Shown here: one piece after another, positions 1-64,000 of the stretch
Position numbering within the stretch: position 1 is the first letter of the stretch
Layout of the letters: each line of letters begins with the position of its first letter
Source of the DNA: Diphasiastrum complanatum
Lineage: Eukaryota; Streptophyta; Lycopodiopsida; Lycopodiales; Lycopodiaceae
Assembly (NCBI GenBank): GCA_029204225.1
Contig: CM055100.1
Span: 56,842,128 to 56,906,127, forward strand
Reading direction: 5' to 3'
DNA length: 64,000 nt
Made by a program: the position numbers and the translations under genes
The notes under the pieces: generated by a model
What the model was told of the DNA's origin: nothing
Database searches by the model: none
What the model saw: only the letters and a program-made list of their open reading frames with translations

Positions 1-1
1 C

Positions 2-3000
2 GACCTTGCCACTGGTACACCCAACGCCACCGCCCCCACCGTCGCATCTGCACCCGCCACTGCCGCTGCATCCGCACCCGCCAGTACTCCCCATGGATCC
101 ACGGCCTCCACTGCTACACCTACGCGTCTGCCATCACCGTCAGATCTGCATGGCCCGTCTACATCCTCCGCTTCCGCACTTGCACCTATGCCACCACCTC
201 CACATCTGCATCGTCCATCCGCATCCTCCCAGCCATCCACATCCCGAGGCACCAGACAGATGTCCATGCTGGGATCTTTCAGAGAGGGGTAGCACAGAGA
301 GGCCACCAGGACCATAGCACAGATGTTCTATGACCTGAACCTCCCCTTTATCATGGCATCATCCCGCATCTTTCGAGAGGCTATCTCGAAAGTGGCAGTC
401 TGCGGGCCCGGCTACACACCACCCACAGCCGACGCACTACAAGGCCCTTTGCTCCAGTTCAATCAGAGAGAGACTGGCCGCACTGCACGAGGCTTGGGAT
501 AGATACGGTTGTTCCATCATGGCTGATGGGTGGACTGATCATCGCAGACGTCCACTCATCAACATGATTGTTTCTAGTTGTTACAGTTCCATGTTCTTGC
601 GCAGCATCGACGCCTCCGAGGTAAGGAGAGTGCATTCGGCCGAGTACATTTACGGCATCATTCGAGCAGCAATAGAGGAGGTCGAACCACAACGCGTTGT
701 CCAGGTATAATATTCTTTCATTAGTTGCTTGCTCATTTGCTGCTTGATGTTGATACAATAGTTTTGCGTAGTTTTCGATTGATTGCAATGTGTTTCCGAG
801 CTATGAACTGATCGTGTGAATGTATCGCGAAAGGTTGTGACGGACAATGCGTCCAACTGCCGCGGTATGGGGGAGGTTCTTATGGCAGACTACCCCTCCA
901 TTGTGTGGACGCCATGCGCCGCACACTCACTGGACCTCCTCCTGCATTCCATCGGGCGCCTGCCTTGGGTCAGTGACATTCTCACAAGGGCACTTGCGGT
1001 CGTGGACTTCGTCACATGCAAGCGCCGCATGACGGCGCTTTTCCGCACATTCAGCAAGTAGGCTGCCACTTACTTTTTGGCTCGTCAAGATGCTCTCTTT
1101 TTTTGGCTCGTTTCATGTGTGCCTCTCATTCCGTTTGTCAATGCAGGCTCGACTTGAAGAAGCCCGCTCGCACCCGCTTCGCCTACCAGTTCATCATGCT
1201 TGAGCAACTACACAAGCTCAAGGGTGAATTGCGGCACATGGCCACTTCGGCAGAGTTCACCGCCATGGACCTGTCCACGACCCCAGAGGGCTTGGCCTTC
1301 CACGACATCTTATTCATGGAGCCTTTCTGGGTGGATATGCAGCAGCTGATGGACATCATGCGCCCCATCTACTCTGTTCTGAGGCTCGTTGATCGCGAGG
1401 GGTGCACGATGGGCCTCATCTACGAGTTCATGGACCGCATAGGCGAGTCTCTCCAGCGTTCCGAGCTGGACCTTGCCAGGTATAATTTTTTTCTGTCTCA
1501 CCATCCTTACTTCCATTTCGCACTCTGTTTCGTCTTGCTGTCGCAACACGATGGTATGTAACTGTTGCCTCCGCGTGATTTGGTCCACAAGTTGGAGCCT
1601 ATCAGGCGCTTGTGGCAGCGGTGATGGGAGAAGTTTCACCGGCCCATTCACAATGTGGCCCACATACTGCATCCGCTTTTTCAGAGCGAGAGGCAGTACG
1701 ACGATGCAGAGCTGCGTGCGGACTGGTTCGCATACATCCGCCTCCTCAGCAGCGACACTGGGTTCCGCAGCAGGCTCGAGGTGCAGAGGCTCAATTACAG
1801 GTAAACTCTTGATCTATCGTACGTTGTCGTTCGTTCAATTTCCCTGCGCGGGCTCAAGTGTACTCAAGCATATCGTTGCTCAACTGCAGGCACTCACTGG
1901 GGCTGTTCAGCAAGGACCTTGCACGTGTTCGAGAGAACTTGCCTGTATCATGGTGGGAGAGCTACGGCGCCGGGCAGCCAGACCTGAGGACGCTCGCGCT
2001 CCGAGTCCTTTCACAAGTATGTTGTCTGATCTCATTCATCCAACCAGTTTTCACATTTTCTCTACAAGGTCGGTACTCACTCGAGTTGTTGCCAATTAAT
2101 GCAGGACTGTTCTGCTTGCGTGTGCGAGCGGAACTGGTCAGCGTTCAGCCTTGTTCACACGAACAGGCGAAACCGTCTGACGACGGAGCGGAGCAATGAC
2201 TTGGTGTACTGCAACACCAACACCAGAGTGGTTCGACGCATCACAGAGAGCATGAGGGCAGGAGGCGCACACGCCCTACTGCTGCAGGTATATTTCGTTG
2301 CTCTGTCGTTTTGCTTTCGTATTGGTTTGAGACATTCAGTTTAATGCCCTCACGGTTGCTTCGGCTATTCTCACGAATGATTGACTTGTGCAGGTCAATC
2401 CCGATGAGTGCCTGGTTGCAGCGGCAGATCATGAGCCAGAGGTTGATCCGGACGATGCTATTCGGCGTGCTCTGCGGGGTGAGCCCGAGGATGATGCCGA
2501 TGCCGATGCCGATGAGACCACCACCCTCCCTGCTGACGTTCCATTTCCCTCTGATGATGATGAGCCCACATATGATTCAGACGAGACGGTCGACCTAGCA
2601 GGGGATTGTCCACGTGCCCCACCCAGTACCCCCGCATCACGCCCCCTTTCAGATGATGGCTGGTCAGAGTTTGCGAGAGAGACAGAGGCTGCTGCCCGGA
2701 GACAGATAGCGCAGAGACAACTCAGAGCATCACAGGCAGGCAGTTCCTCCCAGAGACCCCCCCGTGGCAGAGGGAGACCCCTAGGCAGGAGTGTACCACA
2801 GAGGGTTCCTTCCGGCAGACCCAGAGGCAGGCCAGCCAAGAGGGGACACACCGATGATTTTTCTAGTCGTCTCTTGGCAGGCGTTGGCCCAGACCTAGAG
2901 GAGTCCCATATGCCTCCAGACTCCGAACCAGACTTTGTGTTTGACACCCCTGCAGATGCATCTGGCACGCAGAGGGATGATTTGTTTAGCGCAGACTTGT

Positions 3001-3002
3001 AG
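2..3002 (+). pseudogene. hAT-superfamily transposase-like gene (DUF659 + dimerisation region), decayed, 5' end outside window
   Basis: Transposase of the hAT class, acting on DNA in the nucleus. Exons that splice well: to 704, 834-1057, 1147-1479, about 1592-1800, 1890-2016, 2105-2287, 2394-3002. In order they encode an Ala/Pro/Ser-rich N-terminal stretch, a DUF659/RNase H-like core (SIMADGWTD, VVTDNASNC, WTPCAAHSLDLLL, TRFAYQFI, MGLIYEFMDR), the hAT dimerisation region (CERNWSAFSLVHTNRRNRL, NDLVY) and an acidic tail with GRGRP and GRPRGRPAKRG, which look like AT-hooks. Lesions: a TAG near 287, a frame change near 440-475 and a TGA near 1621 just before WEKFHRP. The exon 3/4 junction also does not keep phase. 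Splice sites otherwise match GT-AG. The zinc-finger end and terminal repeats are not visible. The family call is firm; exact exon 4 borders are not. Confidence 0.85.
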
Positions 3003-3162
3003 ATACTGATACACATTTTAGCATCATGTACAGTGGCATCAGATGTGATGTATATAATTTTTTACAGTCTATTTCTATCATGGCTGATTTATCGTGGTTG
3101 CTTACAAATGGTTAGCTCTGTGAAGTTTGAATGGTTAGTCAAAAATGGTTTGCTCCGTGCAA

Positions 3163-3164
<2 letters not shown>

Positions 3165-3205
<41 letters not shown>
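3165..3205. repeat. (GA)n microsatellite
   Basis: About 40 bp of uninterrupted GA dinucleotides just downstream of the hAT-like gene. It is the first of five GA tracts in the window. Confidence 0.97.
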
Positions 3206-3207
<2 letters not shown>

Positions 3208-3477
3208 AGCACATCTGCATCTCATTCAAACATTTACCATAAGACCCTAAACCCGACACCCCAACAAATGGCAAAGTTAACACAACACCCCAAACCCTAA
3301 CAAATCACCCTAAACCCACAACCCCACAGCCATAACCATCAAAAAAGCCACAAGCATAATCATCATCCATAAACATCATCAACCCCACCCACGTCCTCAT
3401 TGTGTCGTAGGCTTTGCACCACAGGTATGTGCAGATTCAACATCAAAGCTGCACTTTTGCAGCATACACTGAAACCT

Positions 3478-4262
3478 GCGTAGAATGTATCAATGGTCCA
3501 GGAATACAGGCGCGGGGTTTCGTGGAGCAGGTACGTACTCAAGGGACCGAGCCTGGCTCGATTCGGGTGTCGTCTGGTCAAAAATGGCCATTCGACGGGA
3601 TAGAAACGCAATTAGGTCAATCCAAATGGACTAGTTCTGCAGCTATCTGTCCGACGATCCCGTTTCTCCAAGCACTACAGGGAGTGAATGGTCACCAGTC
3701 GAGTGGATGGTCATCATAACTGTGTCATTCACTACCGGGAACCAGAAGACCTACTGGCTGGCCCGACGATGAGGGACCCTGTCCCGGACCATGGGAAGTT
3801 GTTCTTCGGTGAAGTTGATTCCAATCCGGTGCGTTTCCTCGCCCACGCCAGCTCGGTCAAAGGGGAGCAGGTCCGAGGACTGTGAGGGCACGTAGCTGCA
3901 GCTCCGGTAGTCGCCCCATTATCTCTCGCTGGCTCTCGTGAAATCCTCCTTCTAGCTTCCGTTTGTTGTGTCGGCGGACATCACCAGGACATGCTCCGAC
4001 TAGTTGCCCACGTGACGTCGACCCTAAACCCTAAACCCTAAATCTATCTCATCACGTAGGCCATGGTACTGTGTAGAACGCATCATCGGTCCAGGAATAC
4101 AGTCCACAGGTTCGTGATCCCGATACGAACCCAAGGGATCGAGCCTGGCTCGATTCGGGTATCGTTCGGTCAAAATGGCCCTTCGACTGGCGAGAAGCGC
4201 AATTAGGTCAAGCGAAATGGACTGGTTTTGCAACTCTCCGTCCGACGGCCCCGTTTCTCCAA
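3478..4262 (+). repeat. Pair of diverged direct repeats (about 190 bp each)
   Basis: Copy A (about 3478-3668) and copy B (about 4073-4262) share TGGTCCAGGAATACAG, GAGCCTGGCTCGATTCGGGT, a run beginning GGTCAAAAATGGCC, and a CCGTTTCTCC end. They lie about 595 bp apart in the same orientation and differ at many sites, so the duplication is old. Reading frames in them are short and not conserved between copies. I see no gene in 3003-4640. Confidence 0.75.
4022..4042 (+). repeat. Short interstitial telomere-like repeat (CCCTAAA x3)
   Basis: Three perfect CCCTAAA units lie in tandem. Looser CCCTAAA-like units also occur in 3244-3320. The unit is the Arabidopsis-type plant telomere repeat. Three copies are far too few for a telomere; this is an interstitial or telo-box-like site between the two direct-repeat copies. 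Confidence 0.85.
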
Positions 4263-4640
4263 ACGGGATCCGTTTCGGGTGCCGTCTGTTTCGGCCAGTG
4301 GACAACCTCGATATGAACCTGTGGGAACAAACAGGACGAGGAAACGATCGACGGTCGGGCCGCATCGTCCGTCCGAAGTTCAACGTTAAACAGGGCTTCA
4401 GAGACACTTTGTTCGGTCGGGGCCTGAAAACTGGGAGATGTTTCCGAGCCCCCGTGTTGGTACGCAAAATTTCGACATCATATTGTAGCAAGTTGGAGTA
4501 GTGCCATAACTAATTAGTAAGCTGTTGAAGTTCATCCGGGAAAAAACCGATCCCCTAAACCGAGTCACAATAGTGTATAGCTTGTCACTCTTTTGGTGAG
4601 CCCTAATTTCCCCCAGAGACTTCTGCTCCTGAGAGCTTGT

Positions 4641-5034
4641 TGACAAATTCCAAGGCCTAGCTATGGAGTATCATAAAAGCATAGTAAGCACACTATGAAA
4701 GCTTCAAAAAAACAGCTATGGAGTAGAACACAAAAGCAAGAGAGAGAGGACTTCAAAGCTCACACAACATGAATGAATATTCAAAGTGTAGTAGGGCGTG
4801 GAAACCCCTCCAAAGTTTGGGCTACATATAGCATGTTATGTATAGAGGTGGTGTCTTGCTAATTCTAGCTCTAGAACCCACATGGGTCCTTAACCTACTT
4901 GATTTACTTGCCTAATTAGCACAAGTGGGGTGTACTTTGTACATAAATGTTTTACCCCCATGTCTTATGCACAACTTACAAGTTACAAGTATACAAGCCT
5001 TCCTTAAGGGGCAGAATAGGCATTTATTTCAACA
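4641..5034 (-). repeat. Copia-1 3' LTR
   Basis: 394 bp, beginning TGACAAATTCC and ending TTTCAACA on the plus strand (TG...CA ends). It matches 9588-9977 nearly throughout. It is preceded by target duplication CTTGT. Confidence 0.95.
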
Positions 5035-6603
5035 CCCGCCCTCAATGGCTATTTTGTTCATACCAACACCTAGCATGCTACGAAACTTTTCAAATTTTTT
5101 TCTACTAAGTGCCTTAGTAAAGATATCTGCTGCTTGTTCGTTGGTATCACAGTACTCGGACTGAATTTCTCCCCTTTGTATCTTCTCTCGTAAGAAGTGT
5201 TGATCCACCTCAATATGCTTCGTACGAGCATGGTACACAGGATTTTTGGCAAGCTGGATGCAACTCTGGCTGTCACACTGAAGAATAGTAGGACCATCCT
5301 GTGGAATCTGCACCTCCCCAAGAAGTCTCCTGAGCCATATTGCCTCGCAGGCAGCTTTTGCCGCTGCCCTGTACTCAGCCTCTGTCGATGATAAGGTAAC
5401 TGTGGGCTGTTTCTTGCTACACCAAGAAATGGCCCCTAAACCAAGGTTGAAAGTGTAGCCTGTGGTCGACTTTCGATCATCCCTATCACCTGCCCAATCC
5501 GAATCGGTAAAGCCTCCAAGCTGAAGCTTTCCGTCATCTGTGTACTCAATCCCATAGCAAGTTGTCCCTTTAACATACCTCAAAACCCTCTTGGCTGCTC
5601 TCCAATGTGCTTCAGTTGGAGAACTCATGAACTGGCTTGCCACACCAACCGCATAGGAAATGTCTGGTCTCGTAGTGGTGAGATAAATCAGGCTACCCAC
5701 AAGCTGCCTATAAAGAGTCTCGTCCACAAAAGGAGTGCCATCATCTCTGGATGGCTTACTGCTAGTATCAATGGGCGTGGAAACGGGTTTGCAATCCTGC
5801 ATGTTGAACCTGTTCAAGACTTCACATGCATAGTTAGCTTGGGAAATAAACACACAGTTTTCCTTTTTCCAAACCTCCAAGCCAAGACAATAGTGGATTA
5901 AGCCCAAATCCTTCATCTCGAACTCATTTGATAAATGAGCCTTCACCTTTTCAATAAGCTGCCCATTGTTACCCGTGATTACCAAGTCATCCACATAGAG
6001 AACTATCAAAACAATGTTCCCATCTTCCTCCTTCACGAACAGGTTGCAATCCGACTGACTCTTTATGAATTGCTCCTTGGCAAAATAGTCGTCAATACGA
6101 CTATACCAGGCCCTGGGTGCCTGCTTCAAACCATATAAGGCCTTCTTAAGCCTGCATACCATACTTTCCTTGCCCTTAGCCTCAAAACCTTGTGGCTGTT
6201 CCATGTAGACTTCTTCAGCCAACTGTCCATTAAGAAAAGTACTCTTCACGTCCATTTGATGGACCTCCCAACCAAAAAATGCAGCCAATGCTAAAACCAA
6301 CCTGATAGACGTCATCTTAGCTACCGGTGCAAACGTCTCATCATAGTCCAAGCCCTCCTTCTGTGCATAGCCTTTAGCAACCAGCCTTGCCTTATGCTTT
6401 TCGATGCTCCCATCCGATTTGTATTTGGTCCTGTAGACCCACTTACAGCCAATAGGACGCTTCCCTTTTGGTAACTTCACCAAATCCCATGTATCATTCT
6501 TGAGAATGGAGTCGTACTCCTCTTGCATAGCATGTTGCCATACCTTCTCATCTGCTGCCTCAACGAATGTATGCGGATCTTGTGAATCCAAAATAGTAGT
6601 CAT
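5029..6603 (-). CDS. Copia-1 reverse transcriptase-RNase H part of pol
   Basis: A 524-residue frame holding the copia reverse transcriptase and RNase H, which copy element RNA into DNA in cytoplasmic particles. Visible motifs are WDLVKLPKGKRPIGCKWVYR at the RT start, FAPVAKMTSIR, DVKSTFLNG, ALYGLKQAPRAWY, the catalytic YVDD in LIVLYVDDLVITG (about residue 205) and TRPDISYAVG. RNase H follows with DSDWAGD, SSTEAEYRAA and HIEVDQHFLRE. The displayed ATG is not a biological start. The frame is a continuation of the polyprotein, cut off from the upstream part by a one-base frame change near 6605-6625. The frame runs to the polypurine tract and overlaps the 3' LTR by 6 bp. Confidence 0.93.
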   Translation of the reverse strand: MTTILDSQDPHTFVEAADEKVWQHAMQEEYDSILKNDTWDLVKLPKGKRPIGCKWVYRTKYKSDGSIEKHKARLVAKGYAQKEGLDYDETFAPVAKMTSIRLVLALAAFFGWEVHQMDVKSTFLNGQLAEEVYMEQPQGFEAKGKESMVCRLKKALYGLKQAPRAWYSRIDDYFAKEQFIKSQSDCNLFVKEEDGNIVLIVLYVDDLVITGNNGQLIEKVKAHLSNEFEMKDLGLIHYCLGLEVWKKENCVFISQANYACEVLNRFNMQDCKPVSTPIDTSSKPSRDDGTPFVDETLYRQLVGSLIYLTTTRPDISYAVGVASQFMSSPTEAHWRAAKRVLRYVKGTTCYGIEYTDDGKLQLGGFTDSDWAGDRDDRKSTTGYTFNLGLGAISWCSKKQPTVTLSSTEAEYRAAAKAACEAIWLRRLLGEVQIPQDGPTILQCDSQSCIQLAKNPVYHARTKHIEVDQHFLREKIQRGEIQSEYCDTNEQAADIFTKALSRKKFEKFRSMLGVGMNKIAIEGGC

Positions 6604-6836
6604 AAGTGCATAGTTTGTCTCCTGGTGTGTTGCTGGGCTTTCCTTTGAGACCTCCTAGCCCCTGGATTGCTGCTCTCTCCCTCATCCAATATCAAACCAT
6701 CCTGCACAGTTTGCCAATACCACTTGGGAAACTTCTTCCTTGCAGTTGGTGATGAAGACGGTGAATAGGACTCAACAGATTTGCCCCTTTCCTTCCGCTT
6801 CCTAGCCTCCTCGGATTCTTCCTCTTTGTCACTCAT
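6600..6836 (-). CDS. Copia-1 integrase-RT linker segment
   Basis: A 78-codon charged, Ser-rich stretch (SDKEEESEEARKRKERG, RRSQRKA) typical of the low-complexity linker between copia integrase and RT. It is in the same frame as the upstream gag-int reading frame and is separated from it only by the TAG at 6846-6848. It runs out of frame near 6605-6625, where the RT frame takes over. It is best read as part of one broken polyprotein, not an independent gene. Confidence 0.8.
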   Translation of the reverse strand: MSDKEEESEEARKRKERGKSVESYSPSSSPTARKKFPKWYWQTVQDGLILDEGESSNPGARRSQRKAQQHTRRQTMHL

Positions 6837-6845
6837 ATGATCATC

Positions 6846-9212
6846 CTAAGGCTCCCCAATATATGGATGTGGGTCATCAAGTATTGGCACAAATTCACTT
6901 GTACCATCCTCCATCTCAAGTTCCTCTATAGAAGGCGTTTGATCTTCTTCAAAGATCACATCTCGACTTATGATCCTCTTCTTGCTAGTAAGATCGTAAA
7001 GTCTGTAAGCTTTGCTTTCTTCACTGTATCCCAAGAAAATACACTTTGCTGATTTTGCATCTAGCTTCTTCCTGTTATCCTTGGGAATATGGGCATAGGC
7101 CGTACAACCAGACACTCGCAAAGCACCTACCTTGGGCTTAATGCCGCTAAATGCCTCTTCTGGAGTCTTGCCTGCCACAGCTTTTGTTGGACTTCTATTC
7201 AACAGAAAAAACACTATTGTGTGCATTGCCTCGCCCCAAAAAGAGTTGGGCAACCCCTTTGCCTTGAGCATGCACCTTGCACACTCCACAATAGTTCGGT
7301 TCTTTCTCTCTGCTACGCCATTTTGCTGAGGGGTATGAGGAGCTGTAAGCTGCCTTTTGATCCCATTGGCCTTGCAGAATTCCACAAATTCTGTCTTAAT
7401 GAACTCTCCACCACCGTCTGACCTGAGTATCTTTATCTTCTTTCCTGAATGTTCTTCTACCAAAGCTTTGAAATGCAGGAAGTACTTGAATGCTTCAGAT
7501 TTTAACTTCAAGAAATAAATCCAAATCTTGCATGAGAAGTCATCAATAAAGGTCATAAAGTAATATGCCCCCCTTGCAGATTTTGTTTGGGTTGGCCCCC
7601 ACAAATCTGAATGTATCAAGTCAAGTATGCCTGCTGCCCTGGTGGTGCTTCCCTTGGGAAACTTATGTCTTTGTTGTTTTCCCATAGCGCAAGCCTCGCA
7701 AACTGAAGAGCTTGGCTTAACAACTGGAAGCCCCTCCACCATATGATGCTGGTTCAACACCTGCATGCTTTGGTAGCCAAGATGTCCATACCTCTCATGC
7801 CACAACCTATCCACATCACTTCCTTTTGATGTATAAGCATGCCGACTAGGGATAGAAGTGTATAACCTGTATAGATTATCTTCCTGCAATACTTTGGCCA
7901 CAACCTTCATATTATCACTCAAGTCCAACACAAGACAAGAAGTAGCATCAAATTCTACTTTCATATTTTGTTGAGTGATAGATCCTACTGAAAGAAGATT
8001 TTTAGCAAGTCCTGGTACATATAAGACATTCTTAATGACTTTGACTTCTCCTGATGGAAGCTTTACAGGTACTGTGCCCTTTCCCTTGACCTTGTGTGTT
8101 GAGTTGTCACCTAGGCACACCTCTTGTCCATCACTAATCCCCACAAAGGTATCAAACCAATCCCTATGAGGGGTCATGTGCTTTGAAGCACCTGAGTCAA
8201 TGTACCAACCACCTGTCGTAGCTTGTGAAGCCAATGCAACAGAGAATAACTCAGCTTGCCTTATGTCACTCTGCTCCTCTCTTGCAACACTCTCAACAAC
8301 ATTTCCTCCTTGCTTCTTTGTGCCCTTCTTTTGGTCCGCAAGCTTCTTCCTGCACTCAAAAGCAAAGTGTCCATATTTACCACAGTAATTGCAATTCCCC
8401 TTCCTTCGAGGTGTGGAAGAAGTATTCGAGGAGGATTGTGCTTCTGACATCTGCAAGTTCTCCATTCCTTGCTCAAGTGTTTGTGGTGCTCCTTTGTTCT
8501 TGCCTTTACCTTTCTTCTTATCCTTAGCTGGATTTTGCTTCTTCTTAGAAGCAAAGGCATGCTCCTGGAAATCTTCCCTCTTGGAGAGATTAACTCTCCT
8601 CATCTCCTCCTGTAACAAGAGACCATAGACTTCTTCATAGGTAGGGATCTTCTCTCTCACTGATATCATCATCACAAAGTTCTGATAAGCATATGACAAG
8701 CTATTCAGAACTATTGGCACCAACTCTTTGTCAGCAATAGACTCTCCAAGTACAGAAAGCTGATATCTAATATCTTGAATCTTAGTAAGATGATCAGTAA
8801 CTGTCTCCCCTGTCTCCATTCTGAGAGTATACAACTTGTTCTTCAAGTAGAGAAACCTGGTTGTACTTGCTGTCTCATACAATGCACAAAGAATGTGCCA
8901 TGCATCCACAGGCCCTTTGGCTGACCTGATTAGAGGAATCACATTATCCCTCACTGACATGTTGATGATTCTGTGTGCCTTTTCCCCTCTCTTGATATAG
9001 TCCTTAAGTTCAAGTTCAGATGTTGGAACAGGCTCCTCACCTGTCACAAGCTTCCAACATTCTTTGTCTTCAAGAATGTTCTTGATCTTGAATTTCCATA
9101 TGCTAAAGTTAGTGCCATCAAGCCGGCTGGCTTCACTCAGCATGCTCTCTGCAAGACTAGACATAGCTGGATAGAAATAAAACACAAAAAGCAAACTGGG
9201 GTTTTTACCCAA
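6846..9212 (-). CDS. Copia-1 gag-protease-integrase part of the polyprotein
   Basis: A 788-residue frame. The likely true start is the internal Met 17 (MSSLAESML). Gag (UBN2-type) holds LDGTNFSIWKFKIK and LYLKNKLYTLRM. A CCHC zinc knuckle CNYCGKYGHFAFEC lies at 274-287. The aspartic protease signature is WYIDSGASKHMT, about residue 335. The integrase has its HHCC zinc region (HERYGHLGY...CEACAMGK) and DDE core (DLWGP, FIDDFS, RSDGGGEF, TPQQNGVAERKNRT). Gag packages RNA, PR cuts the polyprotein, and INT inserts the cDNA. The frame stops at TAG 6846-6848 within the linker, a likely loss-of-function stop because the same frame continues open for 78 codons. Confidence 0.94.
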   Translation of the reverse strand: MGKNPSLLFVFYFYPAMSSLAESMLSEASRLDGTNFSIWKFKIKNILEDKECWKLVTGEEPVPTSELELKDYIKRGEKAHRIINMSVRDNVIPLIRSAKGPVDAWHILCALYETASTTRFLYLKNKLYTLRMETGETVTDHLTKIQDIRYQLSVLGESIADKELVPIVLNSLSYAYQNFVMMISVREKIPTYEEVYGLLLQEEMRRVNLSKREDFQEHAFASKKKQNPAKDKKKGKGKNKGAPQTLEQGMENLQMSEAQSSSNTSSTPRRKGNCNYCGKYGHFAFECRKKLADQKKGTKKQGGNVVESVAREEQSDIRQAELFSVALASQATTGGWYIDSGASKHMTPHRDWFDTFVGISDGQEVCLGDNSTHKVKGKGTVPVKLPSGEVKVIKNVLYVPGLAKNLLSVGSITQQNMKVEFDATSCLVLDLSDNMKVVAKVLQEDNLYRLYTSIPSRHAYTSKGSDVDRLWHERYGHLGYQSMQVLNQHHMVEGLPVVKPSSSVCEACAMGKQQRHKFPKGSTTRAAGILDLIHSDLWGPTQTKSARGAYYFMTFIDDFSCKIWIYFLKLKSEAFKYFLHFKALVEEHSGKKIKILRSDGGGEFIKTEFVEFCKANGIKRQLTAPHTPQQNGVAERKNRTIVECARCMLKAKGLPNSFWGEAMHTIVFFLLNRSPTKAVAGKTPEEAFSGIKPKVGALRVSGCTAYAHIPKDNRKKLDAKSAKCIFLGYSEESKAYRLYDLTSKKRIISRDVIFEEDQTPSIEELEMEDGTSEFVPILDDPHPYIGEP

Positions 9213-9575
9213 CTAGGGTATGCAGCCACTTGCTCAATAACCCTCAGCTTCTGGATTTGAAACTATCCCCCTGTATGGCTGTCCTATCCATTGTCCAAGA
9301 TCCACTCAGAACTTTCACTGAAGTCCCCACTGTAGAAAGCGCCCTCCTACAGTCCTGGCTGTCCAAAAAGACTCAAAAAATTTTGTCCCAAATTAGAAAA
9401 TTTTTGGCTCCCTGTACTCCCCTTGCCAACAGTACTTCAACCATGCAGATAGCACAGAGATCAAATGCCCCTACAAAAAGTGCTCCCTCCTCAAAGGTAA
9501 GCTGCTCTCCAAGAATGGCAGGAATCTGATCAAAAACAGGTCCAAGCTTTCACCACACCACAGGCAACATAACCT

Positions 9576-9587
9576 GCTCTGATACCA
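9576..9587 (-). other. Copia-1 primer binding site (initiator tRNA-Met)
   Basis: Minus-strand TGGTATCAGAGC, complementary to the 3' end of plant initiator tRNA-Met and the usual copia PBS. It directly abuts the 5' LTR at 9588. Confidence 0.93.
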
Positions 9588-9977
9588 TAACAAATTCCAA
9601 GGCCTAGCTATGGAGTATCATAAAAGCATAGTAAGCACACTATGAAAGCTTCAGAAAACCAGCTATGGAGTAGAACACAAAAGCAAGAGAGAGAGGACTC
9701 CAAAGCTCACACAACATGAATGAATATTCAAAGTGTAGTAGGGCGTGGAAACCCCTCCAAAGTTTGGGCTACATATAGCATGTTATGTATAGAGGTGGTG
9801 TCTTGCTAATTCTAGCTCTAGAACCCACATGGGTCCTTAACCTACTTGATTTACTTGCCTAATTAGCACAAGTGGGGTGTACTTTGTACATAAATGTTTT
9901 GCCCCCATGTCTTATGCACAACTTACAAGTTACAAGTATACAAGCCTTTAGGGGTAAAATAGGCATTTATTTCAACA
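9588..9977 (-). repeat. Copia-1 5' LTR
   Basis: 390 bp matching 4641-5034, ending CAACA and followed by target duplication CTTGT. Its inner end is TA instead of TG, a single substitution. Confidence 0.95.
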
Positions 9978-9982
9978 CTTGT

Positions 9983-10544
9983 CACTCCTCTGGTGAGCGT
10001 TCACCTTTCCCCAATCCTCTGGCGAGCATTCACTTCTAAACCTTGGGGCAGTAATATGTTTGCCATACAAACCTTCACTTGAAACCACTCTCAGATCTTT
10101 CTTTGCCGCTTTTTTGGAGTTTAGTTCCCAATGAAGGTTCATAATAATTTATGAACTGCTCACTGGCCATGGTTGTTTAGTAATACTGAGGTTATGAGAG
10201 GCATGGCCCAGTGGTTAGGTCTGTTGCAAATATTTTTGCAGATTTTCGGTACTGTTTTCCTATTTTTTAACAGGAGGGGGCAGGTGGGTGACAGGCACCC
10301 TCTGATAATAAATTCCGGGGGAAAAACACGGGCCATAAATTGTTTTTATTTTGCTTTTGGGGTGGGGGGGCAGTGTAGGCAGGTGCCTGTATTTTTTTTT
10401 TTTTTTTTGAAAAAAAAAATCTTGAAAAAAATTGGACGCGTCGGCATCCCATGTGTATATATTGTCTCTCACGATGATCCTATACATAGGAATTAGGAGA
10501 CACGCGGAAGCACCCCTGGCGCGTCCGCGTCCGCCATCCGCTTA
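9983..10544. other. Non-coding flank with a possible tRNA-derived SINE head
   Basis: No gene. At 10200-10225 the text GGCATGGCCCAGTGGTTAGG fits the pol III A-box pattern TRGYNNANNGG (TGGCCCAGTGG). It is followed by G-rich then T-rich sequence (a T run near 10391-10408). I found no convincing B box, so the SINE reading is weak. Confidence 0.3.
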
Positions 10545-10775
10545 TATCATAGGTCCCGCGGTACTGGGTACCGTGGATCCTGGTACCGCGGGACCATACT
10601 GGTACCGCGGTACCAAAAAAAAAAAAAAAAAATTTGCGAAAATAACAAGGGAAAAAATTTAAATTTTTATTTTATTTTATTATGGTACCGCCCTGGTACC
10701 GCGGATCCCAGGGCGGTACCGTACTAGCGGTACCACTGTTATGGTACCGGCGGTACCATAACAGCGGTACCAGGG
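10545..10775. repeat. Cluster of GGTACC palindromes and hairpins
   Basis: Eleven GGTACC hexamers lie in about 205 bp (starts 10567, 10582, 10601, 10609, 10684, 10695, 10715, 10729, 10743, 10752, 10766). Most are joined by GCG or CGCGG. Larger inverted repeats are nested in it: about 10684-10720 (GGTACCGCCCTGG against CCAGGGCGGTACC) and 10729-10771 (two 20-bp arms with one mismatch). An A-run splits the cluster near 10615-10632. Confidence 0.85.
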
Positions 10776-10783
10776 GACACTAT

Positions 10784-10784
10784 G

Positions 10785-10826
<42 letters not shown>
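10784..10826. repeat. (TA)n microsatellite
   Basis: About 40 bp of TA repeats directly beside the tail of the minus-strand LINE fragment. Confidence 0.95.
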
Positions 10827-10831
<5 letters not shown>

Positions 10832-11516
10832 GAGAGAGAGAGAGCTTTATTAATGTCTTTTAGGATGCCAAAATGGCATATAAGACTAAATATATGTCAA
10901 TTGCATATAATGAAAACCACGAAAGTATAAAAGCGTCTCCAAAAAATTGTAAATGCGTATAGAAAGACTGGAGCTAAGGGAAAAAACCCTGAAATATAGT
11001 ATGGCTATATATGTCCATCCTGCGAAAAAAAGATGTGATATGGGCAGTCCCAGAAGGTATGTCCTGAGTGGGTCGTTGCCATCTGCATGGATGGCAAGTC
11101 GTTGAACATTGGGTATGTGACCTCAAAGTGTGCCGAGTAAATCTGGTAGTTGTATGGTGTTGTATCCTGCGTCTCTGGTGTCTATATCAATCTCATCATC
11201 AGACTCAAAAACATCCCGAGGTCTCTCCCTGAGAAGAAAGAGGTGATCTACAGCTCTGAGGTGGGACTTTGCTGTGTATGACATAAACTGCTCCAAAGTA
11301 GTAACATCTCATGAATCATGAGAGTGACACAATGTGGATCCACATATGTGATGGGAGAGCCCGATGTGACCGGTGAATCTCTAAAGAGGCAAAAGAATCT
11401 CCCTTTGATCTCATAATATGGGCATCTGAAAATAGAATCCTTTATCCCTAAGAGCACAAAATTGGAAAAACCCCTCCCGAGGTACGCCTTGAATTCGGCC
11501 CATCTCAATCGCTAGC
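10832..11516 (-). mobile_element. LINE (non-LTR retrotransposon) 3' fragment, minus strand
   Basis: The minus strand encodes a decayed version of the RT C-terminal/zinc-binding region seen intact at 12270-12536. Examples are QLAIEMGR then PYYEIKGRFFCLFRD...DPHCVTLM, against QLAIETGR and YYEIRGRYHCLFRD...DPRCVALM. Frames shift repeatedly. The 3' end (10846-10890) has TCTTATATGCC, a hairpin ATGCC-ATTTT-GGCAT (10865-10879), GACATTAATAAAG and a (CT)n tail, all shared with the plus-strand copy. It is 5' truncated, as LINE copies commonly are. Confidence 0.8.
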
Positions 11517-11529
11517 TGGTGTGAAGAAC

Positions 11530-13075
11530 TCTGAAATGGCCCAAAAGGAAGCTGAGATACACATACCTGGGGATCCTTTTCTCAGGTCCTATTTTTAGCA
11601 TGAGACAGGCCGCCACCACTCGATTGGGGAAGGGGCATGCCTCCCTTGTTCAGCTAGAGCGAGTTTGTTTCCGGAAGTCCATCCAAGAGGATGCTCGCAG
11701 TAAGTGTCGCCTCTTTGATACCATTGTCACCCCCACGACTCTATATGCGGCAGAGGCATGGTGTACATGTCTCCCCTCTTCATATTGGGCCAGTCTTTCA
11801 CGAATACAGACCACCATGCTAGCTCGGCTAATTTGAGCAAAGCCTTCTGTTCCATATGAGATTCTCCTAGCTGAGTTTGCAGTTCCACCTTTACAGATCG
11901 AGGCAGCTCTTCAGCTCATCCCTTATATACAGAGCATACAGGCGTTATTAGAGATAGACAGACGATACATACAGGTTGCACTATCCTCTTCACAGCATCT
12001 TCATGATCAGGGCTACAGGTTATCATGGTTCTCTCAGGCATCTCACCTCCTACTTGATTCATTTGGTATCTCCATCACCGAGCTTCCCCCAAGCACCCAC
12101 CAGTATATCTGACGATTCCTCTATCGCGCATATCTAGAGCGGACTTGGCATAACCAGTTAGGGGTTAAGCCAGCTTTCTACCAGACCCATTTCTTGGAGC
12201 TGGATACATCAGGGGCCCCGGTTATGCTGCCTCAGATTCACACTGAGACAGCTCAGGATATCCTCTCATCAGCTAGCTATTGAGACTGGGAGGTTTCATG
12301 GTATTCCTAGAGAGGAGCGGATTTGCCAGTTATGCTCTCTAGGTGAGGTGGAGTCTGAGGAGCACTTTATCTTTAGATGCCCTGTATACTATGAGATTAG
12401 AGGACGATATCATTGTCTGTTTCGAGACATGCCTACCACTCTACGCTCTCTCGTCCCCTATGAGGACCCACGATGTGTTGCCCTGATGGTACGCGAGATG
12501 TTCCTCCTACGGAAAGATTTATACGGGACACCCTAGCATTTTACCTCACAGCCACTGATCACTTCATTCTTTACTAGGCGGAGATCGCGTGCCTTAGTGC
12601 ATGAGGACGAGGATTATGATGATGATAATAGCCGCTCGCATTCTCATAGAGATCAGAGACAATGTACTTATCACCATCACGTTACTACCAAGATCACCAG
12701 ACATCCTATGCGGAGACGTACTATTACACATGCTCATGCTCCTGCTCATAGACGACGCCGGCAGACTCCAGTGCCTTCTCATGTTGTGGCTCACATTACA
12801 TTCTTTTACAGCAGTAGCAACAGCAACAACAGCAGCAGCAGCACATCACGGTCTTGACATCTTGACATATATACATATGCTTATTACGCACAGACACTCT
12901 CTCGCATACGTGTCTACTTTAATTTGTACTAGATGTTTTCTTTCTTTATTACAGTTCTGGAGACGTTTTATATGCTCCCACGGTTACCACACTTGACATG
13001 TACTTCATTAGTCTTATATGCCTTTTGGCATGATAAAGACATTAATAAAGCTTTCTTTCTTTCTTTCTTTTCTCT
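11530..13075 (+). mobile_element. LINE 3' fragment, plus strand (RT C-terminus and zinc-binding region)
   Basis: 5'-truncated LINE copy. Reading begins in the RT thumb region (YTYLGILFSGPIFSMRQAA near 11565-11615), then LFDTIVTPTTLYAAEAWCT and the post-RT region with several stops. After that comes QLAIETGRFHGIPREERICQ with a CQLC...HFIFRC zinc-ribbon pattern (12270-12380) and DPRCVALMVREMFLLR. A stop at 12534 is followed in the same frame by a His/Arg-rich stretch to 12857. The 3' end carries the ATGCC-TTTT-GGCAT hairpin (13018-13031), ATTAATAAAG and a CTTT-repeat tail. The fragment is not functional. Confidence 0.85.
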
Positions 13076-15400
13076 CCAACACCTCACTATATCACTATTT
13101 TATCCCCAGAACCTAAACATGTAATCCTAATCCTAAAACAGCCGCAGCCCTAGATCTGACCTACTATTCGATCCCCAACAGCATTACTTAAAATTTATCA
13201 CTATTCTGACGAAATTTCAGATTGCACTTTCTAACAAGATTTCAGATTAATGAAACAAATCATAGATTGCAAATATTCATGATTCTACATAATTAAAAGC
13301 ATTTAAGATTACATTTGCACATTTCCAGAGTTTATAACGGTAAGTTTCTACACCTATCAGTAAGTTTCTAACATAGCACACATTCTAACAGATAGCACAC
13401 ATCCTAACAACATTTCAGGTAATTTTAGCATTTCCAAGATCCACAATTGCTAATTGGTATGGCATTCCATCACCAATTCAAATGTTTGACCTTGTTTTCC
13501 CGTTACAACAACCTCCACAAATGCTACAAATGACCAGTTGCACCACTGAGTGGTTACTCCACCTGCCAAAGAGCACCTGCAAACCAACAACCTGCAGACA
13601 AGCATCAGCGTTCTCAGAGGAAGATCAGCAATTTCAGAGGAAGATCATACTCCTCACTTGCAAACAAAAATACTGTTCTCTAGCGAAACCTACTCTCCAA
13701 ACAATTGAAAACGAAACCTGCTCTCCTAAGCTAAAAAAGAAAGCTTCTCTCAAACAAAAATCACAGCTCTGCAATAAAAGCCTGCCCATTTCCAAACAAC
13801 GAAACCTCCAAACAACTGAAAACGAAACCTGCTCTCCCAGCTAAAAACGAAATCTGCTCTCCAAAAGACTCTTCAGAACGCCCAACAATCTGGCTTGAAC
13901 CAGCACACCTGCGTTGCAGCTCCTTCATTCACAGCACCATCTTTGGCAGCGAACTATCTTCCCTGTGCACGTGGCCTTTTCCAACGTCCCTAGATATTCT
14001 ATTCTAGGGTAAATATTGTACTACCTCCATATTTCTAATTCTCCAACTTTATGTCTACTTCTTTAACTCACATTATTGTTATTTTTCATGTGAAACTTAA
14101 GAAAAACTTAAAAAACCTTAAAACATAAAAAATGACATGACGATCTTGACTCCTCTCTCTCCTCTCTTTTATACTTTTTCTCTTTCTAAAAATTTCTCTT
14201 TCTAAGAGTCTAAAGCCACATGTTTTTTCTTAAAAATCTCTAAATGCACATTGTAAAAAAAGTGGATCTTGAATGAATCCAAACTCTCAAAATACTCGGC
14301 TAAAATCTTACTACAAACATTAGAAATGGCAAAGCATCTTAATGCTACCTATGATACACATGAACTTGACAAAGCATTCAAGAGACAAAAGAAACTAATA
14401 AAAGGTACTGATGGCAGCAAAAAATAGCAGCAAACAGGGTGCCCAATAGCTTGAAAACCTCTTAAAATCATACACAAAAGCTTGAAGACAATACACAAAG
14501 CAATGCTCTCAATGGAGGAAAAAACAATGACAATGATCTATCAATCTCAATGAATCATACAATAGGTTTCTCCAACCTGTTCTCCACGAATTTCAGCCTA
14601 ATATAGGTGAGAGAGATGACTCTCTCTCTCCTCTCTCTAAAACTTAGGACCCAATTTTAGGACACCAGTAGTCTAAAATAGCCAATATTGGCCTATATGT
14701 CCAAATAACATGATTTTGGTGTCATTTCGAAGGTCCTGAAGTTTGAGTATTAAAATAAAAAGTATCCAGGCCTCTTCCACACGTGTGAAAGGTTGGATCC
14801 AAAACTATGTGCCAAAAATATCAAATTTGGCCTAAAAGTAGCTAGGAAATGTTGACAATTTTCACACACACGTCATTTTCAACCCATTTTCATTGCACTT
14901 CAAATGCCCTTCAAATATGTTTTAGGGCAAACGTGGACCAATGAGAATAGACAAAACTTTTTTTGTCTATCATTGCCCACATTCTCTCTCTCTCAACTCA
15001 CATTATTGCTATTTTTCATAAAGCCCTAAAAAAACTCCTAAAAATTAAAAAAATGAGCACCCCCTCTCTTTGTCTCTCTCTCGGCCCTCTCTCTCCATCG
15101 TGCTCCTGAATTTATATCTTTCTCTCTCTAGAAAGTTCCCTTTCTCTCTCTCTAGAAAGTTCCCTCTCTCTCTCTCTAGAAAGTTCTCTTTTCTTCAACG
15201 TTTTCAATAGCCCTTCAAACTTTTTTTAGGGCAGACGTGGCCCAATGAAAATGCGAGAAACGCGTTTTCTCCATTGGTGACATTCTCTCTCTAGATGGTT
15301 GTGGCTAGGAGCACCTTAGAAATATGTGGGGTGGCAGCTGTAGGATTTTTTTTCCTTTCCTTACTTGTGAATTTTTTGTGCCCATAGGGTTTTTGTTTAG
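13076..15400. other. Non-coding DNA with CT-rich and duplicated segments
   Basis: No gene that I can support. 13480-13860 contains short repeated phrases such as GAAAACGAAACCTGCTCTCC. A degenerate duplication links about 14069-14230 and 14996-15200: both start ACTCACATTATTGYTATTTTTCAT and run into CTCTCTCT-rich text with TCTAGAAAG or TCTAAAAAT units. Confidence 0.6.
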
Positions 15401-18255
15401 GTGAAATTCATAAACCTTAACGGATGGAATTTTTCGGGGGACCAAAAAAGCTAAGGGTGGAAGAAAAAGAGACACCTGTTACTAAATGAGTTTGTGTTAT
15501 GAAATTTGGATTTCTTGATAATCCTTGTGGGAAAGTTGCATAATACCAATTACAGAGTAATTCCATAGTAAAATTGATTATTGGATTTCATTTAATTGAA
15601 TTCATGTTTGATATCCTATATGAATATGAGAATGATCGTAAATTTTAATATGATGAATAAGGAATGTGTTAACACATGGAGCACATTTTGTTAGTACTGT
15701 AAAAAGCATTCTTTAGAGATAATAATCTTTGAGTAAGCTTTTACTAACCAGAAATATTTAGATGTGACAATAATCCATGTGTGGAGCCTTATGGTTTGAT
15801 CATCCTTTTGTAAATGGATTATTATCCATCAGAAAATAAAATTTACTGATTCTCCAATGTTTGGTTATAGTGATATTTGTCTACACCTGGCATAGAAAAT
15901 CTAGATGAATCGGTTGAATTTTGGATTATCGAATATGGCGGTTAAGGATAATCTGAAAGGAAGAGCTGGTGGTATGGAGACATCAATAATTTCGGAAAGA
16001 GAATTTTCTAGGACTGTGATCTGATTGTCAATGGTAAATTTGAGTACCTATTCATGATATGAGAAAAGTAGGCCATTGGCTAATCAAAGGGTATTTTGAA
16101 AATTTTTGAGATTTATTCTGGACCCACTCAAGGTATCTCATAATTTGCAAAATAAAGAAAACTCTTAGATCTATTTCTCACCTTTTTTAGAATCCTTACT
16201 TCTTTAAAATTTCTCAAATATGGGATATCAGACATATTTCATATGATCCTTCCAGCGTGAAGTTATTTCTGAAGGATTGTTGTCATGTGAACTATTATTC
16301 ATAGACATAAGGCGTGGAAAAAATTCTTGAGGCTTTATGTGGTTTCAATTTCTCAAAATCCAGATTATCTCTTATGCATAGATAGATCTTGGATGGATAA
16401 CGTTTATTATCACTCGTATTGAAATTATTCAAGGAGAAAGTCTTGAAAATAATAGGGTGAATCCTTTTTGGAAAGGCACTTATTATTGACTTTTCATAAT
16501 TTTCATATGTCATTTCTCTGGTTAACTTTTTGTAAGAAATTTAAAAAATTTTATAAAAAAAGAAGTGAAGTGGTGTGTAAAAGTCTTCCATCAAATCTGT
16601 TGGTTGCACAATGTTTGGAAAACGAATAAGAGAAATTTTCTAGGGATTGTGTAAAACGATCTGGAACTAGAAATGGTTTGGAATTGGAAATAATTATAAG
16701 TAGTACTGAGTAAGATCGAAAGTTACTAATCCCAGTTTGTCGGGGATGAAGTAAGTTTGATGATGAAATGTCTATTTTAAATCAACCTAATCTTAGTTGG
16801 TGTACTACAATCAAGGAGGGGTTGATGGGAAAAAAATTTGGTGCTAAGTTGTAAGTGGGATTAAAAACTCATGAGAGAAGATGTGTTCTCAGTCTCAGAG
16901 ATTTCCCAAATATGTTATTTACTCATGAGAAATAAAATTTTATGGTGATTGAGTTACAAGATTCTTAGTGAGATTTGAGAGTAACATATGTAGATTTTGG
17001 AGGAATCTGCCAGATAAGGACATATGTGTATGTACTTGGGTCATAGTGAGATTATTCTCATATGTGCACGATTAATCTTGGATGGATCTACTATGTATTC
17101 CTGGTTACTAGGGTTATTTAGTGCACTTAACCTAGTTTCCTGGTTACTAGGGTTATTTAGTGCACTTAACCTAGTCGATGAACATAAACATATGATCAAG
17201 TATTGTGTTGGACAATTACTTGCAGAGTTAACGGATTTTTTTCTGAAAGATTTATTGGTTAACTTAAGATATGGATCTAAATGTGGTGTTGTATATGTAT
17301 CATTAAGATTTGCACCTAGGCATTTGAGATTTCTCAATCTTTAGAATTAAATTGAGTGATTGGATTACTTTTGTGAAAAGTTAATTGGTGTAATGAACAG
17401 TGGGAAGAGAATTCACCAGGAACTATTTGTATATATATGTTGCTTATAAGACGCTTGATTAATGAATCATTCTGACTCATCCAAAAAGGTTATGTGCATA
17501 GAAAGAGTATTACTGATTGTACCCCATAGATCTCAATTAGATAGCGAATCATAATGGTACCAAGAATGACAGCTGAATTTTCAGAAAATTCAACAAAACT
17601 TTGGATATCTAGAAGTCAAGTTTAGAATATAATCTGAATTCTTTTGGGTGGATGAAGATGGTTGTTGATACCATTTTGGTATGCTTTTTGTCTTTGATAA
17701 CCTAATGGTTTGGAATTTGGATAACTCACGTTTTGGTTAAGAATCATGTTTGAGGAGTATTTTTAAAATCCAATATCTCTAAGATGGAGAAGATTTTAGA
17801 ATGATTATTTATATCTCCTGAGTATATATTAAACATAAAGTCCAATATCCTTTAGAAATTAAGTATGCTTTGAGATTCTTAAGAATTATGATTGACGAAT
17901 CATAAGAATGTAACTATTTGTGATTGACAGATCATACATGGATACTTAATTAGAGGATAATCAGGAAATGTGTTGATTCTTAGGTATGTTGAGTAATTCC
18001 CAGTTTACTAATTGAGTAATATCCTTGTTTTTTCTAAAAATAATGGGAAAACCCACGATCATACAAGAAGATTAAAGTATTTAAAGTAATACCATAGAAC
18101 GACAAAATGAATTAAGCTACTCAATAGCTAAATAAAACTTAAAATACTAAGCTAATTACTCAAAACCACTAACTAGAATAGATCCAATAATAGGTAATGC
18201 AAGAAGCTTTGAAACAGCCACTCTTGAAAACTGAGCCCGTAGAAGAATTGAAAGC
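15400..18255 (-). repeat. Unclassified dispersed repeat, copy 1 (inverted partner at 62575-64000)
   Basis: From about 16794 to 18255 this segment is the reverse complement of 62575-64000 with moderate divergence. The two runs are colinear throughout. Copy 1 carries a 39-bp tandem duplication (17101-17178) that copy 2 lacks. Open stretches such as 16295-16513 (minus) and 17024-17344 (plus) are not recognisable proteins. On the minus strand fragments such as DNLDFEKLKPHKASRIF look protein-like, with stops between. The type of element is unknown. Copy 1 is cut at 18255 by a copia fragment; its left limit is uncertain. Confidence 0.65.
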
Positions 18256-19101
18256 GCTTGTTCATAGGTGACAAAGCTATATCATGGATGTCAAAAAAAC
18301 AAGACACTATCTCATTGTCATCTAGTGAGGCCGAGTACATATCACTTACACATTACACAAAGGAGATGGTATGGATCAAGGATCTTCACTTGATGGATTT
18401 TCTAGAGAGCCCAATCATCTTTTGTGACAACCTATCAGCCCAAAATTGGGCAACCAATCCTATCTTTCATGCTAGGAGCAAGCATATTGAATTAGCATAT
18501 CACTATGTGAGGAAGCAAGTCAAGTCAAAGGAGGTGGAGCTTCATCATGTTTCTTCAAGGGAATGTGTAGCTGATATCTTCAGCAAAGCATTGGGAAAGG
18601 ACTTGTTTATGAATCATAGGACATCACTTGGAGTGTTATCAAAGTCCATGCTAAAACTAGTTGAAGAGGGACTGTGAGAGATTTCAACTAGTTTAGTCAT
18701 ATTTGTTACATGTGTTTATTTGGCATTTGAGGCCAATTTCATATTAAACTTAGAGTTTGACTTTTCAAAGTTATATTAGTCTAGAATCATTTGAATAAAC
18801 ACTTTTGAAAAGTGTGGGAATTCATATTACACAAGTTTTAGTATATTCAAATTTGAGTAGTAGAGACATTGAATCTTGTCACAATAAAAAGGATATTTTC
18901 TATTATGGAGGGAAACCAAGTTTGAATTTAGGTTTGGACTTATTATAAAAGGATATAACTCATGGAAAGAGATAAAATTCTCTCTCTCTTATCTCATTCA
19001 TGCTTATACATGGTTCTCTTGGGTTCTACTATCCATTGGTGCACTATACTTGTCATATCTTGCAATTTTGTGTGTAGGACGTTCATTAAAAGCTATTTTC
19101 A
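18256..19101 (+). mobile_element. Copia fragment: RNase H end plus 3' LTR
   Basis: 18258-18677 encodes the terminal copia RNase H: SWMSKKQDTISLSSSEAEY, IFCDNLSAQNWATNPIFHAR, SKHIELAYHYVRKQV, ECVADIFSKALGKDL. It ends at KLVEEGL. A polypurine tract GAAGAGGGAC is followed at 18673 by a TG-starting LTR (TGTGAGAGATTTCAACTAG) with a TATA-like TTATAAAAGG near 18952. Protein and LTR start match the Copia-5 family (55717-61578), so this is an older relative. The LTR right end near 19101 is a guess. It sits exactly at the broken end of the inverted-repeat copy. Confidence 0.8.
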
Positions 19102-19599
19102 GATCCACACATGTGAAATATAGTAGCTTATTGTTATTGTACGGACAACAAATTTATTTTATGTTTTGGTTCATGTTTGATTAAGATCTATTAGAGATTG
19201 CATCTCATTTTTAGTGTAGATACTGATTTTTTCTATATTGGCAAGATTGGTGAATTGCTTGTTTTTCTAATCAAAGATCATTTTGTAGGTATGGATCTTA
19301 ATAGATCTAAAAACTTTCACAGTCCCCACAAGTGCAATCACCTGCTGGTAGGTCCAGGTCCCAATCACCAACAAGGTCCATACAAATAATGTCTTGAGTA
19401 CAACAAGTAATTGATTTTGTGATAGCAATCCAACACCAACCACATGCAATAGATTCAAGGGAGGGAGAAAGAGAGCTGCTCGCAACCACACAAGCAAAAA
19501 ATACACTTGCAGCTGACCTGAGTCAAGAAGCAAAAGCAAAAGCCAATGCTCAAGCGGCACAAGCTGACAAAATTTTCAGATTTCACATGTGTGGGGAAT
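19102..19599. other. Non-coding interval
   Basis: No gene or clear repeat boundary is visible between the copia 3' LTR and the next LTR-like stretch. Short open stretches have no recognisable motifs. Confidence 0.5.
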
Positions 19600-20344
19600 G
19601 TTCACAAGTATGATGGATCTAATTAAGCTTTGTGATTGGCACAATAACCTGATTCTAGATTGATTAGCAAGATCTAGTTCAGAAGAAATGACTTAACCAC
19701 AATCTAGCATGCTAAGCAATTGAATATGATGGCAATGAATCAATAATGAACAAAAGTACAAGATATCAGTGTATAAGCATTAGCTTCAACACGAGTTAGA
19801 GAGAGAAAGATAGAGAGTTAACAAGTAAAGTAGTTTAGATCCAAAATGGCATGAGATAGCTACAAAACTTTGGTTCTTCATCATTGATTGTGAGGAGAGC
19901 TACACATATTTATGGACTTTGAGGTAGCTTGAGGTAAAACCACATCCATCCATTACAAAATGACATATAGAGTCTATGTGACATTTGTCACTTGCCATGC
20001 ATAAAATTCTACCAACTTTTTACAAGTGTACTAGTTCTAACTAACAAACTACAAATCATCATGCATGTGTCCATTACACTTTGTGCATGCCTTACATGTC
20101 ACTATAGATCACTTACAATTAATGCATGTGAATTGCCACGACTTTCTACAAGCATGACTTTGCTAATTCTATGTCTACAAACTATATGCAAGTTGTATTC
20201 ATCAATCTAAATATTACATAGCCATGTAGCTCGAGTTCTATGTAGGCCAAACTTGGCATTTTGCATTAATGAGCTACATACTTGCATGGTACAACATTTG
20301 TAGCAAGCCAAGAAATCAATATGGATTGTTTTTCAATTTTAACA
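19600..20344 (-). repeat. Probable 3' LTR of the adjacent minus-strand copia fragment
   Basis: The inner border at 20344/20345 is clear: plus-strand AACA followed by CTCCTCCT, that is a minus-strand AGGAGGAG polypurine tract then TGTTAAAATTG. The outer LTR end is not recognisable, so the left coordinate is approximate. Confidence 0.5.
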
Positions 20345-22180
20345 CTCCTCCTAAAAATAATCTATATTGATTTGAACATGGATCTTGGTATAACTCCAAG
20401 ATTGGCTCTATGCTTGATGAAGGAACTTTTGCTCAAAGGTTTGCTGAGCATATCAGCAATACAAGATGATGTCTCGATGTGATCCAATTTGATTTCACCT
20501 CCAATGAGCTTCTCTCTCACGAAGTGATGTACAACTTCGATATGTTTGCTCCTTGCATGAAATATTGGGTTGTTGGCAAGGGCTTGGGCTGAAATGTTGT
20601 CACACATGATCACAGGTAGATCTTCTTCCATGATTATCTTTAGCTCCACTAGTAACCTCTTGATCCAAAGCACTTCCTTTGTTGTTGTAGTGAGTGCCTT
20701 GTACTCAGCTTCACATGATGAGAGAGATACAATATCTTGTTTTTTGGAAAGCCAAGATATCAAGTTTTCTCCAAGATATATGACATAAGCACTTGTAGAT
20801 TTTCAATTTGATCTATCACTTGCAAAATCTGAGTCAGAATAATCAATAATAGAAAGATCTTCACTTTTATACAATAAATCAAAATCAAAAGTTGAAGATA
20901 TATTTCTAAGCACTCTCTTGGCCATTTTCCAATGATAAACAGAAGGATTTTGCATAGCCTGGCTCAACTTATGAATACTAAAGCTTATGTCAGGTCTAGT
21001 TATTGTGAGCCAAATTAAGGAGCCTATAAGACTTCTAAAAAGTGTGATTTCCACAAAGGATCTTTCATCACCTTTGTTAGAGTCCTTTACATTTTTCTCC
21101 ATAGGTGTTTCTATACTCTTACAATTCAACATATTGAACTTTTTTAACATTGAAAGAGCATACTTGGATTGACATACAAAAGCTTTATCTTTAAGAAAGT
21201 CAATCTCTAATCCTAGAATATAGTGAATTTTTCCAAGATCTTGCATCTTGAATTAATTCCAAGTGCAATCTTGGTTTCCTCACCTGACTTGATGCAACTT
21301 CCTGTCAAAATGATATCACATAAATAAGAAGGATGACAATATCTTTATCAAAAAACTTGACATATAAGGAAGGATCATAGTTACTAAGATTAAATCCTAA
21401 TGACTTAAGAAAGGTTTTAAGTTGAGAATACCATGATCTTGGAGCTTGCTTTAATCCATATAAACTTTTGAAGAGCAAGCAAACTTTTTCTTTGTCATGG
21501 ATGAACCCAATAGGCTGATCCATATAAATCTCATCTTCTAGATACCCATTTAGAAATGCATTAGAGACATCTAATTGAAGAACTTTCCAATTTTAAAAAA
21601 AAGAAAGAGAAATTATGATTCTAATTGATACCATCTTTGCAACTGGAGCAAAGGTCTCCTCATAATCAAGTCCATAAACTTGAGCAAAACCTTTAGACAA
21701 AGCCTAGTCTTGTACTTGTTGATTGTGCCATCTTGATTATACTTGATTCGAAAAACCCACTTGCAACCGATGGTGTGCTTGTTGGATGGAAGATCCACAA
21801 GCTCCCATGTCTTATTGGCCATCAAAGCATCATATTCCTCCTTCATGGCAGGGTACCATTCCTTCGAGTTGAGAGCATCATATACATCCTTTGGCTCCTC
21901 ATGAGAAATAAAATAAGCACAATTAGTGGAGTTGATTTCCACTTGCTTGCCTCTATCTTCATAGGTAAGCCTTCTAGGCGTGGATCTTTCTCTTTGAGAT
22001 CTCCTTGGTGAAAAGATTTGAGGCGACTCCTCCTCAATTCTTGGCCTCATTTCTCCATGATAGTCTTCAAGAGTAATGATTGGAGTATCTTTGTGAGAAT
22101 CTTTGAACTCAGCCTCCTCAAAAATGTATTTTTGATCTTCATAGAATATAACATCTCTACTCTCAATTGAAGATCTCAAA
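20345..22180 (-). pseudogene. Copia-2: decayed RT-RNase H fragment
   Basis: Minus-strand pieces in copia order. A linker with SPRRSQRERS and the RT start WELVDLPSNKHTIGCKWVFR lie at 22179-21613. RT LYGLKQAPRSWYSQLKTFL is at 21523-21305, where the YVDD catalytic box is lost (the frame reads LLIYVISF). RT end/connection LGKIHYILGLEI and TRPDISFSIHKLSQ is at 21246-20803. RNase H SWLSKKQDIVSLSSCEAEY and HIEVVHHFVREKL is at 20763-20362. At least three frame breaks separate them. The 5' part (gag, PR, INT) is absent: copia sequence ends abruptly at about 22180, where the multi-gene cluster begins. Confidence 0.85.
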
Positions 22181-22197
22181 TTCAGTGTCCAGTCAGA

Positions 22198-23494
22198 AAA
22201 TGATATATGGTGGTTGGCAGCGTTTCAGGTCTAGCCTCATTACTACATTACATTCATTGAATAGTATTAATACATTGTAAACTAAGTATGATTAATTCTT
22301 TGGACAGGTGCTGAAAGAGGATCATGATATATTATCATGGATATTCTCAAGGACATCTTATCCTAGGATCATCAAGGACCATATGGATGGAGGATTTCTC
22401 AATGTTCCAGGAGTTGGAAACTTCAATGTTGAATGGCACTTAGCAGGTGATTTGAAAACATTGAAATGTATGTATAATGTCTCTCACGGTGCTACATCAA
22501 AACACCCTTGTTTGTACTGCATGAAAATGGCAAAAGATGTAACTAGGAGTACATGAATTACTAGAGAATATGCAGATCCAAACTGGAAGCCTGTGCCGCC
22601 TATCCCCTTAAAAAATGTGCATGTTTGCACTCTTCATGCAGAAGTTAGATTAATAGAATAGATCATTTATTTTCATATAGTTTTTGCTTGGAATACTAAG
22701 CCAACATCATTAGCAAATGAAGCTATCTCTCGATTAGAAGATGTCTTATCAAAAGCAGGACTCCATAAAGGACATGTCAAAATTTAAAAAGATGAAAAGC
22801 TTTTAGGAAAGAATGGGAACATGCCAACTAAGCCAAGCATAGGAGGAGCAAAAGCATGTAATTTTCTATCAAATCATACTGGTAAAGCTTCTAATATTCA
22901 ACACTCAGTCTGGACAGATATTATTGCTACCACTATGTTATTCGAGAAAGACGACAAAACTAGAGTACTAAAAGTTGATGTATAGAAAAAGCTTGATAGT
23001 ATGATTGCTATTTTAAGAAAAGAAAAATACTCTGATATTGATAAGAAAGCTGTCCAAAGGACTTGTGTCGAGTTTGTTAATGCAATATCAAAAGCATGGG
23101 GAGAAGATCACATCACTCATTACATGTATAGTATAAAATTTTCAAAATGCTTTCAAATTTTCATATATATTTAGATCTAAACATAAGACTAACATTATGA
23201 TTTTGACATATGCAGCACATACTAAGAGATCATACAACATTTTGTGCAAATACATATGGAATCTTGAGTGTATGGTCATCACAAGAGATGGAGAAGTCAC
23301 ACTAGCAAGCACGAGCAACATTTCATCGAAATACACAACTTGGAGGAACCAATGAAAAATGAAACTACATTTGTCAATTGTTTTAGTGGTTCTACTACAG
23401 AGTTCAAATTTGACATATAACAAAGTCCACACAATACAACAAGTTTAGAAAGGCATGCAAGTTCATACATGAAGAGAAAATTAGATGATTGTTG
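22198..23494 (+). pseudogene. Gene a: uncharacterised transposase-like protein, decayed
   Basis: Exon-like pieces: about 22198-22233 ending at a GT, then 22309 to about 23125 after a ...GGACAG acceptor, then about 23217-23494 after a TATGCAG acceptor. Readable blocks: NFNVEWHLAGDLKTLK, SKHPCLYCMKMAK (a CxxC-like pair), HVCTLHAEVRLIE, ANEAISRLEDVLSKAGLHKG, PSIGGAKACNFLSN, CVEFVNAISKAWGEDHITHY, GILSVWSSQEMEKSH and RATFHRNTQLGGTNEK. In-frame stops at several sites (for example after VTRST, LIE, KVDV and MEKSH) show it is dead. I recall proteins with GDLK...HPC..C and W-S-x-Q-x-MEKSH blocks from other eukaryotes, annotated as uncharacterised and transposon-like, but cannot name the family. The N-terminus is lost to the left. 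Confidence 0.55.
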
Positions 23495-23621
23495 AGTAGA
23501 AGATCATCATTGATGAGTAGAAGATCATCATGACATGTTCAGAATTGCTTTGCAAATTCATTGAACAAGAGAGGAGCAATACCCAATGTAAATGTATTGA
23601 TTGTATTATACAAAGTGTCAA

Positions 23622-25123
23622 CTATTCATCATCAGATCTTGTATCAGATTCTATGGTAGTATTGTCATGAAGAAATTCTCTGCTAGCGTATGCATCTAAT
23701 AGATGTGCATTATTCTTATTTCCACTAAACTCAATATAAGTGAAATACAATGAATAATGAGAGCTCCTTAAAGGAACATTCCCATCAATAAAGTCTAAAA
23801 TGTTCAAAACATAAGATCTTTTGACAAAAATGATCTTATTTGTCTTAACAAATTTATGTCTTCCTAAATAAAATGATAAAGCTTTAACTGCCATTATAAG
23901 ACTCTCCCCGATTGGGCTCAGTTCAGATCTCATTCTTCAAGAAATGCCGAAGATAGTGGCCCAGTCCACTGTCCCTCTGGAACGAGGATGTGTGTTGTCT
24001 GAAACCACCTTGTCTCGCAGCAAAATCATCTATTATGAGAGCATCTTGCAATAGGAAATATGCTAGCAAAAACACATTCAGCGATTGAAAACATTCAAAT
24101 GCAAGGAAGATTAAACACTTACACATTCTTCATCATCATCAGCAACCAGATCATGATGATCAATATAATGACCACGTACTGAAGTGGAATCATCAGTGAA
24201 ATGCATTAATGATGGACGAGGGAAGCCCATCTGGGATTGAAATGCTGTGAATTCTTCATCGGATGGTCTGCCTCGCCCATCCTCAGCTATATTTGATAAA
24301 GTCTTATTCAGACATTCTTCACCGGTCATAAGACCCTCCTCATCATCAAAATCAATACCAGCAACAAGGTCATCTATCTCAAAATCTACAAAGTCAGAGA
24401 ATTGGGATATTGTGCCAGATAATAAACATAGAACCTCGTCCTCACGATAGTCAAAAAATTTACATAAATCAGCAGTAGTAAAATATACATCGTCATTAAT
24501 ATAATATACAAGCAAGTTGAAAAGACATTTCGAATCCTCCATAGATTTGGATTCATCATCAGATGTATTTTGGCCAATGAAAGAATCCCGGAGAACATCA
24601 GTATTTAAATCAATGAAGTCACTTTCTTTATCAGGAGTGTCGATAAGAAAGTGACTGATATCCTTAATGGGTGACTGAACAGAGGAGGGTGCAAAAGGAG
24701 GGTCAGCAACAGGAAACTCATTATCATCTGGGATCTGAACTAAAAGAAAAAGTACAAAACCACTTTGATATTCAACCAATCAACATTTCTTGTTGCAATA
24801 CGGACACATAGAACTACTTTTGAAAAGATCAAAAATTTGGTGAACATTCTATCCAGTCTATGTCTAAAAGTTGAGAAGAAATGAACAAGATGAGTATAAT
24901 GCATGTACTGGAGTTGACTTTTGGAGAAAACAGGCTTGCTAAGTATGTCTCTGAATCTGACATAATGCTCATAAAATACGTCAGAATTTGGTTGTGCAGT
25001 CTTGAAAACATGTAGATATGGCATGAATAGGTTGTGGAACTAGTCCAGATTTTCAGTAATCCCAAATTCACTCAGAAATGAACTCAAGTCTGATTCTCAT
25101 GAGAATGATGAGGAAGAGGCCAT
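23622..25123 (-). pseudogene. Gene b: unrecognised acidic protein with three exons, decayed
   Basis: The ATG at 25123 starts a frame reading MASSSSFS, then stops at two TGA/TAG codons but otherwise continues as ESDLSSFLSEFGITENLD and a His/Phe-rich stretch. Exon 2 (24739-24123) opens after a TTTTTCTTTTTAG acceptor. It is strongly acidic (DDNEFPVADP, DDESKSMEDSK, DFVDFEIDDLVAGIDFDDEE, GRGRPSDEEF) and ends TGT followed by a consensus GTAAGT. Exon 3 (24029-23622) keeps phase and reads RDKVVSDNTHPRSRGTVDW, one in-frame TGA, then ALSFYLGRHKFVKTNKIIF to DTRSDDE. No known domain is evident. The total would be about 450 residues. It is divergent from gene c, so the two probably shared a promoter. Exon 1's donor is not certain. 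Confidence 0.5.
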
Positions 25124-25938
25124 GGCAGTAGCGTGAATATCGAACTTGTGCGCGCGAGAGAATTGGACCAAAACTAACTATCAAAATGACGCAGAAGATG
25201 GATATGTACGGTAGACAGATACAGAATATCGCACTTGTGTGCGAGTAGGTATACTTGCAAGCAAACGGACAGCAATGAGCGCGCACAAAAGCGATATGTC
25301 GCTAATTTTGAGAATGCAAAAGGTAAAAAATTATTCGGTTTTTGTGTCATTTATACTAAATTTTTGCACATGTGATCAACGGAGTTATGACACATGTCTA
25401 CTTTCAATTCGACACGTGTGAGATGACACCTGCACACGTGTGAAATGACACCTAGACATGTGTCGCATGTTCATTCGATTGCTCATAAACACGTGTCACT
25501 CTCGCATTTGATCGTACAAATCCCACACGTGTATTGTGACAGGGTGACACGTGTCACTTTCACATTTGTCCGTACAACTCCCACACGTGTGACAAGACAT
25601 TCTTTTGCACGTAAATCCCGATATAAAATCACAAATTTCGATGAATTTTCTTCACTTTTTTTTTTCGCTCCGCATATCGCATTTGTGTGCGTCCTTCACA
25701 ATCAAAATTTCTCCTACTACCTTCCATGCGCACAGGTCCGATATGTCTTCCTACGTGTCACCCCATATCGCACTTGTGCGTCTTTTCTCAAATCTCATCG
25801 TTCTCTCTGATATTCGGCTCGCATAGGTCCGATATACCATACATTCTGTTCGCACATAGCGGTCCTCTGCGAGTTCTTTATCATCCCTTCCTTCTCGTCC
25901 TAACCTTCACGCATTGGACTATCACATAGTTCACGCCC
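25124..25938. promoter_or_regulatory. Divergent intergenic region with two short-motif arrays
   Basis: Spacer between the start codons of genes b and c. Array 1 is a 16-18 bp motif of the form ATATCG-C/G-A-CTTGTG-(TG)-CG. Copies lie at 25137-25152 (+), 25226-25243 (+), 25282-25297 (-), 25674-25691 (+), 25729-25744 (-), 25765-25780 (+) and 25820-25835 (-). Array 2 is six ACACGTGT palindromes (G-box core CACGTG) at 25412, 25434, 25489, 25525, 25547 and 25583, with two further ACATGT variants nearby. The G-box array sits in the centre and the ATATCG motifs lie near both gene starts. G-box cores are known plant bZIP/bHLH sites; the ATATCG motif is one I do not recognise. A role as a bidirectional promoter is inferred. 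Confidence 0.65.
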
Positions 25939-27657
25939 ATGGATAGGAGAAAGCAGACAAGGAGAGACTTCTTCTCTCCTGGCTTATCCTCATCTCCTGC
26001 GGTTGCCATCACACCCCCTGCTAGACCTAGAACATGCAACTGCAGCAGGTGGCTCTCTGAGATACGCAAGTATCAGAGGTCAACAACTCTGTTGATCCCA
26101 AGAGCTCCATTCTACCGTGTTGTCCGGAACATAACAAGAAATGATCTCGGACAGCACGTTAGATTCACACCAAGTGCTCTTCAGTGCCTTTAGGAGGCTG
26201 CTGAAGATTATATTAGCCCTTTTTTTTTAGGATTCTTTTTTGCTTGCCATCCATACCAAGAGGGTTACCATAATGCCCAAGGATTTTCAGCTTCTGATGA
26301 GCATGAGGGATAGGTACTATAGATTACATGTATCTCAGCCTGATGCTCCTAGACCAACTCTTGTAGATAGGATTCATCTTCCTACGAAGCGTCCTAGGAA
26401 GCAGACAGCCCCCAAGCGTGCTCCTAAAAAAGTGAAGCCTATCCCAGAATCCATTGTAGATAATGTTGTTGTTGATAATGCTGTAAATATAGCTACCTCT
26501 ATTTTGGATACTCCTATAATTGCTGTAGATGCTACACTTCCACCTCCTCCTCCTCCTCCCAATTTCTATACATATATAGATTCGGATGATTATCTTAAAT
26601 TTGAGAAAGACATATCGGATGCTATAGATACAATTGATACTCCTTTTTGTTTTAGACTAGAAGAACTTGATTTTAGTATTAATTTTAGAGTTCTAGATTG
26701 CACAGACGGGCTTCTATCAGTGATCTTGTGATAGAGTCCGGGCTGACACTCTTGCAATTTGACATTGCAAGAGATTCATCAAACGAGTTGCTGGTGCTGA
26801 GTAACTTTTTGCTCCAGGCCTTCAAGGAGAATAATGACACATTGTCACAGTGTCTGACAAGTGGATTCACACCAGCAACAAAGTATCTGGTCATTCCTTA
26901 TCATACCAAGTAAGATATATTAAGTGTTTCTTCCTGTTTTATGCATTAACATTGACATTTTCAATTTAAATAGTTCTCAGAATTGCCGCTAAAGTACTTT
27001 TAATCTTATTTTGCAGTGACCACTAGAGTTTAAACCTGATATCTATTAAGAGATCTGTAAATAATACTATTAAATGTTCTTGTGTCAAGATGAATTCAGC
27101 GAGAAATACGCATAAGGATGTAGATATATTCATTCCATATCTAAGTAAAAATAATCCTACAAACGTTTTCCATTCCGTGGACTGGCAGATCGTCAGCTTG
27201 GAGGTAAACTCTGTCTTTCTTAATAGCATTTTGAAATCAGTATTCTAATGAAATATTTTCAGTCTAATTCATTCTGTTTCATAATTGATTTCTTGTGTGC
27301 TGAATTATTTTGCAATCACCCCAGCAAAATGATTCATTCAGCTGTGGGTGGTACACATTGTACAATGCCAAGCTGTTTTTTGAGTGGTTCATCCTTCAAC
27401 AAGATGTTGATATTTCTAAGATAATAAATTCGGTTTATTCTTATTTTGGAATCATGATTAGTTTTCTATTCTAGTGATGTTATTGGCCATTACTAATACA
27501 TGAATGTTCTATTTTGCAGTTTACATTTCCTGAGTACACATAAAGCCAGGTGTATAGATTTAGACAAGAAATTATCCTGAGTATACTGGCGCGGGCAAGG
27601 CTTCAGCCTCCCGTTATTGATGATGGTGCAAAGGATGATGTAGTTGTACTAAATTAA
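25939..27657 (+). pseudogene. Gene c: CENH3-like histone fold fused to a Ulp1/C48-type cysteine peptidase, decayed
   Basis: Starts ATGGATAGG with a basic tail (RRKQTRR). The histone part follows: SEIRKYQRSTTLLIPRAPF, VVRNIT, a loop, FTPSALQCL, then a TAG at 26191, EAAEDY, and after a one-base slip in a T8 run (26221-26228) LAIHTKRVTIMPKDFQLL. LLIP, RNIT, EAAEDY and KDF are closer to plant CENH3 than to canonical H3. The same frame runs on into KRPRKQTAPKRAPKKVKP and a proline run (to 26731). After a frame change come the peptidase exons to 26909, 27017-27203, 27325- and 27520-27657. They hold YLVIPYHTNDH then a TAG where Trp is expected, VDWQIVSLEQNDSFSCGWY (Q and catalytic C) and a C-terminal helix. 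Introns 1 and 2 here keep phase exactly. C48 peptidases cleave SUMO-like proteins, and Ulp1-like domains are known in plant transposons. A TAA at 27541 and a lost donor near 27418 add to the decay. Confidence 0.7.
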
Positions 27658-27853
27658 GATCTGAAAAAAATATAGATAGCATAGAACACAAATAAATGTA
27701 TAGACTTCATAGAAATATATACATTGATATATCAAATGCTACTCTAGTTTATGAATTTGGGAGCACAAAATACATGTATAGATGTCCAACTTGGGCTTTC
27801 ATTTATTGAATGAAAGGGTGTATAGACAGATTTTTACTAAAGTTTATTTGAAA

Positions 27854-29224
27854 CTATTGTTCTCTCACAATGGTGATTGTTGTAGGTAGATCTTTGCAGC
27901 ACGTTATCAGCTCCTGTCTTTTTCGCATCTATGACATGGCAAATATTAGTGAATGTGCAATTGTAAATGATGACATTTTCTATTATTTTGTTCTATTTTG
28001 AAATGGCAATAAACATAAAGTACTTACGAGTCTTCTGTTGATGATAAATATGAAATATGTTGGTAGATTGGTTTGTAATAGCATGAGCTCTGTTTTGATA
28101 AAATCAAGCTTCCAGTGCTCTTCCACCTCAACCATAGTCAAATATTCCTCATTGTAGATAATGCTTATCTCCATTCGGTTTGTGTGACCATTTAGTTCAA
28201 AGTCTTGATCCAGTGGTAGCCATGTACCTTCAATTTTCTTGTATCTCTGGTAGCTAAATGTGGGACTGAGCATTTGCTTTTCGATTTGATAACAAAAGAT
28301 CATTGAGGACTTTTTAATCCTGCATTCTATGTCATTATTTATTTTACTATCCCAGCCTTGATCCATGAGATCTGACAAAGTCTCATCTGATAAATTCTTG
28401 CAAACAAATAAAGTTGGTGTCCTACGAACACTAGCACTCGAGAAAAAATCAACAAATGTATGCAATGAGATAAACCAACTTAGGTGAACAATTTTTGAGC
28501 CTGTGCTTATCTTCAGCATTTTTAATATCAATGAGTAGCTTGCATCTCAAGGATTCAGAAACAATGTTGTCAGGAGTAGGCCACTCATCACTTTGAAAAC
28601 TCGGCAATGGAATTGCTTCAAGCTTGCCAAAACCTCCATCTGTTTGTGGCGTATATAAAGATCCATAAAAGTAGATACCACAATATGCAAGTTCCTTTGG
28701 ACTTCTTCCTCTGTATTGTAGCTTTCCAACATCAGAGTGAATCACGTCTATTATTCCTGCAAGTGATTGTGCGGGCTCCCATTCACTTATGCATGATGGA
28801 TATAAATCTGAAAGAAAAAAACAATGCTGAAGCATTTAAATCATAATCTGAAGAGCATCAATAAAGGAAATCACCTATGATTGCTGTAGAGTGCATATGT
28901 TTTGATATACTTACAATTACATTTTTTATGATCATGAGGATTGATATCATGTACTTTGATATTTGAATGCATATATACATGTTGCACTAAGACTTCTGAT
29001 ATCGATTGACCTCCTGAGGTAGTCTTAAACTCCAAATTTTTTGCTTTCCAATAAGATTTGTAAGTCATTTTTGCTCTTTTCTTTTGTCAAAAATTGCCCT
29101 TTGATGATGGATGCATCAATACCCATGAGTTCTTCGTACATTTTGTTGGCTTCCAGTTATCAGCTTCATCTTTCTCATTGTAAAGAATCACAAAATCGAT
29201 TGTAGATCTGGGTCTCCTCGCCAT
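27854..29224 (-). pseudogene. Gene d: unrecognised protein, three exons, lightly decayed
   Basis: The ATG at 29224 starts MARRPRSTIDFVILYNEKD. One TGA after SSKGNF interrupts exon 1 (29224-28915), which ends at a consensus GTAAGT. Exon 2 (28807-28028) follows a TTTTTCTTTCAG acceptor in phase and reads YPSCISEWEPAQSLAGIID, RGRSPKELAYCGIYFYG, PLPSFQSDEWPTPDNIVSE, then after a frame slip near 28500 HLSWFISLHTFVDFFSSAS, RRTPTLFVCKNLSDETLSD and WLPLDQDFELNGH. It ends at another GTAAGT. A short exon 3 (27928-27854) ends at TAG. The product would be about 390 residues. No signal peptide, membrane segment or known domain is obvious to me. It converges with gene c. An accessory role in the same element is likely but unproven. 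Confidence 0.5.
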
Positions 29225-29859
29225 TGCTATTGTCAAAGCTTGGGCACCAAAAATCTCTCTGATATGTTACTTGATTTTAATTTTTCGTATCACATTCAAT
29301 CTAATGTGAGTGCCAACATAGTCACAGTTACTGCGTATACCATATTCTATGTAACTGTACATACTATATTTCTATAAATGTAACTAGTATAGTTAGAAAA
29401 TTTCATTATACTAACCAGCATAGTAAAGTAAATTTAACTTGAGATATTGATGTCGGACAGATTAGCACGTGTCGGGCAGGAAAAAGAAACCAATGAGATA
29501 CGTCCATGCTGCCCGGACACAAATTTCGAAGTTTTCTATATTGCATTTTTATTTTTTGGTTAATTTGAACTACGTTATGTAGATTTCAAATCTGTGCATT
29601 TTGATTGGGCCTGGTGACGGTCGAAACTAAAGAAAAAAAATAAAAGTATCTTTACAAAGGGTCTTTTTGATATTGAGAACTCCTCTAATGTCTTGACTGT
29701 CTCTTTGCCTTCCACACGTATGGTGCTTGAATCTCTGAGGTAGATAAATTAATCTCTGTTGTAAGTTCCATATTCGGTAAACCATTCCTTTCAAGAAGTC
29801 ATGTGTTGGGTAGCACCGCTGTCCAGGTATCAGCTATCGTGGTCTCTGTTGCCACTGTT
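29225..29859. other. Non-coding right flank of the four-gene block
   Basis: No gene. It contains an inverted repeat at 29469-29522 (GTGTCGGGCAG against CTGCCCGGACAC, one unpaired base, about 30-bp loop) that would fold as a hairpin. If the block is a transposon its right terminus should lie here, but I could not fix it. Confidence 0.5.
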
Positions 29860-30375
29860 GTAAGCCATTAACATGTGTCTTGCTTCTTAAATTCCGCTGC
29901 ATTGGAGGAGTCTGGCTGTTGTTGTTGTTACTTCTTTGTCTCATTGTAGATGTGAATATGACACTCTTTGATGTCATGATTGGCTCTCTTGCAATATCTG
30001 CAAAAAAGCTTATTGCGCCCTTGAGTGTGAGGCTTCTACTATTGCTGCTCTTGCACTTGATTCTTGCCCTTATAATATTCTCTCCTGCACTTGATTCTTG
30101 CCCTTATAATATTCTTTCTTCTTGGTGTACAGGGCCATGGATTTGTCTTTGATGGACAGGGCACTGGTCTTTCTCCACATTTTTTCTTGAAGAAGATGAC
30201 CGATCACCTTTTGAAGAGTGAGGCCGGGTTGTGTGGAGATATCACTACAGTGTTCATATGACTTTCGAACAGAAGAAAGCAAGATCATAACAACATCATC
30301 ATCTTGAATAGCACATCCTACAGTTGATAACTGATCCATTAAAGATTTGAAGCGGAAAGCACAGAATGTCATCAA
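29860..30375 (-). pseudogene. Copia gag fragment (minus)
   Basis: The minus strand reads FRFKSLMDQLSTVGCAIQDD, VVMILLSSVRKSYE and LTLQKVIGHLLQEK, the UBN2-type copia gag. After a frame change comes a zinc-knuckle-like FCRYCKRANHDIKEC (30000-30040). The fragment has internal stops and no neighbouring protease or integrase. Confidence 0.75.
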
Positions 30376-30690
30376 CTTATCAGTTAGGGATGCAATTACT
30401 CCCTACATTTTGGATTCAGAAGGGCCAAAAGAAGCTTGGGATAAATTGAAGACATTGTTTGAAATGACAAACACATCTTGAATATTATTCCTGAAGACGA
30501 AGTTGCATACATTGTGGATGGTGATGCAACTATTGCCAATCACTTACTAAAGATGAAAGAGATTCGTGACCAATTAGCAGTAGTTGGAGAATGAGTACAG
30601 GATCGTGAGATCGTGCAGTTGACATTGAATAGTCGACTATTTGAAGACCATTGAAGACTTAGCCATCTTCAAGGACTTCCACAAACTAGC
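30376..30690 (+). pseudogene. Copia gag fragment (plus), head to head with the previous one
   Basis: The plus strand reads AITPYILDSEGPKEAWDKLK and TLFEMTNTS, then after a frame shift HLLKMKEIRDQLAVVGE and DREIVQLTLNSRLFED, again UBN2-type gag but in the opposite orientation. It abuts the minus fragment at about 30375, showing a rearrangement or nested insertion. Confidence 0.7.
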
Positions 30691-31590
30691 ATTTGTAGAA
30701 ATACATTATTCTTTCAACAGTTTGCAGAAATAGACTAAGTGTCGCACAGTTCGCACTTTCTCGAAAAATACGACACTTACCTTTGGTTTCTTCCTTTCAA
30801 TTGTTTTGAAGAAGTAAAACTTATGCGCAGTTCAAAAGTTTAACTATTTTTTAATGCCTTCAATTTTTTCGCGTTTTCCCGAAAAATACGAAGAGAAAAT
30901 TTTAAAGATCGTCTATTTTATACGAGGAACGTTCCAACCACTTCTTAAAAAGATGAAGTGAGAGAAAACCACTCCACATAAAATGTGAAATGAGAGAGAT
31001 TTGCAACGTCCTCGTTTGTGTCAACATTTTCTATGGGTTGACCGTGTACACAATGTATAGTTGTCATCACAAGCCAAATACTTCCAAGGACAACGACTTG
31101 TGTAATTAGATGACAAACATTTATTGTAATTATTACATGGATGCAATCTATAAATGGATCATCTCGACACACTCTATGTGATGCTCCATCCATGAGATGA
31201 ATAATTTTGAGCCTCCCAGTTACGCCGTCATTCTGGTTATAACTACCATTTTGTTGTGTTTCAGTGTAATATAGCAACAATACGTTTTTCTATCTGTGTA
31301 CAACGTAGATCAAAGCTTATTGTGGTTGAATGCACTTTACTTCTGCTATCATGCTTGTTCACTCACTCTGATCGGAACACGAATGTCTACGACTCCTCAA
31401 TTTCTGATTAGAGAATGACTGTCTTTGATGCTTGAAAAACTCGCATCATTTTATTGCACTATCACTCCAAAGTTTTTGAGCTGAACTTCTCATTGAAATC
31501 TAATTCACAGTAGTACCTCAAACCATTTCTAATATCTTCAATGGACTGTACTCATTTTTATTTTGTGAGTATGAAGTAATTTATAAGATC
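30691..31590. other. Non-coding interval
   Basis: No convincing gene or repeat. Short open stretches (for example 30945-31280 minus) have no recognisable motif. Confidence 0.5.
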
Positions 31591-31591
31591 T

Positions 31592-31900
31592 TGTTGGGCA
31601 TAGAGTGCTTGAGCTGGGACCACACTTCACATTAACAATCTATTAGACTGTTTCTACATATAGCAGCATATTATAGCAGGAGAGCTGTTCCACAAATATT
31701 CATGCTCTCTTTCTCGTTTGTGTTCTCCATACTCCCTTGCCCCTTCAGATTGGTATCAGCGCATAGCTCAGATAAATTGAGAGATTAAGTTTCTTCTATT
31801 TGTATTACTGTTAATATGTCTCATATTGGTAGCTCTTCGTCTACATCATCCAACGAAGCTAGAATCATTGACAAGATCAAACACGCAGAACTATCGCCGC
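31592..31900 (+). mobile_element. Copia 5' end remnant (short LTR end, PBS, gag start)
   Basis: TTGGTATCAGCGC at about 31750 resembles a tRNA-Met PBS with one change. Upstream text from about 31592 begins TGTTGGG and ends CTTCA, compatible with a short LTR. Downstream at 31818 an ATG reads MSHIGSSSSTSSNEARIID, copia-gag-like, then breaks against an oppositely oriented LTR. Confidence 0.45.
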
Positions 31901-32164
31901 TCTGATACCATGTCAATAATCATATAAGCAACATCAAGCATTCACCATAAGGCGGAAGAAGAACATGCACCAACAACACTAGCGCACTCTCACACACTAT
32001 TCACTGTATTGCATACTGAATGTAAAATGTACAAATAAATCCTAAACCCTAATAGAGAGAGAAAAAAACTAGTCGTTAACTAATAGGCTAGTCTACAACT
32101 AATTACAGTTGGTAACAGCTGTCAGCATTAATGTACATCATAATCAGTACTAAGAAGTGTAACA
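31899..32164 (-). repeat. Copia 5' LTR with PBS (minus)
   Basis: The minus-strand PBS TGGTATCAGAGC (31899-31910) abuts a 254-bp TG...CA interval (31911-32164) that starts TGTCAATAAT and ends GTGTAACA on the plus strand. No internal coding sequence follows, so this is a broken or rearranged copy. Confidence 0.6.
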
Positions 32165-32185
32165 ATGAAGTTTATCATTGATTTC

Positions 32186-32740
<555 letters not shown>

Positions 32741-35463
32741 TTTAATCCAATTGTCTTTCTTTGCTTGGCAAAGAGTGGCTTGTCGAGTGGCTTCGTGAGC
32801 AGATCTGCAATCATGTCTTCTGAATTTATATACTGAACCTAGAGCTCTCCTTTCAAGATTAAATCTCGAATGTGATGGTACTTCAGAGGTATGTGTTTTG
32901 TCTTTGAATGGAAGACAAAATCCTAGGACAGATAGATGGCACTCTGAGAGTCCATCAGCATCATACTTGGCCCTTCATTTGGTATCCCGATTGTCTCCAG
33001 CATCATCTGCAGCCACACCACCTCATTCGCCACCTTTGAAGTCACGACGTATTCAGCTTCGCAAGAGGATTGAGCCACCAAGGTTTGCTTTTTGCATATC
33101 CAACTGATTGCAACTTCGCACGCTATGGTACATCCTCCAGTTATGGACTTGTTGTCATCTTTGCAGCTCGCCCAGCTCACATCATTGTAGTGGTGTAGCT
33201 TGAGATTTTTTTTTTGTTTTCAGTTCTGTAGGTTAATCCCATATTCTAGGCACCTTTCATATACTGTGGGATTCATTTTGATATTTGCCAATGTGCCATC
33301 CCAGGATTATAAGAGAATTGGCTCAAGGCGTAAACAGAGAAAGCTAGATTGGGTCTGATACAAATTGTGAGGTACATCAGACTATCGATTAGGTTTAGTA
33401 GAATATACCTGCCATCTTCTGTTCTTTCTCTTCCGTTTTTGGACAATCCTGCATCGTGAGCTTGGCTCTAGCTATCATTGGTGTGGCCTTTTCTTTGCAG
33501 TCTATCATGTGATACTACTTGAGCACCTTTCTGGCATATTTTGACTGACTCAAGTGCATTTTGCCCTTTGTTCGATCTCTTCTGATTTCTAGCTCGAGAC
33601 ATTTCGTTGCTTCTCCAAGATCTGTGATTTCATAACTTTCAGAAATCTGACTCTTCATGTCTTTGATCAACATCAATGAATTTTCTATCATTAGGGAATC
33701 ATCCATGAAGATAGTCAGTATCACAAAATCCTTTCCTACTCTCTTAAAGTTGACATTGTAGTTTGATTGTGTAGGATTGAATTCTAGGACTTCAGAAGAC
33801 CATCGAGCTTCTTATACCAAGCTCGTGATGCCTGTTTTAGACCATAGATGCATCTTTGCAGCCGACAAACATATTGTCGATTGTCAGGATCTTCAAAACC
33901 TTCAAGCTGCTTCATGTAGATATCTTCCTCTAGATGTCTGTGGAGAAAGGCTGTTTTTACATCAATCTGGTGAATATCCAGATTGTGCTGTGTGGCGTAT
34001 GCAAGGAGTAGTCGTATGCTTGTCATCTTGACCATCGGCGAATATGTGTCGACATAATCAATACCATATCTTTGTGTAGCCCTTCACGATAAGCCTTGCC
34101 TTGTAGCGGCCAATGGTGCCATCTGATTTCATCTTTTTCTTGTATACCCACTTGCAGTCGACTTTCTGTTTTCTGGCAGTGGCTCTAATGTACATGCCTG
34201 TTTTAGACCATAGATGCCTCTTTGCAACCGACAAACATATTGTCGATTGTCGGGATCTTAAAAACCTTCAAGCTGCTTCATGTAGATCTCCTCCTCTAGA
34301 TCTCTATGGAGAAAGGCTGCTTTTACATCAATCTGGTGAATATCCAGATTATGCTGTGTGGCGTATGCAAGGAGTAGTCGTATGCTTGTCATCTTGACCA
34401 TTGGCGAATATGTGTCGAAATAATCAATACCATATCTCTGTGTAGCCCTTCACGATAAGCCTTGCCTTGTAGCGGCCAATGGTGCCATCTGATTTCATCT
34501 TTTTCTTGTATACCCACTTGCGGTCAATATTTTTCTGTTTTCTGGCAGTGGCTCTAATGTACATGCCTCGTTTCGTCTCATCAACTCGATCTCTTCTTAC
34601 ATTGACTCCTTCCAGAATTCTCCCTCTGGACTCTAGATAGCTTCTTGATATGTTGTTGGCTCTTCAGTGAAGCTGTAGTACTCGAACTATGTGTCTTCGC
34701 TCCACTGAAGATTGTTAGAGTAACGGTCTGGAGGTCTTCTTTGTCTTGTTGACTTTCTAGGCCCGTTTCGTCGCTGCTCAAACATTTCTTGTTCGTGGGT
34801 TTGATCTCTCCTTCCTGCTGCTCTAGAGTCTATGGCTCTGCATTCTGATCCTCGATCTCCCTCTTGAATAGGCAGTAGTGTGAAGATCTCATAACCTCTT
34901 TTCTCTTTCAGTCCAGGGAATGTGGACTCATCGAACTTCACATCTCTGCTCGAAACAACTTCTTTTGTGGTTGGATTATAGAGCATATACACTTGTGTTC
35001 CGTTTGAGTAGCCGACCATGATCGTTTGCTCTGATTTGTCATGGAGTTTGTTTCTTTTTTCTTTTGGAATGTGCTTGTATGCTGCACATCCAAACACTCG
35101 TACGTATGATAGATCAGGCTTTCTACCTATCCACATTTCGTATGGTGTCTTGTTTTCCAACATTGTCATTGTTGATATGTTCTGCAGGTGTACAGCTGCA
35201 GCTATTGCCTCAGCCCAGAATTGACCTGACAATTGAGCTTGTTCCATCATGCATTTGGCTCCTTCGACTAGCATTCTATTTCTTCTTTCTTTTCTGATCC
35301 ATTCAGCTCTCCTCGGGTCTCCCTCTGGAGGCTGTACCTCTAAGAGTTCGGTCACCGACCAGATGCCTTCGCCCTTCAGAAAGGTTTTGATTTTGAATTT
35401 CCAGATTCTATAATTTGTGCCATTAAGACTGATTGCTACTCTTGTCTGGATTGTTGTAGCCAT
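32741..35463 (-). pseudogene. Copia-3: decayed element with an internal gag-integrase deletion
   Basis: Minus strand, 5' to 3'. The ATG at 35463 starts gag (ISLNGTNYRIWKFKIKTFLK, residues 12-31). At about residue 55 the frame passes directly into integrase (RKERRNRMLVEGAKCMMEQA, WAEAIAAAVHLQN, TPYEMWIGRKPDLSYVRVFG). The rest of gag, the zinc knuckle, protease and integrase core are missing, yet the 258-codon frame stays open across the join. RT follows in pieces: MVKMTSIRLLLAYATQHNLD, DVKTAFLHRHLEEDIYM, then LTIFMDDSLMI where YVDD is FMDD. RNase H is CKDDNKSITGG and QSSCEAEYV, with the terminal LLTKPLDKPLFAKQR at 32745-32790. A 366-bp part of RT is tandemly duplicated. Confidence 0.85.
33830..34561 (-). 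repeat. Tandem duplication of 366 bp inside Copia-3 RT
   Basis: Units 33830-34195 and 34196-34561 both start GCCTGTTTTAGACCATAGATG and end TGGCTCTAATGTACAT. By eye they differ at few sites, so the duplication is more recent than the element's other decay. Confidence 0.9.
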
Positions 35464-35519
35464 ATTGTGTTGTCTAGAGAATCACTACTTATATATGAGT
35501 GGTGATAAGCTGTGTGCTC

Positions 35520-36060
35520 TGATACCATCATGTCGCAAAACTGTCTTTGTTTTGTTTTTGTTGTCGCGAACGATTTTATGTCTTTGAATTTTCTATTGCG
35601 CAAAAGCTTCATAGGAACCTAGACACACGACTGCACATCACAGAACACATTATATTCTAGCAATAAACACAAATGGCACAAGACAAGGAGATGCATGAAA
35701 ATAGAGCAACTGTATTATTAGTTTGATATGAGGGCAAGATCGTCAATGTCTCGCTTGTTGGTGGCCTAACGCTCTGCTCTTTCGCTGTGTTCTGCTCATT
35801 GGCAGACTTTCATGCACAACTCTTCTGTTTCTAGTATTTTTATTTTTCTGCTCTACTCGCTACGTCGCTCTCTCGATCTCTTACAGAATTCTGTCTCTTC
35901 TCTTATATTTTTATGATCCAGAAAGGATAGGTTATATCTCCACTGTGTGGAATTTACAAGATAGCTAAACGCAAAATCACAAGACTAGTTAACGCTAATC
36001 AACTAATTAGTTACTCTCCATCGTTGTCATCATTTTCAGCTGGGCGTGAAGTCTAGGACT
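35520..36060 (-). repeat. Copia-3 PBS and 5' LTR
   Basis: GCTCTGATACCA near 35516-35527 is the minus-strand tRNA-Met PBS. TGTCGCAAAACTG from 35531 starts the LTR (minus-strand end ...TTTGCGACA). The outer end near 36060 is approximate. Confidence 0.6.
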
Positions 36061-37830
36061 CCAAGCCCATTAAGCTACCAACTGGCAGCATGAAAGATTC
36101 TCTTTCGTTTGCTTTCATTCCTTTCGCTCCTTTCGTTCTTTTCATTCCTTTTCGATTTGCGTCGCTTTGCGGCTTCTTACGGTCCTGCAACGCTTTATGG
36201 TTTACGATTCACGAATGATTCGCGAATCGTTCATCCTTCAAATCAAGGGACATTGACTTTCGCGAATTGTTCTCGTTCGACCTTCGCTTTGTGTTCGTGT
36301 TGCAACAAAGTCGTAGGAGTTCACCATTTCTGACATTTGGGTAGATCCAAACGGGGTGCTCTTCTAACAATATTTGGATTGACTTCTTGAGGAGCACCTC
36401 TCGGAATAGCTCCAGGGGTAGCCATTTTCAAAGATTCAAATCAAGCAGACAATGAAATTGGATCTAGATTTTTCAATAAAAAACTATCTCAGATCAGATT
36501 TGCTAGATCTATTCCACTCTTTAATAGTCAGATTTCTATATCGCGAAAAAGATTTTGAGATTTGATCAATCAATACTTCTCAAAAATGACAAATTTCTCA
36601 GAACCCAAATCAAAATATAGCATATTTGATCCAAATTTTGACAGAGACTTGATTTGGAAAATCAAAATCTAAAAATAGTACTAGTGAAGGTTTTCTAAGC
36701 GAAGGTTGGCTCGGCGAAGGTTCAATAGTGCTATTTTGGAAAGAAAAAAAAAACTCTCTGATCAACTTTTTTGACAATTTCTAGGGCAATAACCTTCGTC
36801 AAACTCTCAGATGCAAGATCTGACACTGATAAAACTAGGGTAAACCCGACAAAGGTTTCTAACACAAGAAAATACAGTTTCTGTAGTTTGACGAGGGTAA
36901 AAATCAAGATTTTTTATGATCTGGACAAGAAGAATCTTCGTCGAACTCAAAAATAGTATTTTACTATAAATAGAATGTTCTGAAAACTCGGCAAAGGTTT
37001 TGGTGAGGGATCAAGAGTAATACTAGTATTTTTGCAAAAAGTGACTTTTTTGACAAAAATATGGCAATATGACAACTGATCTTTTGAAAAACTTTCTTTT
37101 TTTGGTATTATTCTTTGTTGAGCTGGAAATAGATAGATCTGAATCACACCTATGCATAGTGAATCGATCGAAGATTCTTTTTCTGTATGTTTAGGGTTTT
37201 GGTGATTTTTTTGGTGTTTTTTTAAGGTTCTTTTTATGTTTCTGGAAATATGTTGGGAATTAATCTTCGCCTTTCAAATTGAAGGTTTTGTGATCAAAAT
37301 TGAAGGTGTTTGCAACTCGGCGAAGGTTTCCTGAAAGAGGGCAAAAAGTTATCAGCTCTGATGATGATTTTTGCCTCTTTTTGACCAAAATCTGGCAGAT
37401 TTGACCAATTTTTATTGTTTTTTCTGATATCTCAGATCCAAATGGATCTTAAGATTGGTGATCTAAATAGCTTTTCTTGTTCTATAATCAAATTAGATTT
37501 CAAACAAGCAAATCCACTCAAATCAAGCAAAATCACCCCAAACTAACCCTAAATGTAGATCTAACACTATTCATGCAACAACAAGATGCCTAATGCAAGC
37601 TAACCATCCAACAAACATGCTACAAGCTGAAAAATTGGCGTAGCTCCCCGGACCGCGAATGAAAATCTCATTCGTGGATATTTCGTGTTTGTGAACCGTT
37701 CGTCTTCGCCTCCGTTGACTTTTGCGTTCGCAAAACTCTTCGTGTTTCATATCTCTAGATGTTCAAGTTCATGAACACCTTCGCCAGGCGAAGGGCTGAA
37801 AGCTAGCAAGGCTTTGTAATCAGAAACATT
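36061..37830. other. Non-coding interval, probably LTR and leader remnants
   Basis: No gene. It contains recurrent GGCGAAGGTT phrases, a GATTCGCGAATC palindrome near 36218 and a CCTTCGCC-A-GGCGAAGG palindrome near 37781. The last part next to 37830 is likely the 3' LTR of Copia-4, but no matching second LTR lets me set its limits. Confidence 0.4.
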
Positions 37831-40800
37831 TTGTTTCTTCAGCTCCCTCTCAAAGCATGATAGCTTTACGATTCCTCTCAAAGAGTCCTTTGTCCAAGGC
37901 CTTTGTGAAGATGTCAACAACCTTGTCTTTCATTCCTATAAAGGTGGTCTGCATCATCTTCATTTCAATCAGATCCCTGATCAAGTGATACTTGATCACA
38001 ATGTGTTTCGTTCTGGAATGGAACACGTGATCTTTCTTCAGGTGTATTGTAGAGGTGTTGTCCATCTGCAAGACCAGAGTCTCATTCCTTGTTTCATCCA
38101 ATTTGACCAGGAACTGCCCTAGCCAAATTATTTCGTTGGCCATCTTCGCTGCTGCTACGTACTCTGCTTCACAGGATGACTGGGCTACAACGGTCTGCTT
38201 CTTGCTGACCCAAAGAACTGTTGCTCCTTATGCGATGGTGCATCCTTTTGAGACGCTTTTGCAGTTGTCCTTGAGAGATGTCCAACTAGCATTACTGTAG
38301 GAAAGTATCCTGAAACTTGCACCACGACAATAACACAAGCCATAATCCCTTGTTAATTGAAGATATTTTGCAATCTTCCAATGTGTCGAGCCTAGATTCG
38401 TGCAGAATCGGCTCATCTTGAATACTGCATAGGCAATATCAGGACGTGTGTTGTCTGCAAGGTACATCAGTGATCCTATCAGCTTCTTGTAAGGTGTGAG
38501 CTGCATCTGTTCTCTCTCTTCCTCAGTCCTTGGACAATCATCATTCGTTAGCACCGTCCTACGAGCATTGGAGTGTTTGCTCCTTTGCAGTTCAACATCC
38601 CAAAGTCCTCTAGGATCTTTTGGGTGTATATGGATTGGTGAAGGTATAACCTACCTCCCTCATAGTCCCTCTCAATTTGTAAGCCTAGGTAACACTTGGC
38701 TTCTCCCAGATCCACTATCTCGAAATGTTTCGAGATGTCTGTCTTCACCTCAACAATTAGCTTCTCAGTCCTGCAAAGTATCAGAGTGTCGTCCACATAT
38801 ACAACCACTATGATGATCTGCCCAGCTGTATTTCTGACATACACATTGGAGTCAACCAATAGAGGCTTGAATCCTATTGATTTTAGGGCTTGATCTTTCT
38901 TCTTGTACCATTGTCGGACTGACCGTTTCAGACCGTAGATGCTTCTATGCATTCTGCATACATAGTCAAGAAGTGAATTCGAGACGAATCCTGGGGGCTG
39001 ATCCATGTAGACCTCTTCATCTGATTCGCCATGAAAGAAGGTTGTCTTTTCGTCCACAATGTGGATCATGAGGTCATAAGCTGCTGCATATTCAAATAAT
39101 AGACGTAGGGACCAATGTTTGACGACAGGAGAGAAGGTTTTAGAATAGTCAATACCATATCTCTGAGAGGAACCCTTCACTACCAGTCTTGCCTTGTATT
39201 TCATCACATTCCCATCTGGTCTGTATTTGAGCTTGAAGACCCATTTGCATTTGACAGCCTTGCACTTATGTGATAATGGCTCCAACGTCCATACCTGGTT
39301 CTTCCTCATGGACTCCATCTCTTCGTTCATGGCTTGGATCCATCTGTCCTTTTTGGACTTTCAATCGCCTCCTCGAATGTCTGTGGTTCGCCACTGAATC
39401 TACAGAATTCTTCTGATGTGGAAGCTGAGCTGCCTGGCACATATCTTGTTGGCGCTCTTCATCGTCTTGTTGACCTTCTAGGAGATCCTTCTGGGACAGC
39501 TATGCCTTTGTCCTTGTTTGCTCTGCTTGGTCCGGAACCATCTTGGTTTACAGGAACTGCGGCAACATGTTGTCTCTCGAATCTTTCTTCGTCAGATTCG
39601 TCACTCGAATGGGAGATGACTCGAACATCTTCGTTATTGTGTTCGTCTGTTGCTCCCTCTGTCACTGGCGGCTAGTCATAGTACTGTCTCTCCAGAACTT
39701 CGTAGCTGATAGGATCTTCGTTGGCCATAGTCCTGCTCTCGTCGAATTTGAAATCCCTCACTATTTTCACAGTATGACGAATTGTTGTCATAACCTACTA
39801 GAAATCCATGCTCGACTTTCTCTTCAAGCTTCTTTTGAAGCTTATCAGGAATATGTGCATATGCTGCACAACCAAAGATTTTGAGTCAAGGTTGGGCTTT
39901 CTACCCCACCATAGCTCATGTGGTGTCGTGTGAGGAACACCAGACTTGCCTGTCCTGTTCTGGATGTATGCGGCTGTAGCTACTGCTTCGGCCCACAATG
40001 CCCTTGGAGCTTTCGAATAGGCCATCATGCATCAGGTTGTTTCCATTAGGGTCCTGTTCTTTCGTTTAGCAACACCATTGTGCTGCGGTGTGTAGGCTGC
40101 AGTTCTTCTGTGAATGATATCATGATCATTGCAGAAGTCAGTGAAGCGATTCGAGATATATTTGCCACCTCGATCCGTTCTAATCTGCTTCACCTTGTTG
40201 CCTATACATCTCTCTGTCCAATTCACATATTCTATGAATTTACCGAGTGCTTCAGATTTATTCTGAATAAAATACACTCTAGCAAACTTGCTATAATCAT
40301 CAATGAAGGTTATATAATATTTTGAACCTCCTACTGAGATCATGTTGAATGGTCCACAAATGTTAGAATGCACTAGCTCCAGAATCTTGGTCGTTCTATA
40401 GGAGTCTTTGACGAATGGAGTGCGCAACATCTTGCATTTCAAACATGCATCACAGGGGGTCAAACTGATTGCATTCGAGATGCTGACCCCTGTTATCGCT
40501 CCATGATGACTTGCCTAGTAAAGTGCCATTGAGTTCATGTGGTAGAGTCGTCTGTGCCACAGAGTGTTTGGCGAGTCATCATGGGTCTGATGCATCTGAT
40601 CTCCAGGTAGATGCACCTTCAGATGATATAGGTTACCTTTCCTTCTGCCTTGAGCTATGAGAGTGCTAGTGCTGGCATCAATCACATTGCATGCTTCGTT
40701 AGAAAATGTCACACGCATTCTTGCATCTGCTATTCTTGCTATAGAGAACAAGTCTTGCTATATCCATCTCCAAGAACTATGAATCTTGAGGGATCCGCAC

Positions 40801-41890
40801 TTTTGAAATCAGACATTATTCGTCTTGATGTCACAAAGTGTGAGGTGGCTCCTGAATCTAGGATTACCTCATGTGTGTCAGACGTTGATGTTGCACACAC
40901 ATCTTCACAGATGTAGGCGGTCGAACAATTTCTGTTCGTTCTTTCTTCACCCATCTTCGAGCTCTCGGGCTCCTCGACATAGGAACAACTATTGTTGTTC
41001 TCTTGTCTGTTCTGTGTTGATCTGTTTCTTGGGTTTTGGCAACAATCCATGGTTGCATGACCCTTCTTATGGCAATGGATACACTCAATCTTGGGATTGA
41101 GCCAGCAGGTATCTACTGTATGACCGTCTCTTCTACATCTCACGCAGGTCTTCTTGTCCGTATCTTCCAATTGCTCTTGCTGGTCTCCTCTGCTTGTTGG
41201 TCACGATCCTGCCCCTGATTCGACTCCCTCTTAGGCTTGAATTGTTTCTTGGATTTTTTTTTTGTTGTCATAGAGAGTCTGGTCAGAACCATTCTTGTGA
41301 TGAAAGTGTTCTCTGGCCTCGACTTCCTCTTGAATCTCGACAATCGCCTTTTCGAGGTTCATGGTAGGATCTTTAGCGAGCAGGGTTTGTGTTGTCTGAA
41401 AAGATCTGGGTAAGGCTCTCAATAGGTACGTGAGCTGCTTCTTAGCTGATACTGCATTCTTTGCTCCATAGTTGTGTAGAGATAGAAACAGATCCTTCAT
41501 CTTTCTCACGAAGGAGGTGAGGTCTTTTCCATCCCATTGCAGATTTGTCAGCTGATCTTCCAACATCATGACCTGAATTCTTGATTTCGTCTGAAATCTT
41601 GTGAGTAGTGCATCCCACATCTCCTTAGCTTTGGAGAGTGTAGCCAGGTCAAGTGTAAGGCTATCTTCGATGCAAGATGATAGCAAGGCTACTGCCTTGT
41701 CATTTTTCTCCCTCCATTCGCGTAGCTCCTTGCCTGTTGTCGTAGGTATTTCTTCTGTGCCATCCACCCAGGGGAAGAGTCCTTCACCCTTGAGTATTAA
41801 AGATATCTTAACTTTCCAGGCTAGAAAGTTAGATCCTGAAGAATCAAGTATAGTGCAGATCTTGCTCTGCATGCTGCTGATCAAAGCCAT
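37831..41890 (-). pseudogene. Copia-4: complete-order but multiply broken copia polyprotein
   Basis: Gag 41890-41231 (SSGSNFLAWKVKISLILKGE, residues 17-36; MWDALLTRFQTKSRIQVMML, residues 110-129). Zinc knuckles CVRCRRDGHTVDTC and CIHCHKKGHATMDC and protease VILDSGATSHFVTS follow at 41170-40739. GAG-pre-integrase LWHRRLYHMNS is at 40560-40530. Integrase CDACLKCK, NICGPFN, FIDDYSKFARVYFIQNKSEA, RTDRGGKY and TPQHNGVAKRKNRT is at 40463-40032. RT CKWVFKLKYRPDGNVMKYKA, SIYGLKRSVRQWYKKK and IVVVYVDDTLIL is at 39330-38548, with the connection TRPDIAYAVFKMSRF at 38450. RNase H ends at 37850 (HSRTKHIVIKYHLIRDLIEM). At least seven frame or stop breaks separate these parts. YVDD is retained. The PBS lies at 42031-42041. 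Confidence 0.88.
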
Positions 41891-41995
41891 TGCTTCTTGA
41901 AGTCTGTTTCTTTGTTGATGGTTGTCTGTCTGAATGCTTGGCCTCCTAGATCTGCTAGCTTCTTGGCTATGTCAGAATATGACAGGAAAACTGGC

Positions 41996-42412
<417 letters not shown>

Positions 42413-42824
42413 TTGATCTTGGTGGTTAGGGCTAGTGGATCGTAGTGTTAATTGTGAAACTATAAGCATGTGTATGAATTTGAATTATGCATTTACTCTC
42501 CTGGAAACAAACTTCCATGTGACATGTTAGAATCATCTTCATTTCTTGATGCTTTGTAGGTGCTTAGGTATAGGGTTGAAGTTGGATAGGAAAACCCACT
42601 ACAATTTTGACACCGTTGCTAGGGAGTAACACCAAATTTTGATTTTCAGCATGCTTATGATGCTTGGATGGTTGTTAGAATGCATTTAGGCATTTTGGTT
42701 TTGGCATGCTAGGATTAGCTTTGCATTCTAGATGTGATTTGTGAGAGTTATCCAAAAACATTCAAAAAATGAGTGGGGACTGTATTTTTAATTTTTTAAT
42801 TTTTTTTATCATGTTGGATTCATT

Positions 42825-42896
42825 TTTTGCCCAACTTTCTTTTCTATGTAATTTGACCTAAATAGTTAAGATTGTAGAGCATTGAAAGGACTTTTT

Positions 42897-42945
<49 letters not shown>

Positions 42946-43500
42946 ATTTTGTTAAGTATTGAGCAAGTTACGATTTTTTGAAGTTTGCAACAAAATTATG
43001 TAAACTTGTCATAAATAAATAAAAAAATTAGATTTTTTATTTTTCTGCCAGGCTGTTTGATTAATTTTTTGCCCAACTTTCTATTCTTTGTAATTCGATT
43101 TGAATAGGTAGGGTTGTAGAGCATTGAAAGGGCTCTTTGGAAATATTTTTTTTTAAAAAAATTTATTAAGTATTGAGCAAGTTAGAAATTTTTGAAGTTG
43201 GCAACAAAATTATGTAAACTTGTCATAAACCAAAATTTCCTAGATTATGTAAAATTATGGAAACTTGTCATAAACCAAAATTTTCTTGTCATAAACCAGG
43301 ATTTTTCATATTTTTTTATTTTTCTGCCTTGTTTGATTCATTTTTTGTATGACTTTCTATTATATGTAATTCAATCTGAATAGGTAGGGTTGTAGAGCAT
43401 TGAAAGGGCTTTCTGGAGACATAATTTTTTTTTTTTGATTTCGTTTGAGCAAGTTACAAATTCTTGGAAATTGTCAAAAAAAAATTGTAACCTTGTCATT
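42825..43500 (+). repeat. Three degenerate tandem units with a (TA)n tract
   Basis: Three units (about 42825-43030, 43065-43240, 43335-43500) share the same order of phrases: GACTTTCT or AACTTTCT, TGTAATTYRAYYTRAATAG, TTGTAGAGCATTGAAAGG, GAGCAAGTTA and AACTTGTCAT. The first holds a TA array at 42899-42942. No coding sequence is evident. Confidence 0.8.
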
Positions 43501-44054
43501 AGCTTCAATAATGTCATTGCTAGCAGCTGCACCTATCTACGAGGATCAAAATTAACAAGTATTATGTTGGGATCTTTTTCTAGATGGTGCTGACTACCCA
43601 TTTGTAAGTGAACAAGGTTATCATGAATGGCCACTAGACCCATATGGTTATTATCGAAAATTTGCATTCAAGCGCCGAGGCAAGTGTCGTTGGACAGTCA
43701 CCAGTTTTGGTGGGGCATACTATTGGGGCTTTGAGGGATACTACATCAACACATTGTACATAGATCTAGATTAGAGAATAAGTGCGAGAATTTGGCACCT
43801 TGCGTGTGTAAATTCAGCCCTATGACCACACAAGTATTTGTCATTAAAAAAGCAATAAAAGTGACTTTAGTGCCATTTGTCAAAACAAATGGCATAGAGG
43901 CCTAAATGTCAAGTGAAAATTTGGAGGGTCCATTCCCACCAATTGATTTGTCAATTGAAACGTCCTTGCTCTTCTCCTTGTTCCATATCTAATGTTCTCT
44001 TGAAATCTTTATGTTATTTGGATTTGCTAATTGTTGGGATCGAATCATGTTTCT

Positions 44055-44150
<96 letters not shown>

Positions 44151-45900
44151 CAGGCTTGATCTTGGTGGTTAGGGTTAGTAAATCGTAGTGTTAATTGTGA
44201 AATCATAAGCATGTGTATGAGTCTAAATTATGCATTTACTCTCATGGGAACGAACTTCTGCGTGACATGTCAGAATCCTCTTCATTTCTTGATGTTTTGC
44301 AGGTGCTTAGGTCTAGGGTTGAAGGTGGATAGGAAAACTCACTCGGATGCTATTCTATTATACATTCATTTTTTCTCACTACTATATAACCTTACAAGAA
44401 CATTTGCCTCTTCTTGAACTCACTTTTCTAGTTGAATGAAGCTCTAAATTGATAGATTTTTTTTACTCTGCATGCAAAGAAGGGCATACAGTTTGCTAAA
44501 CAACTTTTACAAATTCACAAGTAGCAAAGGCAAGCGAGAACCACTTGAATATCATAGTCAAATTTTAAGGTACATGCAAACATGATGTGCTTTGACATGT
44601 AGATTATTTTGAGGTTTTGAATGAAGTGGCATGTGAGGAGATAATTAGGCTTCCAATTCATTATGAATTCCTTGTTCAGCTTTATGGAGCTGCAAATAAA
44701 TCCTAGACCACAAAGTTCATTATTGGAGTGTCTAGAAAAACTTTTGAGTTATCCCAAAAAAACTTGCATTTTTTGAAGCTTCTCAATTTTTTAAAAAGTA
44801 TTACTCAAAAGAAGGCTCTTTTACCTTTGTAAAAGACTCTCAATATGTTCATGAGGAGGTCATGCATTTAAAGGCAAAGCTTTTGTGTACACACCCTTAT
44901 GACTAAGACATTGACTTTAAGGTTTAGTTTTGTAGAAACTCTATTGACCAACCTCAACACATAGTACTATTGCCTTTGGAAGGCAAGGCCAAAAAGGCCT
45001 TGTGTTGGCAAGGCTGATTCTTAAGGGCTTTGTCATGAGGAAATTTGTTGTGGATCTCCATGCTTGACCAACCCCTTGTGATACGAAACAGCGACTATTG
45101 GAGCGATGTATGGAGAAACGTTTAGAAGATGCATTGATGCAATGGCTCAAGCATCATAAGTGTGCAAGACATTTACACTTGACTATTTAGAGTATACCAA
45201 AAGGAAAGTACTCAATAAATTATGGAAGGACTAGAATCTTCATTAGGGCATGTTGATAATACTTGGGGAAAGTCGTGGCTCCACGACATCCCATCAAAGT
45301 GAAGGAGACTATAAGGATTTAGCAATAAAACCTGAAGCTCATGTAGTGGCCACACATGGAATGACCAAAAGGAATAATTTGAGCATACATGCTCAAGAAT
45401 CATTGGAAAATAAATTGCTGCAATGATCTCCATTGTGTAGAGTATAGCTACATTCAACTCTTAAATCTTAAAAGATAAAGAGGAGTTGTCACACCTGTGT
45501 TATCTTTGCAATTAATGTGTACAAGTTCATGTGAATTCTGATTTTCTTGGCAGGATCATATCTATTATTGTCTACACATCTGGTCTGAGGTACAATCTAG
45601 CTGTGGGACATCACGCAGAACCCATCTCAGGAATAACTTAGTTGAGAAAATTTGTCCAGAAGCCCCAGAAGAGTGTTCCTCGTACAATTACAATATACCA
45701 TACAGATACTGCTTTATCCAAGAAAGCCATGTTCCACAAAGGAGCCAAGCACATAAGGAATTCATCATCACTTCATAGGGAACAAGGTAATAGACACATC
45801 TCAAAACTTCTTTATTTCTCGGAAGCTAGAGTCAAGAAATGCTTGCGTGTAGCAGGGACTCACGCATGCGAGCTTGCAGTAAAGCTACTGTAAATTACAA
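43501..45900. other. Decayed sequence, possibly Gypsy-type internal remnants
   Basis: 43501-43775 has open text such as EDQN and a Tyr/Trp-rich stretch without recognised motifs. 44460-45480 reads like an old coding region but gives no family. 45690-45780 (plus) reads ALSKKAMFHKGAKHIRNSSS, which is similar to the FH-x-R-TKHI region of copia RNase H. I cannot support a gene here. Confidence 0.35.
44059..44148. repeat. (GA)n microsatellite
   Basis: About 90 bp of uninterrupted GA, followed by the third GA-linked repeat unit. Confidence 0.98.
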
Positions 45901-46171
45901 AGGCTTCACTTCAAAAAGTAACAGGTATTGCATAAAATAGCTCATGGATCCGATTGTGATCGTCAAACCAGAAACGTTTCACTAAGATGATGCACACGAG
46001 ACTGTAGCTCAAAAGAATATGAAGTCAAAAGACTGTTTGACTCTTGACTATGTGAAGTAATTCTGATTTTCTATCACCAAGCATACTATGTGAAGTAACT
46101 CGCATTCTGTAATTGGAATCACAATCTTCCTATCTTGTGTGCTGGAGCGGGTAGTATGTACAACACTCATT

Positions 46172-46846
46172 TCATGGTGTGAATGTCTTCTTTAATTGAT
46201 CAATTATAGCCTCATCCAGCTGGAAGGTCTTCTGAAGCACAGCATCTGGGATTCCAGAACCGAACAACGTGTTCTGAAGTCGCTCAACACCAGAATTCTG
46301 GCTGTTGAACACCGCCAATCCTACACCCGCAGTTCCTCCGATGTTATGCTGGAAGTGAACCAGTCCTCTGGGAATGATAAAGACATCTCCTTGCTCAAGT
46401 TTCTTGGAGAAAAGTGTATTGTTTGATGACACAAAACCCACTTCAAACCTCCCTTGCAGCGCGAAAAATAGCTCAGATGCGCGGGGGTGGACATGAGGAG
46501 GGTTGAGGCCGTCAGGCGCAAAGTCTGATCGCAGGATAGAAAGTCCCTGCGTGTTAAGAGCGGGCAGTTGAGGCACAAATGCAGGTGTTGGGACGAATCC
46601 AGTGGCAGAGTTGGCAGTGTTCGCTGCCGTGCGAAAACCTGTGAAGGCGAAATCATCTGCCTTCACAGATGAGGCGTCTTTGCAAGCGAATCCATTGACG
46701 TTAAGGCGGGAGCTAAGATCTGCGACACAGAAGTCTTGTAATGGGTCCTCGTCAGCTGCAAGTGTGCAACCACTAAATACCGTGAAAAACAACATGACAT
46801 TCATAGCCACAATCAGATTCAGAGCCTCAAACGCCATGGCGGCCAT
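46172..46846 (-). CDS. Germin-like protein (cupin), intact single-exon gene
   Basis: 224 codons with no break. Germin-like proteins are secreted, manganese-binding cupins of the cell wall; some have oxalate oxidase or superoxide dismutase activity. Residues 1-31 form a hydrophobic signal peptide. DPLQDFCVADL begins the mature chain, and C40 and C55 are the conserved disulphide pair. Cupin box 1 is GLNPPHVHPRASELFFALQG and box 2 is GDVFIIPRGLVHFQ. H118, H120, E125 and H164 are all four metal ligands. NNT at 142-144 is a glycosylation site. Length and order match the family. The first ATG was chosen; a second Met is at residue 4. The gene is surrounded by repeats yet undamaged, so it is likely functional. 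Which subfamily or enzymatic activity it has cannot be told from sequence alone. Confidence 0.95.
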   Translation of the reverse strand: MAAMAFEALNLIVAMNVMLFFTVFSGCTLAADEDPLQDFCVADLSSRLNVNGFACKDASSVKADDFAFTGFRTAANTANSATGFVPTPAFVPQLPALNTQGLSILRSDFAPDGLNPPHVHPRASELFFALQGRFEVGFVSSNNTLFSKKLEQGDVFIIPRGLVHFQHNIGGTAGVGLAVFNSQNSGVERLQNTLFGSGIPDAVLQKTFQLDEAIIDQLKKTFTP

Positions 46847-47136
46847 TACTAGTCCTATCAGCAGCTAATTCGATGAAGAGAACGTTGCCTGGAAATCTTA
46901 TTCCTTTGACATGGGTTCCTTTGATTCTTGTTGTTGCTGCGTTCTGATAAAACTTCAGAGAGCTTCCTTATGTAGGTACATGGACAAAGGAACCACAGTT
47001 CGAGTACAGGATGCCTTTGATTTTGTTGTTGCTGCGTTGTGATAAAACTTCAGAGAACCACAGTTCGAGTGCCGGATTGAAATTACTGCAGGTCACCTAG
47101 AACCCATCTAAACACGATGTATCTGGACAGCTAAAA

Positions 47137-47182
<46 letters not shown>
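46847..47182 (-). promoter_or_regulatory. Upstream region of the germin-like gene with internal duplication and GA tract
   Basis: A tandem duplication lies at 46917-47010 and 47012-47075 (shared TTGTTGTTGCTGCGTT, GATAAAACTTCAGAGA, ACCACAGTTCGAGT). The nearer copy carries about 28 extra bases, which include CTACATAAGG on the minus strand near 46970, a possible TATA box about 125 bp before the ATG. A 40-bp GA tract (47139-47181) lies just beyond; GA tracts are known binding sites of plant GAGA-binding factors. Function is inferred. Confidence 0.4.
47139..47181. repeat. (GA)n microsatellite
   Basis: About 42 bp of GA beginning roughly 290 bp upstream of the germin-like start codon. Confidence 0.97.
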
Positions 47183-47187
<5 letters not shown>

Positions 47188-47229
47188 GTACGGTACTCAA
47201 AACGCGTTTGATATACTTCGACTTCGTGT

Positions 47230-47470
47230 GAGAGTCCAACACTAAAACAAGAAGGAAACATCATGGAATCCCAATTCCCATTCTTTCTTTAGTCTATTGT
47301 CCATCTCCAAAAGTGCTCACAAAGAACTTACAAAGTTCATCTACCAATTTACCCATAAGCTGACTTCAATTGCTTTGTGAGCATTTCAAAAGCACTTTGT
47401 AGATGGTCAATAGTCTGAAGAAAGAATGGGGGTTGGCATTTTAGGATATTTCTTCTTGTGTTTGGACAAT
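47230..47470. mobile_element. MITE-like foldback element
   Basis: Left arm (about 47249-47330) and right arm (about 47372-47459) are imperfect reverse complements almost to the centre. CAAGAAGGAAACATC pairs with GATATTTCTTCTTG, CCCATTCTTTCTTTAGTCTA with TAGTCTGAAGAAAGAATGGG, and GTGCTCACAAAG with CTTTGTGAGCA. The spacer is about 40 bp. There are no coding sequences. Outer ends resemble GTCCAACAC and its complement; no target duplication could be fixed. A related CCCATTCTTTCTTAG piece lies at about 47708. Confidence 0.7.
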
Positions 47471-47775
47471 GATGTTATTGGACCACTCTCTCAATCAGGA
47501 CCGTCAATGGGCATGTTGCATTTAAATCTTGTGCATGACTTAGCAAAAGGTGACTTTATATCATCCACCCAATTTTGCAAGCATTAAAAAAGTAATGATC
47601 TAAAAGTTTAAAACTAGAAAGCTAAATTTGAAACGGAGAGACCTTTGTTCAAAAATGGGAGAAAAACAAACTATTACTAAATAAGAGGGCAATAACGCTT
47701 TTATGACTCCCATTCTTTCTTAGTTCTTGTTAATTGTTCGTAGAGTAACAAGCGCATTATGATATAGCATCCCAA

Positions 47776-47975
47776 AGCTAGAAACCAACCACAACCACAT
47801 AGACACAACTCAAACCAAAGTTTAAAAAGCTAGAAACCAACCACAACCACATAGCCACAATTCAGACCAAAAAGGCTAATAAGCTAGAAACCAACCACAT
47901 CCTCACAATTTCAACCAAAGGCTAGTAAGCTAGATACCAGCCGCATTCACACACATCCTCAGACCAAAGGCTAAT
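47776..47975 (+). repeat. Minisatellite, four units of about 50 bp
   Basis: Units start AGCTAGAAACCAACCACA at 47776, 47828 and 47882 and AGCTAGATACCAGCCGCA at 47928, each followed by CACA-rich and CAAACCAAAG-like text. Unit lengths are about 52, 54 and 46 bp. Confidence 0.85.
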
Positions 47976-48540
47976 ACAACTATGCACATACTTAAAAATT
48001 AAACCTCTTCATGAGAGGCCCGTAGTTTTCTTTATGAAATCATAGTGTCCATTTTGTTCTCTCAAGGGCCCATGTTGATATATTGGCCATTGAGTTATGT
48101 CCCCCCAAGTCATCACCATATACCATGGTCTATGAGATAAATTATATGCTTATGAGCATGTTCCAATAACATTTGTCCACCAAAGATTATAAGGATAAAA
48201 GACTATCATGTTATTTCGAATTTTCATTTGGATTCCTTGAAAGATATTGCATATTATGGTCAACGTAATACTACTTATTTAGGTCCTACAAATAAAACAA
48301 ACTTATGTTGGAAGGAATCATATGAAGTCAACTAGCATTCGAGAATTAGGCCATTGGGACTTATACATACATGTAGGGACTCACTTGTTTTCCAGATCCA
48401 GTTGCCAAGATCCTATCCTCTAGTGTATTTAGTCACTGTGCCTTGGGAGAAAAGTTGATTGGGGTTTGACTCTCGGCTTTGAGCTGGATGGTTTGGCTCC
48501 ACAATAGTACTTTTGGTGCATGCAATGAGATCTAGAGAAT

Positions 48541-49461
48541 CTATACTTGGCGATCCTTATAGTGGTACCAAAGTTTGGCTTTGCATCGATCAGAAGGTGG
48601 AGACGTATTTTTGCTGTTTTGCAGCTTTTGGTAGTATCTCTTTGTTTTTTTTTTCTTCCTAATGGTAGAATAAATGTGTGCCATCAAGTAGTGCCGAAAT
48701 TTCTTAACCGCATAGATCATCGCTAGTGCTTCCCGCTCTGTTGTTGAATAATTCATTTATGTATCACTGAGATGTTGGCTTGCAAATCGGATTGGAAAAT
48801 CCTTTTTGTGTTCTCCTAGCTGGATTAAGACTGCTCCCACTGCATACTTCGATGCATTCGTATGCATATGAAACTCAATGGACCAATTGGATGGACGTAA
48901 GATTGGTGTTGGAACCAATGCATCCTTAAGCTTTTGGAAAGCCTTTAGGGCTTCCTCGTTCCAATGTGGATCCATTGTGAGTTTGTAGATTGGTCGGGCT
49001 AACTCCGCAAAATCTAGAATGAAGATCCTATAATAGTTAGCATGACCCATAAAGATGTATACTTCGCGGATCATCTTCGGTGGTGGTAGATCAACAATGA
49101 TCCTGATCTTTGATAGGTCTGTGGAGATCCCGTGTCTTGACACTATATGGTCGAGAATCAAGCCATGTGTAACTCAAAATTGACATTTTTTTTGGATTCA
49201 AGGAGATCTAAAAATTGTGACATTTTTGTAGCAACTTCTCCAAATTGGATAAGTGTTCTGAGTCTGGTCCATGCACGCACAGATCGTCCAAGAAAATTTC
49301 CAAAATTTTTTGCAGATACTCTTTGAATGACGCCTGCATGACACGTTGGAAAGTGCTTGGGGCATTGCAAAGTCCGAATGGCATCACCTTATAGGCATAG
49401 GTTGTCTTATGCTGGTCTTGGGGTGCTATCTTCACCTGGTTGTAGCCGTTGAAGCCATCTC
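48541..49461 (-). pseudogene. Ty3/Gypsy reverse transcriptase-RNase H fragment
   Basis: The minus strand begins GFNGYNQVKIAPQDQHKTTY and continues VMPFGLCNAPSTFQRVM. The catalytic box is FLDD (IFLDDLCVHG) in place of YVDD/YIDD. After a frame change the thumb/RNase H reads VSRHGISTDLSKI, FMGHANYYRIFI, LARPIYKL, FQKLKDAL and ASKYAVGAVLIQLGEHKKDF, then NYSTTEREALAMIYAVKKFR. This is Gypsy, not copia, by motif. Gag, protease and integrase are absent. At least two frame changes are present. Confidence 0.9.
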
Positions 49462-51239
49462 AAAAACTGTAGGCTTCGGCTTCGACTACTATTCTAGATT
49501 TCCAAAACCAAGAAACTAGTGTCTAGAAATGGATAACTAATGAAGCTTTATGGAAACTTCAATTTTCAGATTTGATTTTCAAATTTACAGGTTTGAAAAT
49601 CAGAACTTCAAAATGACAAAAAAACAAAATTTCAAAACTTGTTTTATGCACAAAGTTACTCTACCATTCCCTTCCTACATTGCCATCTTCATGAAACTAG
49701 GAGATAGAAAGGTGTAACTAATGAAGCTTGAATGAAAACTTCACTTTTCAGATCTGATTCTCAGATTTACAGGTCTGAAAACATAACTTCAAAATGAAAA
49801 TCGAAACTTCAAACAATTCATTTATGCAAAAAAAAAACTCTAGTTTTGATCAAAACACATAGCTAGAATCAATCTTTTTGCCAAAAAAAAGTTTGTGTAT
49901 GTAGAGAAAGACTTCCTCTACCCATCCTACAAATCTTTTTTTAGAACTTTTAAAAACCTAAAGCCCACTTTAAAACTTCTCTAACATGATAGAAAATCAG
50001 CCCCTAATTAATTATATAGGCATCACTACTCTCTTCCAAAGAGAACTAGATTCATTGGGTACTTCAGCTACAAGCTTCCTACAACTAGAAAAGCCTATAA
50101 TCTTCTCCCAAAAAATTTAGTTGGTGATCTTAATAGATCTTGAAGAAGGTTAGAAAGGTTACCATCCTTTGTCTAGCTTTGATACCACTTTTACAAGTAG
50201 AGGTGAGGAAGTCTTCCAAATCCAAGGTAGAGTCTCCAAATGTCCTCCAAGCAACCTGCAAGCTTCAAGATGCTCCGCAACTCCAAGCTAGGATGCCTCC
50301 ACCTGTAAGTAAGGATCTACAAGCCTCCAAGGATCTCTCCTCCACCTGTGTCCCTACTCTTTAAACACAAAGATAGATTACAAGCTGGCCTCAAGTATTC
50401 ACCACCCAACCATAGCTAGATCCAAGCTCCAAGCAAGACCTATCTAGCACCCCCTTGCTAACCATAAACAAATCACAAGCATACCACAACACTCCATAGC
50501 ATTCTCAAGATCCAAACCCTACTTATGTCCCATACCATAAGCAAGATCCAAACCTTAAGCATACTACCACAAGAAAGCACTCTACACACTAGTAGCAACA
50601 CTAGAGCATAAGCAAAGCAAACAAGAGAGATCTCCCCCTCCCAATGGGCACCCTACTTCCCTCTTATAGATGGCCCATGGACCCCTCCGATGCACTATGG
50701 AGTTCCATGCTCATCCAATGAGAGAGAGAGAAGCCTAGGGGAGTTAAAGAATCTCCAAGAGCCTCCATAGGCTTATGGAATGTCAAGAGACTCCTTCCAT
50801 AACCTATGACTCTTTGAATGCCTTTCTTGTGGGAGTTGGGAACTCAATGGACACTTTAAAAGGGCGCCCTCCTACTAGGTCCCATTTCCCAAGTTGTGCA
50901 AGCACACTTTGGTCCTAGACCAGTAAAGTGATATGGTTCAAGGTTGAGACCCAAGGTTTAAAAAAATAGTCATCCAATGACTTTCTAACACCTCTCTAGA
51001 TTCCATACCTCCATCCAAGGCATAGACACCTACTTGCCCTTAACCAAGGACACTAGTACCTTAATCTAAGACACCTATCCCTAGTACTAAGGGTACCCCT
51101 TATCCAAAGGTCACGTGACTCCATACCTCCAACTAAGGTATAGTCACATGCCTGCCCTTATCCAAGGGCACATAATCTTAATCCTAAGGGTACCTTGCCA
51201 TTTAGCCCCCAACACTAAATGGACTATTAGGCGTCTGAA
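49462..51239. other. Non-coding interval with degenerate duplications
   Basis: No gene. Two related stretches (about 49500-49640 and 49685-49820) share TAACTAATGAAGCTT, CAGATYTGATT and TTTACAGGT. 50990-51210 holds several loose units with CCTTATCCAAGG and CTAAGGGTACC. TTTGATACCAC near 50176 resembles a PBS but no element structure goes with it. Confidence 0.55.
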
Positions 51240-52013
51240 TTACTGCTAGTTACATAGATATGTAACACAATGTCCAGGCTTTTGGCAATAGAAACAGTTG
51301 TCTTTCTTTTTCTTGCCTGATGTGGATCCTTGATTGTCATCCTCCACATTCGACTTCTTGGGTTGCTTCTTGTATTTATTCCCTTTGGCTAGCATTGCTT
51401 GATCTTCCGATGTAGGAAGTCAAGTTTTTACAACTTCACATCTTTGTCTCTCCTGTAAGATGATGTCATGAAGATTTTCAAATGTTGGTAGCTTCTCCCT
51501 CGAAGCAATGCCACTTGCAAACATTTGGAAATTTTCAAATAGGCCATTCATAGTTGTGTAAACTAGCTCCATATCTCTTATTGGCTCTCCAATAGCTGTC
51601 AACTGGTCTTGTAACTCCTTTATTAATGTAAAATAGGGCCCTACGTCCTCATTCTCCTCCATGCAAACACTTATGAGTTTAGTCCTCAAAAACATCATTT
51701 GAGAGGGGTTTGTCGTCTGAAACTGTGTCTTGAGTGCATCCCAAGCACCTCTTGCTGATACAACTTCACTAATGTGGGCAATGACATGATCCTTCACTAA
51801 CAATTTTATCAAGGATAAAGCCTCCTGCGCCCTTTTGTCAAATGCATGAATATCGGCTGGAATTGTAGTTGGCCGTTGTTCCACCCTAGTGACGATGTCC
51901 CACAGGTCCTTTTCCATGAAAATACTTTTCATTTTGAATTTCCAAATGCTATAATTGGATACCCCATCCAATTTACTAACTTCTCCAAGCACGGATCCCC
52001 ACAATTTTGCCAT
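51240..52013 (-). pseudogene. Copia-6 gag fragment
   Basis: The ATG at 52013 starts MAKLWGSVLGEVSKLDGVSN, then YSIWKFKMKSIFMEKDLWDI, AWDALKTQFQTTNPSQMMFL and PTFENLHDIILQERQRCEV, a UBN2-type gag of 197 codons. After the stop at 51420, in the next text, a zinc knuckle CFYCQKPGHCVTYLC can be read (about 51255-51300). Protease, integrase and RT are missing, so this is a 5' remnant. The gag frame itself is unbroken. Confidence 0.82.
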
Positions 52014-53611
52014 TTCACCAAAAATTGATCTTATAGTGCCTTAATGAGGCCCAATGACAAGCTTATAGGGCAATTTAAACTTCTAAGGTCTGGCCAAAAA
52101 GTTTCAGGACCTCCCGCTACTTTTTCGCCAAATCGGAAGCCAAATCGGTGTCGTCCTCTGAAATGCCCTCTGTCACCAACTCCCAACTACTTGTCCACTA
52201 GAATGGTGAAAAGACTTTTGGCACGCTCCGAACACTTTCTCCGCTGCAATCTCTCTATTTTCAGGTACCGTACTTGCAGAGTACAGTCCTTTCTTGCCTT
52301 TAATTTGGAAGATTTTGACTTTTGGACGGTCTTAAACAAAGAAAAGTCCCAAAAGATATGTGCCCTTATAGAAAATGCATTGTTTCCTCACAATGAAATA
52401 ACTTCAAACTTTATGAATTTGGGATCCCAACTCCAATTTCACATTGAAAATTTTTAAAGAAGTTGAAGTGTAAAAAATCTTTAAATTCCTTAAGGCTTTT
52501 ACAATAGCACCCTTCAAGCCGATCTGCCCTATCCATCTGCCAAGTCTATGATCCAATTTGCAAATGTTTTGGGCACTAGTATATGTTCCTTTGGCTGCCA
52601 GACACTTAGAAACACTATGTGCCCATTCGAACTGGCTGTGCGCAACTGTTCACGACCTCCTCCTCCTTCCTCAAGCTATCAAGCTTTCTTGGCTATGGCA
52701 GAAGGTTTTAAGTTTTTCCAAAAAATTGATATAGCTCTCTCTGTTGTGCCCGGCTCCTCACGACCCTTTACCAGATCCTTTATTGTGCTAGGGCACCCCT
52801 CTCCATGCATTCACAACACTAAACAATTCTCCGTGTGGAGAAAGATCCACAGTTTTTCTCTCTAAAATCCTAGCCCATGGGTTTTCACAATCTCTTTGAA
52901 TCCTTGTCACTTTCCATGAGTGCCTTACCTACGAATTTGACTCTGATGGAGGTCGCCCTGCTATACATCAACTGTAGAAACCTTCAGAATGAAAACTAGT
53001 ATAGTGTTGGCTGCAAACATTCCGACTTTCCATCGGAAGGATCAGTAGCCTACTTGAAGGAGACTAAAAGACTCATAGAGTTCTTGAATTTTTCTTCAAG
53101 CCTTTAGCTCTTAAACTTTTATGATAGGGTCTGAATTTAACTTGTATGCTTTACAATTTCTTTGAACTTGCTCACTCAACCGTTGAACGGTTCCTTGAAT
53201 TCTTCTAGAACTCGACTTTCAGCTAACCTATAACTGCTCAACTCCCAGGCTTTGATACCATGTCAAGGATCTTACTGGCTGTATAGTTAACTAATTTGCA
53301 AGCAATCTAACATCAATTAGATAAGCAGTAAAGAGAGATCACACACCAACCCAAGAGAACACTTTTGAACTATATTAATAAAAGAGACTGAAAGGTACAT
53401 ATACACAGTCCATTTCTTGTGGGGTACCGCTGCATGGCAGTTTGGTCTCCGTTACGGGACACTTGTCTTAACTTACACTACGCATGCCGTTTGGTTGGCA
53501 CTCATGCACACAATTACAAAAGCAGTAAAAAGTTCGAAATCACTGCTAAACACGAAAAGTCATGAATTGTAAGAGAAACTCGGGCATACTTATTCTAACA
53601 TAACAGTATAC
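52014..53611 (-). mobile_element. Copia-6 long leader, PBS and 5' LTR
   Basis: The LTR at 53271-53611 runs TGTCAAGGATC...TTCTAACA on the plus strand (TG...CA), with a minus-strand TTAATATAGTTC region. The PBS is next to it (GCTTTGATACCA near 53259-53270, one change from tRNA-Met). The leader between PBS and gag start is about 1.25 kb with no long frame, much longer than in Copia-1 (about 0.37 kb) or Copia-5 (about 0.6 kb). Confidence 0.65.
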
Positions 53612-55711
53612 CAGTGTCTATTCCGATGTCTGTTCTGACCTCCCCTAACATTTTTCTTGAGATTTCAAATGACAGATTTGTGAATTTTATGACACATTTG
53701 TAAAGCTTGGGTGTTTTTTTAGCAAAAACTTCAATTGTGATGACTAGTTCTATGATTTTCCCATGAGGATTTGTTACATGGGTTCTTGATATGAAATTGT
53801 TCTACAATTTTTTATGCCGATTTTTGGGCTCTAACATCATCCAAGCAGCTGACTAACACAACTAGTAGTAGTTCCAGGTACTTGTACAATATTGTAGCAG
53901 TTTGTCTCCTATTTTTTGTTGTAGATCCACATTTTTCGGTGTAGAACTACATTCAGTTTTATTTTCATTAGGATTTATGAAAATAGATCTGCGCATCCTA
54001 GAAAGAAATCTGTACTTTTATTGGTGAATCTATTGATAATGATACGTCTATCAACTAGGGTGAGAATCAGTGAAGGTCAGAACAGACCTCGAAAAATCTG
54101 GATCTGTTTAAGATAGTATAACATCTCTTATTCTGAGGTCCATTTCAACCTCTACTCATACATTTTTGACAATTCATAAACAGATTATATGCTAGATTGT
54201 TACCAGCTCATAAATGCTAGATTATATACCTCTGCTCATAAATGTTTATCTCCTATCTTTTGTTGTAGATGCATGTTTTGTGATGTAGACATACATTCAA
54301 TTTTATTTTACATTAGGATTTATGAAAATACATCTACACATTTTAGAAACAAATCTCTACATTTATTGATGCATCTATTGATAATGGGTGGAAATCAATG
54401 GAGGTCGGAACAGACCTCGCAATATCTGAATCTGTTCAAGACACTATACCATATTTTATTTCGAGGTCCATTCCGACCTCTACTCTTACTTTCAAAAACA
54501 GATCTCTGATAAACATTGGCAATTTGTGCCTAAACACTACTAGATTATTACCACCTCAATTGATATATCAAGATTACAAAATTCTCGCCCCAGTTGATAC
54601 ATAAAAAATGAACAAAATGTGACTCAACATCACCACATTTTTTAGATTCTTTCACCACATTGAGGCCTTCATGTTGTCTTCTTGATTATGTTTGTCCTTG
54701 AAATGACGACACTTCTCCACTAGTGTTTTTATGAACCCATTGGGGAACTCCATAGTTGGCCTAAGAAAAAAAATGATCCCCACTCTCAACAACTTGTGGT
54801 ATACAACTTGTGGAAAGTTTCAAGCTTCTTGTGGTATTCAAGCTTACTAGTTTCTACTCTGCACCCTCACCTGGAATAGCAAATACTGCAGATATGCCTA
54901 TTTCGACAGTTTTTCCAACCTATCTAATAAAAAATTGGATTCACCGACTCCTTTGTCTAAAAAATAAGCCTACATAGAAAACGTGGTGTCAATAAGACCA
55001 AACTGAGATCACATTAAGATGGATACTATGATGCTAGAGAAAGAGAGAGTGAGAAAGGACATTACCTTGCATCCAACAAATCAAAAAGCCTCCATCCTCC
55101 ACTTTCCCTTTCTTTCTTAATCTCCCCACATTTGATTTTGCAAGGAGTAAGCTAAGAGGAAGAGCAAGAGCAACAAGCAAAGTGCAAGAGGAGCAAGAAG
55201 AACAAGCAAAATGCAAGAGGAGAAAGCAAAGAGCAATAACAAGAGAAGTAAGAGGACTCAAATGTGAGGAGAATAAGGAGAGAGGAGGATAAAGTGGGTG
55301 ATCAAGGATCAACAAAGAGGACAAACGCAGTAGGTACGTGCCTTGATTCCATCACCCACTCCTCTTCTCTCTTCAAAAATGCCACAAAAAATGTCAGTCT
55401 TTTTGAAATTTTCAAAAATATGTTTGAGCCTCGGTATACACTTCACACTAGCTTAAATATACAGAGGGTAATTCCGAGGCCCTAACTAAATTAGAATTAG
55501 TATTCCTTGTCTGTTCTGAGGTGAATTCTAATTTGATGTTGTTATGGCCATATTCAGCTAAGGACATGGAATAGTCCTAATATGGTAGACCGGCCCTCCA
55601 GTGTTTGAGATTATTGGTCATGCCTAGATTTAATTCCACGTCGAGGCCTATTGGTGACTAATGACCTTGAGAGGACCCAAACAGTCTAATTGAGACATAT
55701 GGAGTAGTGCA
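53612..55711. other. Non-coding interval with a diverged direct duplication
   Basis: About 53908-54173 and 54250-54490 are related: both read TTTTTGTTGTAGAT- or CTTTTGTTGTAGATG-like text, then CATTAGGATTTATGAAAATA, ATCTATTGATAATG, GAACAGACCTCG and GAGGTCCATT. 55150-55290 is purine-rich (AAGAGCAAGAGCAA). No gene is supported. Confidence 0.65.
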
Positions 55712-55716
55712 TGTAC

Positions 55717-56369
55717 TGTGAAAAACTCAGATCCAAAAGATGCTAAAGTTTCATAAAGATCTTGGCCATGGAAGTTATGCACATCTAGATTGAAAAAATG
55801 ATAGAAATTGTGATGTTAAGCATACTAAACATCAACTAAACATCAAAATCTGATCATAAGCTTCCACAAACAGAAACTTGCTGTCCCTGTCCGTACTTCA
55901 GAGCCTACAACCTGCATTTCACACGTGTGAAGCCATAGCAACAAAGAAATCACAATTCTAGTGGCTAGAATGCAAGATATGAACAAAAAAGTGAGAGAGA
56001 AGAAGATGGACCTTCAAAGAGCATAACATTCATTCAATAGAATGAAAATGAGATGTGTACATACTCGTGGAGATGGCTATTTATAGCAGCCATAGTGCCT
56101 CTTGGCCACTTGTCTTATGATAGGCTAAAATTGGGGTCCAATAGGATTCACCCATATACCTAGAAATTTGGTCAAATAGGAATGCACCAAATTATGAGCC
56201 AATAGAAGAGCTCCACACTCGACCTCCTCTAATTAATGTGACCTCAAAAGTAGTGTACACATACTTTGGGCCTCTACATACATGTATGAACCTATCTCTA
56301 ACTTTTATTTGGCCATAGGCCTACAAAATCTCAAGTTAGGAAAATACTACTAGTTGACAATTTTTCACA
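55717..56369 (-). repeat. Copia-5 3' LTR
   Basis: 653 bp, TGTGAAAAACTC...TTTTTCACA. It contains a minus-strand TATA box CTATAAATAG (about 56083-56092) and a perfect 14-bp palindrome TTCACACGTGTGAA (55919-55932) with a G-box core. Confidence 0.97.
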
Positions 56370-56614
56370 CTCCCTCTTCAACTAGTTTTAGCATAGATTT
56401 AGAAAGTACACCAAGACTTGTTCTATGCTTGAAAAATAAGTCCTTTCCCAATGCTTTGGTAAAGATATCAGCCACACATTCCTTTGATGGGACATGTTCA
56501 AGCTTGATCTCTTTTGCCAACACTTGTTCTCTCACAAAATGGTAAGCCACCTCGATATGTTTGCTCCTTGCATGGAAAACCGGATTGCTTGCTAGACTTT
56601 GGGCTGAAAGGTTG
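56365..56614 (-). pseudogene. Copia-5 RNase H C-terminus, out of frame
   Basis: The last part of RNase H (HFVREQVLAKEIKLEHVPSK, ECVADIFTKALGKDLFFKHR, KLVEEGV) is intact but shifted by one base from the main polyprotein. The shift maps to a six-T run (minus strand) near 56636-56641, where relatives have one base fewer. It overlaps the 3' LTR by a few bases. Confidence 0.85.
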
Positions 56615-59600
56615 TCACAAAAGATGATTGGACTCTCTGAAAAAATCCAGCAAATGAAGCTCCATAATCATCCTCTTGATCCACACCATCTCCTTTGTGC
56701 ATGATGTCAAAGCTTTGTACTCGGCCTCACTAGAAGAAAGTGATATAGTTGCTTGTTTCTTCGACATCCATGAGATAGCTCCATCACCTATGAAAATAGC
56801 ATGTGCATTTATGGATTTTCTATCCATAAGGTCTCCTGCAAAATCTGAATCTGAAAAACCAAATAAGTTAGGTGATGAGCCTCTATAAACAATGCCAAAA
56901 TCTTTTGTTCCCGAGATGTATCTCAAGATCCTCTTTCCTAGTTTCCAATGTTCTATGCTAGGATCTTGCATGAATTGGCTTAATCTACCAACACAATAAG
57001 ATAAATCAGGTCTTGTGATGGTTAGATATATAAGAGAACCTATTAGCTTCCTATAGAGAGTAATGTCCTCGAAGGATCTTTCATTACCTCTTATAGTTAG
57101 CTTTACATGTGATTCCATAGGTGTATCAATAGGATTTGCATCTACCATATGAAATCTATTGAGAATAGAAATAGCATACTTCTCTTGTGAAATAAAAGTG
57201 ATTTGAGAAGTTCTAATTACTTCTATTCCTAAGATATAGCTCAAAAGACCAAGATCATGCACTTCAAATTCCTTTTTTAGTGCTTTCTTGATATCTTCTA
57301 TATCTTCCTTGTTCCCTCCACTTAAAATAATGTCATCCACATAAATTAGAAGGATTGTAACATCATTAGCACTAATTCTAAAGTAAAGTGAATGATCATA
57401 CTCACTCATAGTGAAGTTTTGAGAAAGTAGAAAAGAGTTAAGCCTAGCATACCAACTCCTTGGTGCTTGCTTAAGACCATACAAACTTTTTTGTAGAAAA
57501 CACACATGATTAGGCTTGCTATGAGAAACATAGCTCTCGGGTTGCTCCATGTAGACTTCCTCTTCAAGATCACCATTCAAGAAAGCATTAGAAATGTCTA
57601 ATTGCCAAAGATCCCATCCATAAAGAGTTGCAAGGGAAATGATTACTCTTATGCTCACCATCTTTGCCACGGGTGCAAAGGTTTCCTCATAGTCAATGCC
57701 ATGCTCTTGAGCATAACCTTTAGCCACCAACCTTGCCTTCAACTTGTTGATAGATCCATCTTGATTTGTCTTTACCTTGAAGATCCATTTGCATCCAATT
57801 GCACTTTTGCCCTTTGGAAGCTCCACCAATCTCCATGTGTTGTTCTTCATAAGTGCTTCAAACTCAAGATCCATTGCTTGGATCCATTCCTCTTCTTGCC
57901 TTGCTTCATCTACACATGAAGGTACATCAAAAGAAGTTAGGGAAGCATAGTTGGATCCATCCACCACTTGCTTACCTTTGCCATCATAAGTGAGCCTTGA
58001 GGGTTTCACTTTATGCCTTGGAGTTCTCCTTGGAATTTGACTTGAAGAGGCTTCTTCAACATCCACATCCAATGTGTCATCAACTCCATTGTCATCAAGC
58101 ACATTAGTTGCAACAACACCATCATCACTTGAAACAACTTTTGGAATGTTACCTTCATCAAAAATGACATCCCTACTTGTGAACACTTTCTTGATTGAAG
58201 GAACATAAATCCTATATGCTTTGCTTACTTCACTATAACCAACAAAAATGCCCTTTCTTGAAGATGGATCCTCCTTAGTTCTATCATCAAGAGTAATGTT
58301 GAAGTAGCAAATGCATCCAAAAGTTCTTAGAAACTTGACATTAGGCTTCGTACCAAACAAAGCTTCAAAAGGGGTTTTTCCTTCCAATACAACACTTGGC
58401 CATCTATTGCATAGGAAATTTGCACACAACAAAGCATCACTCCAAAAAGGTTTAGGAAGATTAGCATTCAATCTCATTGCCTTTGCACTCTCACACAAGG
58501 TTCTATTCTTCCTCTCGGCCACTCCATTTTGTTGTGGTGTTCTTGGACATGTGTACTCCCTCTTGATCCCATGCTCATCGCAAAAGGCTTTGAATTTGTT
58601 AGAAATGTATTCACCACCATTGTCGCTCCTCAAGCATTTGATTTTGGTTGTAAATTGAGTCTCAATAGCAACTTTGAACTTGACAAACACATCAAACACC
58701 TCATCCTTGCTCTTTAGTAGATAAACCCAACAAAATCTACTAAAATCATCAATGAAAGTTACATACATCTTAGCACCTCCATTGCTAATTGTAGTAACAC
58801 CATGAATATCCGAATGCAAGAGAGAAAAAGGCATCTTAGATCTAGATATAGATCTAGTATATGGCAATCTATGTGATTTAGACAAAGCATATTCTTCACA
58901 AACATGATTCAAGCAAGTAAGAGACTTGGGAAGTCCCCTTACTACCTCCTTTTTGGCTATTACCTCCAAGGCCTTGTAGTTGAGATGTCCCATCCTTTTA
59001 TGCCATACCTCTTGAATTGACATTTGTTCATTTGCCATGCATCCAACTTGGTTAGCAACAACACATGCATCAAGCTTGAACAATTTCCCTTGCCTTTTCC
59101 CTTTTGCAATGATACTACACCCCTTTTTGATCAAGCAAGCATCACCATCAAACTCAACTTTGAATCCTTTGTCAAGCATTTGGCTTACACTAAGTAAGTT
59201 CTTGGTAATGGATGGAATGAGCAAAACATCTTTCAATTCTATATTCCTATTTGTAGAAAGTGAAATAGGAATTGTGCCAATCCCCTTGATTGCACACTCA
59301 CCATCATTTGCGGTATAGATTACCTTCCTATCACCATCAAATGCCATTAAAGATGAAAAATACTCTTTATGATATGTCATATGAGAAGTGGCTCCACTAT
59401 CAATCCACCAAGGATCAATGTCTCCATGATTAGCCAACAAGCAAGATGACATAACAAAAGCATCATTTGAAAGAAGCTCATCCCCACCCTCATCAATAGT
59501 TAGATTGGTTTGCTTTTCCCCTTGATCCCTCTTTTTCTTAAAACAATCACTAGCAAAATGCCCTTTGACTCCACAATAGAAACATTTTAGCTTAGATCTA

Positions 59601-60316
59601 TCCTTCTTTTTGCCAAAAGTAGAGTGCTCACCTTGGTCTTGCCCTTTAGACCAATTGCTTTTACCTTTGCCCTTGAACTTGCCTTTAGAGAACATTGCCT
59701 CCTCTTCTCCTCCTTGAGATGTAGAAGATGCTCCCACTCTTGCTTGCAACCTGAATTCTTCAGCCAACAAGACCTCTTGCAAGTCTCCAACACTTGGTAA
59801 ACATTTTTGGATAGCATAACTTTGAACAAGATTAGCATGATCATCCAACAAGCCATTGAGAATCACTTGAACAAGCTCCTCATTATTTATGCCATCATTA
59901 ATGCATGCTAACTCATCATTCAATGCTTTAACTCTCAAAACAAAAGCATGTCCATTCTCACTCTTCTTTTGCATACAAGAAAAGATTTGCCTTCTTAAAG
60001 TCAACACTCTAGAAGTAGACTTGGATTCATAAACCTTCTTCAAGGCTTCCCAAGCTTCACTAGATGATGTGCACTTACCAACCTCTTTGATAAGCTCATT
60101 TGTCACATTCATCTTGATCATGTGAAGGGCTTTCTTTGCCCTCTTGTCATACCTCAATTGTTCTTGAGGTGCCAAAGGTCTCTCCTCCACACCTACAACA
60201 ATATCCATCAACTCATTCATCTCAAGCAAAGACTCCATCCTTACTTTCCAAGTAGAATAGTTGAGGGAGGTAAGCCTATCATTGCTTTCCAACATGTAGC
60301 CTCCATTTGTAGCCAT
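56615..60316 (-). CDS. Copia-5 gag-pol polyprotein (1233 codons, truncated in RNase H)
   Basis: One continuous frame in copia order. Gag 1-200 (RLTSLNYSTWKVRMESLLEM, residues 15-34; EAWEALKKVYESKS). CCHC knuckle CFYCGVKGHFASDC at 245-258. Protease WWIDSGATSHMT with D306. GAG-pre-integrase/HHCC VWHKRMGHLNYKAL and CEEYALSK, where the second expected Cys reads Tyr. Integrase DIHGV, FIDDFSRFCWVYLL, RSDNGGEYISNKF and TPQQNGVAERKNRT. Linker. RT WRLVELPKGKSAIGCKWIFK, DISNAFLNG, SLYGLKQAPRSWY and ILLIYVDDIILSG. RNase H DSDFAGDLMD and SLSSSEAEYKALTSCTKEM. It ends ESNHLL after the slip. The start ATG at 60316 reads MATNGGYMLE. Apart from the slip it looks competent, and enzyme trans-complementation could still mobilise the copy. 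Confidence 0.96.
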   Translation of the reverse strand: MATNGGYMLESNDRLTSLNYSTWKVRMESLLEMNELMDIVVGVEERPLAPQEQLRYDKRAKKALHMIKMNVTNELIKEVGKCTSSSEAWEALKKVYESKSTSRVLTLRRQIFSCMQKKSENGHAFVLRVKALNDELACINDGINNEELVQVILNGLLDDHANLVQSYAIQKCLPSVGDLQEVLLAEEFRLQARVGASSTSQGGEEEAMFSKGKFKGKGKSNWSKGQDQGEHSTFGKKKDRSKLKCFYCGVKGHFASDCFKKKRDQGEKQTNLTIDEGGDELLSNDAFVMSSCLLANHGDIDPWWIDSGATSHMTYHKEYFSSLMAFDGDRKVIYTANDGECAIKGIGTIPISLSTNRNIELKDVLLIPSITKNLLSVSQMLDKGFKVEFDGDACLIKKGCSIIAKGKRQGKLFKLDACVVANQVGCMANEQMSIQEVWHKRMGHLNYKALEVIAKKEVVRGLPKSLTCLNHVCEEYALSKSHRLPYTRSISRSKMPFSLLHSDIHGVTTISNGGAKMYVTFIDDFSRFCWVYLLKSKDEVFDVFVKFKVAIETQFTTKIKCLRSDNGGEYISNKFKAFCDEHGIKREYTCPRTPQQNGVAERKNRTLCESAKAMRLNANLPKPFWSDALLCANFLCNRWPSVVLEGKTPFEALFGTKPNVKFLRTFGCICYFNITLDDRTKEDPSSRKGIFVGYSEVSKAYRIYVPSIKKVFTSRDVIFDEGNIPKVVSSDDGVVATNVLDDNGVDDTLDVDVEEASSSQIPRRTPRHKVKPSRLTYDGKGKQVVDGSNYASLTSFDVPSCVDEARQEEEWIQAMDLEFEALMKNNTWRLVELPKGKSAIGCKWIFKVKTNQDGSINKLKARLVAKGYAQEHGIDYEETFAPVAKMVSIRVIISLATLYGWDLWQLDISNAFLNGDLEEEVYMEQPESYVSHSKPNHVCFLQKSLYGLKQAPRSWYARLNSFLLSQNFTMSEYDHSLYFRISANDVTILLIYVDDIILSGGNKEDIEDIKKALKKEFEVHDLGLLSYILGIEVIRTSQITFISQEKYAISILNRFHMVDANPIDTPMESHVKLTIRGNERSFEDITLYRKLIGSLIYLTITRPDLSYCVGRLSQFMQDPSIEHWKLGKRILRYISGTKDFGIVYRGSSPNLFGFSDSDFAGDLMDRKSINAHAIFIGDGAISWMSKKQATISLSSSEAEYKALTSCTKEMVWIKRMIMELHLLDFFRESNHLL

Positions 60317-60913
60317 GTTGCAATGATTGATCTCTGATCTTTGACTTGTTCCAATGCACTAAGCACTCTCTTGAATCAACAAATGAAACACAAGAAGAAA
60401 TCACAAAGATTTGGAACCTAAAACCTTACTTTTTCTCTCTTTTCCTCACTTTTTCCTTAATTTTAGCCACTAGTTTTATGATTTCTTGATCAAACCAAGA
60501 CCAAACCTCAATATACTTGCTTTTCCCTCACTCCTAAGATTGAAATACACTCTTGAATCATTCAGCAAACTGAAAATCAGAGGGTTACATCAATTTTGAA
60601 GTTTTTGACATGAAGAAGCAAGAAATTGAATCAAAAAACTATATGCTAGAATGGAAAACTAATAGGATCTTGTTGGATCTTGCATCTCCCTCTTTCCAAA
60701 ACAATTTTTGTCTCCTTATTCTGATAAGTACAGAGGGAATTCGCCCTACTTCAATTGAAATGCATACAAATGATGTTTTGATCACAAAGATCCAATTTCT
60801 ACACATAAATCAACAAGATTTTTAGCTAGAAACTTGATTGGAATGCTACAAAAGCAAACTCGCCCACAAATCTCTTCTAAATCTGGCAAAACCTGCACAT
60901 TTGGCCGCCTAAT

Positions 60914-60925
60914 GCTCTGATACCA
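60914..60925 (-). other. Copia-5 primer binding site (initiator tRNA-Met)
   Basis: Minus-strand TGGTATCAGAGC abutting the 5' LTR. Confidence 0.93.
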
Positions 60926-61578
60926 TGTGAAAAACTCAGATCCAAAAGATGCTAAAGTTTCATAAAGATCTTGGCCATGGAAGTTATGCACATCTAGATT
61001 GAAAAAATGATAGAAATTGTGATGTTAAGCATACTAAACATCAACTAAACATCAAAATCTGATCATAAGCTTCCACAAACAGAAACTTGCTGTCCCTGTC
61101 CGTACTTCATAGCCTACAACCTGCATTTCACACGTGTGAAGCCATAGCAACAAAGAAATCACAATTCTAGTGGCTAGAATGCAAGATATGAACAAAAAAG
61201 TGAGAGAGAAGAAGATGGACCTTCAAAGAGCATAACATTCATTCAATAGAATGAAAATGAGATGTGTACATACTCGTGGAGATGGCTATTTATAGCAGCC
61301 ATAGTGCCTCTTGGCCACTTGTCTTATGATAGGCTAAAATTGGGGTCCAATAGGATTCACCCATATACCTAGAAATTTGGTCAAATAGGAATGCACCAAA
61401 TTATGAGCCAATAGAAGAGCTCCACACTCGACCTCCTCTAATTAATGTGACCTCAAAAGTAGTGTACACATACTTTGGGCCTCTACATACATGTATGAAC
61501 CTATCTCTAACTTTTATTTGGCCATAGGCCTACAAAATCTCAAGTTAGGAAAATACTACTAGTTGACAATTTTTCACA
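60926..61578 (-). repeat. Copia-5 5' LTR
   Basis: 653 bp matching 55717-56369 and including the same TATA box and the TTCACACGTGTGAA palindrome (61127-61140). It is followed by target duplication TGTAC. Confidence 0.97.
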
Positions 61579-61583
61579 TGTAC

Positions 61584-62515
61584 ATGTGACTGATATAGGC
61601 AGGAGGTATGCATGAAGAGCTGTGATCTATTTATAGTTGACCTGCATGGGGATTGCATGTGCTCATGCACGGGATCCTACGCTCTATATTGAGGTAGTGA
61701 TTATTTCGTCGACGACTTTGGTCTAGGTTACCTGTTGAGCTCTTCTCCTCTTTCTATTACATGGCATGGCTTGGGGGCTAGATCCAGGATGTTTCTCTAG
61801 GAGGGATCTAGGTTTGGTTGGGTGGTTTTGCTCCATAGTCTCTCTTCTGTTTTCCTATCCTCGTCGTAGGGGAATGTCTCTAGTGGTCATTACAGATGCA
61901 TTCTAAATCATTTCAAAACTTCCAAATGGGTTGATACTCTCCAAATAAAATTTTATCACCTTCATGTGATCCCATTTACATGAAACTGTGGGTAAATTAA
62001 CTCTTTATTTTCGAGATCAAGTCCAAAAGTTAAAGAAAATTCAATTTTTCGATAGTCTAAATCCTATCCACAATTTCTTGTAGATAATAGTGCTTCTTGG
62101 TACAAATATTCTTAGAATAACCAAATATTCTAAATACAACAATTTAGTCAACCAAAATCTCTAGGAGATCCATCGAAACCTAGACAATTATAACTCAATC
62201 CTGAGTACTACAATTGCTCTAATGAGTTATTGGCCTATTTCTAACATTTTATGCCAAAAATCAATAGTCCATCTCAATAAATTTATCTCTCTCCTATAAA
62301 TTTGGAGATTTAGATTGAACCTTGTACACAAGCACTTATAGACTAAAATCTGTGGGAGAATACAATCCACTAAAGTAAGCAAACTCTTGATAAACAAAAA
62401 CAATTTACTTTACAATAAATGCCTACGAGATCCAATAGGATTCCATATGATACTAGAGTAAAGAGATTTACACTTTCAAAATGCTAATCTGAAATCTTTA
62501 TGTGCAGAGCTTATT
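61584..62515. other. Non-coding interval
   Basis: No gene or repeat boundary that I can support. From about 62390 text that reads DPIGFHMILE and RDLHFQNANLKSLC leads into the open stretch at 62516, with one stop between. Confidence 0.45.
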
Positions 62516-64000
62516 GTGAAATGCCAAGGACAAAGCATTACCTTACCATCTGTTATTGTTTCTTTCTACCATCCACGTATTTATATTGCATTACACCATT
62601 TACAAGCGCTTCCAATTCTTCGACGGGCTCAGTTTGCAAGAGTAGTTGCTTCAAAGTTTCCTGCATTATCTATTATTGGATCTATTCTAGTTAGTGATTT
62701 ACATCAGGCAGTTGGTTTTTAAGTAATTAGCTTAGTATTTTAAGTTTTATTTCTCTATTGAGTAGCTTAATTCATTTCGCCGTTCTACGGTATTACTTTA
62801 AATACTTTAATCTTCTTGTATGATCATGGGTTTTCCCATTATTTTTAATAAAAACAGGGATATTACTCGATTAGTAAACTAGGAACTACTCAAGATACCT
62901 AAGAATCAACACATTTTCTGATTATCCATTAATTAAGTATCCATTTATGATCCATCAATCACAAATAGTTAGATTCTTATGATCGTCAATCATAATTCTC
63001 AGGAATCTCAAAGCATACTTAATTCCTAAAGGATACTGGACTTTTCTCCATCTTAGAGATATTGGATTTTAAAAATACTCCTCAAACATGATTCTTAACC
63101 AAAATGTGAGTTATCCAAATTCCAAACCCTCAGGTTATCAAAGACAGAAAGCATACCAAAATGGTATCAACAACCATCTTCATCCACCCAAAAAAATTCA
63201 GATTATAGTCTAAACCTGAATTCTAGATATCCAAAGTTCTGTTGAATTTTCTAAAAATTCAGTTGTCATTCTTGGTACCATTATAATTCGTTATCTAATT
63301 GAGATCTCTAGGGTACAATCACTAACACTCTTTCTATGCACATAACTTTTTCTGATGAGTCAGAATGATTCATAAATCATGCGTCTTATAAGCAATATAT
63401 ATATACAAATAGTTCCTGGTGATTCTCTTTCCACTGTTCATTACACCAATTAACTTTTCATAGAAGTAATGCAATCACTCAAGTTAATTCTAAAGGTTGA
63501 GAAATCTCAAATGTCTAGGTGCAGATCTTAAGGGTATATGTACAACAACACATTTAGATCCATATCTTAAGCTAACCAGTAAAAGTTTCAGAAAAAATTC
63601 TGTTAACTCTACAAGTAATTGTCCAACACGATACTTGATCATATGTTTATGTTCATCGACTAGGTTAAGTGCACTAAATAACCCTAGTAACCAGGAATAC
63701 ATAGTAGATCCATCCAAGATTAATCGTGCACATATGAGAATAATCTCACTATGCCCCAAAAACATACACATATGTCCTTATCTGGTAGATTCTCCAAAAT
63801 CCACATATGTTACTCTCATATCTCACTAAGAATCTTGTAACTCAATTACCATAGAATTTTATTTCTCATGACTAAATAACATATTTGTGAAATCTCTGAG
63901 ACTGAGAACACATCTTCTCTCATGAGTTTTCCAACCCACTTACAACTTAGCACCAAAAAATTTTCCCATCAACCCCTCCCTAATCGTAGTACACCAACTA
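62516..64000 (+). repeat. Unclassified dispersed repeat, copy 2 (runs off the window)
   Basis: 62575-64000 is the reverse complement of about 16794-18255. Its first part (62516-62722) is open and reads QSITLPSVIVSFYHPRIYIA, residues 6-25, then RAQFARVVASKFPALSIIGS to QAVGF, which looks like the end of a real protein I do not recognise. TGGTATCAACAACC at 63164 has eight bases of a tRNA-Met PBS. The rest has stops in all frames, except a 93-codon minus-strand stretch (63490-63771) that is also open in copy 1 and is probably chance. Confidence 0.6.

Follow-up and report, generated by a model that had tools for sequence, protein, structure and literature searches.

A histone H3-like gene in a group of four-gene DNA transposons of Diphasiastrum complanatum, joined in one family to a C48-type domain

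A gene whose protein joins a histone H3-type fold to a C48-type (Ulp1-like) domain is carried in Diphasiastrum complanatum by a DNA transposon present in hundreds of copies in the same plant genome. The stretch of DNA analysed here, a window of 64,000 nucleotides, holds at 25939-27657 a dead copy of this gene, which is intact elsewhere in the genome. To judge from homologous genes, at least two transposon families, A and B, count a histone among their genes. Our reading, held at about even confidence, is that a group of four-gene DNA transposons encodes its own H3 variant, fused in family A to a C48 domain, with the net effect of opposing silencing or helping transposition. Plants silence transposons through H3K9 methylation together with DNA methylation and, if the reading is true, an H3 that lacks Lys9, encoded by two or more families that share their genes, would be a direct counter-move to silencing. 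The sequence-only reading of the window had proposed the fusion; the element ends, the other genes of the element, family B, the further type C and the acidic residue at position 9 of the histone tail go beyond it.

The copy in the window

The window copy of the family A element is truncated at its 5' end. It corresponds to positions 1851-9384 of a 9384-bp copy on C14, the first 1,850 bp being missing, and Copia-like sequence adjoins it at 22169; its boundaries recur in other copies. Its features are as follows.

22169..29690, plus strand: family A copy, 5'-truncated (blastn 93.8% over 7574 columns against the C14 copy)
22169..23450, plus strand: remnant of the transposase-like gene (open reading frames; family B homologue, tblastx E 4e-103)
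23622..25123, minus strand: gene 2, broken, for an acidic protein with a CPYC..C motif (open reading frames; family B homologue, tblastx E 8e-10)
25389..25600, no strand: cluster of CACGTG-type palindromes in the spacer that separates gene 2 from the histone gene (direct and inverted repeats)
25939..26909, plus strand: exon 1, with H3-like tail, H3 fold, basic/Pro linker and the start of C48
27017..27203, plus strand: exon 2, C48 with the DHW motif, here DH-stop at 27024-27026
27316..27420, plus strand: exon 3, C48 with the SPQQNDSFSCG motif; acceptor AG changed to AA, next donor GT to AT
27520..27657, plus strand: exon 4 and stop, with a premature TAA at 27541-27543
27983..29224, minus strand: gene 4, kept between families A and B (open reading frames; family B homologue, tblastx E 8e-32)
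29656..29690, minus strand: right terminal inverted repeat (TIR), outer end CATTAGAGGAGTTCTC..., 35/35 against the inverted left end of the C14 copy

The damage to the histone-C48 gene is extensive, and most of it is shared with the copy at locus L003. In exon 1 there are a TAG (26191-26193), a single extra base in poly-T near 26225 and a 13-nt deletion near 26706, and the splice donor at 27421 is lost. The Trp-to-stop change that had been noted after DH was borne out, the window having TAG at 27024-27026 where loci L016 and L012 have TGG. In the window the linker (26231-26731) is read in one frame and C48 (from 26689) in another, owing to a single gap of 13 nt; in copies on C7 and C5 one frame covers both. 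The start proposed for exon 3 had to be moved by 9 nt, since relatives splice between TTTTGCAG and TCACCCCAG to give SPQQND, at a point where the window has AA for AG. The Pfam Histone profile scored 85.8 bits (E 3.6e-24) on the stretch from 25939 to roughly 26700, read through with an X in place of each of the two breaks, and the H3 blocks are thus where they had been placed. The Peptidase_C48 profile matched the hand-spliced window exons (X at the stop, exon ends inexact) at 23.7 bits against a cut-off of 20.7 (E 5e-5), which supplies the C48 match for 26700-27657; single window exons gave no match to this profile, nor did a PDB search with the hand-spliced C48 read, its exon ends likewise inexact.

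The fusion gene in intact copies

The reference for the intact gene is locus L016, which encodes 470 amino acids ending in VVLN, in the order H3-like tail, H3 fold, Pro/basic linker and C48, across three introns of 107, 111 and 99 bp, every one GT-AG. Its Pfam Histone match covers residues 27-123 (97.3 bits, E 1e-27) and its Peptidase_C48 match residues 316-442 (42.2 bits against the cut-off of 20.7, E 1.1e-10), and the occurrence of both profile matches in one L016 protein led us to reject a chance explanation. Copies on C7 and C5 contain a single 331-codon open frame that begins upstream of the Met and runs through the tail, fold and linker into the start of C48. As histone, linker and C48 start lie in one exon of intact copies, the fusion of the two domains in one gene is real, and the sequence-only reading was right on this point; other genome copies that join both, whose absence would have counted against it, exist.

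Twenty-three loci (L003, L007, L008 and L010-L029, L016 included and L026 half masked) were compared on the L016 gene. Six are free of stops and frameshifts and have all splice sites (L012, L013, L015, L016, L018 and L023, with nine extra bases at one place in L015), a proportion that is not a genome rate because most loci were picked for long frames; the other 17 are broken or incomplete.

The best PDB matches for the second part of the L016 protein were Ulp1-like proteases (6dg4, E 9e-4; 1euv, E 1.3e-3). The catalytic set of C48 peptidases, which we take to be His, Asp, Gln and Cys, is represented by His (in DHW), Gln (in PQQ) and Cys in L012, L013, L015, L016 and L018; in L023, whose frame is intact, Tyr replaces the catalytic Cys. 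Like yeast Ulp1, the transposon domain has the HW, PQQ and (S/N)CG motifs in order, and unlike it, in what is a weak similarity, it has no Asp aligned to the triad Asp. Protease activity is uncertain because the catalytic Asp lacks this counterpart, and the domain may bind SUMO rather than cut it.

The transposon

The genome of the same plant (1.745 Gb in 5,176 contigs, those used here with numbers from C1 to C23 having chromosome size, 44-102 Mb) was searched with a 166-residue histone-linker piece, which gave 5,863 first-look candidates; all 150 that were scored matched at E 7.2e-77 or better and were 84 to 100% identical. Full-length family A elements measure 9,384 bp on C14, 9,377 bp on C5 (left tip damaged) and 8,681 bp on C7. 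Their ends start with CATTAGAGGAGTTCTC and form perfect 35-bp TIRs, the right end in the window, once inverted, agreeing with the C14 left end at 35/35 positions. In the comparison of copies, the right end at window 29690 was common to 11 of 20 ten-kb copies, and both ends were found in two copies and, with its left tip damaged, in a third. TIRs therefore bound dispersed copies of a many-copy element, and the sequence-only reading had correctly assigned the gene to a transposable element. No target-site duplication was seen in the flanks of the C14 copy, the C7 copy and one short relative (three pairs compared); transposition of family A is suggested by the element ends together with the copy number.

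Full copies have four gene clusters, namely the transposase-like gene (plus strand), gene 2 (minus), histone-C48 (plus) and gene 4 (minus), and a Pfam search with the three genes other than histone-C48 gave nothing above cut-off. The transposase-like gene contains GDLKTLKCMYN...PCLYC and, in intact copies, the E motif SQGMEKSHWQARAAF, and by eye reads as a putative DDE-type gene. None of the transposase pieces matched a Mutator-type Pfam profile with E values of up to 1 allowed, and one family B piece had chance-level hits (E 0.08-0.13). Membership among the Mutator-like VANDAL/KIU elements was not supported, there being no MULE transposase profile match. The CACTA (En/Spm) superfamily has CACTA ends and a 3-bp duplication; membership in it was not supported either, as the ends here are CATTAG and the duplication was not seen in the flanks. 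An IMG/VR scan with the linker protein returned zero relatives, and the one IMG/VR contig that matched a transposase piece was a phage by its reading, its similarity being put down to chance.

Within the spacer that precedes the histone-C48 gene, three full copies contain 5, 4 and 5 exact ACACGTGT sites of the CACGTG type (counted without a shuffled control), and in all three these are confined to this spacer, where they form a possible binding array.

Two smaller repeats accompany the copy at L024. A 377-bp short element (L024 8744-9120, minus strand) has CATTAGAGGAGTTCT ends that resemble those of family A at 78% over 120 bp; it was scored at 40 places among 2,595 candidates, almost always at full length and with 93-100% identity, and is probably a short non-autonomous family. 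Beside the L024 copy, a stretch at L024 881-1257 on the plus strand, the first 308 bp of which were repeated at most of 40 scored places (4,607 candidates), appears to be a separate repeat, other than the 377-bp element.

Families B and C

A genome search with the Pfam Histone profile produced 153 matches from 150 scored of 6,325 candidates, which fell into bands of 163.7-165 bits (13 matches, taken to be the host H3 genes), 110 to 95 bits, and 83-84 bits (three matches). Eleven stretches from the middle band proved to be ten of family B and one of type C, with 41-45% identity to A in the best-matching tblastn segment. The family B protein on C156 is encoded in one frame of 412 amino acids, opens with MARTKQTARD, continues through a long Pro-rich insert into the H3 fold and ends in RRERN. 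Family B histones have no C48, and the C48 domain is therefore not essential to the role of the histone. The other three genes have B homologues as well: that of gene 4 on a C17 copy (tblastx E 8e-32), and those of the transposase-like gene and gene 2 on a C21 copy (E 4e-103 and E 8e-10). Assembled as a composite of the C17 and C21 copies rather than from one copy end to end, the B gene set has the same gene order as A, with gene 2 and the histone gene inverted. Family B is represented by L040 with L051, L041 with L052 and L055, L042 with L054, and L044 with L050.

Type C is represented by L047 with L053 on C13. Its fold is 47% identical to that of A and its frame is broken between tail and fold in the C13 copy; its place in a transposon is suggested by recurring tail codons, the histone stretch alone having been read. 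The histone folds of A and B are about 50% alike.

The histone fold

The sequence-only reading had called the histone centromeric, or CENH3-like, and this part of it was not established. Over the family A fold, identity is 56% to plant H3 and 51-52% to the Arabidopsis and rice CENH3 sequences used here, PDB H3 chains match the histone at E 1e-23, and when a profile of the transposon histones was run against the PDB, the best 60 of 175 chains were all H3 by name. In those CENH3 sequences loop 1 is two residues longer than in H3; relative to H3, loop 1 is one residue longer in A and of equal length in B and C. A search with the window sequence by itself did place fission-yeast Cnp1 (CENP-A) in the best 60 chains, at E 3e-19 against 5e-20 for the top H3, and CENP-T and CENP-S profile hits on the L016 protein were weak and below cut-off. 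The LIPxAPF motif is real, resembles plant CENH3 and occurs also in family B. A histone tree gave no firm branching among A, B, C, H3 and CENH3, the nodes that decide it having supports of 56 and 59. The transposon histone would seem to be a distinct variant with an H3 or H3/CENH3 origin.

In an alignment of nine transposon histones (five from A, three from B, one from C), RAPF and 26 columns in all are invariant. The H-x-KRVT segment, which has a role in histone contacts, is kept in the transposon histones along with much of the fold. AlphaFold on the 331-residue exon, run with no alignment, gave a mean pLDDT of 34 and no usable fold.

The histone tail and its ninth position

The tails begin with MDRRKQTRRD in A, MARTKQTARD in B and MARTKQTARE in C, where H3 has ARTKQTARK. 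Most A, B and C copies thus keep R2, K4, Q5, T6 and R8, and in most copies read the methylatable Lys9 of H3 is replaced by Asp or Glu. Exact MDRRKQTRR was found at 487 places in the genome (reversed-pattern control, 0), followed by Asp or Glu in 441 and by another residue in 46. MARTKQTAR followed by Asp or Glu occurred at 108 exact places (reversed control, 0) and followed by Lys at 26, two of them with C-type codons and the other 24 taken to be host H3; as Asp/Glu and Lys were what was counted after MARTKQTAR, the acidic share in B and C is not an unbiased rate. Exceptions exist in family A, with Lys2 in L018 and Asn9 in L013 among nine printed rows, and in family B, with Gln2 in one of four copies. 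By eye there is no K27 context in the transposon tails; set against an H3 tail with K4, K9 and K27 sites, they retain the K4 context, with position 9 acidic in most A copies and in the B and C copies read.

Four further places with MARTKQTAR and an acidic residue (C1:21316407, C1:21456426, C23:7189335 and C13:7090387) have codons unlike those of B and C, and are possible further families.

Selection among family A copies

Twenty-four related rows (the window and the 23 loci, some of them near-duplicates) were aligned, and omega was 0.37 for C48, 0.55 for the histone fold, 0.98 for the tail and 1.08 for the linker. The expected share of amino-acid changes was drawn from the mutation spectrum of the introns, stop-making changes being excluded, and the p values given here come from ten tests, uncorrected. 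Variants present in at least two copies showed a deficit of amino-acid changes: 113 of 176 overall, against 73% expected (p 0.0075), and 44 of 80 for C48, against 70% expected (p 0.004). In the histone part the count was 37 of 56, short of significance (p 0.19). For variants in at least three copies the values were 0.033 overall, 0.018 for C48 and 0.28 for the histone. Neither the linker (p 0.57) nor the singletons (p 0.16 overall) showed a shortage of amino-acid changes. Copies look mostly neutral once inserted, with constraint acting in the active lineage and clearest for C48; for the histone, the indication of constraint comes mainly from the comparison of A, B and C, with its 26 invariant columns over nine sequences.

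In the introns of the 24 aligned copies, C-to-T and G-to-A changes are strongly over-represented, a pattern that heavy methylation of transposons would lead one to expect.

Relation to known systems

Several known elements share some of these features. Among the Mutator-like VANDAL elements of Arabidopsis, some VANC/KIU (Kaonashi) proteins carry a Ulp1 domain (PMC13317346, available text), and VANC strips DNA methylation from its own elements (PMC5735166, available text). They resemble family A as plant DNA transposons with an extra gene next to the transposase, and with Ulp1 in some; they differ in that VANDAL elements are termed non-TIR (PMC13317346) and family A has perfect TIRs, another transposase and an H3 fold in its C48 protein. 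The word histone is absent from the main text of the VANC/KIU review (PMC13317346), as far as that text was available. In Pseudocercospora fijiensis and its relatives, a hAT transposon has amplified histone H3, the gene having been captured as a transcript or retrocopy and its copies inactivated by RIP (PMC6710886, available text). This too is H3 sequence multiplied by a DNA transposon, but the present case has open frames, two diverged families, an acidic position 9 and the C48 fusion. Ginger1 transposons carry Ulp1 or OTU domains in the transposase (PMC2836005, available text) and so share with family A a C48 domain inside a transposon protein; there it sits on an integrase-type transposase, here on a histone.

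With regard to canonical H3, the transposon histone shares the fold (56% identical) and, in most copies, R2, K4, Q5, T6 and R8, but has mostly Asp or Glu at position 9, a different remaining tail, and either a long C-terminal extension (A) or an insert after the tail (B). In the literature available to our search, which had subscription papers and Repbase outside its scope, there was no match for a transposon histone-C48 fusion or for a transposon H3 with an altered position 9. Within the same scope, a transposon histone fused to C48 would be without precedent even if its role were transposition.

Proposed role

The transposon H3 variant is probably an anti-silencing factor or a transposition cofactor. 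It would pair with H4 and enter, or dock on, nucleosomes at transposon DNA, which we infer because H-x-KRVT and much of the fold are kept. Such nucleosomes would offer the K4 end of the H3 tail with no methylatable Lys9, and, Lys9 being absent, K9 methylation of the transposon histone would not occur. In family A the C48 module would be brought to transposon chromatin, there to cleave or bind SUMO, and silencing would be weakened or transposition helped, much as VANC/KIU act on VANDAL elements. In a bolder form, which we offer tentatively and with less than even confidence, a superfamily of plant DNA transposons would carry as standard an H3 variant gene with K4 kept and Lys9 made acidic, the nucleosomes on the element would be K9-proof, and one family would have added the C48 domain. 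If true, a mobile element would be swapping the histone substrate of silencing, and the variant would be a natural tool with which to write K9-proof chromatin; whether a selfish element can escape silencing via a changed histone itself becomes a testable question.

The serious rival, to which we give a real if minor share of our belief, is that histone-C48 serves transposition, packaging the element DNA or handling SUMO-regulated repair at excision or insertion, and is not involved in silencing. Ginger1 transposases include Ulp1 and OTU domains, for which a repair role has been proposed (PMC2836005, available text), and in both A and B the histone is kept alongside the transposase, which fits such a service; it leaves unexplained, however, why three histone types keep K4 and have a mostly acidic position 9.

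The gene might instead be a passenger, a host H3 (or CENH3) gene caught accidentally by a transposon and now decaying, and capture of H3 by transposons is documented for the hAT of Pseudocercospora (PMC6710886, available text). The 17 broken or incomplete loci, the broken window copy and the weak selection on the histone inside family A are what this would predict. Against it, intact copies exist, A and B both maintain an open H3 fold amid three homologous genes though the folds are only about half alike, and RAPF and the other invariant columns have persisted over the nine A, B and C sequences. We consider mere decay quite unlikely.

It is very unlikely, in our view, that the protein is a centromere-directed factor, its histone derived from CENH3 and steering the element to centromeric chromatin. 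The LIPxAPF motif, the extra loop 1 residue in A, the sub-cut-off CENP-T/CENP-S hits and the presence of Cnp1 among the best 60 chains for the window sequence point that way, and some plant retrotransposons are described, in the sources available, as using CENH3 chromatin; yet the fold resembles H3 more than it does the CENH3 sequences used, the best 60 chains for the family profile are H3, and the loop is no longer than that of H3 in B and C. Moreover, 70 copies on C1, C2, C3 and C5 (among the matches listed, 100 of 441, with C4 and C6 excluded) are evenly spread (pooled KS p 0.34), a result that concerns insertion along the chromosomes rather than distance from centromeres or protein deposition.

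That two adjacent genes were taken for one, as the different frames of the two parts in the window might suggest, is barely credible and was rejected at the DNA level, the single open frame of the C7 and C5 copies spanning the histone Met to the C48 start and no Met opening the C48 frame in the window.

Other sequences in the window

Outside the family A copy, the left end of the window (339-2600) holds a GC-rich fragment that is hAT-like by eye, and there are reading frames that by eye are Copia-like; these and the germin-like frame described next point to nuclear DNA of a plant. Among the Copia elements lies an open germin-like frame on the minus strand at 46172-46864 (oxalate oxidase 1, E 1.2e-46).
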